NCBI RefSeq assembly: GCF_020985305.1
Contig: NZ_CP087588.1
Location: forward strand, 2,913,501-2,977,500
Length of the DNA: 64,000 bases
Reading direction: 5' to 3'
Source: Croceicoccus sp. Ery15
GTDB lineage: Bacteria; Pseudomonadota; Alphaproteobacteria; Sphingomonadales; Sphingomonadaceae
Shown: positions 1 to 64,000 of the stretch, piece by piece
How positions within the stretch are numbered: the first letter of the stretch is position 1
Layout of the letters: each line of letters opens with the position of its first letter
Notes under the pieces: generated by a model
What the model was told of the DNA's origin: nothing
Seen by the model: only the letters and a program-made list of their open reading frames with translations
Database searches by the model: none
Translations under genes and position numbers: made by a program

Positions 1-350
1 AAGGTTCGGTCGATGAACTGGTCCACCGCGACGAAATGGCCGGGCGGCAGATGTTCCTGCAGCGATCCGATGGCGGATATCGCCAGAATATCGGTGCAGC
101 CCGAACGTTTCAGCGCGTCAATATTGGCGCGGGCGTTGATGTCGGATGGCGGGATGCGGTGGCCGCGACCGTGGCGGGGCAGGAAACGCAGCTTCACATT
201 GCCGATGCGCCCGAACAAAATCTCGTCCGACGGCTTGCCGAACGGGCTGCTGACGGGCAGCCATTCGGCGTCTTCCAAGGCGTCGAGCCGGTAGAGACCC
301 GACCCGCCGATTACCCCGATGGTCCATTCGCTATCCATGCCGCGCTTCAT
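1..350 (-). CDS. mtnP: S-methyl-5'-thioadenosine phosphorylase, 3' end cut by window edge
   Basis: Phosphorolysis of methylthioadenosine to adenine and methylthioribose-1-phosphate (methionine salvage, cytosolic). The visible 116 residues begin MKRGMDSEWTIGVIGGSGLY and carry the family landmarks in order: the glycine-rich GVIGGSGLY at residues 12-20, FGRIGN, the phosphate-binding FLPRHGRGH, INARANI, and AISAIGSL followed by PGHFVAVDQFIDRT just before the window edge. The ATG at 350 is used; an in-frame ATG at 338 is an alternative. It diverges from the biotin operon across a 55-bp gap. Other PNP-family phosphorylases (for example purine nucleoside phosphorylase) share this fold, but the DQFIDRT segment is typical of MTA phosphorylase. 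Confidence 0.9.
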   Translation of the reverse strand, partial: MKRGMDSEWTIGVIGGSGLYRLDALEDAEWLPVSSPFGKPSDEILFGRIGNVKLRFLPRHGRGHRIPPSDINARANIDALKRSGCTDILAISAIGSLQEHLPPGHFVAVDQFIDRT

Positions 351-405
351 AGGACCGGCGGGGCGGGCTGGACAAGCGGCGCATTTCCCGCTTGGAGCGC
401 GGGTG

Positions 406-1563
406 ATGAGCCGATGGGACGCCATACTAACCGACAGGCTGGCCGCGCTGGACGAACGCGGGCAGCGCCGCGTGCTGCGCGCGGCGGCCTTGCGGCCCGA
501 TGGCAGGCTGCTGCGCGACGGGCGGCTGGCCCTCGATTTTTCGAGCAATGACTATCTCGGTCTGGCGCTGCATCCCCTGCTGGCGCAGCGCGCGGCGGAG
601 TTTGCGGCGTGCTATGGTGCGGGCGCGGGTGCGTCGCGGCTGGTGACCGGCACGTTTGACGCGCATCTGGCACTGGAAGCGCGCATCGCCGCGCTGAAAG
701 GCACCGAAAGCGCGCTGCTGCTGGCCAGCGGGTGGCAGGCGAATGCCGCGCTGGTGCCTGCCCTGGTCAGGGCGATGCCCGGCGCGGCGGTATTCACCGA
801 CCGGCTGGTCCATGCCAGCATCCACCACGGCTGCGCGGCAGCGGGGGTGCGGCAAAAACGATTCCGCCACAATGATCTGGCTCATTTAAACGAATTGCTG
901 ACTGCCCATGCCGCCGCGCCCGCGCGCATCATCCTGACCGAAAGCGTGTTCTCCATGGATGGCGACTGCGCCGATGTGGCGGGGCTGGGCGCGCTGGCGG
1001 ACCGTCACGACGCATTGCTGGTGGTGGACGAGGCGCATGCGACCGGCGTGCTTGGGCCAAACGGGGCGGGGCTGTCGCACGGGGTCGCGGGAGTCGATAT
1101 CGCCATGGGCACGTTCAGCAAGGCGCTGGGCGGGTTCGGCGGCTATCTCGCCTGTTCGGCGGCCATGCGCGACTGGCTGGTCAATGCGGCGGGGGGCTTC
1201 GTATTCTCCACCGCCGTGCCGCCCGCCGTGCTGGGCGCCGGTGATGCCGCGCTCGACCTGTTGCCGCAGATGGGGGCAGAGCGGGCGAATCTGGCGGCTT
1301 TGGGCGAGCAATTGCGCGCCGGACTGGCCGGATTGGGCATCGATACCGGCGGATCGACCACGCAGATCGTGCCTGCCATCATCGGAGCGGAAGAGGACGC
1401 GCTGCGCCTGTCCTCCTTGCTGGAGGAGCGCGGCATGATTGCCGCCGCGATCCGTCCGCCGACCGTGCCGCCGGGCACCAGCCGCCTGCGCATCGCCCTG
1501 CGCGCCAGCCATTCCGAAGACGACATCGCCCGATTGCTGGCCGCGCTCGGGGAAGCGCGGTGA
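406..1563 (+). CDS. bioF: 8-amino-7-oxononanoate synthase
   Basis: PLP-dependent condensation of pimeloyl-ACP with alanine, first step of biotin ring assembly. 385 residues. The fold-type I signature is complete: DFSSNDYLGLA near the N-terminus, TESVFSMDGD, VVDEAHATGVLG, and the Schiff-base lysine K239 in GTFSKALGG. The ATG at 406 is chosen because GGAG lies about 8 nt upstream and the protein then starts MSRWD; an upstream in-frame ATG at 319 would run into the mtnP region. First gene of the bio operon; its TGA overlaps the GTG of the next gene (GTGA). A perfect 6-bp inverted repeat (374-379/388-393) sits in the short leader and could be an operator, but it matches no regulator site I know. 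Confidence 0.95.
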   Translation: MSRWDAILTDRLAALDERGQRRVLRAAALRPDGRLLRDGRLALDFSSNDYLGLALHPLLAQRAAEFAACYGAGAGASRLVTGTFDAHLALEARIAALKGTESALLLASGWQANAALVPALVRAMPGAAVFTDRLVHASIHHGCAAAGVRQKRFRHNDLAHLNELLTAHAAAPARIILTESVFSMDGDCADVAGLGALADRHDALLVVDEAHATGVLGPNGAGLSHGVAGVDIAMGTFSKALGGFGGYLACSAAMRDWLVNAAGGFVFSTAVPPAVLGAGDAALDLLPQMGAERANLAALGEQLRAGLAGLGIDTGGSTTQIVPAIIGAEEDALRLSSLLEERGMIAAAIRPPTVPPGTSRLRIALRASHSEDDIARLLAALGEAR

Positions 1564-2189
1564 AGATAATCTTCGTGCATGGCTGGGGTTTCGGTCCCTC
1601 GATTTGGGATGCGGTGATCGCACATTTGCCCGACGTGGATTCGGTGCGGGCGGATCGCGGATACTTCGGGGCGCCCGACTGGCCGGCTATCGACGGGCCG
1701 TGCATCGCCGTGACGCATAGTTTCGGGGCGATGGCCCTGCTGGACGATGCGCCGCAGGGCTGTCGCGGCCTGCTGGCGATCAACGGGTTCGACCGTTTTA
1801 CCGCGGCGGACGGACATGCAGGGGTCCATCCGCGCGTGATCGACCGCATGATCGCGCGGCTGGAGAGCGATCCGGCTGCCGTTTTGCGCGACTTCCATGC
1901 GCGGCTGGGCAGTGCGGTTCCGGCGGGGACGCCCGATGCGGCGCGATTGCGCGAAGATTTGCTCGCCATGCGCGACAGCGACCGGCGAGAGGCCAGCGCG
2001 GCATGGCGCGCGCCGCTGCTGGCACTGGACGGGGCGGACGATCCGCTGCTGTTTCCCGACATGCGCGCGGCGCAGTTCGCGGCAGCGCCCTATGTGGAAC
2101 GCGCCACGGTTGCGGGCGGCCATGTGCTGCCGCTGACCCATCCGGAAATCTGCGCCGCATGGATCGAACGGCTGCGGGTGGCGGCATGA
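1560..2189 (+). CDS. alpha/beta-hydrolase, probable pimeloyl-ACP methyl ester esterase (BioH/BioG-like)
   Basis: A 209-residue alpha/beta hydrolase inserted between bioF and bioC, overlapping both by 4 bp (GTGA and ATGA). This position and BioC's product predict that it removes the methyl group from pimeloyl-ACP methyl ester. It starts MKIIFVHGWGFGPSIW (oxyanion HGWG). The nucleophile is S54 in THSFGAM, so the usual first glycine of GxSxG is threonine. H188 in GGHVLPLTHP is the probable catalytic His, with an acidic DGADDP loop about 25 residues before it. It resembles classical BioH in the HGWG and Asp-His ends, and BioG in its short lid and the INGFDRFTAAD segment, so I leave the symbol empty. 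GTG start is fixed by the overlap. Confidence 0.75.
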   Translation: MKIIFVHGWGFGPSIWDAVIAHLPDVDSVRADRGYFGAPDWPAIDGPCIAVTHSFGAMALLDDAPQGCRGLLAINGFDRFTAADGHAGVHPRVIDRMIARLESDPAAVLRDFHARLGSAVPAGTPDAARLREDLLAMRDSDRREASAAWRAPLLALDGADDPLLFPDMRAAQFAAAPYVERATVAGGHVLPLTHPEICAAWIERLRVAA

Positions 2190-3001
2190 TGGCGCGCCGC
2201 GACGCCATCGCCCGCGCATTCGGCGCGGCGCAGGATTACGACCGCCATGCCGCCATCCAGCGCCGCGCTGCCGGGGCGCTGGCCGACCGTATCGCCGCAC
2301 TGGACCTGCCATCGCCCGCCCTGCTGGAATTCGGCTGCGGCACGGGATTTCTGACACAGGCGATGCAGGCGCGCGGGATTGGCGGGCACTGGACCGTCAG
2401 CGATCTGGCACCGCCCATGGTCGAGCGATGCCGCCAGCGTGTGAGCGGCCCCCATCTAACCTTTGCGGTTCTGGATATAGAGCGCGACGAACCGCCAGCG
2501 GCTGGCGACTATGATCTGATTACCGCCAGCCTTGCGGCGCAATGGTTCGACGATCTGGATGCGGCGGTGGCGCGGTTGCTGCGCTGGGTCAGGCCGGGCG
2601 GCCATGTGCTGTTCAACACGCTGGCATCGGGCACGTTCCGCGAATGGCGCGATGCGCTGGCCAAGGCGGGGGCAGGGGCAGGCACGCCCGTATATCCGTC
2701 CGTGGAGCAGATCGCCGCGATCCATCGGCAGGCGCAGGTCGCCCCGCCCGTTGCCGGGCTGCTGCACGACCGCCATGATGATGCGCGCGGCTTCCTGGCC
2801 TCGGTCAAAGCGATCGGCGCGGGCGTGCCGGCGCGGGGCCATCGTCCGGTCGGCCCCGCCGCCATGCGCGCCGCCATGCGCCATTTCGAGGATGCCGGAT
2901 CGACCGCGACCTATGAAATCGTCACCTGCCATTTTCGCCGCCCGTTGAAAGACAGCCGCCCATTGAAAGACAGCCGCCCGTTGAAAGACATTGGCCTATG
3001 A
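2186..3001 (+). CDS. bioC: malonyl-ACP O-methyltransferase with a repeated C-terminal tail
   Basis: Class I SAM methyltransferase (271 aa) that methylates malonyl-ACP to prime pimelate synthesis. N-terminal [18 protein letters not shown] is the BioC signature; SAM motif I is [10 protein letters not shown] at residues 46-55; [12 protein letters not shown] and [12 protein letters not shown] are motifs II/III. Start ATG 2186 overlaps the upstream stop (ATGA), and an immediately following ATG at 2189 is also possible; the stop at 2999-3001 overlaps bioD's ATG. Odd feature: the last 21 residues consist of a tandem hexapeptide ([18 protein letters not shown]) encoded by three 18-bp units. These lie after the normal end of the fold and look like a recent repeat expansion that preserves the overlap with bioD. 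Confidence 0.9.
2939..2992 (+). repeat. 18-bp tandem repeat x3 inside the bioC 3' end
   Basis: Three direct head-to-tail copies of an 18-bp unit (2939-2956, 2957-2974, 2975-2992). Copies 1 and 2 differ at one base and copy 3 differs from copy 1 at its last two bases. The unit length keeps frame, so copy-number change would lengthen or shorten BioC by six residues without disturbing the bioC-bioD overlap. Confidence 0.97.
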
Positions 3002-3639
3002 CCCGTCCCATCGTCATCGCCGGAACCGATACCGATGTCGGCAAGACCGTCTTTGCCGCCGCGCTGGCGGGGGCGCTTGGCGCGCATTACTGGAAACCGG
3101 TGCAGGCCGGCTTCGACCCGTTCGAGGGGAAGATGGAAGGCGATGCCGACCGCGCCGCGCGGCTGGGCGGCATTCCCGCGGATCGGGTGCTGCCCGAAAT
3201 CCACCGGCTGAACACGCCCTGTTCACCGCATCTGGCGGCAGAGATCGACGGGGTGACGATCGACCCCGCCACGCTGGCGATTCCCGAAGTCGATGGCCCG
3301 CTGGTGATCGAAATGGCAGGCGGGCTGATGGTGCCATTGACGCGCGATACCACTTTCCTTGACGTGATCGCCCGCTGGCAGGTCCCCGTGGTGCTGGTCG
3401 CGCGCACCGCGCTGGGCACGATCAACCATAGCCTGCTGTCGATCAGCGCGCTGCGCCAGCGCGGCATACCGCTGACCGGCGTGGCCTTTATGGGCGAAGC
3501 GAATGCGGACAGCGAACGCACGATCTGCGAGATGGGGCAGGTCAGGCGGCTGGGCAGGCTCGACCCGCTCGACCCGCTGAATGCCGATACGCTGGCCGCT
3601 GCCTTTGCCGCATCGTTCGACCCGCAGGATTTCGCATGA
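2998..3639 (+). CDS. bioD: ATP-dependent dethiobiotin synthetase
   Basis: Closes the ureido ring of dethiobiotin from DAPA, CO2 and ATP; cytosolic. 213 residues. The P-loop GTDTDVGKT spans residues 9-17. HYWKPVQAG supplies the substrate-binding lysine region, and [11 protein letters not shown] matches the family VEGAGGLxVPL motif with Met in place of the usual Gly. Starts with ATG overlapping the bioC stop (ATGA) and ends overlapping bioA (ATGA), so translation is likely coupled along the operon. Confidence 0.95.
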
Positions 3640-4862
3640 GCCCGATCTGGCACCCCTTTACCCAGCACGGATTGAACGAGCCGATCCCCCTGATCGAGCG
3701 GGCCGGGGGCGCGTTGCTTTACGGCGAGGACGGGCGGCAGATCATCGATGCCATATCGTCGTGGTGGGTGACGACGCATGGCCATTGCCACCCCCCGATC
3801 ATGCAGGCGATCGCGGAGCAGGCCGGCAAGCTCGACCAGCTGATCTTTGCAGGATTCACCCACCGGCCCGCAGAGGATGTGGCCGCCGGTCTGCGCGCGA
3901 TCATGCCCGACTGCCTGACCCGCGTGTTTTTTTCCGATTCGGGGTCCACCAGCGTGGAGGTCGCGCTGAAAATGGCGCTGGGCTTCTGGGCGCATCAGGG
4001 CGAAAGCCGCAGCCGCATCGTGGTGATGGAACACAGCTATCACGGCGATACCATCGGCGCGATGAGCGTGGGCGAACGCGGCGTGTTCAACCAGCCATAC
4101 GATCCGCTGCTGTTCGATGTGACCAGCATCCCCTTTCCCGCAGCCGATCCGCAGCCGACACTGGATGCGCTGGAGGCCGCCTGCCGCGACGGGGCGGCGG
4201 CTCTGATCGTGGAGCCACTGGTGCTGGGCGCGGGTGGCATGAAGTTCTATGCGCCCGCCGTGCTGGCCGAAATGAGCGCCATCTGCGCGCGGCACGGCAC
4301 CTTGTTCATCGCGGACGAGGTGATGACCGGTTGGGGCCGCACCGGCACGCTGCTGGCCTGCGCGCAGGCGGACATAGCCCCCGACATACTCTGCCTGTCG
4401 AAAGGGCTGACCGGCGGGGCGATCCCGCTGGCCGTCACCATGGCGAGCGAGCCGGTTTACGCCGCGCATCTGTCGACCGACCGGGCGAAGATGTTCTTCC
4501 ATTCGTCCAGCTATACCGCCAACCCCATCGCCTGTGCCGCTGCCAATGCCAATCTGGCGATATGGCGCGACGAGCCTGTGCTGGAGCGGGTGAAACGGCT
4601 GGAAACGCGCCTGTCCGAACGCGTTGACGCGCTGGCGGGCAAGCGGGCGATCCGCAATGCGCGGGTCCATGGCGGTATCGCGGCGTTCGAACTGGGGGAA
4701 GGCGACGGCTATCTGTCGGGCGACGTGCCCGCGATGATGCGCCATTGCCTGGACCGCGGCGTGCTGCTGCGCCCGCTGGGCAGCACGATTTACGCGATGC
4801 CGCCCTATTGCATTACCGAAGAGCAGCTGGACGCGGTGTTCGATGCCATCGCCACGATCTGA
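3636..4862 (+). CDS. bioA: adenosylmethionine-8-amino-7-oxononanoate aminotransferase
   Basis: Class III PLP aminotransferase converting KAPA to DAPA with SAM as amino donor. 408 residues. The N-terminal IWHPFTQHG and [11 protein letters not shown] motifs are specific for Bio[18 protein letters not shown], the Asp of [14 protein letters not shown] and the Schiff-base lysine K256 (LSKGLTGG) are all present. Last gene of the operon; no bioB follows and none is seen elsewhere in the window, so the final sulfur insertion must be encoded elsewhere. No clear intrinsic terminator follows: the small palindrome at 4903-4916 has no T-run. Confidence 0.95.
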
Positions 4863-4961
4863 ATTCTGCACTGTCCCACAAATGGACGTCCGCCGCCGGT
4901 AAGGGGTTCTAACCCCGAAGGACAGTTGGTCCGACTCCGCCATGAATCCTAGAACACCGGC

Positions 4962-4992
4962 GCGCAGGTCGGGGCATCGACTGACCTTGCGC
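4962..4992 (+). promoter_or_regulatory. imperfect inverted repeat upstream of the first sugar-cluster SDR
   Basis: GCGCAGGTC (4962-4970) is mirrored by GACCTTGCGC (4983-4992) with one extra base, 25-55 bp before the ATG at 5017. It could be an operator or part of a leader hairpin. No match to a named regulator. Confidence 0.3.
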
Positions 4993-5016
4993 ATGATCCA
5001 TGACCGGGGGGTTTGA

Positions 5017-6057
5017 ATGCGCGTACTTGTAACGGGATCGGACGGCTATATCGGCGCGATCCTCGGGCCCGATCTGATGAAGCGCGGCTTCGACGTGGTC
5101 GGTTGCGACACCGGTTTTTACGCGGCGGGCTGGCTGTATCCCTCGCCCGATCCGGTGCCGATGGCGATCCGCAAGGATATCCGCGCCATCACGGCAGAGG
5201 ATCTGAAGGGATTCGACGCGGTGGTCCATCTGGCCGAATTGTCGAACGACCCGCTGGGCCAGCACGATCCGCACATCACCTACAAGATCAACCATGAAGG
5301 CACGCTCAGCCTTGCGCGCGCGGCGCGGGCGGCGGGTATCCGGCGCTTCGTCTATACCTCGTCCTGTTCGGTCTATGGCGCGGCCAATGCCGATTACGAA
5401 TTCGTGGACGAAACGACGCCGCCCAATCCGCAAACCGCCTATGCCGAATGCAAGGTCAGGGTAGAGCAGGATCTGGGCGCGATGGCGGGCGAGAATTTCG
5501 CCCCCTGTTTCCTGCGCAATGCGACCGCCTATGGCGCAAGCCCGCGCATGCGGTTCGACATCGTGCTCAATAATCTGTGCGGCCATGCGATGACATCGGG
5601 CGAAATCGTGCTGACCAGCGATGGCACGCCGTGGCGTCCGCTGGTGCATGTGAAGGATATTTGCCAGGCCATCCGCCTGTCGCTGATGGCGCCCGAGGAT
5701 GATATCCGCGGCCAGATCTTCAACGTGGGCGATACCGATTCCAACTATCGCATCATCGATGTGGCGACGATCGTTTCGGAAACCTTCCCCGGCTGCAAGC
5801 TGACCGTGGGGAAAAGCGATGGCGACAATCGCAGCTACAAGGTCGGCTTTTCCAAGATCAAACAGGTGCTGCCCGGGTTCCAGTGCGAATGGACCCCCGA
5901 ACGCGGCGCGCGCCAGTTGCGCACATTGTTCGAAGCGATCCATCTGACGGCAGAGGATTTCAATTCGCCGCCCTATACGCGGCTGAAGATCCTGTTGCAG
6001 AACAAGGAAAAGAGGCTCCTCGATTCAGAGCTTTGCTGGACCTTGCCGGTCGTCTGA
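5017..6057 (+). CDS. extended SDR, NAD-dependent nucleotide-sugar epimerase/dehydratase
   Basis: Member of the extended SDR family acting on nucleotide-activated sugars. Rossmann motif TGSDGYIG (GxxGxxG at residues 7-13), YTSSCSVYG with the catalytic Ser, and the Tyr/Lys pair Y142/K146 in YAECK; RPLVHVKDIC and FNVGD are typical substrate-domain motifs. 346 residues; the long C-terminal tail after the WTPERGARQL segment ends by overlapping the 3' end of the convergent SDR by 33 bp. Start ATG 5017 has a GGGGGG tract 5 nt upstream. Beside rfbF it may act on a CDP-sugar, possibly as the missing 4,6-dehydratase or an epimerase; that is inference. Exact substrate unknown. Confidence 0.8.
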   Translation: MRVLVTGSDGYIGAILGPDLMKRGFDVVGCDTGFYAAGWLYPSPDPVPMAIRKDIRAITAEDLKGFDAVVHLAELSNDPLGQHDPHITYKINHEGTLSLARAARAAGIRRFVYTSSCSVYGAANADYEFVDETTPPNPQTAYAECKVRVEQDLGAMAGENFAPCFLRNATAYGASPRMRFDIVLNNLCGHAMTSGEIVLTSDGTPWRPLVHVKDICQAIRLSLMAPEDDIRGQIFNVGDTDSNYRIIDVATIVSETFPGCKLTVGKSDGDNRSYKVGFSKIKQVLPGFQCEWTPERGARQLRTLFEAIHLTAEDFNSPPYTRLKILLQNKEKRLLDSELCWTLPVV

Positions 6058-6978
6058 CCGGACCCCGCATCCATTGCTGCGCCGCCAGTCGATCGTGCGG
6101 CGCAGCGCCTCGTCCAACGGAGTGCGCGCGTGCCAGCCGGTATCGCGCGCGATTTTTGAAACGTCGCCCGCGATCAGCGGAGCCTCGCCCGCGCGGTCGG
6201 GCAGGGCGCCGATGGCGACCAGATCGGGCCGCCCCATGATCGCGCCGATCCGCGTGACCAGATCGCGCAGCATCATCGCATCGCCTGATCCCACATTATA
6301 GGCACCCGTGACCCCCGCATCGGCCAGCGCCAGTAAGCCGCCCGCCACATCGTCGATAAAGGCAAAGTCGCGCCGGATCGTGCCGCTGGCGGTTTCGGCG
6401 GTTTCGCCCCGCAGCAGGCTGTCGATCACCGAAGGGACCAGCCGCGCCGCCCCCTCGTTCGGGCCAAAGAGATAGAAGATGCGCGCCCATGCCAGCGACA
6501 CGCCCCGATCCGCACAAAGGGCGGCGGCCCCGTCATGCAATTCCGCCTTGGCCCTGCCGTAAAGCGAGGCGGGGGCGACAGGGGTGACGCCCTCCACACA
6601 AGGCGCGTCGGAAAGCGCATATTCGGCGCAGCTTCCGCAAGCGGTGATATGCCGCCCGCCTGCCTGCGCGAACGCATCGAACAGCATCAGCCCCGCATCG
6701 CGCCAGTCGATATTGTCGGGCGCGTCCCACATGCCGCCGGGGCGGCTGCGCGCCCATGCGGCGTGGATCAGCGCGGCGGGACGGTGCCGCGCCATCAGTG
6801 CTGCGACCTCATCGCGGTTCAGCAGGTCGACACTCTCCCAGATCTCGCCATCGCCTTCATCGGTTGGCCGCTTGCCCAATGCCACGAAGCGTCGCCCGTC
6901 CGCCCGCAAGGCGCGCACCACCGCGCTGCCGACGAAACCGCTCGCACCGGTGACCAGAAAAAGCGTGTCTTCATGCAT
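6025..6978 (-). CDS. extended SDR resembling CDP-sugar synthase/reductase (abequose-synthase-like)
   Basis: 317-residue extended SDR, divergent from rfbF. NAD(P) motif TGASGFVG at residues 10-17; catalytic Tyr/Lys Y140/K144 in LYGRAKAE; RRDFAFIDDVAGG and YNVGSG in the second half recall CDP-abequose/CDP-paratose synthases (RDFxFVDDV), which reduce the 4-keto group of CDP-deoxyhexoses. The ATG at 6978 is chosen because GCGAGG lies about 8 nt upstream; an in-frame start at 7017 would add 13 residues with no homology-like features. Pairing with a cytidylyltransferase supports a CDP-sugar role, but the substrate is inferred. Confidence 0.78.
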   Translation of the reverse strand: MHEDTLFLVTGASGFVGSAVVRALRADGRRFVALGKRPTDEGDGEIWESVDLLNRDEVAALMARHRPAALIHAAWARSRPGGMWDAPDNIDWRDAGLMLFDAFAQAGGRHITACGSCAEYALSDAPCVEGVTPVAPASLYGRAKAELHDGAAALCADRGVSLAWARIFYLFGPNEGAARLVPSVIDSLLRGETAETASGTIRRDFAFIDDVAGGLLALADAGVTGAYNVGSGDAMMLRDLVTRIGAIMGRPDLVAIGALPDRAGEAPLIAGDVSKIARDTGWHARTPLDEALRRTIDWRRSNGCGVRSDDRQGPAKL

Positions 6979-7033
6979 TCGGATTACCTCGCCAAAGAGC
7001 ACGCGGCTAACCCGCATGACCCGCCGCCACAGC

Positions 7034-7043
7034 TTGCATGCAA
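7034..7043 (+). promoter_or_regulatory. perfect 10-bp palindrome in the SDR/rfbF divergent region
   Basis: TTGCATGCAA lies between two divergent start codons (6978 minus, 7087 plus), followed by an AT-richer stretch (7050-7065) suitable for a rfbF promoter. A dyad here is in the right place to control both genes. Regulator unknown. Confidence 0.3.
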
Positions 7044-7086
7044 TCGCCGTATTTGAGAAAATTCAACCGGATATTGGGGGGCACCA

Positions 7087-7920
7087 ATGAAAGTAGTTAT
7101 CCTCGCAGGCGGTCTGGGTACGCGGTTGAGCGAAGAGACTTCGGTTCGTCCGAAGCCGATGGTCGAAGTCGGCGGCAAGCCGATCCTGTGGCACATCATG
7201 CGCCACTATGCGCATTTCGGCCATAAGGAGTTCATCGTCTGTTGCGGCTACAAGGGTGAGGTGATCAAGGAATATTTCCTCAATTACCGCTCGATCAGCA
7301 GTGATTTCTCCATCAACCTCGGCAGCGGGCAGATCGATTTCCACTCGCCCTCGGACGAGGACTGGAAGGTGACGCTGGTCGATACCGGCGCGGATTCGAT
7401 GACCGGCGGGCGCGTGCGCCGCGTGCGCGACATCGTGGGGAACGAACCCTTCTGCCTGACCTATGGCGATGGCCTGTCCAATGTGCCCGTCGACCAGCTG
7501 GTCGCGTTCCACAAGGCGCAGGGCAAATGGGCGACCGTGACCGCCGTGCTGCAACCCGGCCGCTTTGGCGCACTGGGGATGAGCGAGGACGGCGCCAAGG
7601 TTACCGGATTCCGCGAAAAGGGCATGCATGACGGCGGGCATATCAATGGCGGCTTCTACGTTTGCCAGCCCGAAGTGTTCGATCTGATCGAAGGCGACAG
7701 CACGATCTGGGAACGTGGCCCGATGGAACGTCTGGTCGAACTGAACCAGCTCACCGCGTTCCGGCATGACGATTTCTGGCAATGCATGGATACGCTGCGC
7801 GACAAGACCGTGCTGGAGGAAATGTGGGCCCAGCCCGATTGCCCGTGGCGGCAGGTTTATGCAGGCAAGCCTGCGGTGGCGGAAACCATCGCCTTTCCCG
7901 GCATGGCGTTGGCCGGCTGA
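7087..7920 (+). CDS. rfbF: glucose-1-phosphate cytidylyltransferase
   Basis: Makes CDP-glucose from CTP and glucose-1-phosphate, entry step of CDP-deoxyhexose pathways. 277 residues. The nucleotidyltransferase signature LAGGLGTRLSEET with RPKPMVEVGGKPI is at the N-terminus; FCLTYGDGLSNV holds the metal-binding Asp; INGGFYV, WERGPMERL and the FWQCMDTLRD ending are diagnostic for RfbF rather than RmlA. GGGGGG ends 5 nt before the ATG. No rfbG (CDP-glucose 4,6-dehydratase) of the usual type is seen in the window. Confidence 0.93.
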   Translation: MKVVILAGGLGTRLSEETSVRPKPMVEVGGKPILWHIMRHYAHFGHKEFIVCCGYKGEVIKEYFLNYRSISSDFSINLGSGQIDFHSPSDEDWKVTLVDTGADSMTGGRVRRVRDIVGNEPFCLTYGDGLSNVPVDQLVAFHKAQGKWATVTAVLQPGRFGALGMSEDGAKVTGFREKGMHDGGHINGGFYVCQPEVFDLIEGDSTIWERGPMERLVELNQLTAFRHDDFWQCMDTLRDKTVLEEMWAQPDCPWRQVYAGKPAVAETIAFPGMALAG

Positions 7921-7944
7921 CGCGCGAAGATCGCTTCGCCCGTA

Positions 7945-8379
7945 TCAGTCGAACCGGGCGAAGGGATTGCCGCAGACCTGCGCAATCGACACATATTCGA
8001 TCGGATCGGTGGGCGTTGCGCGCTGGAAAAAATTCGATCCCATTACGAAATTGGTGGTCACGCGGCGGACAAATGTCTCGTAAGGGCCCTGACCGCCAAG
8101 GATTTCATCCAGCCCCGCAAACCCCGATAATTGTTGCATATACATCAGCGGCCTGACCTTGCTCAGATCCTCGTCCGCGTTCATGTAATCGCTGGCAAAG
8201 GCCTCTGCCGCTCCGGGCGCGATGGGCTCGCCAGACAGATAATGGCGAACCAGCCTTGCGTAAAAGCTCTCGACCTCGGCCGACAGCACAATCGCACCGC
8301 CGCCTGCCAGAACCGCCGCGCCCGCCGTGCCGCCCAGAATAGCGTTGCGGCGCGTGAATTTCGGCATGAATTTCATCAT
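7945..8379 (-). CDS. Tat-signal small subunit, predicted partner of the GMC dehydrogenase
   Basis: 144-residue protein starting with a twin-arginine-like signal (TRRNAILGG followed by an Ala/Gly hydrophobic stretch to about residue 33). No cofactor motif. It lies 4 bp downstream of the GMC oxidoreductase gene on the same strand. This arrangement resembles the small gamma subunit of FAD-glucose and gluconate dehydrogenases, a Tat 'hitchhiker' that carries the catalytic subunit across the membrane; like those it has a lone Cys near the C-terminus (VCGNPFARFD). I see no clear sequence identity beyond that pattern, so the assignment rests on context. Confidence 0.65.
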   Translation of the reverse strand: MMKFMPKFTRRNAILGGTAGAAVLAGGGAIVLSAEVESFYARLVRHYLSGEPIAPGAAEAFASDYMNADEDLSKVRPLMYMQQLSGFAGLDEILGGQGPYETFVRRVTTNFVMGSNFFQRATPTDPIEYVSIAQVCGNPFARFD

Positions 8380-8383
8380 GGTC

Positions 8384-9844
8384 CTACCCCGCCAGATATT
8401 CCGCCGAACGCAGCGACAGCGCCGCTGCGGTTAGCGTGGGATTGACGCTTCCGCTCGTCGGAAAAACCGACGTGCCGACCACCACCAGATTGCGCACCGC
8501 GTGGCTGACCAGATGGTCGTCGACCACCGAATTTTCGGCACTGGTGCCCATCCGGCAAGTGCCCTGCACATGACCCAGTGTCGGGCAGATCTTGGGATCG
8601 CGGATGTCCTCTATCGGCAGCGGGCTCAGTATGTCTGGCAACCGGCTCATCGCGTGGGCCAGCGTGTTGTGTGCATAATCGGACCAATGGCCGAATTTCA
8701 CCGCCGGCGTATCGCCGCCATCGTCGAAGACGCCGTTTTCATAATACATGTGATCCTCGACATAGAGGTCCAGCGGCAGACAATCGCGCCAGCGCCCCGG
8801 CGGATCGAGCCGTAGCCCGTGGTCGAAGCCGTTCTTGAAGATCAGCAAACTTGAACCGCGATCCTTGGTGCGTCCTTCCTCGATCAGGGAAAGATTCATC
8901 GCCGTCGCCGCTGTGCCGCCATCGTAATGCTGCAATCCGTCGAGATTAACCTCGACATTGACGAGCATTTTTTCGCCCAGATAGCGGCCCACCCCATGTC
9001 CGCCGATTCCCGAACGCAGCATGATGAACGGCGACCACAGCGCATTCGCACCCAGCACGCACAAGTTGCAGGATGCCTTGTAGTCCCGGGCCCCGTGCCG
9101 GAATTGCACCGATTTGACGACCCCGTCTGCCGTTTCCAGCATTTGCACTTCGCTGTCGATGCAGATGGAAACGGAGGGGTGCGACAGCACTCCTTCGAAC
9201 CCGTTGAGTGCATTGAATTTCGCATCCACGGGGCAAAGATTGCAGCGCGATACAGAACAACAGCGATTGCGCCGCGATTCATCGGTGGTGCGCGAAAGCT
9301 TTGCCGTGGGCATGGCGTAATGCAGATGGTCGTCCCGCTTGCGCATCAGTTCGTCAACCGACGACAGATGATGCGGCGGCTGCGGATAGGGGGCCGTGCC
9401 GGGGAAATGCGGCTCCAGCTCGTCCGAACCGGCGATCAGCATGAAATTTTCGGCTTGCTGGTAGAACGGGACCAGATCGTCGTAACCGACCGGCCAGTCG
9501 ACGCTGGTGCCCGTCAGGCTATGGATGCGGAAATCGTCGGGATGCAGCCGCGGGGTCAGCGCCCACCAGCAATTGCTGCTGCCGCCCAGACCGATCGTAA
9601 AGGCCCATTCCTTGTGAAATTCGCCGATATTGCGATAGGTGCTGTGGTTATCGACCGGCGCGTTCAGTGAATTGTCGATCTGCCACTGATGGGTGTTATG
9701 CCCGCCCTTTTCGACGATCAGCACGCGTTGGCCGGTCTTCGCCTCCAGAAATTTCTGGAGGAAGAAAAGCGAGCCCATGCCCGATCCGACGGCGACGACA
9801 TCCCATGTTTGCGCAGCCGCCTGTTCTGCGCCGATAAAGTTCAT
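8384..9844 (-). CDS. GMC-family FAD oxidoreductase with [Fe-S]-type cysteine motif (FADGDH-like)
   Basis: 486-residue GMC oxidoreductase oxidising an alcohol group of a sugar-like substrate. FAD motif AVGSGMGS around residues 18-25; GLGGSSNCWW is the FAD-contact motif; GHVQGTCRMG and FPTSGSVNPTLT near the C-terminus carry the GMC active-site region. Cysteines C195, C196, C201 and C204 (RCCSVSRCNLCPVDAK) match the [3Fe-4S] region of FAD-dependent glucose dehydrogenase alpha subunits. It has no signal peptide, consistent with export by its Tat partner at 7945-8379. The ATG at 9844 is preferred over a GTG at 9859 because GGGGGG lies 7 nt upstream. No multihaem cytochrome subunit is nearby, so the electron acceptor is unknown. 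Confidence 0.83.
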   Translation of the reverse strand: MNFIGAEQAAAQTWDVVAVGSGMGSLFFLQKFLEAKTGQRVLIVEKGGHNTHQWQIDNSLNAPVDNHSTYRNIGEFHKEWAFTIGLGGSSNCWWALTPRLHPDDFRIHSLTGTSVDWPVGYDDLVPFYQQAENFMLIAGSDELEPHFPGTAPYPQPPHHLSSVDELMRKRDDHLHYAMPTAKLSRTTDESRRNRCCSVSRCNLCPVDAKFNALNGFEGVLSHPSVSICIDSEVQMLETADGVVKSVQFRHGARDYKASCNLCVLGANALWSPFIMLRSGIGGHGVGRYLGEKMLVNVEVNLDGLQHYDGGTAATAMNLSLIEEGRTKDRGSSLLIFKNGFDHGLRLDPPGRWRDCLPLDLYVEDHMYYENGVFDDGGDTPAVKFGHWSDYAHNTLAHAMSRLPDILSPLPIEDIRDPKICPTLGHVQGTCRMGTSAENSVVDDHLVSHAVRNLVVVGTSVFPTSGSVNPTLTAAALSLRSAEYLAG

Positions 9845-9948
9845 GTTCGATCCCCCCACCGGATCTGTCGTTCGAATTCACTCCTGTCTGTTGCCACCCG
9901 TTCGCGGGCATTTCCGTTGCCCGCCCTTTATTCGATGCCTGTTGCCGG

Positions 9949-10974
9949 TCAGCCCGCCGGCGCGGGACTGTCCTGTCGTTCGCTTTTCTGCCGCTCCGCG
10001 ACCTCGGACGAAAAGACGAGGATGCCGTCCTCGGGCTTGTCGCCAATGTCATAGGGCGCGATCACATCGTCGGCCAAAGCCGCCTCGTCGCTCATCCGGC
10101 GGAAGTCGCGCAGGGCAGTGCCGGTGGAGCCATTGTCCACGTTCAGCGCGCCCAGCCCTTGCGCCACATGGTCGCCGTCGACGATGCGGAAATCGATGCT
10201 GAACCGCGTCATCCCCGTCACATTGTCCGATGTCGCATGCAGCTGGTTGGCCGAAAAGATCACCGCACCGCCCACCGGCAGCGTTACCTGCACCGCGGCA
10301 GGATGGTCGAGCGGGGCGAAGGGTTGCGGAATGCCGCGCTTGTCCTCGCCCTGCTTGTGCTCGGCCGCTTTCAACCGGCCGCGCGCGTTCCATGCATAGA
10401 TGTTGAAATCGTCAGAGCTGTTCTCGACCCCCGTTTCGACATAATGCGGATAGAATTCCATCGAGCATTCGCGGCTCATCGCAAAGACAGGCAGCCAGAA
10501 CTGGATCTGCTGCATCGGGGCGGACCACCATGTGTCGCGATGCGGCGGCTGTTTGTGCCCCACGCCCGATGTGAGATAGCCGTCGCTCGACACCACCCGC
10601 ATGCGCGGCACATCGAGGAAGGTGCGCGCGGGATCGAACCCCAGCTCTTCCAGATATTGCTTTTGCAGCGCGCGGGTCTGCGGATCGTGGATGAAACGCG
10701 GTTTGACCGCCGCCGCGCGCGCGACGAAATCGTCGACCGACAAATGGTGCTGCGCCGTGCGCGGATCGTGCGGGGCGAATGCCTCTTCCACCATGCGCTG
10801 CGCATGTTCGCACAGCGCGATGCTGGCAGGCGTGGGCGGCAACAGGTTCAGCTGGCCGCGATAGATCGCCTTTTCCTCATCCTCGATAGAGCCGGGCAGG
10901 CCGACCGTCACGGCGATCGAATGCCTGTCATTCGGGCGTTCGCCCGTGCGGCCTGCCGGGTGCGACATGGTCAT
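9949..10974 (-). CDS. phytanoyl-CoA dioxygenase-like Fe(II)/2-oxoglutarate enzyme
   Basis: 341-residue member of the PhyH-like non-haem iron superfamily, probably hydroxylating a sugar or lipid intermediate. Iron ligands: H145 and D147 in PPHRDTWW and the distal H246 in NQLHATSDN, followed by an Arg-containing strand (TRFSIDFR) for 2-oxoglutarate. The ATG at 10974 overlaps the upstream DUF707 stop (ATGA) and has GGAAGGGA upstream, so the longer in-frame reading to 11073 is rejected. Co-transcribed with the DUF707 and FAD-mutase-like genes. Substrate unknown. Confidence 0.75.
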   Translation of the reverse strand: MTMSHPAGRTGERPNDRHSIAVTVGLPGSIEDEEKAIYRGQLNLLPPTPASIALCEHAQRMVEEAFAPHDPRTAQHHLSVDDFVARAAAVKPRFIHDPQTRALQKQYLEELGFDPARTFLDVPRMRVVSSDGYLTSGVGHKQPPHRDTWWSAPMQQIQFWLPVFAMSRECSMEFYPHYVETGVENSSDDFNIYAWNARGRLKAAEHKQGEDKRGIPQPFAPLDHPAAVQVTLPVGGAVIFSANQLHATSDNVTGMTRFSIDFRIVDGDHVAQGLGALNVDNGSTGTALRDFRRMSDEAALADDVIAPYDIGDKPEDGILVFSSEVAERQKSERQDSPAPAG

Positions 10975-11873
10975 AGCAAGATCCCTTCCTGCCGGACCGG
11001 AACGGCGGGCTTTGGCAAGTAATTCACCTCTGTCAAAGCGCGCAGGAAAACGCCGATCGTCGATTTGAAGCAACGCGGCTTGTCGCGGCAGCGCCAGCTA
11101 TGGCCAAGCAGGCTGATCCCGTTAGCGATCCGCGTCTGCGTCGCGCCGATGCGCTGGCCCTGATTGTCGATCCCGCCATAGACCATCATCTTGTCGGGAA
11201 TATTGTCATAGCTTCTGACCAGCGCGGCCAGTTCGTCCTGCGGACCCATTTTTTCCTTGGCGAAATCCTTGTAAATTCCGCCGGTCGCGTGCGGACGCGT
11301 ATGCAGCATCGAGATTTCGTCGATGATCGCGGATCTAAATGCCGGATCGGGCATGGTCACTGTCCAGATCCGGTCCATGCCCCAACCGGTTTTCACCTTG
11401 GACAGGGTGGGCATGAAGCTTTTGAGATAATCGGTGCGGATGGCGGTTGCCATGCATTCGACGAAGTTCGAAAAACGCAGCTTCGTCCCCTTGCATTGCA
11501 GCAGGATCGCATAGCAGAAATAGCTGTCCGGATGCAGCGACGGCTGGGCCAGTAGCAGATCGTGCTCTTTGCAAATCTCGAAATAGCGGTTGAGGTCGGA
11601 TTTGGTGAAGACCAGATCGTCGTCCATGAACGCGATATAGCGATAGCGGTCCATGACGTCGGGATTGGCGGCGAGATAGCGATAGATGCTGTCCCACTTT
11701 GTCCCCTTGTCGATCGAGATTGGGAGATCGCCGTCGGCCCCGATATCGGGGTCGTCGATCCACTGGCTGACGATCAGGTCCCAGTTGCGGTCCCCCGGCC
11801 CTTCCAGCCAGCCATGATGGAGCGAGGTTTTGCCCCCGCGCACGAAAACGAGATTCTCTCTCGTGCTATTCAC
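10971..11873 (-). CDS. DUF707-family protein, possible glycosyltransferase-like enzyme
   Basis: 300 residues, recognisable as DUF707, a family with no settled function. The middle holds YIAFMDDDLVF, a DDD motif like the metal-binding DxD of GT-A glycosyltransferases, followed by the conserved GWGMDRIW and HTRPHATGG segments. GTG start at 11873 overlaps the preceding stop (GTGA), and its own TGA overlaps the next ATG. This three-gene coupling (FAD enzyme, DUF707, dioxygenase) suggests one biochemical unit. The glycosyltransferase idea is inference from DDD and context only. Confidence 0.7.
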   Translation of the reverse strand: MNSTRENLVFVRGGKTSLHHGWLEGPGDRNWDLIVSQWIDDPDIGADGDLPISIDKGTKWDSIYRYLAANPDVMDRYRYIAFMDDDLVFTKSDLNRYFEICKEHDLLLAQPSLHPDSYFCYAILLQCKGTKLRFSNFVECMATAIRTDYLKSFMPTLSKVKTGWGMDRIWTVTMPDPAFRSAIIDEISMLHTRPHATGGIYKDFAKEKMGPQDELAALVRSYDNIPDKMMVYGGIDNQGQRIGATQTRIANGISLLGHSWRCRDKPRCFKSTIGVFLRALTEVNYLPKPAVPVRQEGILL

Positions 11874-13246
11874 GTCAGCCCCCCGTAACTATGGCTGCCA
11901 ACGACGGCTGCCCCCGCTCGCCGCGATTGCAGCCGATCCAGCGCCTTTTGCGCGGCATTCTCGCCACTTTTGAAGGCCTGGTCGGTCCAGATGTAACCCC
12001 AGTCGCCGAACCGACCGCAAAAGGCGACGCCGATCTCGTCCAGATAGTCGTGGATCAGCTTTACCGCGGCGGGGCGGTCATGGTCGAAGATGATATTGGC
12101 ATAGGGCGCGACGATGGTGCTGGTATGGTTCACCTGGTCGCGCCCGTCGATCAGCCCCGCCTTGAGCAGCCCGTCGATCACTGGTTCGATATAGGCATCG
12201 GCAGGCTTGGTGCGGGGTTTCCATTTCTGGCTGAAATAGACCTCTGCCTGCAGCGCGCTGCAGCCCTTGGGCGCAACATTGGGCGAGAAGTTCGACGGAT
12301 AGGACAGCCGCGCAAAGCAGATGTCCTCGTCATAGAAATAGGTCCAGTGCGCGTCCTTGATGAACGGCTTGGTGACGCCGATGTTGACCAGCACCACTTC
12401 GGTGCAGGCGAGCTTTGCCGCGGCGGCCTTCACATCGTCGGGCGCGCCCTTGATCATCGGGATCAGGCTGGGCAGCGCGACCGACGACACCACCGCGTCA
12501 TAGGGCGCCACCCGCCCGTCGCGCATCGTCAGCGTGCGGGCGACCGGATCGATTTCGGTGATTTCCGAATTCACCTGCAGGTTCGCACGGTCGCGGAAAC
12601 CGTTGAGATAGGACACGAATCCGCCATGCGTGGGATAGCGGAAATGGTCGACATAATGCACGTCGGGCGATTGTTCGTTCAGCGCGCCGACCAGCATCTG
12701 TTCGAGGCTGGGGCGATAAAGCCGCGGGCCGAGCCAGTCGGTCGTCAGGTTCTTCGCCTCGGTCGAATGGTATTTCTTGGTATATTCCATCGGAAAGGTC
12801 CGCGCGAACGTCTCTCCGAAGGCGGCGAGCAGCCAGTCCTCGTAATTCCCGATCTTCGCTTCCTCGACCGGCGTTTTCGACGCCTCTACGAAGTCGCGGA
12901 TGCATTTCATGATCAGATCGGTCGGCAGACCGTGCAGATTGGTCTGCGCCGGATGCTTGATGAAATGACCCTGCCAGAAATTATCGACATAGGCGCGCAG
13001 CCGTTCGAACGTGCCGCCGATGGAATCGGCGAACAGTTCCTGCAGGCGCTTGTCCTCTGTGAAAGAGATATGCGGACCTTCGTCGAACAGATAGCCGTCG
13101 ACATAGGCATGGGTGGAGGTATGCCCGCCATGCACGGGGCGCTTTTCGTAGATTGTCGCGTTCACTGCCTCGCCCGACAGGGCGTGCGAGGCGCCGAAAC
13201 CGGCGAAACCCGATCCGATGATGGCGATATTGGGCTTGCTTGCCAC
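11870..13246 (-). CDS. FAD-dependent UDP-galactopyranose-mutase/protoporphyrinogen-oxidase-like protein
   Basis: 458-residue flavoprotein of the NAD(P)-binding Rossmann / amine-oxidase superfamily. IAIIGSGFAGFGASH (GxGxxG at residues 11-16), YEKRPVHGGHTSTH for FAD ribose and pyrophosphate contacts, and DEGPHISF follow in order; the C-terminal CGRFGDWGYIW is the second FAD-contact motif. Together with its setting in a polysaccharide cluster this favours a UGM-like ring contraction or a sugar desaturation/oxidation rather than haem synthesis. GTG start; no strong Shine-Dalgarno. The 3' end overlaps the DUF707 gene by 4 bp. Confidence 0.7.
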   Translation of the reverse strand: MASKPNIAIIGSGFAGFGASHALSGEAVNATIYEKRPVHGGHTSTHAYVDGYLFDEGPHISFTEDKRLQELFADSIGGTFERLRAYVDNFWQGHFIKHPAQTNLHGLPTDLIMKCIRDFVEASKTPVEEAKIGNYEDWLLAAFGETFARTFPMEYTKKYHSTEAKNLTTDWLGPRLYRPSLEQMLVGALNEQSPDVHYVDHFRYPTHGGFVSYLNGFRDRANLQVNSEITEIDPVARTLTMRDGRVAPYDAVVSSVALPSLIPMIKGAPDDVKAAAAKLACTEVVLVNIGVTKPFIKDAHWTYFYDEDICFARLSYPSNFSPNVAPKGCSALQAEVYFSQKWKPRTKPADAYIEPVIDGLLKAGLIDGRDQVNHTSTIVAPYANIIFDHDRPAAVKLIHDYLDEIGVAFCGRFGDWGYIWTDQAFKSGENAAQKALDRLQSRRAGAAVVGSHSYGGLT

Positions 13247-13277
13247 GTTAGTTGCGCGTCCCTGTTATATTTTGGTC

Positions 13278-14579
13278 TTAGTCTTCGATTTGGGCCTTGG
13301 GGACGGGAACGATGAACTTGCCGCCCCAGTCGCGCACGGCGGCCATCTGTTCCTTGATCTCGTCCTTCAGGTTCCAGGGCAGGATAAGCACGTAATCGGG
13401 CCGCGTGTTCAGGATCTCGTTAGGGTCCAGAATCGGGACGCCGACGCCGGGGAAGTAACAGCCCTGTTTGGAAGGAGCGCGGTCCACCGTGTAATCGATG
13501 AAGTCGCTGTCCACCCCGCAATAATTCAACAGCGTCACGCCCTTGGCCGGCGCGCCATAGCCGACGATGGTCTTGCCCTGTTTCTTCAGGTCGAGCAGCA
13601 GTTCGAGCAGCGCGAATTTCGTTTCCAGAATATCGGCCCGCCACGCGCGATAGGTGGCCGGATTGTCGAGCCCGTATTCCAGCTCTTCATTGCGCATCGC
13701 TTCCAGCGAAATTTCGTTCGGACGGGCGGCATCCTTGCGGCACACGAAAAAGCGCACCGATCCGCCATGGGTCGGCAGATTTTCGACCGCGAAGACGCGT
13801 AAATCAGCCGCATCGAACAGCCGTTCCGCCGCGATCAGCGAGAGATAGGAGAAATGTTCGTGATAAATCGTGTCGAACTGGCGGCCCTGCATCAGGCGCA
13901 GCAAGTGCTGCACTTCGAATGTGGCGACGCCTTCGGGCTTCAGGATCGCGGCAATGCCGCGCACGAAATCATTGATAAAGGGCACATGGGCCAGCACATT
14001 ATTGGCGGTGACCAGATCGGCCTGCCATCCCCGTGCGGCAAGCGATTTGCCATAGGCCTCGGTCATGAATTCGATATCGACGTCGATGCCCATCCGCCGG
14101 GCCATTTCGGCGGGGCCTGCGGTCGGTTCTACCCCGAAACAGGGGATGCCGGCCGCCTTGACATATTGCAGCAGATATCCGTCGTTGCAGGCAACTTCGA
14201 CCACCTTGCTGTCGGCGGTCAGGCCGAACCGTTCGACAGCCATGTCGACATAGGCCTTCGCATGCGCCAGCCATGTCGTCGAATGGGACGAGAAATAGGT
14301 GTAATCGGCGCGGAAAATCGCATCGGCGGGCAGCACATCGCCCGCCTGCGCCAGCCAGCATTGCCCGCAAACCCGCACCGCGAGCGGATAGGTCGCCTCC
14401 GGCTCGCCCATGCGGTCTTTGGGGATCATGTCATTGGCGACGGGGCTGTGCCCCAGATCGGCCAGCACGATGTCCAGCGGAGCATCGCAATGGCGGCATT
14501 TCGCGCCGCTTGCTGCCGCGGTCGTTACACTGCCCGTGTGCGGATCGCTTTGAACCGCTGCCGCCCCGCCATTGTTCAT
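13278..14579 (-). CDS. three-domain sugar C-methyltransferase (NovU/TylC3-like)
   Basis: SAM-dependent C-methyltransferase for nucleotide-linked keto-deoxysugars, 433 residues. N-terminal zinc domain with C28/C31 (CRHCDAPL) and a second CxxC (VCGQCW); central SAM domain with VVEVACNDGYLL; catalytic IYHEHFSYLS segment; C-terminal domain with KTIVGYGAPAKGVTLLNYC, typical of the family. The ATG at 14579 is chosen (GGGGGG 11 nt upstream) over a TTG at 14603. With RfbF and the SDRs it suggests a C-methyl-branched CDP-deoxyhexose (3-C-methylation is the usual activity of such enzymes). Exact sugar unknown. Confidence 0.85.
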   Translation of the reverse strand: MNNGGAAAVQSDPHTGSVTTAAASGAKCRHCDAPLDIVLADLGHSPVANDMIPKDRMGEPEATYPLAVRVCGQCWLAQAGDVLPADAIFRADYTYFSSHSTTWLAHAKAYVDMAVERFGLTADSKVVEVACNDGYLLQYVKAAGIPCFGVEPTAGPAEMARRMGIDVDIEFMTEAYGKSLAARGWQADLVTANNVLAHVPFINDFVRGIAAILKPEGVATFEVQHLLRLMQGRQFDTIYHEHFSYLSLIAAERLFDAADLRVFAVENLPTHGGSVRFFVCRKDAARPNEISLEAMRNEELEYGLDNPATYRAWRADILETKFALLELLLDLKKQGKTIVGYGAPAKGVTLLNYCGVDSDFIDYTVDRAPSKQGCYFPGVGVPILDPNEILNTRPDYVLILPWNLKDEIKEQMAAVRDWGGKFIVPVPKAQIED

Positions 14580-14609
14580 GTTCCGATCAACCCCCCGGTT
14601 CAATTCTGG

Positions 14610-14635
14610 AAAATTATGCGCCCCGCTACGGGGCG
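14610..14635 (-). terminator. intrinsic terminator after the GT2 gene
   Basis: On the minus strand a perfect 7-bp stem (14619-14625/14629-14635) with a 3-nt loop is followed by CATAATTTT, directly after the stop of the upstream glycosyltransferase. It separates that gene from the methyltransferase unit. Confidence 0.75.
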
Positions 14636-14637
14636 GA

Positions 14638-15762
14638 CTAGCCTGTCGCCGCCTCGCTATTTTCGAAACGCTCGGTAAACCGCTTGTGGATCAGCTTGCG
14701 GGCAAGAGGTGCGGGCGCGGCCAGAACGGCCAGCACCCAGCCCGCCACGATCACCCGCTTTTTCAGCGGGTCGAAATTCCTGCGAAAGACCGATCCGATC
14801 GCATCGATACCCGCCGTCAGCCGCCCGTCGCCGGGCATCGGATGGCACTCTGGCGTCAGGCGCAGGCTGGCAGCGCGCAGTTGCAGCAAATGGCGGCTGC
14901 GACGCAGGCTGTCGGGCCGCGGCAGTTCCACACCCTGCTGCGCGCAAATCACCTCTGCAGTGTGCTGGCGCTTTATCGCCCGCGCCACTTCGCGCGCAAA
15001 CTTGTCGGGCCGCGTGCCCAGGTTCGAATCGTTCGCGCCGTGCTGGCGATACAAAACCAGCGGTTCGACCACTGTCACCACATCGCCCATCAACGGAGCA
15101 AGGGCGAGGCAGGTCGAATCGGTGGCGCTGTCATGCTCTGGCCCGATGGGGAAGAGCTGTTCCAGAAAGCGGCGCGCATAGGCATTGGCCGATCCGGGCG
15201 GTGTGGGATATTCGGTCGAACTGCGCGCCCATGCGGTGATCTGCGCCGGTTCGGGGCGAAAGGATAAATCGGGAATGAGATCGCCGAATGGGCGGTCCTC
15301 TGCATCGATCAGCTGCATCTGGACCTGCACCTTGGTCACTGCCGGGCCCCATGCGGCGGCGACGGCCGTCGCAAATCCGGGTTCGAGAGCATCGTCAGCG
15401 TCGAGGAATACGACCACATCGCCGGTCGATTGCGCGAAGGCCGCATTATTGGCAATGCGCTGCCCTGAATTGTCCTGATAGATCGCGGTGATCGAACCGG
15501 CAAAGCTTTCGATGACCTCGCGCGAATTGTCGGTCGATCCGTCATCGACGACGATCACTTCGATATCGGGCCAGTCCATCGCCAGCGCGCTTTCGATCGC
15601 GCGGCCCAGAAAACGGTCGTAATTGTAATTGGCGATCAGGATCGAAAAGCGTCTCGGCGAAATGGAATGGCCGGTCTGCGCACGCGGTGCGGCGCGGACA
15701 TCGTCCGTAAACGCGGTCGATCGCTGCACGGGTTCCGTGTCGGGATGCACTGCCACAAACAT
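14638..15762 (-). CDS. family 2 glycosyltransferase
   Basis: 374-residue GT-A fold enzyme, probably adding one sugar to the repeat unit of the exported polysaccharide on the cytoplasmic face. FSILIANYNYDRFL opens the domain after a 35-residue N-terminal lead; VIVVDDGSTDNS and VVFLDADDAL carry the nucleotide and metal-binding aspartates. A C-terminal hydrophobic stretch (KRVIVAGWVLAVLAAPAPLA) may associate it with the membrane. The ATG at 15762 is chosen as it has AGGGGG about 12 nt and CAGG about 6 nt upstream; a longer reading to 15831 is in-frame but unsupported. Confidence 0.85.
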   Translation of the reverse strand: MFVAVHPDTEPVQRSTAFTDDVRAAPRAQTGHSISPRRFSILIANYNYDRFLGRAIESALAMDWPDIEVIVVDDGSTDNSREVIESFAGSITAIYQDNSGQRIANNAAFAQSTGDVVVFLDADDALEPGFATAVAAAWGPAVTKVQVQMQLIDAEDRPFGDLIPDLSFRPEPAQITAWARSSTEYPTPPGSANAYARRFLEQLFPIGPEHDSATDSTCLALAPLMGDVVTVVEPLVLYRQHGANDSNLGTRPDKFAREVARAIKRQHTAEVICAQQGVELPRPDSLRRSRHLLQLRAASLRLTPECHPMPGDGRLTAGIDAIGSVFRRNFDPLKKRVIVAGWVLAVLAAPAPLARKLIHKRFTERFENSEAATG

Positions 15763-15922
15763 GTTTTGCCTGAGCCCCCTTTCTGACCCGCAAAAAAATC
15801 GAAACCGGATTGCTGCCCCCAGCTCCGGCATTCAAGCCGCGCGCTGGCCCGATCTCAAGGTCCCATTCGATAGCTACCCCTAAGGGTCACGACCGACTGG
15901 CGGGCCACTCCAGCCTTCCTTG

Positions 15923-16795
15923 TTAAAGGTCGAGTATCCGTAACGGATCGGCGCGACCGCGTAATACATCGCCAAAGGCGCGTATGTTTCCTTTCAACCG
16001 TCCGCGCCGGTCGACCAGCGGTTCCGGCCGTATGCTTTTCGCCAGATTCGCCGCGACATTGCGCGCCATCAGCGCCCAGCCATGAACCGCGCCGATCGTG
16101 CCCTTGCGGCGAAGATAGACGATATTCGCAACCTGCGAATATCCCAGCTTCAGACCCGACGTGCGGCCTCCGCGCGTGCCCATGTGTATGCCGGTGATGG
16201 CATTGGTCCGCAGCATATGGCCGCGACGTGCCAGCTGTTCGGTAAAGTCCACGTCTTCCTGCCAGCCGTATAGCGGCAGGTTTTCGTCGAACGACAAGCC
16301 TTCGCATGCGCTCATGCGGAAGGCCATGTTGCAGCCGTACAGCCAGCTGGTTCTTTCATCGGGCCGGGCGGGACGCGGCGCGCCCGCGTCGAGCATCGCC
16401 TCGGCCTCTTCATACGAAAGCGCGCCGGTCTGCGCGCCGTCTGCGATCAGCCAGCCGGTCAGGCCGACCAGCTTCGGATCGGCAACAAACAGAGCTTCCA
16501 GCCTTTCAAGGAAATCATGCGCGACCACGAAATCATCGTCAAAGAAGACCACCGCATCGGTCTTTCCGCGTAGCAGCGACAAGGCGACATTGCGCTGGCA
16601 GCAAAGGCCCTTTTTGGGCGAGACCACCGCATGTTCGGGCGCCATGTCCAGCGCATCCACACCCGCGATATCATCGGGCGATGCGCCGACGACCACGATC
16701 CCGTCGGGCAGGCGCGTCTGGTGCTTGAAGCGGTCGACCACCTTGCACAGCACATCGGGCCGCCCGGTGGTGGCAATCGCCACATGGATCCGCAT
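15923..16795 (-). CDS. family 2 glycosyltransferase
   Basis: 290-residue GT2 enzyme. MRIHVAIATTGRPDVL begins the fold; CCQRNVAL, DAVVFFDDDFVV (DxD-type metal site) and YGWQEDVDFTEQL (acceptor-side ED motif) are in the expected order. Basic C-terminal third. Start ATG with GGAGAAG about 8 nt upstream. A short region (16796-16956) containing an 8-bp inverted repeat (16897-16904/16928-16935) lies between it and the next upstream gene. Donor and acceptor not predictable. Confidence 0.85.
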   Translation of the reverse strand: MRIHVAIATTGRPDVLCKVVDRFKHQTRLPDGIVVVGASPDDIAGVDALDMAPEHAVVSPKKGLCCQRNVALSLLRGKTDAVVFFDDDFVVAHDFLERLEALFVADPKLVGLTGWLIADGAQTGALSYEEAEAMLDAGAPRPARPDERTSWLYGCNMAFRMSACEGLSFDENLPLYGWQEDVDFTEQLARRGHMLRTNAITGIHMGTRGGRTSGLKLGYSQVANIVYLRRKGTIGAVHGWALMARNVAANLAKSIRPEPLVDRRGRLKGNIRAFGDVLRGRADPLRILDL

Positions 16796-16956
16796 GGTTC
16801 AACTTCTCCGCTTGAACGCCCGTCATCGACGGGGCCATCTCGCGCAATCAATACGCCGTGCGCGGGCGATCTGCCATGGCGAACAAGGTCGAACCTCCAA
16901 AGGGTTAAACAAAGGGTTAAGACGCGACCCTTTGGAATCGGCATCAGCAGCGGGGC

Positions 16957-17982
16957 TTATGCCAGTGCCCCCTCGAACCCGGCGGCAAAGCTGTCCCACG
17001 TCAGGCTGTCGAGGTAATGCGACAGCATGTCGGCATCTTTTTTAAGCACGCGGTAATGGATCACGCTGTCGATCTGCGCAGCCAGATCGCTGCCATCGGG
17101 TTGGTAGCAAGTGATCCACGGGCCCACGCTTTCGCCGATTTCGCGGAACAGCGGCAGATCGGCGCAAAGCAGCGCGGTCGAATGTTCCAGCACCTTTACC
17201 GCCATGCCCGAATTCCAGCATACCGTATAAGGCAGCACGATCGCCGCCGACTGCGCGATGATCGTGTCCAATTCATCATGGCCGGGGCGGCGGTCGTCCC
17301 AGTCGATGCTGCAACCCGCGTCGCGCGCCTTGTCGATCAGCGTCTGGATCGTCGCGGCATATTCGGGATCATCGCAATGGCCGATGATTTCCAGCGGAGT
17401 CGCGATCCGCTGCTCTGCATATAGCGCGAGGAATCGGTCCAGCCCCTTATAGACACGGATGTCGCCGACAAAGCGCAGCGAGGCGCGTGCCGGTGCGGTG
17501 GTTGTCGGTGCCGGTGCGTGGGCGCGGAAATGCGGGTGGAACAGGGTCTGGTGGTCGGGGCTTGCCAGTTCGGGGAATCTGGCGGCAAACGCCGCGCGCG
17601 AAGAGGCGGAGAGGAAGACATATTGATCGGTCAGCCACGCGCTCAGCTTGCGGTTGATCCGGCGCAGCAGACGCCGGTGCCTGTGCAATTCGTCGACATC
17701 ATGCACGATTCGCACCACCTGCGCGCCCCGCAGCTTTAGATAGGAGAGTAGCGCAAAGAACATCCCCGTGCGCAGCCACGCCACCGGCAGTGAACGGGTG
17801 GTCGAGAAATGATCGGGCCAATGGATGATCACCGCATCATAGGCTGTGCGGAGATATTTGCGGGGTTCGTTATCGTGCACTTGCCAGCCACGCGATTCGA
17901 GGCTGTCGGCCAAAAGCCCGGGAAACGGATTCAGGTTCGACATTCCGCGGGACGGAATACTCAATGCTGTTCGATCTTTCAA
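16957..17982 (-). CDS. glycosyltransferase, GT-B fold (GT4-like)
   Basis: 341 residues with a GT-B arrangement: N-terminal acceptor domain (AYDAVIIHWPDHF, VVRIVHDVDELHRH) and C-terminal donor domain starting LRFVGDIRVYKGLDRFLALY, with ATPLEIIGHC, IVLPYTVCWNSGMAVKVLEH (phosphate-contact loop) and PLFREIGESVG. This C-terminal layout is typical of GT4-related transferases. TTG start at 17982 is preferred because AAAAGGGGG lies 8 nt upstream and the N-terminal IPSRGMSNLNPF segment fits the family; ATG 17943 is an alternative. First gene of the minus-strand series. Confidence 0.78.
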   Translation of the reverse strand: MKDRTALSIPSRGMSNLNPFPGLLADSLESRGWQVHDNEPRKYLRTAYDAVIIHWPDHFSTTRSLPVAWLRTGMFFALLSYLKLRGAQVVRIVHDVDELHRHRRLLRRINRKLSAWLTDQYVFLSASSRAAFAARFPELASPDHQTLFHPHFRAHAPAPTTTAPARASLRFVGDIRVYKGLDRFLALYAEQRIATPLEIIGHCDDPEYAATIQTLIDKARDAGCSIDWDDRRPGHDELDTIIAQSAAIVLPYTVCWNSGMAVKVLEHSTALLCADLPLFREIGESVGPWITCYQPDGSDLAAQIDSVIHYRVLKKDADMLSHYLDSLTWDSFAAGFEGALA

Positions 17983-18453
17983 AGCAAAGACCCCCTTTTC
18001 TCAGCATAAGTAAAAGGAATATATAAACTTAATCCTGTCCCGATTGCGCCGCGCGAAAGCAACGCATGGCTTGTTCGCCGACTGGATTTGCCAGATCCCT
18101 ATTCTGCTTCAGATGCTTTCTTTTTGCCGGTGATTCGCATCATAGCGGATTATTGTGCATTGCGAAATTAACTAACCCTATTGGCAGGAATTAGCCCGAT
18201 GGGGTTGGCGCAATGCGCCGTCATCTCCCATTCGTGCACCGGGGTGGAGGAGCATCTGGCCGGGCAGTTCAGCAGCCGATTGGCCCGGACAGGCCGTTAT
18301 CGTCAGCGCGGCGTGACCTGTCCGGCCCTGACCGTCGGGATTAATCCGACTTCACGCCGTCCAATTCTGCGATGATTCACTTATTGTCATGATCCGGCTG
18401 ATAGTGATGCGCCGCGAATCCATGCCAAAGCTGACCAGAAAGATGATCTGTCC
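17983..18453 (+). other. 471-bp intergenic region between the sugar cluster and galE
   Basis: No convincing gene. The left half (18000-18185) is AT-richer than its surroundings and probably holds the divergent promoter for the glycosyltransferase at 16957-17982. The right half holds two inverted repeats (18282-18328 and 18334-18350) and then the leader of galE. A 64-codon plus-strand reading (18181-18375) has no recognisable features and is not called. Confidence 0.6.
18282..18350 (+). promoter_or_regulatory. two strong hairpins in the galE upstream region
   Basis: First dyad: 18282-18293 pairs with 18317-18328 (11 of 12 positions, core CCGGACAGG/CCTGTCCGG), with a smaller GTCA/TGAC helix inside the loop. 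Second dyad: GTCGG (18334-18338) pairs with CCGAC (18346-18350). No T-run follows, so these are not typical terminators; they may be a structured leader or operators for galE. Confidence 0.4.
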
Positions 18454-19476
18454 ATGACCAAGATTCCCGTCCTTGTGACCGGCGGTGCCGGCTATATCGG
18501 CAGCCATGCTGTGCTGGCACTGGTGGATCGCGGCTGGCCGGTGGCGGTGCTGGACGATCTGTCGACCGGCTTTCGCTGGGCCGTGCCCGACGGCGTGCCG
18601 TTCTATCAGGGCGACGTGGCCGATGGCGCGCTGGTAAAGCGGATCTTCGACGAACAGGGGATCGGGGCGATCATGCATTTTGCAGGATCGATCGTGGTGC
18701 CCGAATCGGTCGAAAACCCGCTGAAATATTACGACAACAACACGGGGAAGAGCCGGAACCTGATCGCTTCCGCGGTCGAGGCAGGGATCCCGCATTTCAT
18801 CTTCTCGTCCACCGCCAGCGTCTATGGCGAGGCGGAGGCGAAGCCCTTGTCGGAGGACGTGCCGATCGCGCCGTTCAATCCCTACGCCATGTCCAAGGCC
18901 ATGACCGAGCGTGTGCTGGCCGATACCGCCAAGGCGCATGACATGAATTATTGCGTGCTGCGCTATTTCAACGTGGCGGGCGCCGATCCTGCGGCGCGCA
19001 GCGGCCAGTCGGGCGTTGGCTCCACCCATCTGATCAAGGTCGCGCTGGAAGCGGCGCTGGGCAAGCGCAAGGAAGTGGCGGTCTTCGGGCTCGACTATCC
19101 GACCCGCGACGGCACGGGTATTCGCGATTACATCCATGTCAGCGATCTGGCCGCCGCCCATGTCCATGCGCTGGAGGCCCTGATTGCCGAGCCTGCCCGC
19201 AACCTCACCATGAATGTCGGCTATGCCAGGGGCTTCTCGGTGCTGGAAGTGCTGGACGCGGTGGACCGCGTGGTCGGCACGCCGGTTCCCCGCCGGATGG
19301 AAGGGCGACGTGCGGGCGATGTCTCGGCGCTGCTGGCGGATAATTCCAAGCTGCTTGCCACCACGCCATGGCAGCCCGCGTTCGACGATCTGGAACAGAT
19401 CATCACCGATGCACTACGGTGGGAGACAAAGCTGCAGGCGATGCGCGATGCCGAAAGGGAACGCGAAAACGCCTGA
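18454..19476 (+). CDS. galE: UDP-glucose 4-epimerase
   Basis: Interconverts UDP-glucose and UDP-galactose; extended SDR of 340 residues. VTGGAGYIGSHA is the NAD motif, LDDLSTGFRWAV the ribose-contact loop, STASVYGEAE the catalytic Ser region, NPYAMSKAMTER the Tyr/Lys pair, YFNVAGADP and GTGIRDYIHVSDLA the GalE-specific substrate motifs. Likely supplies UDP-galactose for the adjacent polysaccharide cluster as well as LPS. A 7-bp hairpin (19479-19485/19491-19497) follows the stop but lacks a proper T-run. Confidence 0.93.
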   Translation: MTKIPVLVTGGAGYIGSHAVLALVDRGWPVAVLDDLSTGFRWAVPDGVPFYQGDVADGALVKRIFDEQGIGAIMHFAGSIVVPESVENPLKYYDNNTGKSRNLIASAVEAGIPHFIFSSTASVYGEAEAKPLSEDVPIAPFNPYAMSKAMTERVLADTAKAHDMNYCVLRYFNVAGADPAARSGQSGVGSTHLIKVALEAALGKRKEVAVFGLDYPTRDGTGIRDYIHVSDLAAAHVHALEALIAEPARNLTMNVGYARGFSVLEVLDAVDRVVGTPVPRRMEGRRAGDVSALLADNSKLLATTPWQPAFDDLEQIITDALRWETKLQAMRDAERERENA

Positions 19477-19620
19477 TTCGCGCCGTTTTGCGGCGCGGGG
19501 CGCGCTTTCCCCGCTTGACTCGTCGGGCTGCGCCCCCTAACGGGCCAGCCTTGATTTTCGCCCGCCCGCGCCCCGTTGGCGTAGCAGGCGGGGCATTCAC
19601 GCTTTTACCGGATAGATACA

Positions 19621-19746
19621 ATGAAGATTCGCAACAGCCTCAAGTCGCTGAAGGGCCGTCATCGTGACAATCGCGTGATTCGTCGCCGTGGCCGCACCTA
19701 TGTGATTAATAAGACCAACCGCCGCTTCAAAGCCCGCCAAGGCTGA
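19621..19746 (+). CDS. rpmJ: 50S ribosomal protein L36, zinc-free 41-residue type
   Basis: Short gene of 41 codons. The product starts [14 protein letters not shown], with [19 protein letters not shown] and ending RFKARQG. This is the L36 form lacking the zinc-binding CxxC...CxxxxH ligands, common in Alphaproteobacteria and also found as a second zinc-independent paralogue in other bacteria. Highly basic, cytosolic, part of the large subunit. Stand-alone between galE and a HAD gene. Confidence 0.93.
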
Positions 19747-19907
19747 AGTCGGGCCGTCATTCCGCCTGCGCGGGCTGCGAACGGCCGTCTGCTGCGCTTC
19801 CGGTGCTCACGATCTGAAAGATCGCTGCGCGCCGGTTCTCGCAGCCAGCCATTCTCGCTCCGCCCAGACGAAATGCAGACCCAACTTCACGTCGGTCTTC
19901 TGCCGCG

Positions 19908-20528
19908 ATGCGTTTGCGACCCGTCCATTGCGTCGTTTTCGACGTTGGGCGGGTTCTGTTTCGTTGGGACATGCGTTGTCTGTTCGGGCAGCTGGTCGAC
20001 GATGCGGATGCGCTGGATTATGTCCTTGGCCATGTGGTGACCGAGGAATGGCATTTCGAACATGACGCAGGGCGCGACCTTGGCGAGATGGTGGCAGAGC
20101 GCAAGCTGCTGTTCCCCGAACATGCCGCGCTGATCGATGCCTATGCCACGCGCTTTGTCGAAACGATTCCCGGCCCCGTACCCGGCTCGCTGGAGCTGGT
20201 AGAGCAGCTGGACGATCGCGGCGTGCCGCTGTTCGCCATTACCAATTTCGCCGATTCGTTCTGGAAGCAGTTTCGCCCCACCCAGCCGGTGTTCGACCGG
20301 TTCCGCGATATCGTCGTGTCGGGCACCGAGAAACTGGCCAAGCCCGCCCCCGCGATTTTCGATCTGGCCGCCGCGCGGTTCGGTATCGATCCGGCGGGCG
20401 CGCTGTTCATCGACGACAATGAAGCGAATATCGCCAGCGCCGAACGTCTGGGCTGGCAGGTCCATCATTTCCACGATGCCCCCGCGCTGCGCGACGATCT
20501 GGCGCGGCGGGGATTGATCGCGCGCTGA
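19908..20528 (+). CDS. HAD-superfamily hydrolase (subclass IA)
   Basis: 206-residue phosphatase-type HAD protein. Motif I is CVVFDVGRVLFRWD (the nucleophile is the first Asp; the usual DxD second Asp is replaced by Gly-containing DVG, as in the YihX/haloacid-dehalogenase-like branch), motif II FAITNFADSF (Thr), motif III the KPAPAIF lysine, motif IV FIDDNEANI. Substrate could be a sugar phosphate or other small phosphoester; not predictable. It starts 161 bp after rpmJ; ATG 19908 directly precedes RLRPVHCVVFD. Confidence 0.85.
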   Translation: MRLRPVHCVVFDVGRVLFRWDMRCLFGQLVDDADALDYVLGHVVTEEWHFEHDAGRDLGEMVAERKLLFPEHAALIDAYATRFVETIPGPVPGSLELVEQLDDRGVPLFAITNFADSFWKQFRPTQPVFDRFRDIVVSGTEKLAKPAPAIFDLAAARFGIDPAGALFIDDNEANIASAERLGWQVHHFHDAPALRDDLARRGLIAR

Positions 20529-20580
20529 TCTTCGTGCCCCTCTTTCCTGCTGTGCCCGCCCGCGATAAAGCCACCATGGC

Positions 20581-21144
20581 ATGACCCGATTTACCGTCAA
20601 CGACCGGCCGGTCCAGTTCCTGATGGACCCCGAAACGCCGCTTTTATGGGCGCTGCGCGATGCGGCGAACCTGACGGGCACCAAATATGGCTGCGGCAAT
20701 GGCGATTGCGGCGCCTGCACTGTGATCATCGACGGAGAGGCGATCCGGTCTTGCCTTGTCAGCATTGCCGAGGTCGAAGGCCGTTTCGTCACCACGATCG
20801 AGGCGCTGTCGGGTGACCGTTCGCATCCGCTGCAACAGGCGATGGTGGCCGAAGGGGCGATCCAGTGCGGGTTCTGCACCCCCGGCGTGGTGATGGCGGG
20901 GGCGGCGCTGCTGGCGCGCAACCCGCGCGCGGGGCGCGAGGAAATCGCGCAGTCGGTGCGCAATCTGTGCCCGTGCGGCGCGGGTCCGCGCATCATCCGC
21001 GCCATCGAACGCGCGGGCCGCGCCATGCGGCGGCGCGAGAATCTGGAAACCCTGCCAGCCCCCGGCATCGATCCGGCAGAGGCGGCGCAAGTGGTGCCCG
21101 CGATCAGCGCGGCGACCCCTGCCGATACGGAGGACGAGGAATGA
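20581..21144 (+). CDS. (2Fe-2S)-binding small subunit of the xanthine-dehydrogenase family, orphan
   Basis: 187 residues with two ferredoxin-type clusters: the plant-type site in TKYGCGNGDCGACTVIIDG plus the SCLVS cysteine, and the helical site CGFCTPGVVM with LCPCGAGPRI. This matches the small electron-transfer subunit of isoquinoline-1-oxidoreductase/CO-dehydrogenase-type molybdenum hydroxylases. No molybdopterin large subunit lies in the window; downstream is arsC, overlapping by 4 bp (ATGA). The acidic C-terminal tail (residues 150-187) extends past the fold. Confidence 0.85.
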   Translation: MTRFTVNDRPVQFLMDPETPLLWALRDAANLTGTKYGCGNGDCGACTVIIDGEAIRSCLVSIAEVEGRFVTTIEALSGDRSHPLQQAMVAEGAIQCGFCTPGVVMAGAALLARNPRAGREEIAQSVRNLCPCGAGPRIIRAIERAGRAMRRRENLETLPAPGIDPAEAAQVVPAISAATPADTEDEE

Positions 21145-21485
21145 AGGCGACCATCTGGCACAACCCGAAATGCGGCACGTCGCGCAAGACACTGGCGATT
21201 CTGGAAGAGGCGCCGGATGTCGATGTCACCGTCATCGAATATCTGAAAAACCCGCCGACGGCGGCCAGGCTGGAGCAGCTGTACAAGGATGCGGGCATCA
21301 GTCCGCAACAGGGCCTGCGCCTGCGCGGCACCGATGCGGAAGAGCGGGGCCTGCCCGATGCCGACGATGCGACCGTGCTGGCCGCGATGGCCGCCGAACC
21401 CGCGCTGATCGAACGCCCGCTGGTCGAAACCGACAAGGGTGCGCGCCTGTGCCGCCCGCAGGACAAGGTGCACGAGATTCTGTAA
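21141..21485 (+). CDS. arsC: ArsC-family reductase (arsenate reductase, glutaredoxin-dependent type)
   Basis: 114 residues. The catalytic HNPKCGTSRKTL cysteine is at residue 11, and IERPLVETDKGARLCRP holds the arginine that contacts oxyanion in ArsC. This resembles true ArsC more than Spx/YffB. No arsR or arsenite pump is nearby, and the start overlaps the [2Fe-2S] protein stop (ATGA), so its physiological role in this operon is open. GAGGACGAGGA lies just before the ATG as Shine-Dalgarno. Confidence 0.85.
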   Translation: MKATIWHNPKCGTSRKTLAILEEAPDVDVTVIEYLKNPPTAARLEQLYKDAGISPQQGLRLRGTDAEERGLPDADDATVLAAMAAEPALIERPLVETDKGARLCRPQDKVHEIL

Positions 21486-21627
21486 TCCGCCGTCCTCTGG
21501 CCGCGTCGTAACGGTCGGGCGGTTGTCAGCCTGTGTTCAATTCACCGACGCAAACTTGCAATAGAGTCCGGCATTTGCCACGCCTTTGGCAGGACAGATA
21601 ACAAGCCTCGCGAGGGCGCAGCATTTC

Positions 21628-22254
21628 ATGAATTCTACCGACTTGGCGGATAGCTCCGCGGTTTCCCGTGCGAAACGGCGGATCGGGCACAAGCTTGGAC
21701 CGTGGGCCGTTTTCTTCAAGGGCTTTGTCCAGCATCCGGTGATGGTCGGTTCGATCATCCCGTCCTCGCGCTTTACGATCAACCGCATGCTGGCCCGCAC
21801 CGATTGGGACCGCTGCAGGCTGTTCGTCGAATATGGACCCGGCGTCGGCACGTTCTGCCAGCCGGTGCTGGACCGGCTGCGCCCCGATGGCGCGCTGATC
21901 GTGATCGATACCAATCCGCTCTATATCGATTATCTGAACCGCACGATCCACGACCCGCGCTTTACCGCCGTGCTGGGATCGGCGGCCGATGTCGAAAAGA
22001 TCGTCCGCGACCACGGGCATGACGGCGCGGATTATGTGCTGTCGGGCCTGCCCTTTTCAACGCTGCCCGACGGGGTGGGGCCGGCCATCGTCGATGCCAC
22101 CCACCGCGTGCTGAACAGCGGCGGGGCGTTTCTGGTCTATCAGTTCTCCGCTGCAGCACGCGATTTCATGGCCAAGAGGTTTAATCGGATCGATTCCGAT
22201 TTCGAACCCTTGAACATCCTGCCGTGCAAGCTGTTCTGGGGGCACAAGGACTAG
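21628..22254 (+). CDS. class I SAM methyltransferase, phospholipid N-methyltransferase-like
   Basis: 208 residues. The N-terminal half (FFKGFVQHPVMVGSIIPSS) and LFVEYGPGVGTFCQPVLDR resemble PmtA and related KsgA-like methyltransferases that convert phosphatidylethanolamine to phosphatidylcholine; DYVLSGLPFSTLP is the post-motif segment. ATG 21628 is chosen (GAGGG about 11 nt upstream); an in-frame TTG at 21586 would add 14 residues. Monocistronic. A different small-molecule target cannot be excluded. Confidence 0.75.
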   Translation: MNSTDLADSSAVSRAKRRIGHKLGPWAVFFKGFVQHPVMVGSIIPSSRFTINRMLARTDWDRCRLFVEYGPGVGTFCQPVLDRLRPDGALIVIDTNPLYIDYLNRTIHDPRFTAVLGSAADVEKIVRDHGHDGADYVLSGLPFSTLPDGVGPAIVDATHRVLNSGGAFLVYQFSAAARDFMAKRFNRIDSDFEPLNILPCKLFWGHKD

Positions 22255-22272
22255 GCGCCAAAGCCGCGCCCG

Positions 22273-23103
22273 TCAGGATGGCCCGACCGGCGCCAGTTGC
22301 CGCCACGCGGCGGTCAGCACCACGGCGCTGAGGAGCGAGAAGCAGGCCGCCACCACGCTGCCGAACAGGGCGACCGCGATCGCGCCTGCTTCTGCGCCGC
22401 CGATTACCGCGACAAGGGCGGCGGGAATGCTGGTGGCGACCAGATAGATCACCGTCGTCGCCAGCATCAGCAGCAGGAAAAACAGCAGCAGGCGCGATGC
22501 ATTACCCTTTGTCGCCTGCCAGCTGCCGGTGATCGCATCAAAGGGATTGCGCGTGCCGCCCGCCGCCACGATGGGCGATATCAGCATGGTGCGCGCATAG
22601 ATCCACATCGCGAACGCCAGCGCAGGGATCAGCGCCAGCCCCGCCATCGCCTCTCCGCCGATGGCGGCAAAGGGCATCAGCAGCAGCAACATGCCCAGCC
22701 CGACGCCCGCGCCCACCACCAGCTGCGCACCGACCATGGTGGGCAGCGCCTTCAATCCCGCGACCATTGCCTGTTTCACCGTGGGCCGCCCCGCGCCCGC
22801 GATCAGCGCGATCACCGCCAGCAGCCCCGCGCCCTGCACGATAAAGCCCAGCAGGATCAGCGGCCACCACACGGCATAGATTTCCAGCAGCGCCTTGCCC
22901 GCCGCGTTCCCTTCCAGCCCCGGCGGCGGGGCGGGCAGCATGAAATCGACTGCCAGCTGCGGCAGCAGAAAGAACAGCCCCGCCATCACCAGCAGCACCT
23001 GCCGGTTGGCGCGGATCACGTCGACGGCGCTTTTCCATGCGGCATTGGCATCAAAACGCGGTCGAACGGGGCGGGGTGCAGATGGGGGAAGTTGCGCGCT
23101 CAT
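22273..23103 (-). CDS. polytopic membrane protein of unknown function
   Basis: 276 residues with about six hydrophobic segments (residues near 35-55, 75-95, 105-130, 145-170, 195-220 and 235-260) after a Pro-rich cytoplasmic N-terminus. [14 protein letters not shown] between helices resembles the membrane-domain proteins associated with glycerophosphodiester phosphodiesterase, but no catalytic residues are visible. The ATG at 23103 with CAAGAG upstream is preferred over ATG 23121. Divergent from lipB by 42 bp. Confidence 0.65.
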
Positions 23104-23145
23104 AATGCTCTTGATTGGCATGGCATTCGGGTCCACGCAACGCGC

Positions 23146-23835
23146 ATGGCCAGTCTGACCGACAAGAAATCTCCTGCGCTTCCTGCCGATATCGAATGGC
23201 GCCGCGAAACCGCGCAGATTCCCTATCGCGAGGCGCTGGCCGCGATGGAGGCGCGCAACCGCGCGATCCACGAAGGGAGCGAGAGCGAGCTGATCTGGCT
23301 GCTGGAACACCCGCCCGTCTATACTGCGGGCACCAGCGCGAAGGACGACGACATGCTCGACCCGCGTTTCGATGTGGTCAAGGCGGGGCGCGGCGGGCAG
23401 TTCACCTATCACGGGCCGGGCCAGCGCATCGGCTATGTGCTGCTCGACCTGTCGCGCAGGGCACGCGACGTGCGCGGTTTCGTCCATGCGCTGGAAGGCT
23501 GGGTGATCGGGGCGCTGCACGATTTCGGCGTGGAAAGTTGGCGGGCCGAAGGGCGGATCGGCATCTGGACCCGCGATATCGACGGGACAGAGGCCAAGAT
23601 CGGCGCGATCGGCGTGCGCGTGCGCCGGTGGGTCACGATGCACGGATTTTCGGTGAACATCGCGCCAGACCTTTCGCATTTCACCGGCATCGTCCCTTGC
23701 GGGATCAGCGAATATGGCGTGACCAGCCTGCAGAAACTGGGCCTGAACATCAGCATGGAGCAATTCGATCAGGCGTTGCTGCGCCACGGGCAGGAATTTC
23801 TGGCCGCGCTGGACCGCGCCTGTCCCAGCGACTAG
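23146..23835 (+). CDS. lipB: octanoyl-[acyl-carrier-protein]:protein N-octanoyltransferase
   Basis: Transfers octanoate from ACP to lipoyl domains, first step of lipoate assembly. 229 residues. [38 protein letters not shown] (substrate His), [22 protein letters not shown] with the catalytic Lys, and [14 protein letters not shown] with the catalytic Cys are all in place. ATG 23146 gives MASLTDKK, a normal-length LipB; the reading frame is open far upstream but on the antisense of the membrane protein gene. Confidence 0.95.
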
Positions 23836-23837
23836 CG

Positions 23838-24182
23838 ATGCACAGCATGACCCGAACGCGAATCATTGTGGCCCTGACCTGCGCCGCCCTGCTGGCTGCT
23901 TGCGAGAGCGAGCCCGAGCGGGCTGCGAACGACAGCCGTGACGCGGGCGGAGAGGTTCTGGAAGGCACGATCAGCGACGAGATGATCCAGCTGGACCGGC
24001 TGCAATCGCAGGGCGATCCGGAAGAACCGGAAGACGCGGTAGAGGGTTCCGAAGCCACGGAACCGGCGGACGGGGACGTGAACGACGGGGGCGGGGACGG
24101 GGCGGCAAGCGCTGTGCCCGACGAAGCCGGACCGGCCGGTACCGACGGCGAAACCGCCACACAGGTAGAGCCCGCCGCCTAA
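23838..24182 (+). CDS. small acidic lipoprotein, unknown function
   Basis: 114 residues. Signal peptide with a lipobox (LTCAALLAAC, cysteine at residue 22 from MHS) followed by a disordered-looking acidic region rich in Glu, Asp, Gly and Ala. No catalytic motif. It begins two bases after the lipB stop, so probably co-transcribed. Composition suggests a surface or periplasmic spacer, but function is unknown. Confidence 0.65.
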   Translation: MHSMTRTRIIVALTCAALLAACESEPERAANDSRDAGGEVLEGTISDEMIQLDRLQSQGDPEEPEDAVEGSEATEPADGDVNDGGGDGAASAVPDEAGPAGTDGETATQVEPAA

Positions 24183-24220
24183 TCGCGGCCAGCACCGGCA
24201 CGGACCCGGCACCGGCAGAT

Positions 24221-25129
24221 ATGGACGATACCGACAACCGCACGGGCCGGTTCATCCGGCTTGCCCTGCTGATCGCGGCCAATGGCGTGCTGGCGCTGGG
24301 GCCGTGGCTGGTGCGGCTGGCCGATACGGGGCCGGTGGCGGCGGGATTCTGGCGGCTTACGCTGGCACTGCCGCTGGTCGCGCTGCTGGCGTGGAGGGAA
24401 CCGTCGGGCAGGCCGCCGCTGGGGCGTGCAGGCTTTGCGCTGGTGGTCGGCGCGGGGATATTCTTCGCGCTCGATCTGGCCAGCTGGCATCTGGGGATCG
24501 AACGCACACGGCTGGGCAATGCGACCTTGTTCGGCAATGCGGGCAGCGTGATCCTGATCGCATGGGGCCTGATCGCCGCGCGGCAGCGCCCGCGCATGGC
24601 CGAAATGGGCGCGGTAACGGCGGCACTGGTCGGTGCGTTCCTGTTGATGGAAGGCTCGCTGCAAATCTCCCACGAAAATCTGGTCGGCGATCTGTTCGCC
24701 CTGCTCGCGGGGCTTTTCTATGCCTTCTATCTGCTGATGCTGCGCAGCGTGCGGGCGCGGATGGGGCCGTGGGGCATGCTGGTCATGGTGATCGCATCGG
24801 GCGCGCCCGTCGCATTATTCGTGGCGATCGCGCTGGGGGAAACGATCTGGCCGCAGAACTGGACCCCGCTGCTGGTGCTGGCCTTTAGCAGCCAGGTCGT
24901 GGGGCAGGGCTTGCTGATCCGCTCGCTGTCATGGTTCAGCCCGGTGGTCATCGGCCTTGCCCTGCTGACGCAGCCCGCGATTTCGGCGCTGGCAGGCTAT
25001 CTCGCGTTCGGAGAGGTGCTGTCGGTTCAGGACGTGCTGGGCATGGCGCTGATGGGCGCGGCGCTGGCGCTGGCGCGTGCGGCGGAACCGCGCGGCGGCG
25101 GCGCGCGACCCTATAAACCGCGGCCCTAG
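24221..25129 (+). CDS. DMT-superfamily (EamA) transporter
   Basis: 302 residues with ten predicted membrane helices in two EamA repeats. The first half has LGPWLVRLADTGPVAAGFWR and DLASWHLGIERTRLGNATLF; the second has GDLFALLAGLFYAFYLLMLR and SWFSPVVIGLALLTQPAISALAGY. Typical length for a metabolite or amino-acid exporter of this family. Substrate cannot be predicted. It ends 9 bp before the convergent DUF2254 gene. Confidence 0.85.
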   Translation: MDDTDNRTGRFIRLALLIAANGVLALGPWLVRLADTGPVAAGFWRLTLALPLVALLAWREPSGRPPLGRAGFALVVGAGIFFALDLASWHLGIERTRLGNATLFGNAGSVILIAWGLIAARQRPRMAEMGAVTAALVGAFLLMEGSLQISHENLVGDLFALLAGLFYAFYLLMLRSVRARMGPWGMLVMVIASGAPVALFVAIALGETIWPQNWTPLLVLAFSSQVVGQGLLIRSLSWFSPVVIGLALLTQPAISALAGYLAFGEVLSVQDVLGMALMGAALALARAAEPRGGGARPYKPRP

Positions 25130-25138
25130 GCCCCGGTT

Positions 25139-26458
25139 TCAGCCCAGCGCGCGCAGAAAGCGGCGGTGGCGGTCCTGCAATTCGTCCAGATCGGGACCCG
25201 ACAGGGCGGTTTCTGCCTGCGCCAGCAGCCGGTTCCCTTCATCGCGGATGATGCCGCGCCGCTTGTCGCTGCGCATCGCCTCGGCACAGTTTTCCAGCGC
25301 GTCGAACATGCAAAGCGCCGCCTTGCGACTGGTCGCCACTGCCGAGCGCGCCGCGCCGAAACCCGCGCCGACATAGCCCGCAAAGCCGGTCGTCAGCGGG
25401 ACGATCCGCGCCTCGTCGCGGTTCGTTTCTTCGTCATTGGCCGATTCGCGCAGCACCCGCGTGCCCAGTTCCGCCGTTGCCGCGCCGATCCAGTGCAGCG
25501 CGGTCATCGCCGTGAACGGATCGTTGATGCCGGGCGAAAGGGCGCGCAGGGCAATCTCGACCAGCTCGTCCAGCAGGAACCGCAAGTCCTGCGTCGGCGT
25601 GCGCAGGCCCGACAGGACGAAGCAGTCGCGCACTTTTCCCGCGATGGCGTCGTCCCCGCCCATATTGGCCAGCCCTGCCAGAGCGCGGGGCGGGTGGATG
25701 AAATCGCCCGCCTCGACCAACAGCACGATGCGGCCGTCATGGTTGCGGGCAATATCCTCCAGCCCGTCGAAATCGATAATCTCGATATAGCCGGCGCGTT
25801 CGGCGCGGACCCGGGTATCGGTGTCGATATCGGGCGCATCGCCATCGTCCCCCTCACGCGGGAAGCGGCGCCGGATCTGGCGGATGAGGCGCTTGCCGAT
25901 ATCTTCCAGCACCGTGTTGATGCGGATCGAATCGGGCACGTGGTTAAGGAAATAGACCAGCACCCCGATCGACATCAGCATCAGCGCGATGGCGACCAGC
26001 AGCGATAATTGCGGCACGAAACCGGGCAGCGCATCGCCGCTTGCGCCAAGGACGGGTGCCTCGTCCTCGCGTCGCACCACGCGCAGCACCATGACCGCAT
26101 AGACGAAGGTGCCGATGAAGGTGGCGAGCGACAGCTGGTTGCCCTTGTCCTCCATGAAATTGGTCAAAAGGCGGGGGCCATAGGTGCCGCTGGCATAGGA
26201 TACGGCGACGATGGTGATCGAAAACACCGTGGCGGCAACGCCGATGGTGCTGCCCGCGATGACCTGCAACATGTCGCTGGCACCGCCGGGGCGGGCGGGG
26301 ACGAGCCAGTCGCTGTTCGCCAGAATATCGGCGGCACGCCCGCGATCGAGCGCGATGGTGCCCAGCGCGAGGAAAAACGCGAGCACCGAGAAGATCGCCG
26401 GATAAAACCAGTAGCTGGCGTTGATCCGGCTCCAGATCGAAAGAAGGCGGGCGGTCAT
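25139..26458 (-). CDS. DUF2254 integral membrane protein
   Basis: 439 residues. The N-terminal third carries four membrane segments (first at YWFYPAIFSVLAFFLALGTI, another at LSLLVAIALMLMSIGVLVYF), followed by a large soluble domain containing SPGINDPFTAMTALHWIG, a hallmark of DUF2254. No enzyme motif; function of the family is unknown. Starts ATG 26458 with TM segment 1 close behind. Confidence 0.8.
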   Translation of the reverse strand: MTARLLSIWSRINASYWFYPAIFSVLAFFLALGTIALDRGRAADILANSDWLVPARPGGASDMLQVIAGSTIGVAATVFSITIVAVSYASGTYGPRLLTNFMEDKGNQLSLATFIGTFVYAVMVLRVVRREDEAPVLGASGDALPGFVPQLSLLVAIALMLMSIGVLVYFLNHVPDSIRINTVLEDIGKRLIRQIRRRFPREGDDGDAPDIDTDTRVRAERAGYIEIIDFDGLEDIARNHDGRIVLLVEAGDFIHPPRALAGLANMGGDDAIAGKVRDCFVLSGLRTPTQDLRFLLDELVEIALRALSPGINDPFTAMTALHWIGAATAELGTRVLRESANDEETNRDEARIVPLTTGFAGYVGAGFGAARSAVATSRKAALCMFDALENCAEAMRSDKRRGIIRDEGNRLLAQAETALSGPDLDELQDRHRRFLRALG

Positions 26459-26497
26459 CGCATGATGAACGCGCCGCGCCGGTTAAGGGTCCGGCGA

Positions 26498-27526
26498 TTA
26501 CTTCGTGGTGCCGAATACCGCGGTTTCGCGCAGGCCCGTGCTGTCGATCCGGCCGCGATGCATGCCGGGCGTGTTGAACGCGAATCCGGTGCTGCCATCG
26601 GGCGCGGCCACGATCACCCCGCCATCGCCGCCCAGCGCACCGACTTCGCCGATGACATGGTTGGCGGCCTGCTGCGCGGACTCGCCCTTGAAACGCATGC
26701 GCGCGCAGATTTCATGCGCGACGCCCAGCCGGATGAAATATTCGCCCGCTCCGGTCGCGGAAACGGCGCAGGCGCGGTCGTCGGCATAGGTGCCCGCGCC
26801 GATCACCGGCGAATCGCCCACGCGGCCCCAGCGCTTGCCGGTAAGCCCGCCGGTCGAGGTCGCGGCGGCGACATGGCCGTGCGTATCGACGGCCACCGCA
26901 CCGACCGTGCCATATTTCAGGTCCGCGTCGAACCAGTCCTCGCCGGATGCGACGCGGTCACGGAATTCCTGCCATTGGCGGCGGCGTTCCTCGGTCGCGA
27001 AATAGGCTGGGTCGACCTGTTCCAGCCCCTGTTCCTGCGCGAATATATTCGCGCCGTCGTGTGACAGGAACACATGCGGGCTGTTTTCCATCACTGCCCG
27101 CGCGGCAGTGACGGGGTTTTTTGTGGTCAGAATACCCGCGACCGCGCCCGCCATGCGGGTTTCGCCATCCATGATCGCGGCGTCCAGCTCGTTCTTCCCC
27201 TCGAACGTAAACACCGCGCCGCGGCCCGCGTTGAACAGCGGATCGTCTTCCAGCACCATCACCGCCGCCTGCACCGCGTCCATCGACGTGCCGCCATCGG
27301 CCAGAACCGCGCTGCCGGCTTCCAGCGCCTTGTCCAGCGCGGCGCGATATTCGGCGACCTGCTCGGGCGAATAGCGTTCGGGCGTCAGCACGCCTGCGCC
27401 GCCGTGAATGGCCAGCGACCAGCGGGGGGTGTCGGTCATAGTATCCTCTTGTGCATGGGCCGTCGCGGCCCCTTGCGCCGAAAGCAGGGCGGCCAGAATA
27501 GCGACGGCCTCGAATATCGGACGCAT
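26498..27526 (-). CDS. exported isoaspartyl peptidase/L-asparaginase (Ntn hydrolase)
   Basis: 342-residue plant-type asparaginase/isoaspartyl dipeptidase. An N-terminal signal peptide (hydrophobic residues 6-22, AHAQ cleavage) directs it to the periplasm. RWSLAIHGGAG starts the alpha subunit; autocleavage is predicted before Thr in DLKYGTVGAVAVD, making that Thr the nucleophile; TSTGGLTGKRWGRVGDSPVIGAGTYAD gives the substrate-binding residues. Its ATG overlaps the last base of the nadA stop (TAATG), so it is translationally coupled to quinolinate synthase, linking aspartate release with NAD synthesis (inference). Confidence 0.88.
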   Translation of the reverse strand: MRPIFEAVAILAALLSAQGAATAHAQEDTMTDTPRWSLAIHGGAGVLTPERYSPEQVAEYRAALDKALEAGSAVLADGGTSMDAVQAAVMVLEDDPLFNAGRGAVFTFEGKNELDAAIMDGETRMAGAVAGILTTKNPVTAARAVMENSPHVFLSHDGANIFAQEQGLEQVDPAYFATEERRRQWQEFRDRVASGEDWFDADLKYGTVGAVAVDTHGHVAAATSTGGLTGKRWGRVGDSPVIGAGTYADDRACAVSATGAGEYFIRLGVAHEICARMRFKGESAQQAANHVIGEVGALGGDGGVIVAAPDGSTGFAFNTPGMHRGRIDSTGLRETAVFGTTK

Positions 27527-28515
27527 TACGCCCGCCCCAGATCGCCCTTGCCGATCGTGCCCGACGCCATCTCGATCATCTTGTCGAGGCTTTGCTTCGC
27601 CTTCAGCCGAAGGCCTTCCTCGATCTCGATCCGCGGTTCCAGATCGCGCAACGCCAGATAGAGCTTCTCCATCGTGTTGAGCGCCATATAGGGGCAGATA
27701 TTGCAGTTGCAGTTGCCGTCCGCACCCGGCGCGCCGATGAAATTTTTCTCGGGCAGCGCGGTTTCCATCTGGTGGATGATATGCGGCTCGGTCGCGACGA
27801 TCAGCGTGTCGCCTTCCATCGTCTTGGCATATTGCAAAATGCCGCTGGTCGACCCGACGTAATCGGCATGATCGACAATGTGCGGCGGGCATTCGGGATG
27901 CGCGGCGATGGGCGCGTCGGGGTGCTGTTCCTTCAGCTTCAGAAGCTCGGTCTCGCTGAACGCCTCGTGCACGATGCACACGCCCGGCCACAGCAGCATG
28001 TCGCGATCGAACTTGCGGTTCAGATAGCCGCCCAGATGCCGGTCGGGACCGAAGATGATCTTCTGCTCCTTGGGGATCTGCGCAAGGATCGTCTCGGCCG
28101 ATGAACTGGTCACGATCACGTCGGACAGCGCCTTCACCTCGGTGCTGCAATTGATATAGGTCAGCGCGATGTGATCGGGGTGCGCTTCGCGGAACGCCTT
28201 GAACTTTTCGGGCGGGCACGAATCCTCAAGACTGCAACCGGCATCCAGATCGGGCAGCACGACGATTTTTTCGGGGCTGAGGATCTTGGCGGTGTCGGCC
28301 ATGAATTTCACGCCGCAGAATGCGATCACATCGGCATCGGTCGCGGCGGCCTTTTTCGACAGTTCCAGCGAATCGCCGACGAAATCGGCCAGATCCTGCA
28401 ATTCCGGCTTCTGGTAATAATGCGCGAGGATCACGGCATTGCGCTCCTTGCGCAGCCGCTCGATCTCGGCACGAAGGTCGAGGCCGGTCAGAGATTCGGG
28501 GGGCTGGGCAGTCAT
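27526..28515 (-). CDS. nadA: quinolinate synthase
   Basis: [4Fe-4S] enzyme condensing iminoaspartate and DHAP to quinolinate. 329 residues. AVILAHYYQKPELQDLADFVGDS opens the first domain; FCGVKFMADTAKIL, DAGCSLEDSCPPE, HPECPP and FIGAPGADGNCNCNICPYMALNT carry the conserved residues, including cysteines for cluster binding. ATG 28515 with AGGAG about 9 nt upstream; the in-frame reading continues further upstream without support. nadB and nadC are not in the window. Confidence 0.94.
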   Translation of the reverse strand: MTAQPPESLTGLDLRAEIERLRKERNAVILAHYYQKPELQDLADFVGDSLELSKKAAATDADVIAFCGVKFMADTAKILSPEKIVVLPDLDAGCSLEDSCPPEKFKAFREAHPDHIALTYINCSTEVKALSDVIVTSSSAETILAQIPKEQKIIFGPDRHLGGYLNRKFDRDMLLWPGVCIVHEAFSETELLKLKEQHPDAPIAAHPECPPHIVDHADYVGSTSGILQYAKTMEGDTLIVATEPHIIHQMETALPEKNFIGAPGADGNCNCNICPYMALNTMEKLYLALRDLEPRIEIEEGLRLKAKQSLDKMIEMASGTIGKGDLGRA

Positions 28516-28591
28516 CGAAAGGCTCCTAAGCGTAATGCTGGGCCCCAGATGGACTGCCCGCCCCTTCAGTTCAAGCAGATTGGGCGCGGCG

Positions 28592-29377
28592 TCACAGGGT
28601 AAAGCCCGGCGGCAGAAAGGCCGCCATGGGCCGCTCCGCACCCGGCGTGCCGGCCGTATATTGCTCGGTCAGCGCGATGCCATAGTCGGAATAGGCCAGC
28701 AGATCGGCCACCAGTTGCATCGCCAGCAGGAAACCGATGCCCCAAAACCATGCCGGATGGACACGGCCCGTTACCATCTTGTCGCGGATCATGCCGATGG
28801 CGGGCCAGACCAGCAGGATCAGCAGCATCAGGTGCCACGCATGCGGGATCAGCAAGGGCAGCGGGACAAGCCGCCCCAGCCCCGGCCCCGTCAGGATCGC
28901 CATCGCCACCAGCATCAACCGCCTGTGCCAGCCGGAATAGCGCCGCGCCCGCAGCGATGCGATGGCCAGCCCTGCAAAGGCCAGCAAATGGGCGATATTG
29001 GAAAACATGAACTGGTTCTTGTCGAAAAAGAACGGCCCGCCGGTGCGCTGCACGACGGTCAGCGACAGTGCGATCCCCACCACCACCATCAGCGGAATCC
29101 ACGCCATCGCCAGCATGCCCAGCCTGCGGTGCAGCCGGACATTATTACCCGCGATCAGAATATTCTGCGCCAGATACAGCCCGACCCAGCCGAAAAACAC
29201 GAACGCATGGGCGTGAAAGATCGCGGGCACGGCGAAAGTCGACCGGCCCATCGCAAGGTGAATCGAAAAGCCCGCCACGATCGTAAGCGACATGACGATG
29301 GCAAGATAAAGGTAGAAGCGGCGCTCGGCCGTTTCCGCCGATCTGTCCGGCTGACTGGTAAGCGGTGAAGTCGCCAT
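28592..29377 (-). CDS. seven-helix integral membrane protein, unknown function
   Basis: 261 residues, about seven hydrophobic segments. Histidines recur inside helices: HLAMG, FHAHAFVFFGWVGLYLAQN, HRRLGMLAMAW, FSNIAHLLAFAGLAIASL, HAWHLMLLI. The pattern HxHxxxF...RRLG plus paired His suggests possible haem or metal binding, but I do not recognise a characterised family. Start ATG 29377, short soluble N-terminus. Sits between nadA and an MBL hydrolase, all on the minus strand. Confidence 0.65.
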   Translation of the reverse strand: MATSPLTSQPDRSAETAERRFYLYLAIVMSLTIVAGFSIHLAMGRSTFAVPAIFHAHAFVFFGWVGLYLAQNILIAGNNVRLHRRLGMLAMAWIPLMVVVGIALSLTVVQRTGGPFFFDKNQFMFSNIAHLLAFAGLAIASLRARRYSGWHRRLMLVAMAILTGPGLGRLVPLPLLIPHAWHLMLLILLVWPAIGMIRDKMVTGRVHPAWFWGIGFLLAMQLVADLLAYSDYGIALTEQYTAGTPGAERPMAAFLPPGFTL

Positions 29378-29445
29378 CTGGCCAACCCCTCTCCTTTACG
29401 CGACCCGGTGCGGCTTTTACGCCTGTCGGGGCCGAAACGGAAAGA

Positions 29446-30321
29446 TCAGTTGGTCAGATGCCATATGTCGTTGGTGGATTCGGCTTCCCCGCGATTTTGC
29501 AGTTCGGTCAGATGCGCCAGCACCGACATGCCCGCTGCGCCGACGAGCCGCGAATCGAGCCCGACATACATCGCCGCGACCATTTCGGTGATCGACTTGG
29601 GCCCGCCGTCCAGCAGGCGGCGGATCTGCCGCTCGCGCTGGCGTCGGTGGCCGATCATGCCGCGCACCAGCTGGCGCGGCTTGGTGACCGGCGCGCCATG
29701 GGCGGGGTAATAGATGCGGTCCTCCCGCTCGTACAGCAGCTCCATGCTGGCCATATATTGCCCCATGTCGCCATCGGGCGGGATCACCACCGTGGTCGAC
29801 CAGCCCATCACGTGATCGCCGGTGAACAGGGCCCCCGTTTCCTCCAGCGCAAAGCACAGATGGTTCGACGTATGGCCGGGAGTGGCAATAGCGGTCAGGG
29901 TCCAGCCGTCGCCCGCCAGTTGCTCGCCGTCGTGCAGCACGCGGTCGGGCGTATAGCTGGGGTCGAACGGGGCGTCGCCGCGCGGGCCGATGCTTTCCAG
30001 ATTGAGCGCCGCGCAGCCGATGACCGGCGCGCCGGTACGGGCCTTTAGCGGGGCGGCGGCGGGCGAATGGTCGCGGTGGGTGTGCGTGCAGCAGATCGCC
30101 GCCACGCGTCTGTCACCGATGGCTGCGACCAGCGCGTCGATATGCGCCGCCTCGTCCGGACCGGGATCGATCACGGCGACATCGCTGCCACTGCCGACCA
30201 GATAGGTCTGCGTGCCGTGCAGCGTAAAGGCACTGGGATTATCGGCCAGCACGCGGCGGACCAGCGGTTCCAGCGCGATCGCGGCGCCGACGGGCGGGGC
30301 GGGTTCGGTCTGTGTTGCCAT
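29446..30321 (-). CDS. MBL-fold metallo-hydrolase (LACTB2-like)
   Basis: 291 residues. Metal ligands THTHRDHS (HxHxDH), TPGHTSNH (His), TGDHVMG (Asp) and PAHGAPV (His) in the standard order, followed by a C-terminal winged-helix-like region as in LACTB2/beta-CASP-less hydrolases. Likely binds two zinc ions; substrate could be a thioester, lactone or nucleic acid end. Starts ATG 30321. Confidence 0.85.
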   Translation of the reverse strand: MATQTEPAPPVGAAIALEPLVRRVLADNPSAFTLHGTQTYLVGSGSDVAVIDPGPDEAAHIDALVAAIGDRRVAAICCTHTHRDHSPAAAPLKARTGAPVIGCAALNLESIGPRGDAPFDPSYTPDRVLHDGEQLAGDGWTLTAIATPGHTSNHLCFALEETGALFTGDHVMGWSTTVVIPPDGDMGQYMASMELLYEREDRIYYPAHGAPVTKPRQLVRGMIGHRRQRERQIRRLLDGGPKSITEMVAAMYVGLDSRLVGAAGMSVLAHLTELQNRGEAESTNDIWHLTN

Positions 30322-30375
30322 GCGGGCGATATGGGGGCGCGGTGCGCGACTGTCGAGCGGCCAGTCGAGCGGGCC

Positions 30376-31212
30376 CTAGCTCTGCACGGACGCCGCACCG
30401 CAGGCGCTGCATCCCGGGTCCTTCATCACGCGTATCGTGCGCAATGCAGGTTTCAGCCCGTCGAACAGTTGCAATTGCCCGAATTGCGGATCGCCCAGCG
30501 CCGAAACACCGGCAACCGCGATCCGCACGGCCATCATCGCGCCCATGCTGCCCGCCATGCCGGTAAAGGCACCCAGCACACCATCGGCGGCGCATGTGTC
30601 GCAATCCTCTGCATCGAAGGCATCGCCGACCCAGCAGCGATAGCAGGGCTGATCGGGCAGATGCCCCGCAAAATTGGCCATTTGCGCCTGAAACCGCCCC
30701 ACGGCGGCGCTGGTCAGCGGCTTGCCCAGCCGGACACAGGCGTCCGACACGGCCAGCCGCGTTGCGAAATTATCGCAGCCGTCGAGGATCTGTCCCGCAT
30801 CGCCCAAGAGGCGGGCGGCATTGCCGCCATCGATGCGCGCGCGGACCGGCGTTACCTGCAAGGCGGGATCGAAGCGTCGCACCCATGCGGCGGCGGCTTC
30901 GGCCTTGGGCTGGCCCAGATCGCTTTCGGTAAAGATCGTCTGGCGCTGCAGATTGCTCGGCTCGACCAGATCGTCGTCGATGATGGTGATGCGTCCGAAT
31001 CCCGCAGCGGCCAGATACTGGATGGCGGGCGAACCGATCCCGCCCGCGCCGATCACCGCGATATGCGCCGCCGCCAGCGCCGCCTGACCCGCGCCGCCCA
31101 GTTCGGGCAGCACGATATGGCGGGCGAATCGGTCGAGGCGGCCCGGATCGGTGACCGAATAGGCCGGATCGGTAACCGAACAGGGCGGTATTTCGTGCGA
31201 AGGCGCGTCCAT
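30376..31212 (-). CDS. E1-like adenylyltransferase, MoeB/ThiF/HesA family
   Basis: 278 residues. DRFARHIVLPELGGAGQAAL is the N-terminal family signature; AVIGAGGIGSPAIQYLAAAG binds ATP; DDDLVEPSNLQRQTIF gives the catalytic Arg region; zinc-binding CxxC pairs are CYRC and CSAC. The enzyme adenylates the C-terminal Gly of a sulfur-carrier protein (MoaD or ThiS). Which carrier is unclear, so no symbol. The N-terminus contains a duplicated SVTDP segment from a 21-bp tandem repeat. ATG 31212 is chosen to give MDAPSHE; upstream in-frame starts at 31227 and 31260 are less likely. Confidence 0.87.
   Translation of the reverse strand: MDAPSHEIPPCSVTDPAYSVTDPGRLDRFARHIVLPELGGAGQAALAAAHIAVIGAGGIGSPAIQYLAAAGFGRITIIDDDLVEPSNLQRQTIFTESDLGQPKAEAAAAWVRRFDPALQVTPVRARIDGGNAARLLGDAGQILDGCDNFATRLAVSDACVRLGKPLTSAAVGRFQAQMANFAGHLPDQPCYRCWVGDAFDAEDCDTCAADGVLGAFTGMAGSMGAMMAVRIAVAGVSALGDPQFGQLQLFDGLKPALRTIRVMKDPGCSACGAASVQS
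31144..31185 (+). repeat. 21-bp tandem duplication inside the MoeB/ThiF-like gene
   Basis: Two adjacent 21-bp copies (31144-31164 and 31165-31185), differing at a few positions and encoding the duplicated SVTDP segment on the minus strand, ahead of the folded domain. Confidence 0.85.
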
Positions 31213-31470
31213 GGCATGCCCTTGCATCCGCCGCGCGCGAAGGGCAAGTGCCGCCCGCACGGGGCGATCGTCGCAATGTGCGGCAATCCTTGACGATTCG
31301 CCCTGCCGTCGCTATGCGGCCGCTTTCCGTGGAACCGGCCCCGTTGGGGGCGGCGATTCCGTGCGGATTTCATTTACGGATTTTCGGGCTGCTCGGGCTT
31401 TCGGGCTCACAGCCGCCAACCGGTCTTGAACCAATAGCGGGCTGCCCGTCAGCCGAGAAGGAATATACGA

Positions 31471-31731
31471 ATGGCCAATACGCCGCAGGCGCGCAAGCGC
31501 ATCCGCCGCAACGAGCGGCGCGCCGAAGTGAACGGTAACCGCATCAGCCGCATCCGCAGCTTTGTGAAGAAGGTCGAGCTGGCCATTGCCAGCGGCGACA
31601 AGGCAGCAGCCACCACCGCCCTCGCCAGCGCACAGCCCGAGCTGGCCCGCGGCGTGGCGCGCGGCGTGCTTCACAAGAACACTGCTTCGCGCAAGATGAG
31701 CCGGCTGACCAAGCGCGTCGCCGCTCTCTGA
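31471..31731 (+). CDS. rpsT: 30S ribosomal protein S20
   Basis: 86-residue basic protein of the small subunit. [21 protein letters not shown] is the typical start; the middle [11 protein letters not shown] and the [16 protein letters not shown] ending match S20. GAAGGA is about 7 nt before the ATG. Its position directly before dnaA is conserved in Caulobacter-like and sphingomonad genomes. A strong intrinsic terminator follows at 31905. Confidence 0.96.
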
Positions 31732-32385
31732 TCGCCACTCCCTGATCGGGGTGCGTCGATTCGCCCGCTTCCCTGCCCGCGCCGCGCAATGCGTGGTGCG
31801 TCAAGGAAATCGGGCTGAGTCGCGAAGCTTTCATATTCTGCAATTCGCCAAGGGGTGATTCGGACCGAATCGGTCCCATCCGCGCAGCGAAATTGCCGCC
31901 GAAGGGCCGGAGATGTTATCTCCGGCCTTTTGCGTTGCGCTGCCGCAAAGCGGGTGGAAATTTGCTGCATTGCACAATTTCACGGTTAATCCACGATTCG
32001 GACGTGGCCGGACAGTGCTTCGCGTGTAAAAAACCGCGCATTTCAGCCGTTTAAATCAGAAGCGTAGCGTTTCTGCGGTATTGCACGAGTCAACTGGCTT
32101 TATTTCAGATTTTTTACCTGTCCACCCTTGCCGCTTTGCCCTCCACAGCCTTAGAAACTGACTCGCCGGTCAATTCATGGGCGGCACCACTAGACAACGC
32201 AGATTCATCTTCCTGCCGTTAGGGGGCGGCAGAGGACTGTTGAGCCGTGCCGGTTTCAAAGGCATGGTACCGGAATCGATTTGATGATCGTTTCGGTTCG
32301 GCGTTTTCTTAAGGGTGCACCCTATAGTGACCGGCTTGAGGTATCGGGCGTAAAGTACAGGGTTCGAAGTCGGGATCGGAGCAAT
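31732..32385 (+). other. 654-bp rpsT-dnaA intergenic region
   Basis: Holds the rpsT terminator (31905-31931), an AT-rich island (about 31960-32125, with runs such as GTAAAAAA and TTTATTTCAGATTTTTTA) and the dnaA leader. Three loose DnaA-box-like words (TAATCCACG near 31987, CTGTCCACC near 32118, CCCTCCACA near 32140) match the TTATCCACA consensus at only 6-7 of 9 positions, so I do not call an origin. The dnaA promoter is likely in the AT-rich part. Confidence 0.6.
31905..31931 (+). terminator. intrinsic terminator of rpsT
   Basis: Perfect 10-bp stem GGCCGGAGAT/ATCTCCGGCC with a GTT loop, followed by TTTT. It lies 174 bp after the rpsT stop. Confidence 0.9.
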
Positions 32386-33903
32386 ATGGTCATGGGACGA
32401 ACGGGGGCAGGTCCGCTGGCGAGCGGTATCACCGCTCAGCAAAATCCGGGATCCAAACAGATGGGTCAGAACAAGGCGGTGCGCGGGCCAATGGATAGTG
32501 AAGTGAATAATCTGATGGCTGAAGAAGAGCGTGAGGCCCTGGCGGCGGACTGGTCGGACATTTGCGTGGGTCTGCGCAAGGATCTGGGCCAGCAGCTGTA
32601 TGGCCAGTGGATTCGCCCGATCGAGCTGGGCAATTTCTGCCGCGAGACGGGGACGCTCGACCTTTACCTTCCCACCGAATTTTCGGCCAATTGGGTCAAC
32701 GACCGGTTTTCGGACCGCTTGTCGCTGGCGTGGAAGATTGCGCGCAGCGAAGTGCGCAATGTGCGCATTTCGGTCCATCCCGGCCGCCGCAAGCTGCCCG
32801 AACTGCATGTCGGCCCTGCCGCCGCGAACGATCACACCCCCGCGCCGACCAATCCCGCCGATGCGATCGCAGAACTGGGCAGCGCAGGGCTGGATCCCAC
32901 GCTGACCTTCGCCAGCTTCGTCACCGGCGAAGGCAATGTGCTGGCCTATAATGCCGCGCAGCGCATGGCCGCATCCGAAGCGCCGCAATTCTCGCCCCTC
33001 TACCTCAAGGCCGCGACGGGGCAGGGCAAGACGCATCTGCTCCACGCCATCGGCCACCAGTTCGCTGCTGCGAAACCGGGCAGCCGCATCTTCTATTGCT
33101 CGGCCGAGCGTTTCATGGTCGAGTTCGTGCAGGCCCTGCGCCAGAACCAGATGATCGAATTCAAATCGCGCCTGCGCGGTTTCGACATGCTGCTGGTTGA
33201 CGATATCCAGTTCATCATCGGCAAGGCATCGGCGCAGGAAGAGCTGCTTTATACGATCGACGCGCTGCTGGCCGAAGGCAAGCGGCTAGGCTTTGCCGCC
33301 GACCGCGCGCCGCAAGCGCTGGACGGGGTGGAACCGCGCCTGTTGTCGCGCCTGTCGATGGGTCTGGTCGCCGATATTCAGGCTGCCGATATCGACCTGC
33401 GCCGCAAGATCCTTGAACATCGCCTCACGCGGTTCACGTCGAACGATGTGCCCGACGATGTGATCGAATTCCTTGCCCGCACGATCAGCCGCAACGTCCG
33501 CGAACTGGTGGGCGGCCTCAACAAGCTGATCGCCTATGCGCAGCTGACGGGGCAACCGGTGTCACTGAACCTTGCCGAGGAACAGCTGACCGACATCTTG
33601 TCGGCCAACCGCCGCCGCATCACCATTGACGAGATTCAGCGCACAGTCTGCCAGTTCTACCGGCTCGACCGCAGCGAGATGGCGTCGAAGCGCCGTGCCC
33701 GCGCCGTGGTGCGTCCGCGTCAGGTGGCGATGTATCTGGCCAAAGTGCTGACCCCGCGCAGCTATCCCGAAATCGGGCGCAAGTTCGGCGGGCGCGACCA
33801 TTCGACCGTGATCCATGCCGTCCGCCTGATCGAGGATTTGCGCACGCGCGATGCCGATATGGACGGCGATGTGCGCAGCCTGCTGCGTCAGCTGGAAAGC
33901 TGA
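32386..33903 (+). CDS. dnaA: chromosomal replication initiator DnaA
   Basis: AAA+ initiator that binds DnaA boxes and opens the origin. Domain I (GLRKDLGQQLYGQWIRPIEL), short domain II, AAA+ domain with Walker A ATGQGKTHLLHAIG, Walker B MLLVDDIQFI and the sensor region FAADRAPQALDGVEPRLLSRL, and domain IV with RPRQVAMYLAK and FGGRDHSTVIHAV. The P-loop begins AATGQGKT: the first Gly of GxxxxGKT is Ala. Several in-frame ATGs exist; 32386 is chosen for CGGAG 5 nt upstream, giving 505 residues, but 32491 (MDSEVNNLMAEEE) would better match usual length and remains possible. Confidence 0.92.
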   Translation: MVMGRTGAGPLASGITAQQNPGSKQMGQNKAVRGPMDSEVNNLMAEEEREALAADWSDICVGLRKDLGQQLYGQWIRPIELGNFCRETGTLDLYLPTEFSANWVNDRFSDRLSLAWKIARSEVRNVRISVHPGRRKLPELHVGPAAANDHTPAPTNPADAIAELGSAGLDPTLTFASFVTGEGNVLAYNAAQRMAASEAPQFSPLYLKAATGQGKTHLLHAIGHQFAAAKPGSRIFYCSAERFMVEFVQALRQNQMIEFKSRLRGFDMLLVDDIQFIIGKASAQEELLYTIDALLAEGKRLGFAADRAPQALDGVEPRLLSRLSMGLVADIQAADIDLRRKILEHRLTRFTSNDVPDDVIEFLARTISRNVRELVGGLNKLIAYAQLTGQPVSLNLAEEQLTDILSANRRRITIDEIQRTVCQFYRLDRSEMASKRRARAVVRPRQVAMYLAKVLTPRSYPEIGRKFGGRDHSTVIHAVRLIEDLRTRDADMDGDVRSLLRQLES

Positions 33904-33990
33904 ACCCGCCAGTTGCACGAATGACGGGGGCGGTGCTCGCAATCGGCGGGTGCCGCCCCTATTTCATGTGCCTTATGCCTTTGTCCGCCC

Positions 33991-34803
33991 ATGCCTGAAC
34001 TTCCCGAAGTCGAAACCACGATCCGCGGCCTTGCCGGTTTTCTGGAAGGCGAGACGATCGCGCGTATTGCGGTCAACCGCCCCGATCTGCGCCGCCCGTT
34101 CCCGCCCGAACTGGTGCAGGTGATGACGGGCGCGGTGGTGACGCATCTGTCGCGCCGCGCGAAATACGGGCTGATCCATCTGGATCGGGATCAGACCGCG
34201 ATCTTCCATCTGGGGATGAGCGGCCGCTGGCGGATCGACCCCGCCGAAATCGGCAAGCACGATCATCTGGTGCTGGAAACGGGGGCCGGACATGTTCTTG
34301 CCCTGAACGATGCGCGGCGTTTCGGCTCGGTCGATCTGGTCGCGGGCGATCCGCTGACGGCATTCGCCCCCTTTGCCGCCATGGGCCCCGAACCGCTCGG
34401 CCCCGATTTTACCCCCGCCTATCTGAAGGCTGCGCTGGCGGGCAAGGTTCCGGCGATCAAGCTGGCCCTGCTGGACCAGCGGATCGTGGCAGGCCTGGGC
34501 AATATCTATGTGTGCGAGGCGCTGCACCGCGCCGGTATCCGCCCCGACAAGCCCGCAGGCCGCGTGTCTCTGCCCAAGCTCAGGCTGCTGGTCCCCGCGA
34601 TCCGCGATGTGCTGGGCGAATCGATCGCGGCAGGCGGATCGTCGATGCGCGATTATGCGCGGCCCGATGGCGAGCTGGGCTATTTCGCGGCCAGCTGGCG
34701 CGTTTACGGGCGCGAGGGGCAGCCATGCCATTGCGGCGGCACGGTCGAGCGATTCGTGCAGGGCGGGCGATCCACGTTCTGGTGCCGCCAATGCCAGCGC
34801 TGA
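33991..34803 (+). CDS. mutM: formamidopyrimidine-DNA glycosylase
   Basis: Base-excision enzyme removing 8-oxoguanine and cutting the AP site. 270 residues. MPELPEVETTIRGL supplies the catalytic Pro2 and Glu3; HLGMSGRW follows; LDQRIVAGLGNIYVCEAL is the H2TH region; C-terminal zinc finger with CHCGG and CRQCQR cysteines plus the DNA-contact FWC Arg region. Part of the dnaA-mutM-ubiE-ubiB-coaBC-dut run on the plus strand. Confidence 0.96.
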   Translation: MPELPEVETTIRGLAGFLEGETIARIAVNRPDLRRPFPPELVQVMTGAVVTHLSRRAKYGLIHLDRDQTAIFHLGMSGRWRIDPAEIGKHDHLVLETGAGHVLALNDARRFGSVDLVAGDPLTAFAPFAAMGPEPLGPDFTPAYLKAALAGKVPAIKLALLDQRIVAGLGNIYVCEALHRAGIRPDKPAGRVSLPKLRLLVPAIRDVLGESIAAGGSSMRDYARPDGELGYFAASWRVYGREGQPCHCGGTVERFVQGGRSTFWCRQCQR

Positions 34804-34855
34804 ATCGCACCGCTTTTCCTTTGCCCCGGGCAGATTAGGCCCTAAACCGCCCGCC

Positions 34856-35599
34856 ATGACGGATATCAGCCCCAAAACCGCCTCTTTCGGCTATGAGGAA
34901 ATCCCCGAAGACGAAAAAATCGCCCGCGTCGGCGCGGTGTTTTCGGGAGTGGCCAAAAAATACGACATCATGAACGATGCCATGTCGGGCGGCATGCACC
35001 GGTTGTGGAAGGACCGTTTCGTGCGCCGCGTCAAACCGCGCGGCGGCGAACGTATTCTCGATATGGCGGGCGGCACCGGCGACATCGCGTTTCGCATGGC
35101 CGATTCGGGCGCGGAAATTACCGTGTCCGACATTAATCAGGACATGCTGGACGTCGGCCTCGAACGCGCGGTGAAGCGGGGCCTTAATGATTTCGTCTGG
35201 TCGTGCCAGAATGCCGAGGCGCTGTCGTTTCCGGATCGCAGTTTCGATGCCTATACGATCGCCTTCGGCATTCGCAACGTCACCCATATCGACCGCGCTT
35301 TGGCCGAGGCGTGTCGCGTGCTGAAACATGGCGGGCGATTCTTTTGCCTTGAATTTTCGACCACCGAATGGCCGGGTTTCAAGGAAATCTACGATCAATA
35401 TTCGCACAGGCTCGTGCCCCAGATCGGCAAGATGATCGCAGGGGACGAGGACAGCTATCGCTATCTGATCGAATCGATCCGCCGCTTTCCGACCATGCCC
35501 GAATTTGAACGCATGATCCGCGAAGCGGGTTTCGTGCAGACGAAGGTAGAGCCGATCATGGGCGGGCTGGTCGCGATCCATTCGGGCTGGAAGATTTAA
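34856..35599 (+). CDS. ubiE: ubiquinone/menaquinone C-methyltransferase
   Basis: SAM methyltransferase of quinone synthesis (C-methylation of the benzoquinol ring). 247 residues. VFSGVAKKYDIMNDAMSGGMH is the UbiE signature, ILDMAGGTGDIAFRM motif I, AFGIRNVTHIDRAL the post-I segment. ATG 34856 follows a 52-bp gap after mutM; ubiB follows 7 bp after its stop, so the two are co-expressed. Confidence 0.95.
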   Translation: MTDISPKTASFGYEEIPEDEKIARVGAVFSGVAKKYDIMNDAMSGGMHRLWKDRFVRRVKPRGGERILDMAGGTGDIAFRMADSGAEITVSDINQDMLDVGLERAVKRGLNDFVWSCQNAEALSFPDRSFDAYTIAFGIRNVTHIDRALAEACRVLKHGGRFFCLEFSTTEWPGFKEIYDQYSHRLVPQIGKMIAGDEDSYRYLIESIRRFPTMPEFERMIREAGFVQTKVEPIMGGLVAIHSGWKI

Positions 35600-35606
35600 G
35601 AAGCCC

Positions 35607-37175
35607 GTGACCAAACCCGCCACCCATATCTACCGCCTCCTCAAATGGGGCCGCATCCTTGCGCGGCACGGCGCGTTGCGCATTGTCGAGGATCATCCGC
35701 AAACACCCGGCCCCGTCCGCCGCCTGTGCCGGATCGCGCGCTTCGGGACGATCCAGCCCAAACAGCCCCAATATGCCGAGGCGTTTCAGGACATCGGCCC
35801 CGCCGCGATCAAGCTGGGCCAGACGCTGGCCACCCGCCCCGATCTGGTGGGCGAGGAAGCCGCGCGCGATTTGCTGACATTGCAGGATTCGCTGCCGCCC
35901 GTGCCGTTCGACCGGATCGCCGCCGCGATCGAGGCGAGCTTCGAGCGGCCATGGACCGATCTGTTCGATTCAATCGGGGAAACGCCCGTCGGCGCGGCCA
36001 GCATCGCGCAGGTGCATCGCGCCATCACCAAGGACGGCCGCACCGTCGCCGTCAAAGTGCTGCGTCCCGGCATTCGCGAACAGTTCAGCCGCGACATCGA
36101 CACCTATGAATGGGCAGCCGCCCATCTGGAAGCATTGGGCGGAGAGGCGAAACGCCTGCGCCCGCGCCTGACCATCGCCAATTTCAAGCGCTGGACCAAT
36201 CGGGAGCTGGATTTGCGGCGCGAGGCGGCAAGTGCGTCGGAACTGGCCGAATCGATGCATGCGGTGGCGGGCTTCGCCGTGCCCGGGATCGACTGGGACC
36301 GCACCAATGGCCGCGTGATGACGATCGAATGGATCGACGGCATCAAGATGTCGGACCGCGAAGCCTTGCTGGCTGCGGGTCATGACTTGCAGGATATCGC
36401 GCAAAGGCTGGTGCTGGCGTTCCTGCGGCAGGCCATCAGCGGCGGATTTTTCCATGCCGATATGCATCAGGGCAATCTGTTCGTGCAGGCCGACGGCACC
36501 ATCGTCGCCATCGATTTCGGCATCATGGGCCGCATCGACCGGCGTGCGCGGGCGTGGCTGGCGGAAATCCTCTATGGGCTGACCACGGGCAATTACCGCC
36601 GCGTGGCCGAAATCCATTTCGAGGCGCAATATGTGCCCAGCCACCATTCGGTCGACGAATTCGCCACGGCCCTGCGCGCCGTGGGCGAACCGATGCGCGG
36701 CAAGCCGGTAAGCGAGCTGAGCGTCGGCCAGATGCTTGACGGGCTGTTCGCGATCACGCGCGATTTCGACATGCAGACGCAGCCGCATCTGTTGCTGCTG
36801 CAAAAGACCATGGTGATGGTAGAGGGGATCGCCACCCAGCTGTATCCCGGCATCAACCTGTGGGATGTCGCCGCGCCCTTCGTGCGCGAATGGATCCGCG
36901 ACGAGCTGGGACCGGAGGCCGCGATTGCCGAACGCATCCGCACCGACACCCAGACATTGCTGCGCATCCCCGACCTTGTCCGCCGGATCGAAGAGCAGTT
37001 TCCGGCCAAGGGCGGCGCGCCCGAACCGCCGCCGCTGACCGATGTGGAGCTGATCTGGGAACGCCGCGCGCGCAAGAAGGTGCAGGGCGGCGCATCGCCG
37101 ATGCCCTATGCGCTGGGTGCTGGCATCGGCGGCGCGGCGGTCTATGCTGCGATGATGATGGGCTGGATCGGATAG
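35607..37175 (+). CDS. ubiB: ubiquinone biosynthesis protein UbiB (ABC1/ADCK-like kinase)
   Basis: 522-residue atypical kinase/ATPase needed for quinone synthesis. AIKLGQTLATRPDLV is the KxGQ motif unique to the family; ASIAQVHRA replaces the P-loop (Ala-rich), VAVKVLRPG holds the ATP Lys, FFHADMHQGNLF and IDFGIMGRID the catalytic and metal-binding motifs. A hydrophobic C-terminal helix (YALGAGIGGAAVYAAMMMGW) anchors it in the membrane. GTG start 35607. Confidence 0.95.
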   Translation: MTKPATHIYRLLKWGRILARHGALRIVEDHPQTPGPVRRLCRIARFGTIQPKQPQYAEAFQDIGPAAIKLGQTLATRPDLVGEEAARDLLTLQDSLPPVPFDRIAAAIEASFERPWTDLFDSIGETPVGAASIAQVHRAITKDGRTVAVKVLRPGIREQFSRDIDTYEWAAAHLEALGGEAKRLRPRLTIANFKRWTNRELDLRREAASASELAESMHAVAGFAVPGIDWDRTNGRVMTIEWIDGIKMSDREALLAAGHDLQDIAQRLVLAFLRQAISGGFFHADMHQGNLFVQADGTIVAIDFGIMGRIDRRARAWLAEILYGLTTGNYRRVAEIHFEAQYVPSHHSVDEFATALRAVGEPMRGKPVSELSVGQMLDGLFAITRDFDMQTQPHLLLLQKTMVMVEGIATQLYPGINLWDVAAPFVREWIRDELGPEAAIAERIRTDTQTLLRIPDLVRRIEEQFPAKGGAPEPPPLTDVELIWERRARKKVQGGASPMPYALGAGIGGAAVYAAMMMGWIG

Positions 37176-37185
37176 GAGCGAACAG

Positions 37186-38436
37186 GTGGCACCGCGAAAG
37201 ATCCTGCTGATCGTCGGTGGCGGCATCGCGGCCTATAAGGCATGCGAGCTGGTTCGCCTGATCCGTAAAGGCGGCGCGGAGGTGACCTGCGTGGTCACCG
37301 AAGGCGGCCAGCATTTCGTGACTCCGATGACGCTGGCGGCCCTGTCGGAAAAGCCCGTTTACACCACCTTGTGGGACCTGAAGAACGAGGCGGAGATGGG
37401 CCATATCCAGCTGAGCCGCGAGGCCGATCTGGTGGTGGTCTGCCCCGCGACGGCCGATCTGATGGCCAAGATGGCGGCGGGGATCGCCGATGACCTTGCC
37501 ACCACGCTGCTGCTGGCCACCGACAAGCCGGTGATGGCCGTGCCCGCGATGAATGTGCGCATGTGGGACCATCCCGCCACGCGCCGCAATGTCGCGCAAT
37601 TGCGCGCCGACGGGGTGACGGTTCTGGAGCCCGACGAAGGGCCGATGGCCTGCGGCGAATTCGGCGCGGGCCGCTTGCCCGAGCCGGAAGCGATCTGGCA
37701 GGCGATCACCCGTTCCGGGGAAGTCGATCCGCTGATGGGCCAGCCCGACTTCGCGGGCGAAACGCATCGTTCGTTGCATGGTCGCCACGTCCTCGTCACC
37801 GCGGGCCCCACGCATGAGCCGATCGACCCCGTCCGCTATATCGCCAACCGGTCGAGCGGGAAGCAGGGCTTTGCCATTGCCGCTGCCGCTGCCGCGGCGG
37901 GGGCGCAGGTGACGCTGATCGCGGGGCCGGTGCATCTGGAAACCCCGCCGGGCGTCGACCGCTATGACGTCGAATCGGCGGTCGAAATGCTGGAAGCGGT
38001 GGAACAGGCGCTGCCTGCCGATGTGGCGATCATGGTCGCCGCCGTCGCGGACTGGCGCGCGGCCGACCGTTCGGCGCAAAAGATCAAGAAGGACGGTTCG
38101 GGTCAGGTCCCGCCGCTGCCGCTGACCGTGAACCCCGATATTCTGGCCAGCGTCGCCGCATCGCCCGCCCGCCCGCATCTGCTGATCGGTTTTGCAGCCG
38201 AAACCGACCATGTCGTCAGCCATGCGCAGGCCAAGCGGCTGCGCAAGGGCGCGGACTGGATCGTCGCCAATGACGTATCTGGCCCGCCCGGAAGCAGCGT
38301 GATGGGGGGCGACAGCAACACGGTCCATCTTGTCACCGGCGACGGGGTAGAGGACTGGCCCGCCATGCCCAAGGACAAGGTTGCCGCCGCCTTGGTCGAG
38401 CGGATTGCCGCGCATTGCAACAAGGACGCCGAATGA
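37186..38436 (+). CDS. coaBC: bifunctional phosphopantothenoylcysteine decarboxylase/synthetase
   Basis: Two steps of coenzyme A synthesis in one 416-residue protein. CoaC half: [15 protein letters not shown], the FMN-contact [33 protein letters not shown], and ACGEFGAGR with the catalytic Cys. CoaB half begins [20 protein letters not shown] with [12 protein letters not shown] and ends in the LIGFAAETD and NDVSG substrate loops. GTG start with AGGAG upstream. Its stop overlaps the dut start (ATGA). Confidence 0.95.
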
Positions 38437-38927
38437 TGAAGCCGCACGACCCCGTACCCGTTCCCGTGATGCGCCTGCCCGGCAATGACGATCTGCCGCT
38501 GCCGTCCTATGCGACCGAGGGTGCGGCGGGGATGGATGTGATTTCCGCCGAGGACTGGATCATCGCGCCCGGAGAGCGTGTGGCCGTCGCCACCGGCCTC
38601 GCCGTCGCCATTCCCGAGGGGTTCGAGATCCAGATCCGCCCGCGTTCGGGGCTGGCGCTGAAGCACGGGATTACCGTGCCCAATACGCCGGGCACTATCG
38701 ATTCGGATTATCGCGGCGAGCTGAAGGTGATCCTGATCAACCACGGTCAGGAACCCTATGAGGTGCAGCGCGGCGACCGGATCGCGCAAGCGGTGCTGAG
38801 CCCTGTGGTGCGCGCCAGCTGGCTGAAGGTGGAGCATCTGGACGAGACGAAGCGCGGTGCAGGCGGTTTCGGCTCCACCGGTTTCGGTTCGGCGGAAGTC
38901 AGCCCGATCAAGGGCGATCAGGGCTAG
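38433..38927 (+). CDS. dut: deoxyuridine 5'-triphosphate nucleotidohydrolase
   Basis: Trimeric dUTPase keeping uracil out of DNA. 164 residues. Motifs in order: [10 protein letters not shown] (1), [10 protein letters not shown] (2), [10 protein letters not shown] with the catalytic Asp (3), GDRIAQAVL (4) and [10 protein letters not shown] (5, C-terminal arm). Two consecutive ATGs; 38433 overlaps the coaBC stop. Confidence 0.95.
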
Positions 38928-38940
38928 ATTTTGCCAAAAG

Positions 38941-39111
38941 GCCCGGCCGCCCCTCAGTAACGTCGGCCCTGCGCCCTTCTCTCTGACGCTGGGGCCCAAC
39001 GGCCGGGCAAGTCATGCGGGGCGGGTGTGGCCTCATAACAGATGAGTCCGCCCCGAGGGAAACGCTTCGCCCCGACGCATGAGGCCGTCGGGGGCGAATC
39101 GCCCTGCTTTT
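38941..39111. other. structured region with three helices between dut and the DUF4136 gene (possible ncRNA or double terminator)
   Basis: Three consecutive foldable units: P1, GCCCGGCCG (38941-38949) with CGGCCGGGC (39000-39008); P2, 39017-39024 with 39048-39055 (8 bp) enclosing CTCAT/ATGAG; P3, 39066-39077 with 39086-39098 followed by TTTT (39108-39111) on the plus strand. On the minus strand P1 is followed by CTTTTGG. GGCCTCAT in P2 can alternatively pair with ATGAGGCC in the loop of P3. It could be a bidirectional terminator of the two convergent genes, or a small RNA; no promoter is evident to me. Confidence 0.4.
39066..39111 (+). terminator. intrinsic terminator 3' of dut
   Basis: Stem TTCGCCCCGACG (39066-39077) with CGTCGGGGGCGAA (39086-39098, one bulged G), then a T-run at 39108-39111. 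Likely ends the dnaA-dut series. Confidence 0.65.
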
Positions 39112-39193
39112 ATAGGAAATGCGCGCTTTCCCGACCCTGAACGGCCAGAATGCGGGGAACGGTCAGGATAAACGGGCAGGTTATCCGGCGCGA

Positions 39194-39889
39194 TCAGTCC
39201 AGCGAGCGGACTTTCTTCGACCCGTCTTCGGGCGCGATCGAGATGCGCACGGTTTCGCCCGACTGGCCAGGGAAGTCGGTGAACATCGCATCGACCAGAT
39301 TGGGCACCAGATATTGCAGCCGGTTCGAAGTCGAAACGGCCTCTGCCTTGCCCTCAAACAGGCGTTCGCCCGACACGCGATTGTCGATCTTCATATCGAT
39401 GCCGCTGGTATAGACGGTATAGCTGCGCACGTCGGGGCCGCCCGCGAAGAACGGATCGTACCAGCCATAGCCCCATGCCGACCGGTAATAGGGCCGGCGG
39501 CCATAGAAACCGCCGTACCACGGGCTGAAATAAGGATCGCGATAGAAACCGGCGCCGGTCGTCGTAACCTTCTCGCGGCCTGTATCGACGCCATAATCAA
39601 AGCTGACCAGCAGATCCGCCGTTTCGGGCGATGCCTGCGTATAGCCCAGCTGCGTCATTTCCTGCGCGACATAACCCGCATATTGCGAGAATTCGAGGCC
39701 GCCCTTCAATGCCGGATCGTCGGCGACGACGGCAAAGCTCATCCCCTGTGGCGCGGGCAATTGCGCCTGAAAGCGCGAGACATCGGCCTTGAACGGCGTG
39801 GAGCAGGCGGCGACGCCCGCGACCAGCAGCGGTGCGGCCAGCATTTTGGCCCAAAAGCCGAAACGGGCGGTCTGTCGCGGGGATGTCAT
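39194..39889 (-). CDS. DUF4136 lipoprotein
   Basis: 231 residues. Signal peptide with lipobox (LLVAGVAAC, Cys about residue 29), then a DUF4136 domain: the aromatic, Tyr/Gly-rich middle (YRDPYFSPWYGGFYG, GYGWYDPFF) and DLLVSFDYGVDTG, which are typical. Predicted envelope lipoprotein of unknown function. ATG 39889 with GGAGAG upstream; the longer in-frame reading is not used. Convergent with dut across the structured region. Confidence 0.82.
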   Translation of the reverse strand: MTSPRQTARFGFWAKMLAAPLLVAGVAACSTPFKADVSRFQAQLPAPQGMSFAVVADDPALKGGLEFSQYAGYVAQEMTQLGYTQASPETADLLVSFDYGVDTGREKVTTTGAGFYRDPYFSPWYGGFYGRRPYYRSAWGYGWYDPFFAGGPDVRSYTVYTSGIDMKIDNRVSGERLFEGKAEAVSTSNRLQYLVPNLVDAMFTDFPGQSGETVRISIAPEDGSKKVRSLD

Positions 39890-40057
39890 CGACTTGCTCT
39901 CCAATTGCAGTCCACGGGCGCCGGTCCGCTGCCAATATCGCGCAGGACGCCGCAAATCTTGCACATCCTGTAGCGATTCGCCGGTGAACGAAAGTTGAAT
40001 ATCGACTTTCAAACGCCCGACAAGCGCCGTAGTTTCATGGCATTAGGCATGCATGGC

Positions 40058-41074
40058 CTAACGCAGCAGCCCCAGCGCTTTATACGCGCCCGCCAGCGTC
40101 GGTGCCGCCGCCTCGCGCGCCTTGGCCGCGCCGCGCGCCAGAATGGCGTCGATCTGCTCCACATCGCTCTTCAGCTCGTTGAAGCGGGCGGTCACGGGGC
40201 GCAGATGCTCGACCAGCAATTCGCCCAGCGCGGGCTTGAACTTGCCGAAACCCTCGCCGCCGAAATCGGCCAGCACACCCGCCACGCTCTTGTCGGTCAG
40301 CGTGGCATAGATGGCGACAAGGTTCAGCGCCTCGGGCCGGCCAGCCAGCCCCGCGGGCTCCGACGGCAGCGGTTCCGGATCGGTCTTGGCCTTCTTCACC
40401 TTTTTCATCACAGTGTCGGGATCGTCCGACAGGTTGATCCGGCTCATATCCGAAGGGTCCGACTTGCTCATCTTCGATGTGCCGTCGCGCAGCGACATGA
40501 TCCGCGCCGCATCGGGCGGGATGATCGGTTCGGGCAGGGTGAACAGCGGTGCTTCTTCGGTGCAGAAGTCGTTGTTGAACTTTTGCGCAATGTCTCGCGC
40601 CAGTTCCAGATGCTGTTTCTGGTCCTCGCCCACCGGCACATGGGTCGTCTGGTACAGCAGCACATCGGCAGCCTGCAGCACCGGATAGGTGAACAGCGCG
40701 GCGCTCGCCCCCTCGCGGTTCTTGCCCGATTTGTCCTTGAACTGCGTCATGCGGTTCAGCCAGCCCATGCGCGCCGTGCCGTTCAACAGCCATTGCAGCT
40801 CTGCATGGGCGGGCACCTGCGCCTGGTTGAACAGCACCGATTTCTTGCTGTCGATCCCGCATGCCGTCAGCGCGGCGGCCATGGTGCGGGTGTTCGCCGT
40901 CAGCGCGGCGGGATCGTGCGGCATGGAAATCGCATGCAGATCGGCAAGAAAGAAAAAGCAGTCATGCCCGGCCGCCGCCGCCTCGTCCTGCATGCGCACC
41001 CAGTTGCGGATCGCGCCGAGGTAATTGCCGAGGTGAAGATTGCCGGTGGGCTGGATGCCCGAAACGATACGCAT
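40058..41074 (-). CDS. trpS: tryptophanyl-tRNA synthetase
   Basis: Class I aminoacyl-tRNA synthetase, 338 residues. Begins [20 protein letters not shown] (HIGH-type motif LHLGN at residues 13-17), has [20 protein letters not shown] and the KMSKS motif in [15 protein letters not shown] at 41080 is in frame, but ATG 41074 with AAGGCAG upstream is preferred. Third gene of secB-murJ-trpS on the minus strand. Confidence 0.96.
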
Positions 41075-41093
41075 GAACACTGCCTTTTTGGGA

Positions 41094-42686
41094 TTATTCC
41101 GATAGGTCGACGGGCTTGGCCGGTCGCTTGCGCCGTAGCTGCGCGATAAGGTCCTTGTCGAGTGCGCCGATGATCCACGCCACCGCGAAGAACACGAAAG
41201 CGCCCGCGCCGACCAGCGCGGCCAGCGACCAGACCCGTTCGATCACGCTGGCGCCATAGCGGTCCGCCATCAGTGGCACGATCAGCCACAGCACCGCGCC
41301 CATGGCGGCTGTGGCCACCAGCTGCCGCGCGATGCGGCCGCCGAGCTTGGCGGTGAAATGGAACCAGCCGCGCATCTGCAACACGGTATACAGTGTCAGC
41401 ACGTTCAGCGTGGAGGTGATCGCCGTCGCCGCCGCCAGCCCGACGATGCCGTAACGTGGCACGACATAGAAATTGATCGCGATATTCACGGCCAGCGCGC
41501 CCGCCGCGATCCACACCGGCGTCTTGGTGTCCGACCGGCTGAAGAATGCAGGCTGGAACACTTTGACAAGTACATAGGACGGCAGACCCGCGACCAGTGC
41601 CATCACGATATTGCCCATGATAAGGCCATCGTTCGCCGTCATCTTGCCGCCGACGAAAAACGCCGTGGTGAAGGCAGGGGCGCAGATCGCCAGCGCCACG
41701 GCGGCGGGCAGGGTAAGAAGCGTCGCCATCTCGACCGCATTGGTCTGCAGTCGCTGCGCCTCGCGCGTGTCGCCGGTCTGGATATGGCGCGCCAGCATGG
41801 GGAGGATCGCCGTGCCCAGCGCAATGCCGACAATGCCCAGCGGCATCTGGTTCAGCCGGTCGGCCAGTTTCAGCAGCGTCAGCGAACCTTGCGGCAGGCT
41901 GGTGGCGAAGAACGTGTCGACGAACTGGCTGATCTGGTAAATGCCCGCGCCGAAGGTGGCAGGCAGGATCAGCATGCCCAGCCGCTTCACCTCGGGCGTG
42001 AAATGCGGGCGGGTGATTTTCAGCGTTACCCCCGCCTTGCGCACGGCCCAGATCATATAGGCCAGCTGCGCCACCCCCGCGGCAGGGACCGAAATGGCAA
42101 GCGCGGTAGCGATATCGGCATCGCTGCCGCCGTGATGCCCGATATAAAACCCCGCACCCAGACCGGTAATCAGCACGATATTGAGCAGCACCGGCACGAA
42201 AGCACCCGGCGCAAAGCGCGAGCGTGCGTTCAGCAGGCCCGACAGCATGGCCACCAGGCTGACCAGCGCGAGATAGGGAAAGGTCACGCGGCTGAGCATG
42301 ACCGACAGCTCGAACTTGCCGGGCACCTCTTGATACTCGCGCGCGAGCAGCCACACGATTCCCGGCATCGCCAGCATGGCCAGCGCCGAAAAGCCCAGCA
42401 GCACCCAGACGAACACCGACAGCGTATCGTTCGCGAACCGGTTCGCCGCCGCCTCGCCCTCTTCGGAATGGAGGCGGTGCGAATACATCGGCACGAAGGC
42501 GACCGAGAAGGCCCCTTCGGCAAACAGCCGGCGGAAGGTGTTGGGCAGGATGAATGCCAGCTGGAACGCGTCCGCCGCTGCCCCCGCGCCCAGCACGCGG
42601 GCAAGCAGCATGTCGCGCGCAAAGCCGAACACGCGGCTCAGCGCGGTGAGCCCTCCGATCGTCCCGACATTGCGGACGAGGCTCAT
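41094..42686 (-). CDS. murJ: lipid II flippase MurJ (MviN)
   Basis: 530 residues, about 14 membrane helices. Starts [60 protein letters not shown] and the [18 protein letters not shown] segment are typical MurJ motifs. Moves undecaprenyl-linked peptidoglycan precursor across the inner membrane. Nineteen bases separate it from trpS. Confidence 0.95.
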
Positions 42687-42712
42687 ATATTAAGGCTTTT
42701 CCGGCTCGCGGT

Positions 42713-43231
42713 TCAGGCCTGACCGGCGAACGGCTGTTCGCCCGCCTGACGGCGCTGTTCCATCTGTTGCTGGTAAAGACCCGCGAAATCGATGGGGTCG
42801 AGCAGCAGCGGCGGATAGCCCGCATCGCGTACGGCATCGGCCACGACGCGGCGCAGGAAGGGGAACAGGATGCGCGGCGCTTCTGCGAACAGGAACGCAT
42901 GGCCCTGCGCTTCGGGTACGTTGCGAATGCCGATCAGGCCGCAATAGGTCGCCTCGACGATATAGGCCGTGCCCTGCGCCGCCTTGGCCGTGCAGGTCAC
43001 TTTCAGCGCGACTTCGTGCACTTCGCCGTCGATCTGGTTCGACTGGATGTTGAACTGCACGTCCAGCTGCGGCTGGTCGTTCCACTGATAGCTTTGCGGC
43101 GCGTTCGGATTTTCGACCGACAAGTCCTTCACATATTGCGAAATCAGCCCGATGGCGGGCTGGTTGTCGGTGCCGTTGCCTGCGTTGGTGCCAGCGTCCA
43201 GATCGGTCAGGATATTGCCTTCGTCGGCCAT
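42713..43231 (-). CDS. secB: protein-export chaperone SecB
   Basis: Tetrameric chaperone that holds preproteins for SecA. 172 residues. ISQYVKDLSVENPNAP is the canonical opening; VHEVALKVTCTAK and LFPFLRRVVADAVRDAGYPPLLLDPIDFAGLY are the conserved core and C-terminal regions. The ATG at 43231 is chosen as it gives a normal SecB N-terminus; the frame continues upstream through the 27-bp repeats without meaning. Confidence 0.95.
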   Translation of the reverse strand: MADEGNILTDLDAGTNAGNGTDNQPAIGLISQYVKDLSVENPNAPQSYQWNDQPQLDVQFNIQSNQIDGEVHEVALKVTCTAKAAQGTAYIVEATYCGLIGIRNVPEAQGHAFLFAEAPRILFPFLRRVVADAVRDAGYPPLLLDPIDFAGLYQQQMEQRRQAGEQPFAGQA

Positions 43232-43567
43232 GATGTCTTTCGTTTTCCGATTGCGGTCGGCGCGCCCCTCGCGCGCCTGTGTCGGTTGCGGCGCGTAGCA
43301 TCGCGCGGCGGCGCGGGCAACCGGCCTGCGCCGGAGGGCGCAAATTGGCGGCCAGCGCCGGAGGGCGTAAATCGGCGGCCAGCGTCGGAGGGCGCAAATT
43401 GGCAACACGCGCCAAGATGCGCAAATGCGCCCGTTTTGCGCCGGATCGGTCCGGTCACCGGTTGTTCACCCTGTTTGTATATTTGTGTTTGTTGCCTATT
43501 TAAGGCAGGTTCGCCTTTCATGCCGGCGATGGGGCCGGCCCAATGCTTAATTACGGATGGATCACTC
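43232..43567 (+). other. 336-bp divergent secB / TimA-like intergenic region
   Basis: Contains the 27-bp tandem repeats (43329-43405), then an AT-rich tract (43470-43505, with a small TGCCT/AGGCA dyad) likely to hold the promoter of the TimA-like gene. No gene called. Confidence 0.6.
43329..43405 (+). repeat. 27-bp tandem repeat, almost three copies, between secB and the TimA-like gene
   Basis: Copies at 43329-43355, 43356-43382 and 43383-about 43405. Copies 1 and 2 differ at two bases; copy 3 differs at one early base and decays at its end. Core of the unit: GGAGGGCGCAAATTGG. It sits 100-170 bp upstream of the secB start. Confidence 0.93.
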
Positions 43568-44245
43568 GTGATCGTCGAAATCGTCATTCTCGCCATGATC
43601 GCCGCCTTTCTGGGCCTGCGTCTCTATTCCGTCCTCGGCCGCCGTGCCGAGCATGAGGAGGAGATGCTGGGCCGAATGCCGCATACGCCCGAGGCGCAGG
43701 CCCCTTCGCCGCGCTCGCAAGCGGCGGACGGCACCGGCGCGGCGGACGACCGGCAGCTTCCCGGACTGGAACGCGCGCTGGCGGGCATTCCGCTGGGCGC
43801 GCAGCGCGCGGTGCGCGAGATTGCGAATGCCGACCGCCGCTTCACGCCTGTCGCCTTTATCGAGGGCGCGAAGAGCGCGTACGCCATGATTCTGGAAGCC
43901 TTCTGGAAGGGTGACCGCGAGACTTTGAACGAGCTGTGCGACGATGATGTCTATGCCAGCTTCGTCGCCGCGATCGACGCGCGCGAAGCGGCCGGCGAAT
44001 CGGTTGAAAATCGCCTGATCCGGATCGAGGAGGCGGAAATCGTTGGTGCCGATTTCGATCATCCGATGGCGCGCATCACCGTGCGTTTCGCATCCGACAT
44101 TGCCGCACTGACCAAGGACAAGGACGGGAATATGATCGCGGGTTCGCTCGACGATGCGATCCAGTCGCGCGATGTCTGGACCTTCAGCCGCAAGGTGACC
44201 GCGATGCGTCCCGACTGGCTGCTCGACGAAACCGACGAAGGCTAA
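43568..44245 (+). CDS. TimA/Tim44-like membrane-anchored protein
   Basis: 225 residues. One N-terminal membrane helix (VIVEIVILAMIAAFLGLRLYS) is followed by a Pro-rich linker and a Tim44-like domain (FTPVAFIEGAKSAYAMILEAF, RDVWTFSRKV). Alphaproteobacterial TimA proteins resemble the mitochondrial import motor anchor Tim44; the bacterial role is not settled. GTG 43568 with GGATGGATC upstream gives the typical N-terminus. Followed by mltA. Confidence 0.85.
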   Translation: MIVEIVILAMIAAFLGLRLYSVLGRRAEHEEEMLGRMPHTPEAQAPSPRSQAADGTGAADDRQLPGLERALAGIPLGAQRAVREIANADRRFTPVAFIEGAKSAYAMILEAFWKGDRETLNELCDDDVYASFVAAIDAREAAGESVENRLIRIEEAEIVGADFDHPMARITVRFASDIAALTKDKDGNMIAGSLDDAIQSRDVWTFSRKVTAMRPDWLLDETDEG

Positions 44246-44273
44246 GCCCGCAGGGCTGGCGGGGGGACAGACC

Positions 44274-45449
44274 GTGCCGCGCAAACGGGCTGCGCCTGCT
44301 GCCGCTTTATTGCTTCCTGCCATGGCGCTGCTGGCCGCTTGCGCCGGTTCGCCGCCCGAACCCGTTCCCCCGCCCGCGCCCGACAGGGCCGCCGATGCTG
44401 CGCTGGACGCTGGCCCAGCGGTCAGCACCATGGCGCTGGAACCCGGCGATGCGGCGGCGGCGCTCGCTTCCTTTGTCGAAAGCTGCCCCAAGCTGCTTGT
44501 CCGCACCGATGCCAGCGGGCTGACACGCGCCGAAGACTGGCGCGCAGCCTGTGATGCCGCGCGCGTCTGGCCTGCCGCCACCGCGCGCGATTTCTTTGCA
44601 GGCTATTTCGAACCGGTGCGGGTCGCGCAGGGTGAGGGTTTTCTCACCGGCTATTTCGAACCGCAGATAGAGGGCGTGCGCGAAAAGGCGGCAGGCTATG
44701 ACGTGCCCGTCTATGGCATGCCCGCCGATCTGGTGCGCCAGCCCGGATATACGGGCGAAGGGCGCGCGCCTTTGGGCCGCGTGACCGATGACGGGCGGTT
44801 CACATCCTATTACGAACGGTCCGAGATCGTCGCGGGCGCGCTGGATGGACGGGCGCCGGTGATCGGCTGGGCGAAAGACCCGATCGATTTCTTCTTCCTG
44901 CAGATTCAGGGCTCCGGCCAGTTGCGCGCACCCGATGGCAGCGTGATGCGCATCGGCTATGCCGGGCAGAACGGGCGCGAATATGTCGCCATCGGACGCG
45001 TGCTGCGCGAACGCGGCGTGTTCCAGCCGGGCGAGGCGACGATGCAGGGCATTGTCGACTGGTTGCGCGCCCATCCGGACGAAGCCGAAGAGGTGATGAG
45101 CACCAATAAAAGCTGGGTGTTCTTCCGCGAGCTGACCGGCGATGGCCCGCTGGGCGCGCTGGATGTGCCGGTTCGCCCCCATGCCAGCGTCGCCGCCGAT
45201 CCGCGCTTCGTGCCGCTGGGCGCGCCGGTCGTGATCGATGCCGACCATGATGGCGATCGGTTTGGGGCGGACGGCATCTGGATCGCGCAGGATACGGGCG
45301 GCGCGATCAAGGGCGCAAACCGGCTGGACACGTTCTGGGGCGCGGGAGAGCGCGCGAAAGAGATCGCGGGCGGCATGTCGAGCGAGGCCGAAGTCACTTT
45401 GCTGCTGCCGCGCGGCACGCTGGCGCGGTTGGGTGCCGCGAGGCGATGA
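44274..45449 (+). CDS. mltA: membrane-bound lytic murein transglycosylase A
   Basis: 391-residue lipoprotein that cleaves peptidoglycan glycan strands. Lipobox in the leader (AMALLAAC), then the MltA barrel: FLTGYFEPQIEG, GWAKDPIDFFFLQIQGSGQL, VGYxGQNG-type YAGQNGREYVAIG, and a C-terminal 3D domain with FGADGIWIAQDTGGAIKGANRLDTFWG carrying the catalytic Asp. GTG start. Overlaps the Smr gene (ATGA). Confidence 0.94.
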   Translation: MPRKRAAPAAALLLPAMALLAACAGSPPEPVPPPAPDRAADAALDAGPAVSTMALEPGDAAAALASFVESCPKLLVRTDASGLTRAEDWRAACDAARVWPAATARDFFAGYFEPVRVAQGEGFLTGYFEPQIEGVREKAAGYDVPVYGMPADLVRQPGYTGEGRAPLGRVTDDGRFTSYYERSEIVAGALDGRAPVIGWAKDPIDFFFLQIQGSGQLRAPDGSVMRIGYAGQNGREYVAIGRVLRERGVFQPGEATMQGIVDWLRAHPDEAEEVMSTNKSWVFFRELTGDGPLGALDVPVRPHASVAADPRFVPLGAPVVIDADHDGDRFGADGIWIAQDTGGAIKGANRLDTFWGAGERAKEIAGGMSSEAEVTLLLPRGTLARLGAARR

Positions 45450-46027
45450 GGCGCCGCCAGCGCGAATTGGATGCAGAAGAGCGACGGGCATGGGCGCATC
45501 TGGCCGCTACCGTCACCCCCATGCCCGGCCGCAAACGGCCCGAAACGCCGAAGAAAGCGCCAGAGGAACCGCTGCCGCCGCCCAAACAGGCGCCCAAATC
45601 CGCATCGCGTTCGAAATCGCCCCGCCCGCAGCGCGCGGTGCCCCCGCCTCCTCCCCCACCGCGCGTTCCGGACGAAAGCGGTGGCGGGCTGGATCGCGGC
45701 TGGGACCGCAAGCTGGGGCGCGGCACGATCGACCCCGATTTCACCATGGACCTGCACGGGCTGGGGCTGGACGCGGCCTATCGCAGGCTGGAAGCGGGGA
45801 TGACGCAGGCCATCGCGCAACAGGCCCGCGTGCTGCTGGTGGTGGCAGGCAAACCCCGTCCCGTCGATGCGGCGGACAGGGGCAGCAAGCGCGGCGCGAT
45901 CCGCGCAAAACTGCTCGACTGGCTGGCGGCCGGTCGTCATGCCGGACAGATCGCCGCCATACGCAAGGCGCATCCCCGCCACGGCGGCGCGGGCGCGATC
46001 TATATCATTCTGAAACGCCAGCGATAA
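45446..46027 (+). CDS. Smr (MutS2 C-terminal) domain protein
   Basis: 193 residues: a basic, Pro-rich disordered N-terminal half (with a polyproline run) and a C-terminal Smr domain with FTMDLHGLGLDAAYRRLE (the DLHG motif) and HGGAGAIYIILKR (the GxG/HGxG-type motif). Smr domains are nucleases acting on branched or stalled nucleic acids. Start ATG 45446 overlaps the mltA stop. Confidence 0.85.
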   Translation: MRRRQRELDAEERRAWAHLAATVTPMPGRKRPETPKKAPEEPLPPPKQAPKSASRSKSPRPQRAVPPPPPPPRVPDESGGGLDRGWDRKLGRGTIDPDFTMDLHGLGLDAAYRRLEAGMTQAIAQQARVLLVVAGKPRPVDAADRGSKRGAIRAKLLDWLAAGRHAGQIAAIRKAHPRHGGAGAIYIILKRQR

Positions 46028-46034
46028 CGGGCGG

Positions 46035-47264
46035 TCAGTCCATCCCCATGCTCCACGCATGGCCGAACTGGATGTAAAAGATCGCGCCATCCGGCCCGAA
46101 CGCTACGTCCATCCCCGCATCCACGCCCAACTTGCGCGCAATGCGATAGCGGAAGCCCCCGCCGCCCGCGAATACCGCGCCCGAATCTTCGAAGAACTTC
46201 GACGATCCGGCATAGGCCGTGCCATAGCCCGCAAATCCGACGACCGACCAGCGCGGGAACAACTTGCGCGTCACCTCGACTTCCGAACTCCATGCCGTGC
46301 TGCCCTGATAGCGGCCCGCCTGCACCCCGCGCAGATCGACCGAAGGCGCGAAAAACGACGGGAAATCGCCGCGCGCGGCATCCAATTCGGTTTTGGCGCC
46401 CAATGTCCATTTTTCGGCGAGCGGATAGAATGCATAGACATCCGCGTCATAGATTTCGAAATTTCGGTCGCTGCCGAAACTGTCCGAATTGAACTTGCCC
46501 TCGACAAAGGCGTTGAACCCGCTGCGCGGCGTGACCGCATTGTCGCGGCTGTCGAAATGAAAGCCAAAGCCCAGCGCGCCGGTCGTCAGCTTGCGCTGAA
46601 AGTCGGTCGGGAAATCGTCGGGCACGCCCTCTATCTCGGGCAATTCCACGCTGGTCTTCAGCCCGCGAAAATCGACGATCGGCCCCAGCGAAAAGCGCGG
46701 ATCGGCCAGATGCAGCCGTGCCGATCCGAAAATGCCATATTGGTATTTGTTCGTATATTCGATCCCGTCGGGCGCAAAGGCGGGGTACATGTCGAGCGAT
46801 ATTTTACCGTGCCCGATCCCGAATTTATAGGAAACGCGCCCGTCGAACGCCTGTCCCGACTGGAAATAGCCGATACCGTATGACCCGTTCCCCGTCTTGA
46901 TGCCGCCCAACATGCGCCGCGTGGTGCGTTGCGGCTGGCCGGGGGTCATGTCCACGAATTGCGCCACCACGCCGAAACCGCCGTCGACTGCCGGTTCGGT
47001 GATGATGACAGGCATGGGAAAGAACCCGCCCGTCATCAGGCTTTCGGAAAAGTCGAGCTTGCCATCCTCGTCATCGTAGAACGGGTCGAGGAAGCCACCA
47101 TGCTTGCTGCCATGCGGCTGATCCGACGGTGCAGGTGCAGGCGGCGATATCTCACCTTCGGCAGGGGCGTCCTGCGCCAGAGCGGGTTGCGCCATCAAGG
47201 TCAGCGCCGCCACCAGAAAAACCCGATTCAGCCTGCGCCCCACACCAAACACCCATGCCTGCAT
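46035..47264 (-). CDS. outer-membrane beta-barrel protein (surface antigen/D15-like)
   Basis: 409 residues with a signal peptide (FLVAALTLMAQPALAQ) and then alternating amphipathic strands. GYGTAYAGSSKFFEDSGAVFAGGGGFRYRIARKL toward the C-terminus resembles the bacterial surface antigen/Omp85 barrel module, without POTRA domains. An acidic region (FYDDEDGKLDF) precedes the barrel. Function unknown; barrel class is inferred from this C-terminal pattern. A 7-bp hairpin (47320-47337) lies in its probable leader. Confidence 0.7.
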   Translation of the reverse strand: MQAWVFGVGRRLNRVFLVAALTLMAQPALAQDAPAEGEISPPAPAPSDQPHGSKHGGFLDPFYDDEDGKLDFSESLMTGGFFPMPVIITEPAVDGGFGVVAQFVDMTPGQPQRTTRRMLGGIKTGNGSYGIGYFQSGQAFDGRVSYKFGIGHGKISLDMYPAFAPDGIEYTNKYQYGIFGSARLHLADPRFSLGPIVDFRGLKTSVELPEIEGVPDDFPTDFQRKLTTGALGFGFHFDSRDNAVTPRSGFNAFVEGKFNSDSFGSDRNFEIYDADVYAFYPLAEKWTLGAKTELDAARGDFPSFFAPSVDLRGVQAGRYQGSTAWSSEVEVTRKLFPRWSVVGFAGYGTAYAGSSKFFEDSGAVFAGGGGFRYRIARKLGVDAGMDVAFGPDGAIFYIQFGHAWSMGMD

Positions 47265-47357
47265 CGCCGCGACCGGCGGCGTTCCGGCAGGCAGGATAAC
47301 GCGGCGTATGGGCGCGAATATCGGGGTAAGCCCCGATGCGGCCTGTTTTATGCAAGC

Positions 47358-47391
47358 AAAAGGGGCGCCCCGCCAATCGGCAGGACGCCCC
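47358..47391 (-). terminator. intrinsic terminator of ahpF
   Basis: On the minus strand a GGGGCG/CGCCCC outer stem (47362-47367/47386-47391) with an extended inner helix is followed by a TTTT run (47358-47361), 26 bp after the ahpF stop. Confidence 0.75.
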
Positions 47392-47416
47392 CGATGATAG
47401 CGCGGCCGGTGCCGGA

Positions 47417-49024
47417 TCAGGCCGGTTGCGGTGCCTGTTCCGCCTGCGCGATCTGGTCCGCCGGCTCGGTGCGGATCAGATAGTCGAACGCCGAAAGCCC
47501 TGCCGTCGCGCCCTGACCCATCGAAATGATGATCTGCTTATAGGGCACATCGGTCGCGTCGCCCGCCGCGAACACGCCGGGCAGATTGGTCGCAGCCCTC
47601 GCGTCGGTGACGATCTCGCCATGCTTCGACAGTTCGAGCCCCGAATCCTTCAGCCACTCGGTATTGGGCACCAGACCGATCTGCACGAACACGCCCTGCA
47701 ATTCGACCTTGTGAAGCTCGCCCGATTCGCGGTCCTTGTATTCAAGGCCCGACACGCGCTCGCCATCGCCGAGGATTTCGGTCGTCGCGGCAGAGGTGAT
47801 GATGTTGACGTTCTTCATCGACCGCAGCTTGTCCTGCAGCACCTGATCAGCGCGCAGCTTGCTGTCGAATTCGATCAGCGTGACATGACCGACGATATTG
47901 GCCAGATCGATTGCCGCCTCGACGCCCGAGTTGCCGCCGCCGATTACCGCGACATGCTTGCCCTTGAACAGCGGGCCATCGCAGTGGGGGCAATAGGCAA
48001 CGCCCTTGTTGCGATATTCCATCTCGCCCGGCACGCCCAGATTGCGCCAGCGCGCACCGGTCGTCAGGATCAGGCTGCGCGCTTTCAGCGATGCGCCATT
48101 GGCCAGCTTCACCTCGTGCAGCCCGCCCGCTTGCGATGCGGGGATCAGCTTTTCCGCCGTCTGCAGGTTCATCACGTCGATATCATATTCGCCGACATGC
48201 TGTTCCAGCGCGGCGGCCAGCTTGGGCCCTTCGGTATAGGGGACGGAAATGAAATTCTCGATCCCCATGGTGTCGAGCACCTGCCCGCCAAAGCGTTCGG
48301 CCGCTATGCCGGTGCTGAAACCCTTGCGCGCGGTATAGACCGCTGCCGAGGCACCGGCAGGGCCGCCGCCGACGACGAGCACTTCGAACGCGTCCTTCGC
48401 GGCGATCTTTTCGGCCTGCTTTGCGGTTGCACCGGTGTCGATCTTGGCAAGGATTTCCTCGACACTCATCTTGCCGCTGGCGAACATCTCGCCATGCAGG
48501 AAGGTGGCGGGCACGGCCATCACGCCGCGCGCGTCGACTTCGTCCTGAAACGTCCCGCCCTCGATCAAAGTGGCGGTGATGCGCGGGTTATACAGCGCCA
48601 TCAGGGTCAGCGCCTGCACCACGTCGGGGCAATTGTGACAGGACAGCGAGAAATACATTTCGAAATCGAAATCGCCTTCCAGCGCCTCGATCTGCTCGAT
48701 GACTTCGGGCTCGACCTTGGGCGGGTGGCCGCCTGCCCACAACAGGGCAAGGACGAGCGAGGTGAATTCGTGGCCCAGCGGGATACCGGCAAAGCGGACC
48801 CATCTGGCGGGATCGCTGGCGCGGCGGATGATAAAGCTGGGCTTGCGGTCGTCATTGCCGTCGAAAGAGGCGCTGACCTTGTCGTTCAGCTCTGCGATTT
48901 CGGTCAGCAATTCGCGCGTGTCGTCCGACTTCTTGCCCTCACCAAGCGAGGCGACGAGTTCGATCGGCTCACGCAGATTGTCGAGATACTGCTTAAGCTG
49001 CTGTTTCAGATTGGCTTCAAGCAT
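47417..49024 (-). CDS. ahpF: alkyl hydroperoxide reductase subunit F
   Basis: NADH-dependent flavoprotein that reduces AhpC. 535 residues. N-terminal double thioredoxin domain with the CHNC dithiol ([12 protein letters not shown]), linker, then FAD domain [20 protein letters not shown], active CPHC ([12 protein letters not shown]), NAD domain [18 protein letters not shown], and the C-terminal FAD motif [13 protein letters not shown] 49024 with AGGAGG 8 nt upstream. It follows ahpC on the minus strand, with a terminator-like hairpin between. Confidence 0.95.
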
Positions 49025-49057
49025 GGCGGGGGCCTCCTGTTTCACATATTCTGGACG

Positions 49058-49094
49058 CAAAAGCGGCCCGGACGGCGGGACCATCCGGGCCGCT
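49058..49094 (-). terminator. hairpin terminator/attenuator between ahpC and ahpF
   Basis: Perfect 11-bp stem AGCGGCCCGGA/TCCGGGCCGCT (49062-49072/49084-49094) followed on the minus strand by TTTT. It ends ahpC transcripts just before the ahpF leader, so ahpC should be made in excess over ahpF. A T-run also follows on the plus side (49099-49102). Confidence 0.85.
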
Positions 49095-49136
49095 CCGCTT
49101 TTCGTGCCCCTTCAAGGGAAGAGGGCGTGTGTTGGA

Positions 49137-49703
49137 TCAGATCTTGCCGACGAGGTCGAGCGAGGGAGCGAGGGTCTCGCTGCCTTCTTCCCACTTGGCG
49201 GGGCAGACCTGGCCGGGGTTGTTGCGGACATACTGGGCAGCCTTGATCTTGCGGACCAGTTCCGACGCGTTACGGCCGACGCCTTCGCAGGTGATTTCCA
49301 TGATCTGGATCACGCCATCGGGATCGACGACAAAGGTTGCGCGATCGGCAAGGCCCATTTCCTCACGCAGCACGCCGAAATTGTTCGACAGCGTGTGCAG
49401 CTGGTCGCCCAGCATCGGGAACTGGATCTTGCCGATCTTTTCCGAAGTGTCGTGCCATGCCTTGTGGCTGAAGTGGGTGTCGGTCGACACGCCGTACACT
49501 TCCACGCCCATGCCCTTCAGCGTTTCGTACTGGTCGGCCAGGTCTTCCAGCTCGGTCGGGCAGACGAAGGTGAAGTCGGCGGGGTAGAAGAAGAAGACGG
49601 CCCAGTTGCCCTTCACGTCGGTGTCGGCAACGTCGAAGAAGTCCTTGCCGGCCTGAAAAGCGGTGGCCTTGAACGGCTTGATCGTGCTTCCGATGATACC
49701 CAT
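49137..49703 (-). CDS. ahpC: alkyl hydroperoxide reductase subunit C (typical 2-Cys peroxiredoxin)
   Basis: 188 residues. Peroxidatic Cys48 in [13 protein letters not shown], resolving Cys in [24 protein letters not shown] and [14 protein letters not shown] complete the AhpC1 pattern. Reduces H2O2 and organic peroxides, recycled by AhpF. ATG 49703 with TGGAG upstream. An OxyR-like half-site lies 125 bp upstream (49828-49842), so peroxide control is plausible. Confidence 0.96.
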
Positions 49704-49827
49704 GCGGTGTTTACTCCATTGGTGTTTGCCGGGATGCGATAGTGCACCACGGACGTGAATTTCCGTTGCGAGACACCAGATAGGCGCTGCACCCGCGAAC
49801 CCCAAGCGGAGAAAGCCGATAAGTTTG

Positions 49828-49842
49828 ATAGAATTATTCAAT
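49828..49842 (-). promoter_or_regulatory. possible OxyR-like half-site upstream of ahpC
   Basis: ATAG, 7 nt, CAAT in an AT-rich island (49815-49860) resembles half of the ATAG-N7-CTAT OxyR element. One base off and only one clear half-site; no oxyR gene is in the window. Confidence 0.25.
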
Positions 49843-49951
49843 GAAACGGAATTAATCGGTTTACCCGATCAATTGCACGATCCGTCAGCGGCAATTTCCG
49901 GCGTCGCCGCGGATGCTTCGTTTCAGGATTTTCGCAATTGCAACAAAGGCT

Positions 49952-51034
49952 TCACCCGCATTGCGCGCGATGCAGCAGGAAATGATCGGCCAGCGTCAGG
50001 GCCATCATCGCCTCTACCACCGGCACGCCGCGCAGGCCCACACAGGGGTCGTGGCGGCCCTTGGTCACGATCTCACCCTCGGTAAAACCGTCCGAATCAT
50101 CGCTTTTCCTGATCGTCGGCACGGGAATCAGGATCGAACTGGTCGGTTTGAACGCCACGCGCAGGCGCACGGGCTGTCCGGTGGAAATGCCGCCAGCAAT
50201 ACCGCCTGCGTGATTGGCATCGAATGTCACGCCGCCCTGTGCAGGCCGCATCGGATCGGCGTTTTCCTCGCCCGACAGGCGTGCAGCCTCGAACCCGTCG
50301 CCGATCTCGATCCCCTTCACCGCATTGATGCCCATCATCGCGGCGGCCAGATCGGCATCCAGCTTGCCATAGACCGGCGCGCCCCAACCGGCGGGCACGC
50401 CCGTTGCCTCGCACGTCACGACCGCGCCCAGCGACGACCCCGCCTTGCGCGCGGCGTCGAGCTTTTCGGACCAGCGGGCGACGGCGGCGGCATCGGGGCA
50501 AAAGAACGGATTGGTCGGTATCAGCGCGGGATCGAAACGGGCCGGATCGATCGCATCGCCGCCCATTTCCGACACCCATGCGCGGATCGTTACGCCCGGG
50601 ATGATCTTGCGCGCGATCGCGCCTGCCGCGACACGCGCGGCGGTTTCGCGGGCGCTGGACCGGCCACCGCCGCGATAGTCGCGAAAACCGTATTTCGCGT
50701 CATAGGCGTAATCGGCATGGCCGGGCCGATAGCTTTGCGCGATGTCCGAATAATCCTTCGACCTTTGATCGGTGTTTTCGATCATCAGGCTGACCGGCGT
50801 GCCGGTGGTGCGCCCCTCGAACACCCCCGACAGGATGCGCACCTCGTCCGGCTCGCGCCTTTGGGTGGTAAAGCGGCTGGTGCCCGGGCGGCGCGCGTCG
50901 AGGAAGGGCTGGATATCCGCTTCGTCCAGCGCGATCTGCGGCGGGCACCCGTCCACCACCGCGCCCAGCGCGGGTCCGTGGCTTTCGCCCCATGTCGTGA
51001 AACGCAGCACGCGGCCGAAACTGTTGACGCTCAT
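49952..51034 (-). CDS. aroC: chorismate synthase
   Basis: Last step to chorismate, FMN-dependent. 360 residues. [24 protein letters not shown] is the signature opening; [44 protein letters not shown] (FMN site), [10 protein letters not shown] and the [19 protein letters not shown] ending are all present. Divergent from the Spx-like gene across 94 bp. Confidence 0.97.
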
Positions 51035-51128
51035 GACTGTCCTTCCTGACCGGCCCTATTCATCCGTTGCGCGCAAAAGTCCACCTGCCCTATCGGCGGC
51101 GGCATACGAAAATGACGCGAAAGGCAGC

Positions 51129-51482
51129 ATGATGAGCATGATTCTATATGGCATCCCCAATTGCGACACGGTGAAAAAGGCGCGCAAATGGCTGGAGGGC
51201 GAAGGGATCGATTATGCGTTCCACGACTATAAAAAGGCCGGTGTGCCGCAAGATCATCTGAAGGCATGGATCGCCGACATGGGCTGGGAAGCGATCCTGA
51301 ACAAGCGCGGCACCACGTTCCGCAGTCTGTCCGACGCGGACAAGCAGGATATCGATGCCGCCAAGGCAGAGGCGCTGCTGATCGCTAATCCGTCGATGAT
51401 CAAGCGGCCCGTGGTGGAATATGACGGCGGCCTGCTGGTCGGGTTCAGCGATAAGGAATGGGCTGCCGCGTTAAAAAAATAA
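51129..51482 (+). CDS. ArsC/Spx-family protein (YffB-like)
   Basis: 117 residues. ILYGIPNCDTVKKARKWL gives the single N-terminal cysteine; FHDYKKAGVP, FRSLSDADK and SMIKRPVVEYDGGLLVGF follow the YffB/Spx pattern. No second redox Cys in the CxxC position, so glutathione-linked chemistry or regulation is more likely than arsenate reduction. Start ATG 51129, followed at once by a second ATG at 51132. Distinct from the true ArsC-type gene at 21141-21485. Confidence 0.82.
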   Translation: MMSMILYGIPNCDTVKKARKWLEGEGIDYAFHDYKKAGVPQDHLKAWIADMGWEAILNKRGTTFRSLSDADKQDIDAAKAEALLIANPSMIKRPVVEYDGGLLVGFSDKEWAAALKK

Positions 51483-51497
51483 TGCGAGACACTCGCA
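51483..51497 (+). promoter_or_regulatory. Fur-box-like 15-bp palindrome upstream of the siderophore-interacting gene
   Basis: TGCGAGACACTCGCA has near-perfect 7-1-7 dyad symmetry, the architecture of Fur operators, beginning directly after the Spx-like stop codon and 52 bp before the ATG of a siderophore-interacting reductase. It agrees with TGATAATGATTATCA mainly at the outer TG/CA and the inner A/T positions. Candidate iron-responsive operator. Confidence 0.45.
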
Positions 51498-51549
51498 ATA
51501 TGATCGGGCCGGCCTATATGCGGGACGAATATACGAACAAAGGAAGCCA

Positions 51550-52308
51550 ATGGCCCGCCCCGAACCGCGCACGCTTACCCTCCTGTCTCGCACTCAGGTT
51601 ACGCCCCATATGGTGCGCTTGCGATTGGGCGGTTCGGGGTTGGCCGGCTTTCCGCAAGGGTCCGAAGGCGGCTATGTCAAACTGCGTCTGTCCGAGGGCG
51701 GCGATGGCGCAAAGCCGGTGGTGCGAACCTATACCATCCGCCATCAGGGCGAGGACGGGCTGGATATCGATTTCGTCGTCCACGGGCTGGATCACGATAC
51801 GCCCGGTCCGGCGGTCAGCTGGGCGCTGAATGCCGCGATCGGCGACACGATCGTGGTCGGCGGACCGGGGCCTGCCAAACCGCTGCCCGCAAGCATGGAC
51901 CGCTATCTGGTGGCGGGCGACATGACCGCATTGCCCGCCATCTCGGTCAATATCGAATCGCTGCCCGCCGACGCGCGGGGTGCCGCCGTGATCGAAATCC
52001 AGCACGAGGATGACCGGCAGGACATTGCCGTGCCCCAGGGGTTTGCAATCCACTGGCTGGTCAATCCGCATTCGGGCAATGATCCCGAATTGCTGCTGCG
52101 GGCAATGCGTGATCTGGGCTGGCAGGACGGCGAAACCTATGCATGGGTCGCGGCCGAATTTTCGACCATGCGTGCCCTGCGCGATTATTTCCGCATCGAA
52201 CGCGGGCTGGGTCCCGACCGGCTCTATGTCTCCAGCTATTGGAAACAGGGCGAGGACGAGGATAACCACCGCGTGACCAAGCGTGCTGATCTGGACGCGG
52301 TGGGCTGA
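51550..52308 (+). CDS. siderophore-interacting FAD protein (ferric reductase, ViuB-like)
   Basis: 252 residues of the ferredoxin-reductase-like SIP family that reduces ferric siderophores in the cytosol. VRTYTIRHQ is the FAD-binding RxYTxR motif; VHGLDHDTPGPAVSWALNA and the phosphate loop GGPGPAKPLP follow; the C-terminal domain has YLVAGDMTALPAI and YAWVAAEFSTMRALRDY, ending YVSSYWKQGEDED. Possible Fur control by the upstream dyad. No siderophore receptor or transporter is adjacent. Confidence 0.88.
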   Translation: MARPEPRTLTLLSRTQVTPHMVRLRLGGSGLAGFPQGSEGGYVKLRLSEGGDGAKPVVRTYTIRHQGEDGLDIDFVVHGLDHDTPGPAVSWALNAAIGDTIVVGGPGPAKPLPASMDRYLVAGDMTALPAISVNIESLPADARGAAVIEIQHEDDRQDIAVPQGFAIHWLVNPHSGNDPELLLRAMRDLGWQDGETYAWVAAEFSTMRALRDYFRIERGLGPDRLYVSSYWKQGEDEDNHRVTKRADLDAVG

Positions 52309-52380
52309 CCGCTTAACCCTTTCCCCGCCCGGCCTTTTGTGCCAGTCCGATAGCTGGACTGACAGGGGAAGGGTCGCACC

Positions 52381-53091
52381 ATGAAATCACTGAAACTCGC
52401 CGCCGCGGGGCTTGCATTGGCTACCGCCGCTCTCGTCACTCCGGCCCATGCGCAGGACGCGATGGCGGAAGCCGCCCCGCTTGACCCTGCGCGCCTTGCA
52501 GCGGCGCAAAAGATGGTCGGCTATCTGCTGCCCGACGGTTCCTATGCGCGCATGATGGAACAGAGCATGGACCAGATTGTCGCCATGTCGATGAATTCGG
52601 TGATGGATCTGCCGATGCGCGATCTGGCCGCGCTGGGCGGAGTGAGCGAACAGGACCTTGCCAGTGCTGGCGAGGGAACGATGCGCGAGATGATGGCGAT
52701 CCTCGACCCCCATTTCGAAGAGCGGCAGACCCTGTCGATGCGCGCCATGATGTCGGCCATGACCGGCGTGATGACATCGATGGAGCCCAAGGTGCGCGAG
52801 GGATTGAGCGAGGCCTATGCCGCGCAGTTCACCACTGCCGAATTGAACGAGATCACACGCTTTTTCGAAACGCCCGCTGGTGGAAAATACGCGGCCAGCT
52901 CGATGATGGTCTATATGGACCCCGCCGTGATGGCGCGGATGCAGGAAATGGTCCCCGCGCTGATGCAGGAAATGCCCGCCATCATCGAAGAGACCAAACA
53001 GGCGACTGCCCATTTGCCCCCGCCGCGTTCGGTGGACGAGCTGACCGAGGAAGAGCGCGAGAAGCTGGGCGGGATGATCCGCGAGGATTAG
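52381..53091 (+). CDS. periplasmic DUF2059 protein
   Basis: 236 residues. Signal peptide (LAAAGLALATAALVTPAHAQD), then an all-helical Met-rich domain; LSEAYAAQFTTAELNEITRFFETPAGGKYA is the DUF2059 core. Function of the family is unknown. Its stop overlaps the convergent ubiG stop by two bases. Confidence 0.8.
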   Translation: MKSLKLAAAGLALATAALVTPAHAQDAMAEAAPLDPARLAAAQKMVGYLLPDGSYARMMEQSMDQIVAMSMNSVMDLPMRDLAALGGVSEQDLASAGEGTMREMMAILDPHFEERQTLSMRAMMSAMTGVMTSMEPKVREGLSEAYAAQFTTAELNEITRFFETPAGGKYAASSMMVYMDPAVMARMQEMVPALMQEMPAIIEETKQATAHLPPPRSVDELTEEEREKLGGMIRED

Positions 53092-53843
53092 GCCCGCCGC
53101 GCCGTGACGATATAGTTCAACGCCAGATCGTCCGAAATCTCCAGCCCGCGCAGCGGCGAGAAAGCGATACCCCTCGGCTCGCCCGTCTTCAGCCCTGCGG
53201 CGGACAGCAATTCGCACAATTCGTCGGGCGTGATGAAATCGTCCCAATGATGCGTGCCGCGCGGGACCATGCCCATCCGCTCGGCTCCCTCGACCAGCAG
53301 CAGTTTCGACCGCGTGGTGCGATTGGGGGTCGACAGCACCATCAGCCCGCCGCCGGTCAGCCGTTCCTGCAACTGGTGCACAAAGGCGCCCTTGTCGGCC
53401 ACATGCTCGATCACTTCCATCGATGTGACGAGGTCGAACCGCCCAGCGTCCAGCGCTGCAAGCTCCCCCGCGTGATAGGCGATGTCCAGCCCGCCCGCAG
53501 CCGCGTGGGCACGCGCAGCCCCGATATTCTCTGCCGCGGCATCGACGCCGGTGACCGCCGCGCCAAGCCGGGCCAGAGGTTCGCACAACAGACCCGCGCC
53601 GCAGCCCACATCCAGCGCCCTTTTGCCCGCCAGCGGATGGCGCGCGCGTATATCGCCGCCCCAATGCATATCGATGGCATCGCGGATAAAGCCCAGCCGC
53701 ACGGGATTCAGCCGGTGCAGCATGGCTGACGACCCCTTGGGGTCCCACCAGTCCGCTGCCAGCGCGCCGAAATGCGCGGCCTCTTGCGGTCGGATCGTTT
53801 TGGCCGGCATATTGGTTACAGGTGATATTGTTGCATTGCCCAT
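53088..53843 (-). CDS. ubiG: 3-demethylubiquinone-9 / 2-polyprenyl-6-hydroxyphenol O-methyltransferase
   Basis: 251 residues. AAHFGALAADWWDPKGSSAMLH and LNPVRLGFIRD are UbiG-specific; motif I is ALDVGCGAGLL; TSMEVIEHVAD and LSTPNRTTRSKLLL follow. Performs both O-methylations in ubiquinone synthesis, complementing ubiE and ubiB in this window. Divergent from lysC. Confidence 0.94.
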   Translation of the reverse strand: MGNATISPVTNMPAKTIRPQEAAHFGALAADWWDPKGSSAMLHRLNPVRLGFIRDAIDMHWGGDIRARHPLAGKRALDVGCGAGLLCEPLARLGAAVTGVDAAAENIGAARAHAAAGGLDIAYHAGELAALDAGRFDLVTSMEVIEHVADKGAFVHQLQERLTGGGLMVLSTPNRTTRSKLLLVEGAERMGMVPRGTHHWDDFITPDELCELLSAAGLKTGEPRGIAFSPLRGLEISDDLALNYIVTARRA

Positions 53844-53925
53844 GCCATCCCCTTAACAGCGCGCCATTCGAACGGCCAGCATTCGCATGGCCCCACTCGC
53901 AAACGGACAGGAAGAGGCGAAGCAT

Positions 53926-55194
53926 TTGGCGCGCATCGTGATGAAATTCGGCGGCACCTCGATGGCGGGGACGGAGCGGATCCGTCGCGTCGCCAATATC
54001 GTGCGCCGCCAGCAGGCCGCAGGGCACGAGGTGGCGGTCGTCGTCTCTGCCATGGCGGGCGAGACCGACCGGCTGGTCAATTTCTGCCGCGAGGCGAACC
54101 CGCTGTACGATCCGGCCGAATATGATGTGGTGGTCGCGGCGGGCGAACAGATCACCAGCGGCCTTCTGGCGCTGACCCTGCAGGCTTTGGGCTGCAAGGC
54201 GCGGTCGTGGCTGGGCTGGCAATTGCCGATCCATACCGACAATGCCCATGCCAAGGCCCGCATCGGCGAGATCGAGGCCGATGCCGTCATCGCCAGCATG
54301 CAGGCGGGCGAGATTGCCGTGATTCCCGGCTTTCAGGGCCTTGCCGAGGATGGCCGCGTGGCCACGCTGGGACGCGGCGGCAGCGATACCAGCGCGGTCG
54401 CCGTGGCGGCTGCGGTCAAGGCGGACCGGTGCGACATCTATACCGATGTCGACGGCGTCTATACCACCGACCCGCGCATCGTGGCCAAGGCCCGCAAGCT
54501 GAAGGCCGTGACGTTCGAGGAAATGCTCGAACTCGCCTCGGTCGGGTCCAAGGTGTTACAGACCCGTTCGGTCAGCCTTGCGATGAAGGAAAAAGTACCC
54601 GTTCAGGTGCTCTCGTCATTCGTCGACGACGATGCGCCGCTTGCTGATGAATTGCCCGGAACGCTGATCGTCAGCGAGGAAGAGCTTGAAGGACTCGACA
54701 TGGAAAGCCAGCTGATCACCGGCATCGCCGCCGACAAGAACGAAGCCAAGGTCATCCTGACCCGCGTGCCCGACCGCCCCGGCGCGGTGGCCAGCGTGTT
54801 CACCCCGCTGGCGGCGGCGAATATCAATGTCGACATGATCATCCAGAACGTGGGCCGCGAAAAGGGTGAGACCGACGTGACCTTTACCGTGCCGAGCGCC
54901 GATCTGGTGCGCACGCAGGCCCTGTTGGAAGAGCACAAGCCGCATATCGGCTTCAACCGCATCATCACCGACCCCAAGGTGGCCAAGATTTCGATCGTGG
55001 GCGTCGGCATGCGCAGCCATGCGGGCATCGCCAGCACCATGTTCAAGGCGCTGGCTGATCGCGGCATCAATATCCAGGCGATCTCCACCAGCGAGATCAA
55101 GGTATCGGTGCTGATCGACGAGGACGAGACCGAACTGGCCGTGCGTGTGCTGCACACGGCCTATGGCCTCGATTCGGTCGACGACGCGGCCTGA
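53926..55194 (+). CDS. lysC: aspartate kinase
   Basis: Phosphorylates aspartate for lysine, threonine and methionine. 422 residues. RIVMKFGGTSMAG starts the kinase domain; LGRGGSDTSAVAVAAAVKADRCDIYTDVDGVYTTDPR, then two ACT domains (SQLITGIAADKNEAKVILTRV and KISIVGVGMRSHAGIASTMF) for feedback regulation. A TTG at 53926 (AGGAAGAGGCG upstream) gives the usual MARIVMKFGG N-terminus; ATG 53887 would add 13 residues. Confidence 0.93.
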   Translation: MARIVMKFGGTSMAGTERIRRVANIVRRQQAAGHEVAVVVSAMAGETDRLVNFCREANPLYDPAEYDVVVAAGEQITSGLLALTLQALGCKARSWLGWQLPIHTDNAHAKARIGEIEADAVIASMQAGEIAVIPGFQGLAEDGRVATLGRGGSDTSAVAVAAAVKADRCDIYTDVDGVYTTDPRIVAKARKLKAVTFEEMLELASVGSKVLQTRSVSLAMKEKVPVQVLSSFVDDDAPLADELPGTLIVSEEELEGLDMESQLITGIAADKNEAKVILTRVPDRPGAVASVFTPLAAANINVDMIIQNVGREKGETDVTFTVPSADLVRTQALLEEHKPHIGFNRIITDPKVAKISIVGVGMRSHAGIASTMFKALADRGINIQAISTSEIKVSVLIDEDETELAVRVLHTAYGLDSVDDAA

Positions 55195-55198
55195 GCCA

Positions 55199-55699
55199 TT
55201 GCCCGTGCGGATTCGTGACGAGTGCGAATCCGATGTGGGCGCGATCGCCAGCCTGATCACGCACGCCTTTCTGACCGCGGAACACGCGGACGGGAACGAG
55301 GCGGCGATTGTCGCTGCCTTACGCGCAGCCGACGCGTTGAGCGTCTCGCTGGTGGCGGAAAGCGACGGCGTTCTGACAGGCCATATCGCATTCAGCCCCG
55401 TTCTGGTCGACGGGCGCGATGCGGGCTGGTTCGGGCTGGGCCCGCTGGCCGTGGCACCCGAACACCGGCATCACGGCGCGGGCGCGGCGCTGGTGCGCCA
55501 GGGGCTGGCGCGCCTGCGGGCGGCAGGTGCGTCGGGCTGCGTGGTGCTGGGCGATCCGGACTATTACGCGCGATTCGGCTTTGCACCCGATCCGGCGCTG
55601 GTTCTGCCCGATGTGCCCACCCCCTATTTTCAGGCGCTGCGATTCGACAATGCCGAAGGCGCGGGCATCGTCACCTATCATCCGGCATTCGCGGGCTGA
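55199..55699 (+). CDS. GNAT N-acetyltransferase
   Basis: 166 residues. GPLAVAPEHRHHGAGAALVRQGL is the acetyl-CoA pyrophosphate loop (Q/RxxGxG/A form); YYARFGFAPDPAL the C-terminal motif. Resembles YhbS-type GNAT proteins. Start uncertain: TTG 55199 or GTG 55205; no clear Shine-Dalgarno, so translation may depend on coupling to lysC, whose stop is 4 bp upstream. Substrate unknown. Confidence 0.82.
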   Translation: MPVRIRDECESDVGAIASLITHAFLTAEHADGNEAAIVAALRAADALSVSLVAESDGVLTGHIAFSPVLVDGRDAGWFGLGPLAVAPEHRHHGAGAALVRQGLARLRAAGASGCVVLGDPDYYARFGFAPDPALVLPDVPTPYFQALRFDNAEGAGIVTYHPAFAG

Positions 55700-55707
55700 C
55701 CGCATTG

Positions 55708-55741
55708 CAAAACCCCCGCCGGACTTGCGCCAGACGGGGGT
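55708..55741 (-). terminator. intrinsic terminator of the cytochrome c gene
   Basis: ACCCCCG (55712-55718) pairs with CGGGGGT (55735-55741), with further pairing inside; on the minus strand it is followed by TTTT (55708-55711). Confidence 0.8.
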
Positions 55742-55767
55742 CTTGGTGATTTGCTGGTCGCAGCCGT

Positions 55768-56421
55768 TTATTCGGCGGGTGCTGCCTCTGCCGTGACTTC
55801 GCCTTCGGCGGCTTCGGTCGCACCGGCGGCGACTTCGGCTTCGGTCTCGGCGGCTACTTCGGCGCCTTCTTCACCCTCTGCCGCTTCTTCCGCGGGTGCT
55901 TCCTCTACTGCGGGCAGCGGCAGGTTCGAACCCACGCTGTTCAGATAGGCGATGATATTGGCGCGGTCTTCGGGATTGCTCAGGCCGGCGAAGCTCATCT
56001 TGGTGCCATTCGCGAAATTGCGCGGGCTGGTCAGCCACGCGTCCATATTCTCGAAATCCCAATTGCCGCCATGGCCCGACAGTGCCGAGCTATAGGCAAA
56101 GCCGGCGACATGCTGTCCGACGGGCTTGCCCATCACGCCATAAAGATTGGGACCGATGCCGTTGGCGCCGCCCTGATCGATGGTGTGGCAGGCGACGCAC
56201 TTGGCGAATACCGCCTCGCCCTTGGCAAGATCGGCAGTCGACAGCAACATGGCGAGCGACGGCCCTTCGGCGCCGCCCTCTTCCTCGACGCCCTCGATCA
56301 CATAGCCCAGCTCTTCCGGCCGCTCCATGTCGAAAATCTGGCCGCTGATGCTGGAAAGGCCGAGGGCGACGACGCCACCGAACAGGGTCCAGCCGAAGAT
56401 GGTATTGAGCTTGCCGTCCAT
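55768..56421 (-). CDS. membrane-anchored c-type cytochrome (CycM/c552-like)
   Basis: 217 residues. One N-terminal membrane helix (FGWTLFGGVVALGLSSISG) stays uncleaved as anchor; haem motif CVACH about residue 75; axial Met in GTKMSFAGL. This is the layout of CycM, which shuttles electrons from the bc1 complex to a cytochrome oxidase in the periplasm. The last ~45 residues are an unusual Ala/Glu-rich acidic tail (AEEAAEGEEGAEVAAETEAE and on) beyond the usual domain. Confidence 0.88.
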   Translation of the reverse strand: MDGKLNTIFGWTLFGGVVALGLSSISGQIFDMERPEELGYVIEGVEEEGGAEGPSLAMLLSTADLAKGEAVFAKCVACHTIDQGGANGIGPNLYGVMGKPVGQHVAGFAYSSALSGHGGNWDFENMDAWLTSPRNFANGTKMSFAGLSNPEDRANIIAYLNSVGSNLPLPAVEEAPAEEAAEGEEGAEVAAETEAEVAAGATEAAEGEVTAEAAPAE

Positions 56422-56607
56422 CAGAGAAAATATCCGTCTGCGAGTGCGTGCTAGAAAAGCATGGGTATCGATTGGTGCCGATATGGCTCGCGCGCCGCTC
56501 TAAATAAGGGTTTGCCGCATGACAAGGGCGTTTCATGCCCTAATGCGATTCCTCCCGCTGCTTAACCCACTTGGCATGGGCGCGGCGAAGCCGTAACGGC
56601 TGGCCCC

Positions 56608-57522
56608 ATGAACGCGCCCGTATCCCAGAAAGCCAGCCCCTATGCCGCTCCGGCGATGGCGCTGGTCAGCAAGATGACCCGTGCCGCCCTGGCAGAGCCG
56701 GAGCGCGCGGTATCGTTTCAGGGCGCGCCGGGCGCGAATTCGCATATCGCCGCGCTGGAATACGACCCCGACTGCCTGCCGATGCCGTGCTTTTCCTTTG
56801 CCGACGCCATCGACGCGGTGAAAGAGGGGCGGGCCGCGCGCGCGATCATCCCGATCGAGAATTCGCATAATGGCCGCGTGGCCGATATCCATTTCCTGCT
56901 GCCCGAATCCGGCCTTGCCATCACGGGTGAGCATTTCATGGAAATCCATCACAATCTGATGGGGCTGGGCGACGGGCCGTTCCGCGCGGTGATCAGCCAT
57001 CCGCAAGCGTTGGGGCAGTGCCGCCACCGGCTGCGCGCCGACGGGCTGGTGGGCATGGATCATGCCGATACGGCGGGCGCGGCGGCGACCGTTTTCGAAC
57101 AGCAGGACCCCGGCCTTGCTGCCATAGCGCCTGAAATGGCGGCGGGGCTGTACGGGTTGAAGATCGTCGCCCGCGATATCGAGGATGCGCACGACAATAT
57201 GACGCGCTTCGTCATGCTGGCGAAGGACGCGCTGGACCCGGCGACCATTACCAGCCCCGCAATGACCACATTCGTGTTCGAAGTGCGCAATATCCCCGCC
57301 GCGCTATACAAGGCGCTGGGCGGTTTCGCGACCAATGGCGTCAATATGACCAAGCTGGAAAGCTATCAAAAGGGTGCCGCATTCGCCGCGACCGAGTTCT
57401 ATGCCGATATCGTCGGCGCGCCGGGCCAGCCCGCTGTGGACCGCGCATTGGAAGAGCTGGGCTTTTATTCAAAGCATTTGCGGATTCTGGGCAGCTATCG
57501 CCAGTCGCGCCCACGCGGGTAA
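56608..57522 (+). CDS. pheA: prephenate dehydratase
   Basis: Converts prephenate to phenylpyruvate. 304 residues. AVSFQGAPGANSHIAALEY opens the catalytic domain; IIPIENSHNGRVADIHFLL and DNMTRFVMLAKDA carry the TRF active-site motif; the C-terminal ACT domain contains LESYQKGAAF (usual ESRP replaced by ESYQ) and EFYADIVG, for phenylalanine feedback. Monofunctional (no chorismate mutase). Divergent from the cytochrome c gene. Confidence 0.94.
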   Translation: MNAPVSQKASPYAAPAMALVSKMTRAALAEPERAVSFQGAPGANSHIAALEYDPDCLPMPCFSFADAIDAVKEGRAARAIIPIENSHNGRVADIHFLLPESGLAITGEHFMEIHHNLMGLGDGPFRAVISHPQALGQCRHRLRADGLVGMDHADTAGAAATVFEQQDPGLAAIAPEMAAGLYGLKIVARDIEDAHDNMTRFVMLAKDALDPATITSPAMTTFVFEVRNIPAALYKALGGFATNGVNMTKLESYQKGAAFAATEFYADIVGAPGQPAVDRALEELGFYSKHLRILGSYRQSRPRG

Positions 57523-57901
57523 TTAGCCGCGTTCACATTTGTCTGCCGGGCGGTGTCGAACGGCTAAAAGCTTCACATCTATAAACGCGAAATCGTCAGC
57601 GAAGTCGCGCTGCCGCATCACGGTCATGGTCATGATGCGACAGCGCGATCAGGACTGTTGTCGCGCCACCCGTCCATCCCCCAACGGCGGATGTCGCGCC
57701 ATGCCAGTTGCGAAAAAATCGCGCAGGTCCTGCTCTCTGGCATGAAATAATACTATAAACCCTGGCTGAACGATGGCATCATTCAAATTGATGATAGGGC
57801 AAATTTGAACTACCGCACGAACAGTTATCATTCCGAACCGGGGACGGAATATACAAAAGTTAATTGACCATATTTACGACAGTCTGGTCGATGAAGAGGT
57901 T
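57523..57901 (+). other. 379-bp region between pheA and the LuxR gene
   Basis: AT-richer in its right half (57720-57870) and probably the luxR promoter. Contains a 7-bp inverted repeat (57523-57529/57561-57567) just after pheA, the 57783-57808 dyad, and an in-frame open stretch from about 57810 that encodes a conserved-looking LuxR N-terminus without a canonical start. Small open frames on either strand have no recognisable features. Confidence 0.55.
57783..57808 (+). promoter_or_regulatory. inverted repeat upstream of the LuxR-family gene
   Basis: TCAAATT (57783-57789) and AATTTGA (57802-57808), 12-nt spacer, about 50-100 bp before the luxR coding region. Candidate autoregulatory operator. 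Confidence 0.35.
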
Positions 57902-58942
57902 TTGGCCACCCTGCCGCAGCGGATTGCGGACGAAATGGGCACGCGTAGCGCGCTGATCCAGGCATGGGGACGCGACGGTTCGGTGCGGCTACTGCATAGC
58001 AACAGCTATTATTCCGACGAAATGCTTCATCACTATGTGGTGGAAGGGTTCAACCGGCTGGACCATTGGGCCGAGGTGCTGTTCCACCCCGACCGGTTGA
58101 ACAAGGGCGTGGCGCGCTCCACCGAATTCATTTCTGCAGAGGCGCACCAAAAGACCGATTTTTACAACGAGTTCTTTCGCAGGTTCGGGGACGACACCGG
58201 ACAGTGCCTGGGCGGAGGGTTCAGCTTTCCGCAGGACAGCGCGCTGGGCATTGCAGTGCATCGCGGCATCGACGAACCGGAATTCGACACGAACCATGTC
58301 ACGCGGATGCAGGAAATCGCCGGTCATGTAACGCGCATGATGCGGGCGCGCGACCAGATGCATGGCGCAAGGCTGCATTCCGAACTGCTGGAAGCCTCGC
58401 TCGACAATATGGGCGCGGCCATCGTCATGCTCGATGCATCGGGCAAGGTGAACTTTGCCAATGCAAAGGCGCACGAACTGGACGAGCGGTCGGAATGTAT
58501 TTCGCTGGCCGGCGGGCGTGTCATGCTGCGCTCGTCACGCGAAAACCAGCGTTTGCAGGCGGCCATCGCTTCGCGCCACCGTGTCGGCGGCAGCGGCGAT
58601 GCCTTTGCCTGCTGCGCGGATCGCGGCCAGTCGTGGCGCATTCACGTGCTTCCCTGCCAGCGCGGCGGGGTCAGCGGGTGCATGGTGATTGTCGAGAATG
58701 GCGATATCCCGCTGGACATGGGGCGTCGCCTGCAATTGCTTTATGGCCTGTCGCCTGCCGAAAGCCGTGTGGCGATGGGCATTGCCGAAGGGCAGAGCGC
58801 GGCGGAACTGGCATCGACCCTGCTGGTCAGCCCTGCCACGGTGCGCACCCAGATCCGCCATGTTTTCGAAAAGACGCAGATCAGCAAGGCAACGCAATTG
58901 TCGCGCCTGATCGCCTCGCTGCCGCAGGTGTCGGCGGTCTGA
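57902..58942 (+). CDS. LuxR-family transcriptional regulator with sphingomonad-type N-terminal domain
   Basis: 346 residues from the first plausible canonical start (TTG 57902). The N-terminal part (residues 1-170) lacks a clear ligand motif; a weak PAS-like segment (AIVMLDASGKVNFANAKAHELD) precedes the C-terminal LuxR helix-turn-helix (LLYGLSPAESRVAMGIAEG, TLLVSPATVRTQIRHVFEK). The frame is open upstream to a stop near 57808 and encodes KLIDHIYDSLVDEEVLATLP, which looks like the genuine domain start, yet no ATG/GTG/TTG precedes it. The true start may be a rare AUU/AUA/CUG codon. Confidence 0.82.
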   Translation: MATLPQRIADEMGTRSALIQAWGRDGSVRLLHSNSYYSDEMLHHYVVEGFNRLDHWAEVLFHPDRLNKGVARSTEFISAEAHQKTDFYNEFFRRFGDDTGQCLGGGFSFPQDSALGIAVHRGIDEPEFDTNHVTRMQEIAGHVTRMMRARDQMHGARLHSELLEASLDNMGAAIVMLDASGKVNFANAKAHELDERSECISLAGGRVMLRSSRENQRLQAAIASRHRVGGSGDAFACCADRGQSWRIHVLPCQRGGVSGCMVIVENGDIPLDMGRRLQLLYGLSPAESRVAMGIAEGQSAAELASTLLVSPATVRTQIRHVFEKTQISKATQLSRLIASLPQVSAV

Positions 58943-58968
58943 TGCGCCGACCCACGGGGACAATGTCG

Positions 58969-59493
58969 ATGAGTGATATTCGCCTGCGCGATGCCGCAGT
59001 CGCCGATGCGGCGGCTTTGTCGGCACTGGGGCGCAGCAGTTTCGACGCCGCCTTCGGCCACCTCTACCGGCCCGAGGATCTGGCGGGATTTCTGGATACC
59101 GCGCATGACCCGGCGGCCGTCGTGGCAGAGATCGCGGACCCTGCCTTTATCCACCGGCTGGCCGTGGACGCGGACGATATCCTGCTCGGCTATTGCAAGC
59201 TCAACGCCGTCAGCGCCTATGCCGGATATTCCGATGCCGCCGCGCCGATCGGCCTCAGCCAGCTTTACACCGATCCGGCGCTGACGGGCAAAGGGCTGGG
59301 CGCGGCGCTGATGGACTGGGCGCTGGATACCGCGCGTGGCCGCGGGGCCGATGCGGTACAGCTATCGGTGTGGAGCGAAAATTTCGGCGCGCAGAAGTTC
59401 TATCAGCGATACGGTTTTACCAAGATCGCCGATATCGATTTCTGGGTCGGCAGCCACCGTGACGACGAATTCCTTTATGAATTGCGGCTATAG
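58969..59493 (+). CDS. GNAT N-acetyltransferase
   Basis: 174 residues. Begins MSDIRLRDAAVADAAALSALG; acetyl-CoA loop YTDPALTGKGLGAALMDWAL; C-terminal AQKFYQRYGFTKI. Small-molecule acetyltransferase of unknown target. ATG 58969 is chosen for GGGG 9 nt upstream; ATG 58942 overlapping the luxR stop (TGATG) and ATG 58963 are in frame. Probably co-transcribed with luxR. Confidence 0.8.
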   Translation: MSDIRLRDAAVADAAALSALGRSSFDAAFGHLYRPEDLAGFLDTAHDPAAVVAEIADPAFIHRLAVDADDILLGYCKLNAVSAYAGYSDAAAPIGLSQLYTDPALTGKGLGAALMDWALDTARGRGADAVQLSVWSENFGAQKFYQRYGFTKIADIDFWVGSHRDDEFLYELRL

Positions 59494-59511
59494 GCTGCGG
59501 GATCCGAACCC

Positions 59512-60522
59512 TCACAGCCATTTCCAGCGCCAGAACAGGTAAAGCTGCACGGCCAGAATCGCACTGCACAGGGCGACCACTTCCCAGAATGCATTGCCGT
59601 CGTTGACCCCCGGCATGCCGCCGACATTGATGCCCAGCAGCCCCGTGACGAAGCCCAGCGGCAGGAAGATGCCCGCCACGATGGTCAGCATATAGGTCGC
59701 CTTTTCGCTGCTGGATGCGGCGCGGGCGCGGATTTCGTCCTGCATCACCACCGCGCTTTCCTTGGATATGTCGATATCGTCGAGATAGCGCCGCAGTCTT
59801 TCGATGGTCTCGGCAATCTCGCGCCGGTCGTGATCCTCGAACCAGGCGGGCGCATCGCGGCTGATGCGTTCCAGCGCTTCGTGCTGCGGGCTCATATGCC
59901 GTTTCAGCGCAAGGCAATTGCGGCGGATCGTAGTGATCTGGCCCAGCATCTCTTCGGCGTCGTCATCGGGGTCCTGATCCTCCAGCGCGTCCAGATGATC
60001 GTTCATATCGACGATGGAACGGCTCATCCGGGCGATCATCAGCTCGGTAAGGTGCGTGATCAAGGATCCCGCATCCGTGGGGCCAAAGCCCTTGTCGATC
60101 TCTGCCAAAGTGTCGCGCGGGGTTTGCAGCTTTTCGCGGCGCAGGGTGATCAGACGACGCCCGTCGCACCATAATTGCATCGAGACCATGTCTTCCGGCT
60201 CGGCATTGGGATTGAAATTAATGCCGCGCAGCGTTGCGACCAGGGTTTGCCCTTCGCGAAAGGCGCGCGGGCGGGTGCGGTCGCTGACCAGCAGTTCGGC
60301 AGTGGGTTCGGGAATGCCGATCATCCCTTCCAGCCAGTCCTGCACGCCGGGCTGGTTGCGGCAGATATGCATCCACAACACCTCCAGCGGGCGCGCCGGA
60401 TCGGGCTGCCAGTTCCGCGCTTCGTCCCACTCGATCCTGCGCCCGCCACCCGCGCCGTCGAGCACGCGGGCGAACAGCAGTGCATCCTCGCCCGTCTGGT
60501 CGTCGTAAAGCTGCTCTTCCAA
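59512..60522 (-). CDS. CorA/ZntB-family divalent cation transporter
   Basis: 336 residues. Long cytoplasmic N-terminal domain, an extended helix (DHDRREIAETIERLRRYLDDIDISKE), then two C-terminal membrane helices with the pore motif in GLLGINVGGMPG (GxN; the ZntB-like GxNVGGxPG form, suggesting Zn2+ handling rather than Mg2+ uptake). TTG start at 60522 with AAGGAG 7 nt upstream. The 14-bp repeats lie immediately beyond this Shine-Dalgarno. Confidence 0.88.
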   Translation of the reverse strand: MEEQLYDDQTGEDALLFARVLDGAGGGRRIEWDEARNWQPDPARPLEVLWMHICRNQPGVQDWLEGMIGIPEPTAELLVSDRTRPRAFREGQTLVATLRGINFNPNAEPEDMVSMQLWCDGRRLITLRREKLQTPRDTLAEIDKGFGPTDAGSLITHLTELMIARMSRSIVDMNDHLDALEDQDPDDDAEEMLGQITTIRRNCLALKRHMSPQHEALERISRDAPAWFEDHDRREIAETIERLRRYLDDIDISKESAVVMQDEIRARAASSSEKATYMLTIVAGIFLPLGFVTGLLGINVGGMPGVNDGNAFWEVVALCSAILAVQLYLFWRWKWL

Positions 60523-60540
60523 ATCCGTCTCCTTGACCGG

Positions 60541-60596
60541 CCGATTGATGGCGGCCGATTGATGGCGGCCGATTGATGGCGGCCGATTGATGACGG
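60541..60596 (+). repeat. 14-bp tandem repeat x4 in the corA-like / ispG divergent promoter
   Basis: Four head-to-tail copies of CCGATTGATGGCGG (60541-60554, 60555-60568, 60569-60582, 60583-60596), the last with a single change. They end 63 bp before the ispG ATG and begin 18 bp before the transporter TTG. Confidence 0.97.
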
Positions 60597-60659
60597 ATCA
60601 GCGCATTTGTGGCAAATGCGTCTTTGCCCCGTAAAGGAAGCGGTTGTATAGGCGGGCCC

Positions 60660-61811
60660 ATGTCCACAGACAGCATCGCAGCAATCCGCCCATGGCGCAT
60701 GATCGACCGCCGCAAAAGCCGCCAGATCATGGTGGGCCGCGTACCGGTCGGCGGCGACGCGCCGATCAGCGTGCAGACCATGACCAACACGCTGACCAGC
60801 GATGCGAAGGCAACGATCGACCAGATCCGGCGGTGCGAGGATGCGGGCGCGGATATCGTGCGCGTGTCCTGCCCCGACGTCGAATCGACCGCCGCGCTGC
60901 GCGAGATCGTGCGCGCCGCCGATGTGCCCATCGTCGCGGACATCCATTTCCATTACAAACGCGCATTGGAAGCCGCCGATGCAGGCGCGGCATGCCTGCG
61001 CATCAATCCCGGCAATATCGGCAGCGACGAACGCGTGGCCGAGGTGGTCCGCGCGGCCAAGGCGAACGGCTGTTCGATCCGCATCGGCGTGAACGCAGGC
61101 AGTCTTGAGAAGGACTTGCTGGAGAAATATGGCGAGCCTTGCCCTGAGGCGCTGGTCGAATCGGCTCTCGACCATATCAAGCTGCTGCAGGACCACGATT
61201 TCCACGAATACAAGGTCGCGGTGAAGGCCAGCGACGTGTTCCTTGCGGTCGCGGCCTATCAGGGTTTGGCCGACGCGGTCGATTGCCCGCTGCACCTTGG
61301 CATTACCGAGGCGGGCGGATTGATCGGCGGCACGGTCAAATCGGCACTGGGCATCGGCAATCTGCTGTGGGCGGGCATTGGCGATACCCTGCGCGTTTCT
61401 CTCTCGGCAGAGCCTGAAGAAGAAGTGCGCGTCGGGTTCGAGATTCTGAAGGCGCTGGGCCTGCGCACCCGCGGCGTTCGCGTGGTATCCTGCCCGTCCT
61501 GCGCGCGGCAGGGGTTCGACGTGATCCGCACCGTTCAGGCGCTGGAAGAGCGTTTGCAGCACATCAAGACGCCGCTGTCGCTGTCGGTACTGGGCTGTGT
61601 CGTCAATGGCCCAGGCGAGGCGCGCGAAACCGATATCGGCATTACCGGCGGCGGTAATGGCAAGCATATGGTCTATCTGTCGGGCGTGACCGACCACCAT
61701 GTGCAAAGCGCCGACATGCTCGACCATATCGTTTCTCTGGTCGAAGCGAAGGCTGCCGAGATCGAGGCGCAAACGACCGATGCAGGCAAGGCCACCGAGG
61801 CTGCCGAATAA
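60660..61811 (+). CDS. ispG: 4-hydroxy-3-methylbut-2-enyl diphosphate synthase (flavodoxin/ferredoxin)
   Basis: [4Fe-4S] enzyme of the MEP isoprenoid pathway. 383 residues. [37 protein letters not shown] and [12 protein letters not shown] mark the TIM barrel; [11 protein letters not shown] and [10 protein letters not shown] hold the cluster cysteines. ATG 60660 with AGGCGGG upstream is chosen; the frame is open to 60609. A 9-bp mismatched hairpin (61810-61818/61824-61832) covers its stop. Confidence 0.95.
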
Positions 61812-61858
61812 GCAAGGGTTTTACCCTCGCTTAAGCATGGCGTGCCTATGGTCGGGGC

Positions 61859-62392
61859 ATGAGCATGCACAAGGTTTTCTGGATCGGTTTCGCCGCCTGC
61901 GCCGTGGGCGCGTTCATGACGGGCATGCCCGAACCGGACGATGCCGGCGAAGGCGGCACGGCGCCCGGAGCGTCGCTGATGGCGGCGCCCGCGCCTGCCG
62001 ACGCGAATGACGGCTGGGGCGGCGACGATATCCGGCTCGACCGCCGCGGCGACGGACATTTCTATGCGCAGCCGTCCATCGGCGGGCGGCAGCTGGACGT
62101 GATGGTCGATACCGGAGCCAGTTTTGTTGCGCTGACGGGCGAAGATGCGCGCGCGGCGGGCATTTACTGGAGCGAGGCGGACGTCCGCCCTGTCGCTCGC
62201 GGAGCCAGCGGCATGGTCGAAGGCGTGCCGGTCATGATCGACCGCATCGAACTGGGCGGCACCGAAATGCGCGACGTAGAAGCAGCCGTTATTCCCGAAG
62301 GGCTGCCGGTCACGCTGCTTGGGCAAAGCTATTTGCGGCGGTTCGACAAGGTCGAGATCGAGGGCGATTCGATGATTCTGTCCCGCGACTGA
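61859..62392 (+). CDS. retropepsin-like aspartic protease, membrane-anchored
   Basis: 177 residues. N-terminal hydrophobic segment (VFWIGFAACAVGAFMTGM), Pro/Ala linker, then a single retropepsin-like domain with the catalytic MVDTGASFVALT and the flap/closing LLGQSYLRRFDKVEIEG. This matches the clan-AA family of alphaproteobacterial membrane proteases; acts as a dimer in the periplasm, substrates unknown. Starts 47 bp after ispG. Confidence 0.88.
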   Translation: MSMHKVFWIGFAACAVGAFMTGMPEPDDAGEGGTAPGASLMAAPAPADANDGWGGDDIRLDRRGDGHFYAQPSIGGRQLDVMVDTGASFVALTGEDARAAGIYWSEADVRPVARGASGMVEGVPVMIDRIELGGTEMRDVEAAVIPEGLPVTLLGQSYLRRFDKVEIEGDSMILSRD

Positions 62393-62465
62393 GCGTTTCT
62401 GCGCATTCGGGTAAAGAACATCGGTTAACTTTGAAGCCAGACCTTGTTTGGTATAGATTGTAATC

Positions 62466-63146
62466 ATGAAGAAGCGAACCGAACATAATTCCATAACATC
62501 CGGTTTGGACAGACATTGCGTGGTTGGCGCGACGGCCTCCCGCCGTGCCGTGCTGGGCGGCGCTCTGGTTGCGGGGGCCGCGCTGGCCGTGCCCGCGCGC
62601 GCTTTTGCCAGCGCCAGCCCGCTGACGCCGAACCAGCGCCGCGTCCTCGACCTGGCGAAGGACCAGATGGACCGCGCGGGCGATGTGCTGTGGCGCCGCG
62701 ATATCGCGGGGATTGCCGATTTCGGCGTGCATTCGTCCGTCCCGCGTTTCCACTTCGCCAATGTAGAGGCGGGGACGGTGCGCAGCTTCCTTGTCGCCCA
62801 CGGCACGGGTTCCGATCCGGAGCATGACGGCTGGCTCAATAATTTCTCGAACACGCCGGGTTCGAACGCCACCAGCCGCGGCGCCTATGTCACTTACGAA
62901 TGGTACAAGGGCCGCTATGGCACCTCGATCCGGCTGGGCGGGCTGGATCAGGACAATTCCAATGCCCTGCCGCGCTATATCGTCGCCCATTCGGCCAATT
63001 ACGCGACAAGGGCGCATGTCGAACGCTGGGGGCGGCTGGGCCGATCCAACGGTTGTTTTGCCATGGACCCCGCCGATTTTAACGAGGCATTGTGGAACCT
63101 CTCGGGCGGCCGGCTGCTTTACGCCGACCGCCTCGGGATCAGCTGA
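62466..63146 (+). CDS. murein L,D-transpeptidase-like protein (YkuD_2 family), Tat-signal
   Basis: 226 residues. Tat-type leader (SRRAVLGGALVAGAALAVPARA), then a catalytic domain of the YkuD_2 family with VPRFHFANVEAG, FLVAHGTGSD and the active-site GRSNGCFAMDP (catalytic Cys). Predicted to act on peptidoglycan in the periplasm. Some family members may be hydrolases rather than transpeptidases. Convergent with the gene at the right edge, 30 bp apart. Confidence 0.85.
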   Translation: MKKRTEHNSITSGLDRHCVVGATASRRAVLGGALVAGAALAVPARAFASASPLTPNQRRVLDLAKDQMDRAGDVLWRRDIAGIADFGVHSSVPRFHFANVEAGTVRSFLVAHGTGSDPEHDGWLNNFSNTPGSNATSRGAYVTYEWYKGRYGTSIRLGGLDQDNSNALPRYIVAHSANYATRAHVERWGRLGRSNGCFAMDPADFNEALWNLSGGRLLYADRLGIS

Positions 63147-63176
63147 CCGGAACCTGTGGGCCCGGACGGGGGCGCA

Positions 63177-64000
63177 TCAGGCACCCGGTGCTTCGATCGG
63201 AACGATTGCCTCGTCGGTCACATGCTGGCCGGTCTTGACCTTGCGTGGCGCGGCAAGGCTCGCCAGCACCGGTTCGTCGCGGCCATAGATATCGTCAAAG
63301 CTGCGCATCACCCCGTCGATGTCGCGGGCCATGGTGAAATAGGTGATATAGACGGGCAGCTCCTTCTTCAGCTCGACCCGCGTATATTTGCGCGAATTCG
63401 CGATCTCGACCGCTTCCTCGCTCGACAATCCGCCAAGGCCCTTGGCCAGGATCATGGCAAGCTTCATCGCGTTTTCTGTCCGCACGCAGCCGTGGCTCAA
63501 CGCGCGGCCGCTGTTGTTGAACAGCGATTTCGACGGCGTATCGTGCAAAAAGATCGCATGCGGGTTCGGCATGTCGAGCTTCATCAGGCCCAGCGAATTG
63601 CCGGGGCCGGGCTGTTGCACCACCACGGTCATGCCCGCTTCGGTCTTGTACGCCTTATACCCGTTATTGCGCGCATAGGACGGGTTGTTCAGAACGCGCG
63701 CGCCCAGACCCTCGCCCACCACGATCGATTGGGGCACGGTCCATGTCGGGTTGAAGATCACGCCCTCGACCGTTTCGGCCAGCTGCGGCGTGGCCGTGCG
63801 CCCGGGCTTCCCCACGATGGTGCGGAACGAGGTATGGACCTTGTTATTGATCACCAGCCGAAGCTGGTATTCGGGCACATTGGTCAGCAGATAGTTCTTG
63901 CCCAGATCGCGGCCCAGCCAGCGCCAGCGGTCCATATTGGCGCGAATCTTGGCGCGCGCCGCCTTGTCCCCCTCGCTCGTTTCCAGCAGCATCTGTTTGA
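63177..64000 (-). CDS. L,D-transpeptidase (YcbB/LdtD-like), 5' end cut by window edge
   Basis: Partial protein of about 274 visible residues, still open at the window end, so the N-terminus is missing. The visible part is the C-terminal YkuD catalytic domain: LGKNYLLTNVPEYQLRLV, the IVGKPGRTATPQ loop, YxVHTxP-type HAIFLHDTPSKSLF, and the catalytic Cys in RALSHGCVRTENA. This long-substrate-loop form matches YcbB-type enzymes that make 3-3 crosslinks. Missing N-terminal domains prevent finer assignment. Confidence 0.88.
   Translation of the reverse strand, partial: KQMLLETSEGDKAARAKIRANMDRWRWLGRDLGKNYLLTNVPEYQLRLVINNKVHTSFRTIVGKPGRTATPQLAETVEGVIFNPTWTVPQSIVVGEGLGARVLNNPSYARNNGYKAYKTEAGMTVVVQQPGPGNSLGLMKLDMPNPHAIFLHDTPSKSLFNNSGRALSHGCVRTENAMKLAMILAKGLGGLSSEEAVEIANSRKYTRVELKKELPVYITYFTMARDIDGVMRSFDDIYGRDEPVLASLAAPRKVKTGQHVTDEAIVPIEAPGA

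Follow-up and report, generated by a model that had tools for sequence, protein, structure and literature searches.

Nucleotide-sugar routes are known that remove the 6-hydroxyl and that keep it. A review of nucleotide-sugar dehydratases describes CDP-glucose as entering deoxy sugars through 4,6-dehydratases and gives the acid/base pair of RfbG as the Asp-Lys of an [ST]DK motif (PMC8987622). In Campylobacter jejuni, the GDP-heptose route reported in PMC10680097 employs Cj1427, a C3/C5-epimerase and a C4-reductase, and its SDR generates a 4-keto nucleotide sugar with O6 retained while converting 2-oxoglutarate into L-2-hydroxyglutarate. According to the same report, the C4-dehydrogenase goes with 6-hydroxy heptoses and a 4,6-dehydratase with 6-deoxy heptoses, the epimerase and reductase being shared. 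Methyl-branched sugars are described in both states: 3-C-methyl-D-mannose of the Helicobacter pylori O-antigen is a hexose with O6 kept (PMC12961483), whereas virenose is 6-deoxy (PMC3539893). In the parts of the literature on 3-C-methyl sugars that were covered, no described route to a 6-hydroxy C-methyl hexose was found. Likewise, neither a CDP-glucose C4-dehydrogenase nor an RfbF-LhgO-SDR operon was found in open-access titles and abstracts, a scope that leaves out subscription papers and preprints. CDP-vinelose of Azotobacter is methyl-branched and 6-deoxy.

A CDP-sugar cluster without RfbG

The window analyzed here is a stretch of 64,000 nucleotides from Croceicoccus sp. Ery15, a marine bacterium. 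It contains the following genes, the last of which adjoins the cluster.

g06, 5017..6057, + strand: SDR occupying the place of RfbG, candidate CDP-glucose C4-dehydrogenase (Cj1427-like)
g07, 6025..7017, - strand: second SDR, candidate C4-reductase of a CDP-4-keto sugar
g08, 7087..7920, + strand: RfbF, glucose-1-phosphate cytidylyltransferase (TIGR02623)
g09, 7945..8379, - strand: small protein with a Tat-like leader (read by eye), presumed exporting partner of g10
g10, 8384..9859, - strand: GMC-type flavin oxidoreductase resembling the large subunit of FAD-glucose/fructose dehydrogenase (GMC_oxred_C; PDB 8hdd/6a2u, 7w2j)
g11, 9949..11073, - strand: PhyH-like 2OG-Fe(II) oxygenase, start likely near 10965
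g12, 10971..11873, - strand: DUF707 protein, possibly a GT-A-like transferase (PF05212, 40.8 bits)
g13, 11870..13246, - strand: UGM-like flavoprotein, candidate CDP-pyranose/furanose mutase
g14, 13278..14603, - strand: sugar C-methyltransferase, NovU/TylC3/TcaB9 type (Methyltransf_13 and Methyltransf_14; PDB 5t64)
g15, 14638..15831, - strand: GT2 glycosyltransferase (PF00535, E = 1.1e-26)
g16, 15923..16795, - strand: weak GT2-like glycosyltransferase (PF00535, E = 3.2e-6)
g17, 16957..17982, - strand: possible GT4-like glycosyltransferase (PF13439, E = 0.015, sub-threshold)
g18, 18454..19476, + strand: GalE-like UDP-glucose 4-epimerase (PF01370, E = 1.4e-56; wall motif STASVYG)

The sugar and tailoring genes listed in the initial annotation were all present, namely RfbF, two SDRs, a C-methyltransferase, a UGM-like flavoprotein, a 2OG-Fe(II) oxygenase, a DUF707 protein, a GMC pair and three GT-like genes. 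A CDP route started by RfbF, as proposed there, is consistent with g08, which passed the RfbF equivalog model TIGR02623 (380.8 bits, cut-off 300.25). The C-methyl branching that it predicted agrees with g14, a NovU/TylC3-type C-methyltransferase. This protein scored 254.6 bits against PDB 5t64, contained Methyltransf_13, a SAM domain and Methyltransf_14, and retained the zinc-site Cys and the motif IYHEHF (IYDEHF in the comparison sequence), whose His and Glu residues we take to be catalytic. By precedent, methyltransferases of the TylC3/TcaB9 type act next to a 4-ketone.

RfbH and canonical RfbG had been reported as missing, and both observations held. At E ≤ 0.001, none of the twelve genes of the cluster matched an aminotransferase fold, and a search of the complete genome with the RfbG model TIGR02622 gave a best score of no more than 55.3 bits (cut-off 278.45). 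Against the same model, g07 reached 21.7 bits and g06 had no match at E ≤ 0.001. The suggestion that an RfbG partner lies elsewhere in the genome was therefore rejected, none having been found genome-wide.

g06 lacks the dehydratase residues and resembles Cj1427

The SDR triad was retained in g06 (S116, Y142 and K146), and Ser-Cys-Ser stood at the Asp-Lys site of RfbG. This pattern was examined in 106 family members scoring at least 350 bits with a purpose-built HMM, a threshold that excludes weaker members such as L064, L067 and G700. The dehydratase Asp position was Cys in 106/106 members and the Lys position was Lys in 0/106, whereas Asp and Lys were each found in 20/20 RfbG sequences. The oxidoreductase Tyr was present in all 106 members and the Lys in 104, and the wall motif of the family reads S[ST]C. 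Furthermore, the motifs SPxxRxDxxxN and DxRxYxV, both found in Cj1427, co-occurred in 88 of the 106 members, and neither appeared in any of the 20 RfbG sequences. In a profile comparison with the PDB, Cj1427 ranked first at 182.7 bits, followed by a structure at 113.5 bits; its identity with g06 was about 25-27% in structural alignment. A divergent dehydratase was rejected as an identity for g06 because the catalytic Asp-Lys pair is missing. Since g06 lacks this pair and its nearest solved relative by profile oxidizes C4 without removing O6, the deoxyhexose named in the initial annotation is unsupported and probably wrong.

The profile also bears on the reading that g06 is an ordinary C4-epimerase converting CDP-glucose into CDP-galactose, in which the ketone stays enzyme-bound and g14 uses another sugar. 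The top NCBIfam model for g06 was indeed galE, although at 86.5 bits it fell far below the cut-off of 262.3. Its fold was tied between Cj1427 and UDP-glucose 4-epimerases, and fold was set aside as a means of separating dehydrogenase from epimerase. However, the profile lay nearer to Cj1427 than to any listed epimerase (182.7 vs 113.5 bits), and enzymes of free 4-keto sugars accompany the family and RfbF: among the best 80 of at least 249 relatives, 50 loci contained a C-methyltransferase and 54 an RmlC-type epimerase. An epimerase would also leave the LhgO genes linked at some loci without a role, and we regard this reading as unlikely.

Far less probable is oxidation or epimerization by g06 at a position of CDP-glucose other than C4, such as C2 in the manner of CDP-tyvelose 2-epimerase, with the methyl branch added elsewhere. 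The accompanying TylC3/TcaB9-type methyltransferase acts by precedent beside a 4-ketone. An SDR acting directly on C2 of CDP-glucose is known in TaTyvE, but TyvE-like epimerases are described as retaining a TNK segment (PMC13098431), which the S[ST]C wall motif of the g06 family does not match.

The g06 family replaces RfbG beside RfbF

Beside RfbF, the g06 family replaces RfbG, and the two are almost completely mutually exclusive. Among 196 genomes of the host order, RfbG was found in 13, RfbF in 19 and the g06 family (E ≤ 1e-45) in 9. All 13 RfbG genomes contained RfbF and none contained the g06 family, which was present in 6/6 genomes with RfbF but without RfbG. In 385 genomes of the class, the counts of RfbF and RfbG used a threshold of E ≤ 1e-60 that admits some matches below the curated cut-offs (at least one copy above the cut-off was held by 99 of 108 genomes for RfbF and by 84 of 86 for RfbG). 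The search yielded 116 RfbF genes, of which 77 had RfbG within 15 kb, 15 had a close g06-family member within 3 kb and one had a weak member, close and weak members having been divided post hoc where the scores dropped from 247 to 224 bits. None of the 116 had both RfbG and the g06 family nearby, and 23 had neither. In three class genomes possessing both systems (G325, G426 and G508), each system adjoined its own RfbF.

The two enzymes occupied an equivalent slot, with the order RfbF-RfbG-CMT-RmlC-reductase (CMT, C-methyltransferase; L215, L221 and L224) matched by RfbF / SDR-CMT-RmlC-reductase (L249). Compared with canonical RfbF-RfbG(-RfbH) and RfbF-RfbG-C-methyltransferase-RmlC operons, the first enzyme, the slot and the downstream enzymes are the same, whereas an SDR without the Asp-Lys pair stands where RfbG would be. 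The early suggestion of an SDR as a possible substitute for RfbG fits this placement of g06. RfbH was scored in one of the 80 best family loci out of at least 249 relatives (L136) and in 0/19 class loci. These 19 alphaproteobacterial loci came from 24 close genes, less three of the host genome, G420 and G561. Relatives of g07 occupied the reductase place in one of them and in 6/20 RfbG control loci, a non-random set with the top RfbF scores among RfbG neighbours (20 of 77) that includes two loci cut by contig ends (L211 and L213). The NCBIfam check covered 58 of 64 RfbF-like neighbours, L085, L116, L119, L133, L139 and L147 being omitted for overlong ORF calls.

An unlinked dehydratase, for example the RmlB-like STDEVYG protein of the host genome, might instead make a 4-keto-6-deoxy CDP sugar, leaving g06 and g07 as reductases or epimerases. 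A protein with a dTDP-type Asp-Glu motif at 3.292 Mb scored 54.6 bits against the RfbG model, and the class often combines RfbF-RfbG with a C-methyltransferase and RmlC, the arrangement of C-methyl 6-deoxy sugar routes (11/20 control loci). Such a scheme must nevertheless account for the g06 family adjoining RfbF mostly where RfbG is missing, and for its position in RfbG's slot of an otherwise similar operon; we consider it improbable, marginally more so than the C4-epimerase.

LhgO-like genes at some family loci

Genes resembling the L-2-hydroxyglutarate oxidase LhgO (above 380 bits) were found in 14 of the best 80 loci among at least 249 relatives. Ten of the 14 lay upstream of the SDR at a distance of about 1 kb or less, and the two that were compared with the curated LhgO model (cut-off 299) reached 620 and 619 bits. 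Loci combining RfbF, LhgO and the SDR include those of Nostoc or Calothrix (L083, L088 and L069). An enzyme of the Cj1427 type would be expected to come with a means of recycling its by-product, a role that the linked LhgO would fill. None of the 19 alphaproteobacterial family loci had such a linked gene, so the linkage is supportive rather than defining and was rejected as a general family feature. The host genome carried a single clear LhgO-like gene, unlinked to the cluster and below the family cut-off.

Companion genes and conservation of the cluster

In g13, a flavin fold and a C-terminal GRFGxWxY motif were identified by sequence alignment to the solved UGMs 4dsg and 4u8l. The diphosphate-binding arginines of UGM are R182 and R327 of the Aspergillus fumigatus enzyme; the second aligned in g13 (FARLSYPSNFSP) and the first was absent (PMEYTKKYH for MRPYNFKVW). 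For this reason a true UGM was rejected and the protein is termed UGM-like. Relatives of g13 also accompany RfbF and members of the g06 family in G142, G184, L138 and G700. Consecutive genes in L138 (Aliiroseovarius) encode g07-like, g13-like and GMC proteins, RfbF and the SDR; those in G700 encode an LhgO-like protein, RfbF, RmlC, one unassigned protein, a C-methyltransferase, the SDR and a g13-like protein.

Independent occurrence of the genes, which would speak against the initial annotation, was partly observed. The core of RfbF and SDR, with or without the C-methyltransferase, is widespread in loci that lack the tailoring genes, and few genomes hold the full set: at E ≤ 1e-100, g13 was found in 2/239 genomes of the host family, the host being one of them, in a sample that omits G142 and G184 although both hold g13. 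On the other hand, the block g07-g14 is kept in two genomes from two other genera. Relatives of g09 were present in G142 and G184, and those of g16 at corresponding loci in G142, G184, G186 and G162.

Among the tailoring genes, g11 scored 14.4 bits against Pfam PhyH, below the gathering threshold of 22 (orthologues 18.6 and 17.0), and fits a 2OG-oxygenase fold with HxD...H and Arg. GMC_oxred_C was present in g10, a Pfam scan covering all twelve genes of the cluster detected no cytochrome c, and g09 matched no family and no PDB entry. Against Glycos_transf_2, g12 reached only E = 0.12. A defence-system role for DUF707 (g12) and g17 was rejected, there being no PADLOC match. Assembly genes of the Wzz/Wzx type are located at 3.22 Mb in the host genome, away from the cluster, but two other genomes have relatives of these assembly genes close to the orthologous cluster.

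Proposed pathway

From the gene content, the absence of RfbG, the mutual exclusion, the lost dehydratase residues, the Cj1427-like profile and the LhgO linkage at some loci, we infer, with a probability of about 0.7, that the cluster makes a C-methyl-branched CDP-hexose retaining its 6-hydroxyl, through C4 oxidation by g06 without dehydration. By its family, g08 would make CDP-glucose. In RfbG's place, g06 would oxidize C4 to give CDP-4-ketoglucose with no loss of water. On the model of Cj1427, its tightly held NADH may be re-oxidized by 2-oxoglutarate, and the resulting L-2-hydroxyglutarate may be recycled by an LhgO-type oxidase. The carbon adjoining the ketone, C3 by precedent, would be methylated by g14, after which g07 would reduce C4 and g13 might, more tentatively, contract the ring to a furanose. 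The GT-like proteins g15-g17, perhaps with DUF707 (g12), would incorporate the sugar into a glycan of the cell envelope, and g11 together with the presumably exported GMC dehydrogenase (g10/g09) may further oxidize the sugar or glycan.

The closest parallel is the C. jejuni GDP-heptose route, which has the closest profile match to g06 and likewise epimerase and reductase companions. It differs in that RfbF (CDP-glucose) as nucleotide partner, frequent C-methyltransferases and, at some loci, a linked LhgO are found here. The C. jejuni HS:41 pathway to CDP-D-fucofuranose and CDP-6-deoxy-L-altrofuranose is reported to share an RfbF-type enzyme, a 4-keto sugar, a C4-reductase and a flavin CDP-pyranose/furanose mutase with the roles proposed for g08, g07 and g13; in contrast, it is a five-enzyme route with a real 4,6-dehydratase and without C-methylation (PMC12369002). 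The masses reported for it are 564.06 for CDP-glucose and 546.06 for the product of the dehydratase.

With somewhat less confidence, the evidence tips towards a Cj1427-like branch of CDP-glucose C4-dehydrogenases that spans Cyanobacteria, Chloroflexi, Actinobacteria, Proteobacteria and others and replaces the 4,6-dehydratase. These enzymes would be driven by 2-oxoglutarate, with an operon-encoded L-2-hydroxyglutarate oxidase in some lineages, and would feed the same C-methyltransferases, RmlC-type epimerases and reductases to give 6-hydroxy methyl-branched or epimerized hexoses, sometimes furanoses. If g06 does release CDP-4-ketoglucose, a widespread SDR family would gain a reaction, and surface-glycan clusters of cyanobacteria, alphaproteobacteria and actinobacteria would become readable. 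A bacterial source and sink of L-2-hydroxyglutarate would be explained, and enzymatic access to methyl-branched hexoses with O6 kept would be opened. The apparent exchange of a dehydratase for an oxidizing enzyme in many unrelated bacteria could thus bring to light an extensive and so far neglected part of their sugar chemistry.

Gene content of the sugar cluster

The genome of Croceicoccus sp. Ery15 is one contig of 3.63 Mb, of which the window covers 2,913,501-2,977,500. Protein neighbours carrying the names Croceicoccus, Erythrobacter and Altererythrobacter suggest a position within or close to the Erythrobacteraceae. Codon-usage gene calling in the window placed twelve genes (g06 to g17) in the sugar cluster at 5017-17982, and all gene types listed in the initial annotation were found there. 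Some of its descriptions need correcting. The "PhyH" gene g11 scores below the Pfam threshold, although its product folds like a 2OG oxygenase and carries the iron-binding motif of that group; the third of the three glycosyltransferases is a sub-threshold match only; and the presumed export of the GMC dehydrogenase (g10) depends on a small Tat-like neighbour that matches no known family. Immediately 5' of the cluster, at 319-4862, lie bioF-, bioH-, bioD- and bioA-like genes, named via Pfam matches, which we take to serve biotin synthesis. The absence of RfbG (CDP-glucose 4,6-dehydratase) noted initially was borne out by a search of the entire genome, in which the RfbG model scored at most 55.3 bits against a cut-off of 278.45.

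Predicted chemistry of the SDR in RfbG's place

According to excerpts of PMC8987622, [ST]DK is the signature of CDP-glucose dehydratases. Among the 106 relatives of the SDR g06 scoring at least 350 bits, the dehydratase Asp position was Cys in all 106 and the Lys position was Ser, Ile or Ala, while 20 RfbG controls (high RfbF scorers, non-random) retained Asp and Lys in 20/20 each. The oxidoreductase Tyr was present in 106/106 family members and its Lys in 104/106. Judging from these residues, the deoxyhexose pathway proposed at first is probably not what the cluster encodes, as the SDR in RfbG's place lacks those of a dehydratase. The top match of the family profile was Cj1427, the C. jejuni GDP-heptose C4-dehydrogenase (182.7 bits; next, 113.5), two motifs of which co-occurred in 88/106 family members, with neither found in any of the 20 RfbG proteins. 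Cj1427 was also nearest to the predicted structure of g06 (pLDDT 92.6), yet epimerases tied with it. Parts of PMC10680097 describe Cj1427 as a C4-dehydrogenase whose tightly held NADH is re-oxidised by 2-oxoglutarate, yielding L-2-hydroxyglutarate; C. jejuni makes 6-hydroxy heptoses by way of this enzyme and 6-deoxy heptoses by way of a 4,6-dehydratase, and the two routes share their epimerase and reductase. The sugar cluster is a real finding in CDP-sugar biosynthesis, and its chemistry is predicted.

Distribution of the SDR family

GTDB genomes were scanned with the family alignment, and the best 80 of 249 relatives were taken as loci. These came from Cyanobacteria, Chloroflexi, Actinobacteria, Proteobacteria, Acidobacteria, Verrucomicrobia and other phyla. 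RfbF, the glucose-1-phosphate cytidylyltransferase (at least 150 bits), occurred in 64/80, a C-methyltransferase (CMT; at least 150 bits) in 50/80, both in 46/80, an RmlC-like gene in 54/80 and RfbG (at least 200 bits) in 1/80. Restriction to the 51 of these loci with at least 5 kb on each side gave RfbF in 44, CMT in 31, both in 30, neither in six, and RfbG in 1. Where RfbF and the SDR were both seen, they shared a strand in 62/64 loci and lay no more than 3 kb apart in 59/64; all 59 RfbF proteins compared (58 of the 64 plus g08) matched TIGR02623 at E<=1e-20.

Twelve loci (L062, L063, L113, L118, L120, L122, L126, L127, L140, L142, L144 and L146) carried RfbF, the SDR and two to three methyltransferases, often in tandem, comprising CMT and one or two CMT2. 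The two CMT2 proteins scanned had no Methyltransf_13 match and a partial Methyltransf_14 match only; more than one methyl group might be added at these loci, or the extra enzymes might have another role. Actinobacterial loci, many from Streptomyces (L101, L104, L115, L116, L119, L123, L128, L130, L131, L133, L139, L141 and L147), showed the recurring order CMT, RfbF-like, SDR, with RfbF-like scores of about 200 bits.

Linkage to L-2-hydroxyglutarate oxidase

The likeness to Cj1427 raised the question of whether a DAO-type flavoprotein encoded between RfbF and the SDR is L-2-hydroxyglutarate oxidase (LhgO). At two loci this protein scored 619.9 and 618.6 bits against the LhgO cut-off of 299, and by sequence it is assigned as LhgO. 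LhgO-like genes (>380 bits) were present in 14 of the best 80 loci; in ten of these (nine cyanobacterial, one on a short MAG contig) the gene lies upstream of the SDR at a distance of about 1 kb or less. The clue is limited in that such genes occurred in 0/19 alphaproteobacterial family loci and 0/20 RfbG loci, and a simple test of family against RfbG loci gave p=0.066. The g06 protein belongs to a 40-sequence clade (support 0.988), as do 12 of the 14 LhgO-linked members; the other 39 members of this clade are accompanied by RfbF in 30 cases, RmlC in 35, CMT in 15 and RfbG in 0. Sphingomonad clusters in genomes G142, G184 and G700 have a linked gene of the LhgO superfamily under the LhgO cut-off, whose Ery15 relative lies at 1.558 Mb, distant from the cluster.

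Further CDP-sugar loci and related clusters

Elsewhere in the Ery15 genome, a run of four genes, GT2-RfbF-SDR-CMT2 (L016:6457-10472, about 1.088-1.092 Mb), contains a second RfbF together with an SDR resembling g06 and a CMT-like gene. The run lies slightly more than 2 kb downstream of fliD and is possibly a self-contained flagellar glycosylation module using a CDP-linked methylated sugar. A third SDR and CMT pair lies with Wzz- and Wzx-type genes (L015). Two further SDR genes, L007 (338,444-339,379) and L008 (1,445,689-1,446,624), have equal length, the STSEVYG motif and an identical model score, possibly reflecting recent duplication.

The order g07-g08-g10-g11-g12-g13-g14 was kept in G142 and G184, from two other genera, with identities of 74-77% for RfbF, 76-78% for g11, 74-75% for the UGM-like g13 and 68-69% for the C-methyltransferase g14. 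Both genomes carry a g06-family SDR from a different clade 12-14 kb farther on, and they also have an EPS locus related to L015, so that two SDR clades seem to serve one kind of cluster. At all four other loci where g13 was found (G142, G184, G700 and L138), RfbF and a family SDR accompanied it, which supports a CDP-sugar as its putative substrate; L138 (Aliiroseovarius) consecutively encodes a reductase, a g13-like protein, a GMC protein, RfbF and the SDR. A CDP-pyranose/furanose mutase is already known (PMC12369002), but g13 is missing one UGM arginine. Clusters of the g07-g14 type are rare: of the 239 family genomes sampled, two had g13, Ery15 being one, and none of the four same-genus genomes among them did. 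The g11-type oxygenase recurs beside CMT, SDR and RfbF in unrelated bacteria (L070, L074, L125 and L133), a pattern that points to the methylated sugar as its likely substrate.

Mutual exclusion of the SDR and RfbG

Of 196 genomes examined in the order, 13 contained RfbG, 19 contained RfbF and 9 had a member of the g06 family (E<=1e-45). All 13 RfbG genomes contained RfbF and none the g06 family, which was found in 6/6 RfbF genomes without RfbG and in three genomes without RfbF. Across 385 genomes of the class, 116 RfbF genes were spread over 108 genomes; 77 had RfbG within 15 kb, 15 had a close relative from the g06 family no more than 3 kb away and 1 had a weak one, while 0 had both RfbG and a family member and 23 had neither. 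The 24 RfbF genomes of the class without RfbG held a close family member in 13, a weak one only in 3 and none in 8. A close member also occurred in 4/84 RfbF genomes having RfbG, in three of which (G325, G426 and G508) RfbG and the SDR each adjoin a separate RfbF copy. From the other side, 15 of the 24 close family genes in the class had RfbF within 3 kb and 0 had RfbG within 15 kb.

The 20 RfbG loci contained CMT in 11, RmlC in 11, RfbH in 6 and the g06 family in 0; the 19 alphaproteobacterial family loci contained RfbF in 14, CMT in 12, RmlC in 7, and RfbG and RfbH in 0. Gene order leads to the same conclusion as the counts, that the SDR would replace RfbG: RfbF-RfbG-CMT-RmlC-reductase at RfbG loci (e.g. 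L215, L221 and L224) versus RfbF / SDR-CMT-RmlC-reductase at L249. One Anaerolineae locus (L111) breaks the mutual exclusion: a family SDR occurs there together with RfbG and an LhgO-like gene, with RfbF not in view. This comparative evidence is the strongest part of the finding, and it indicates that an SDR without dehydratase residues fills RfbG's place across phyla.
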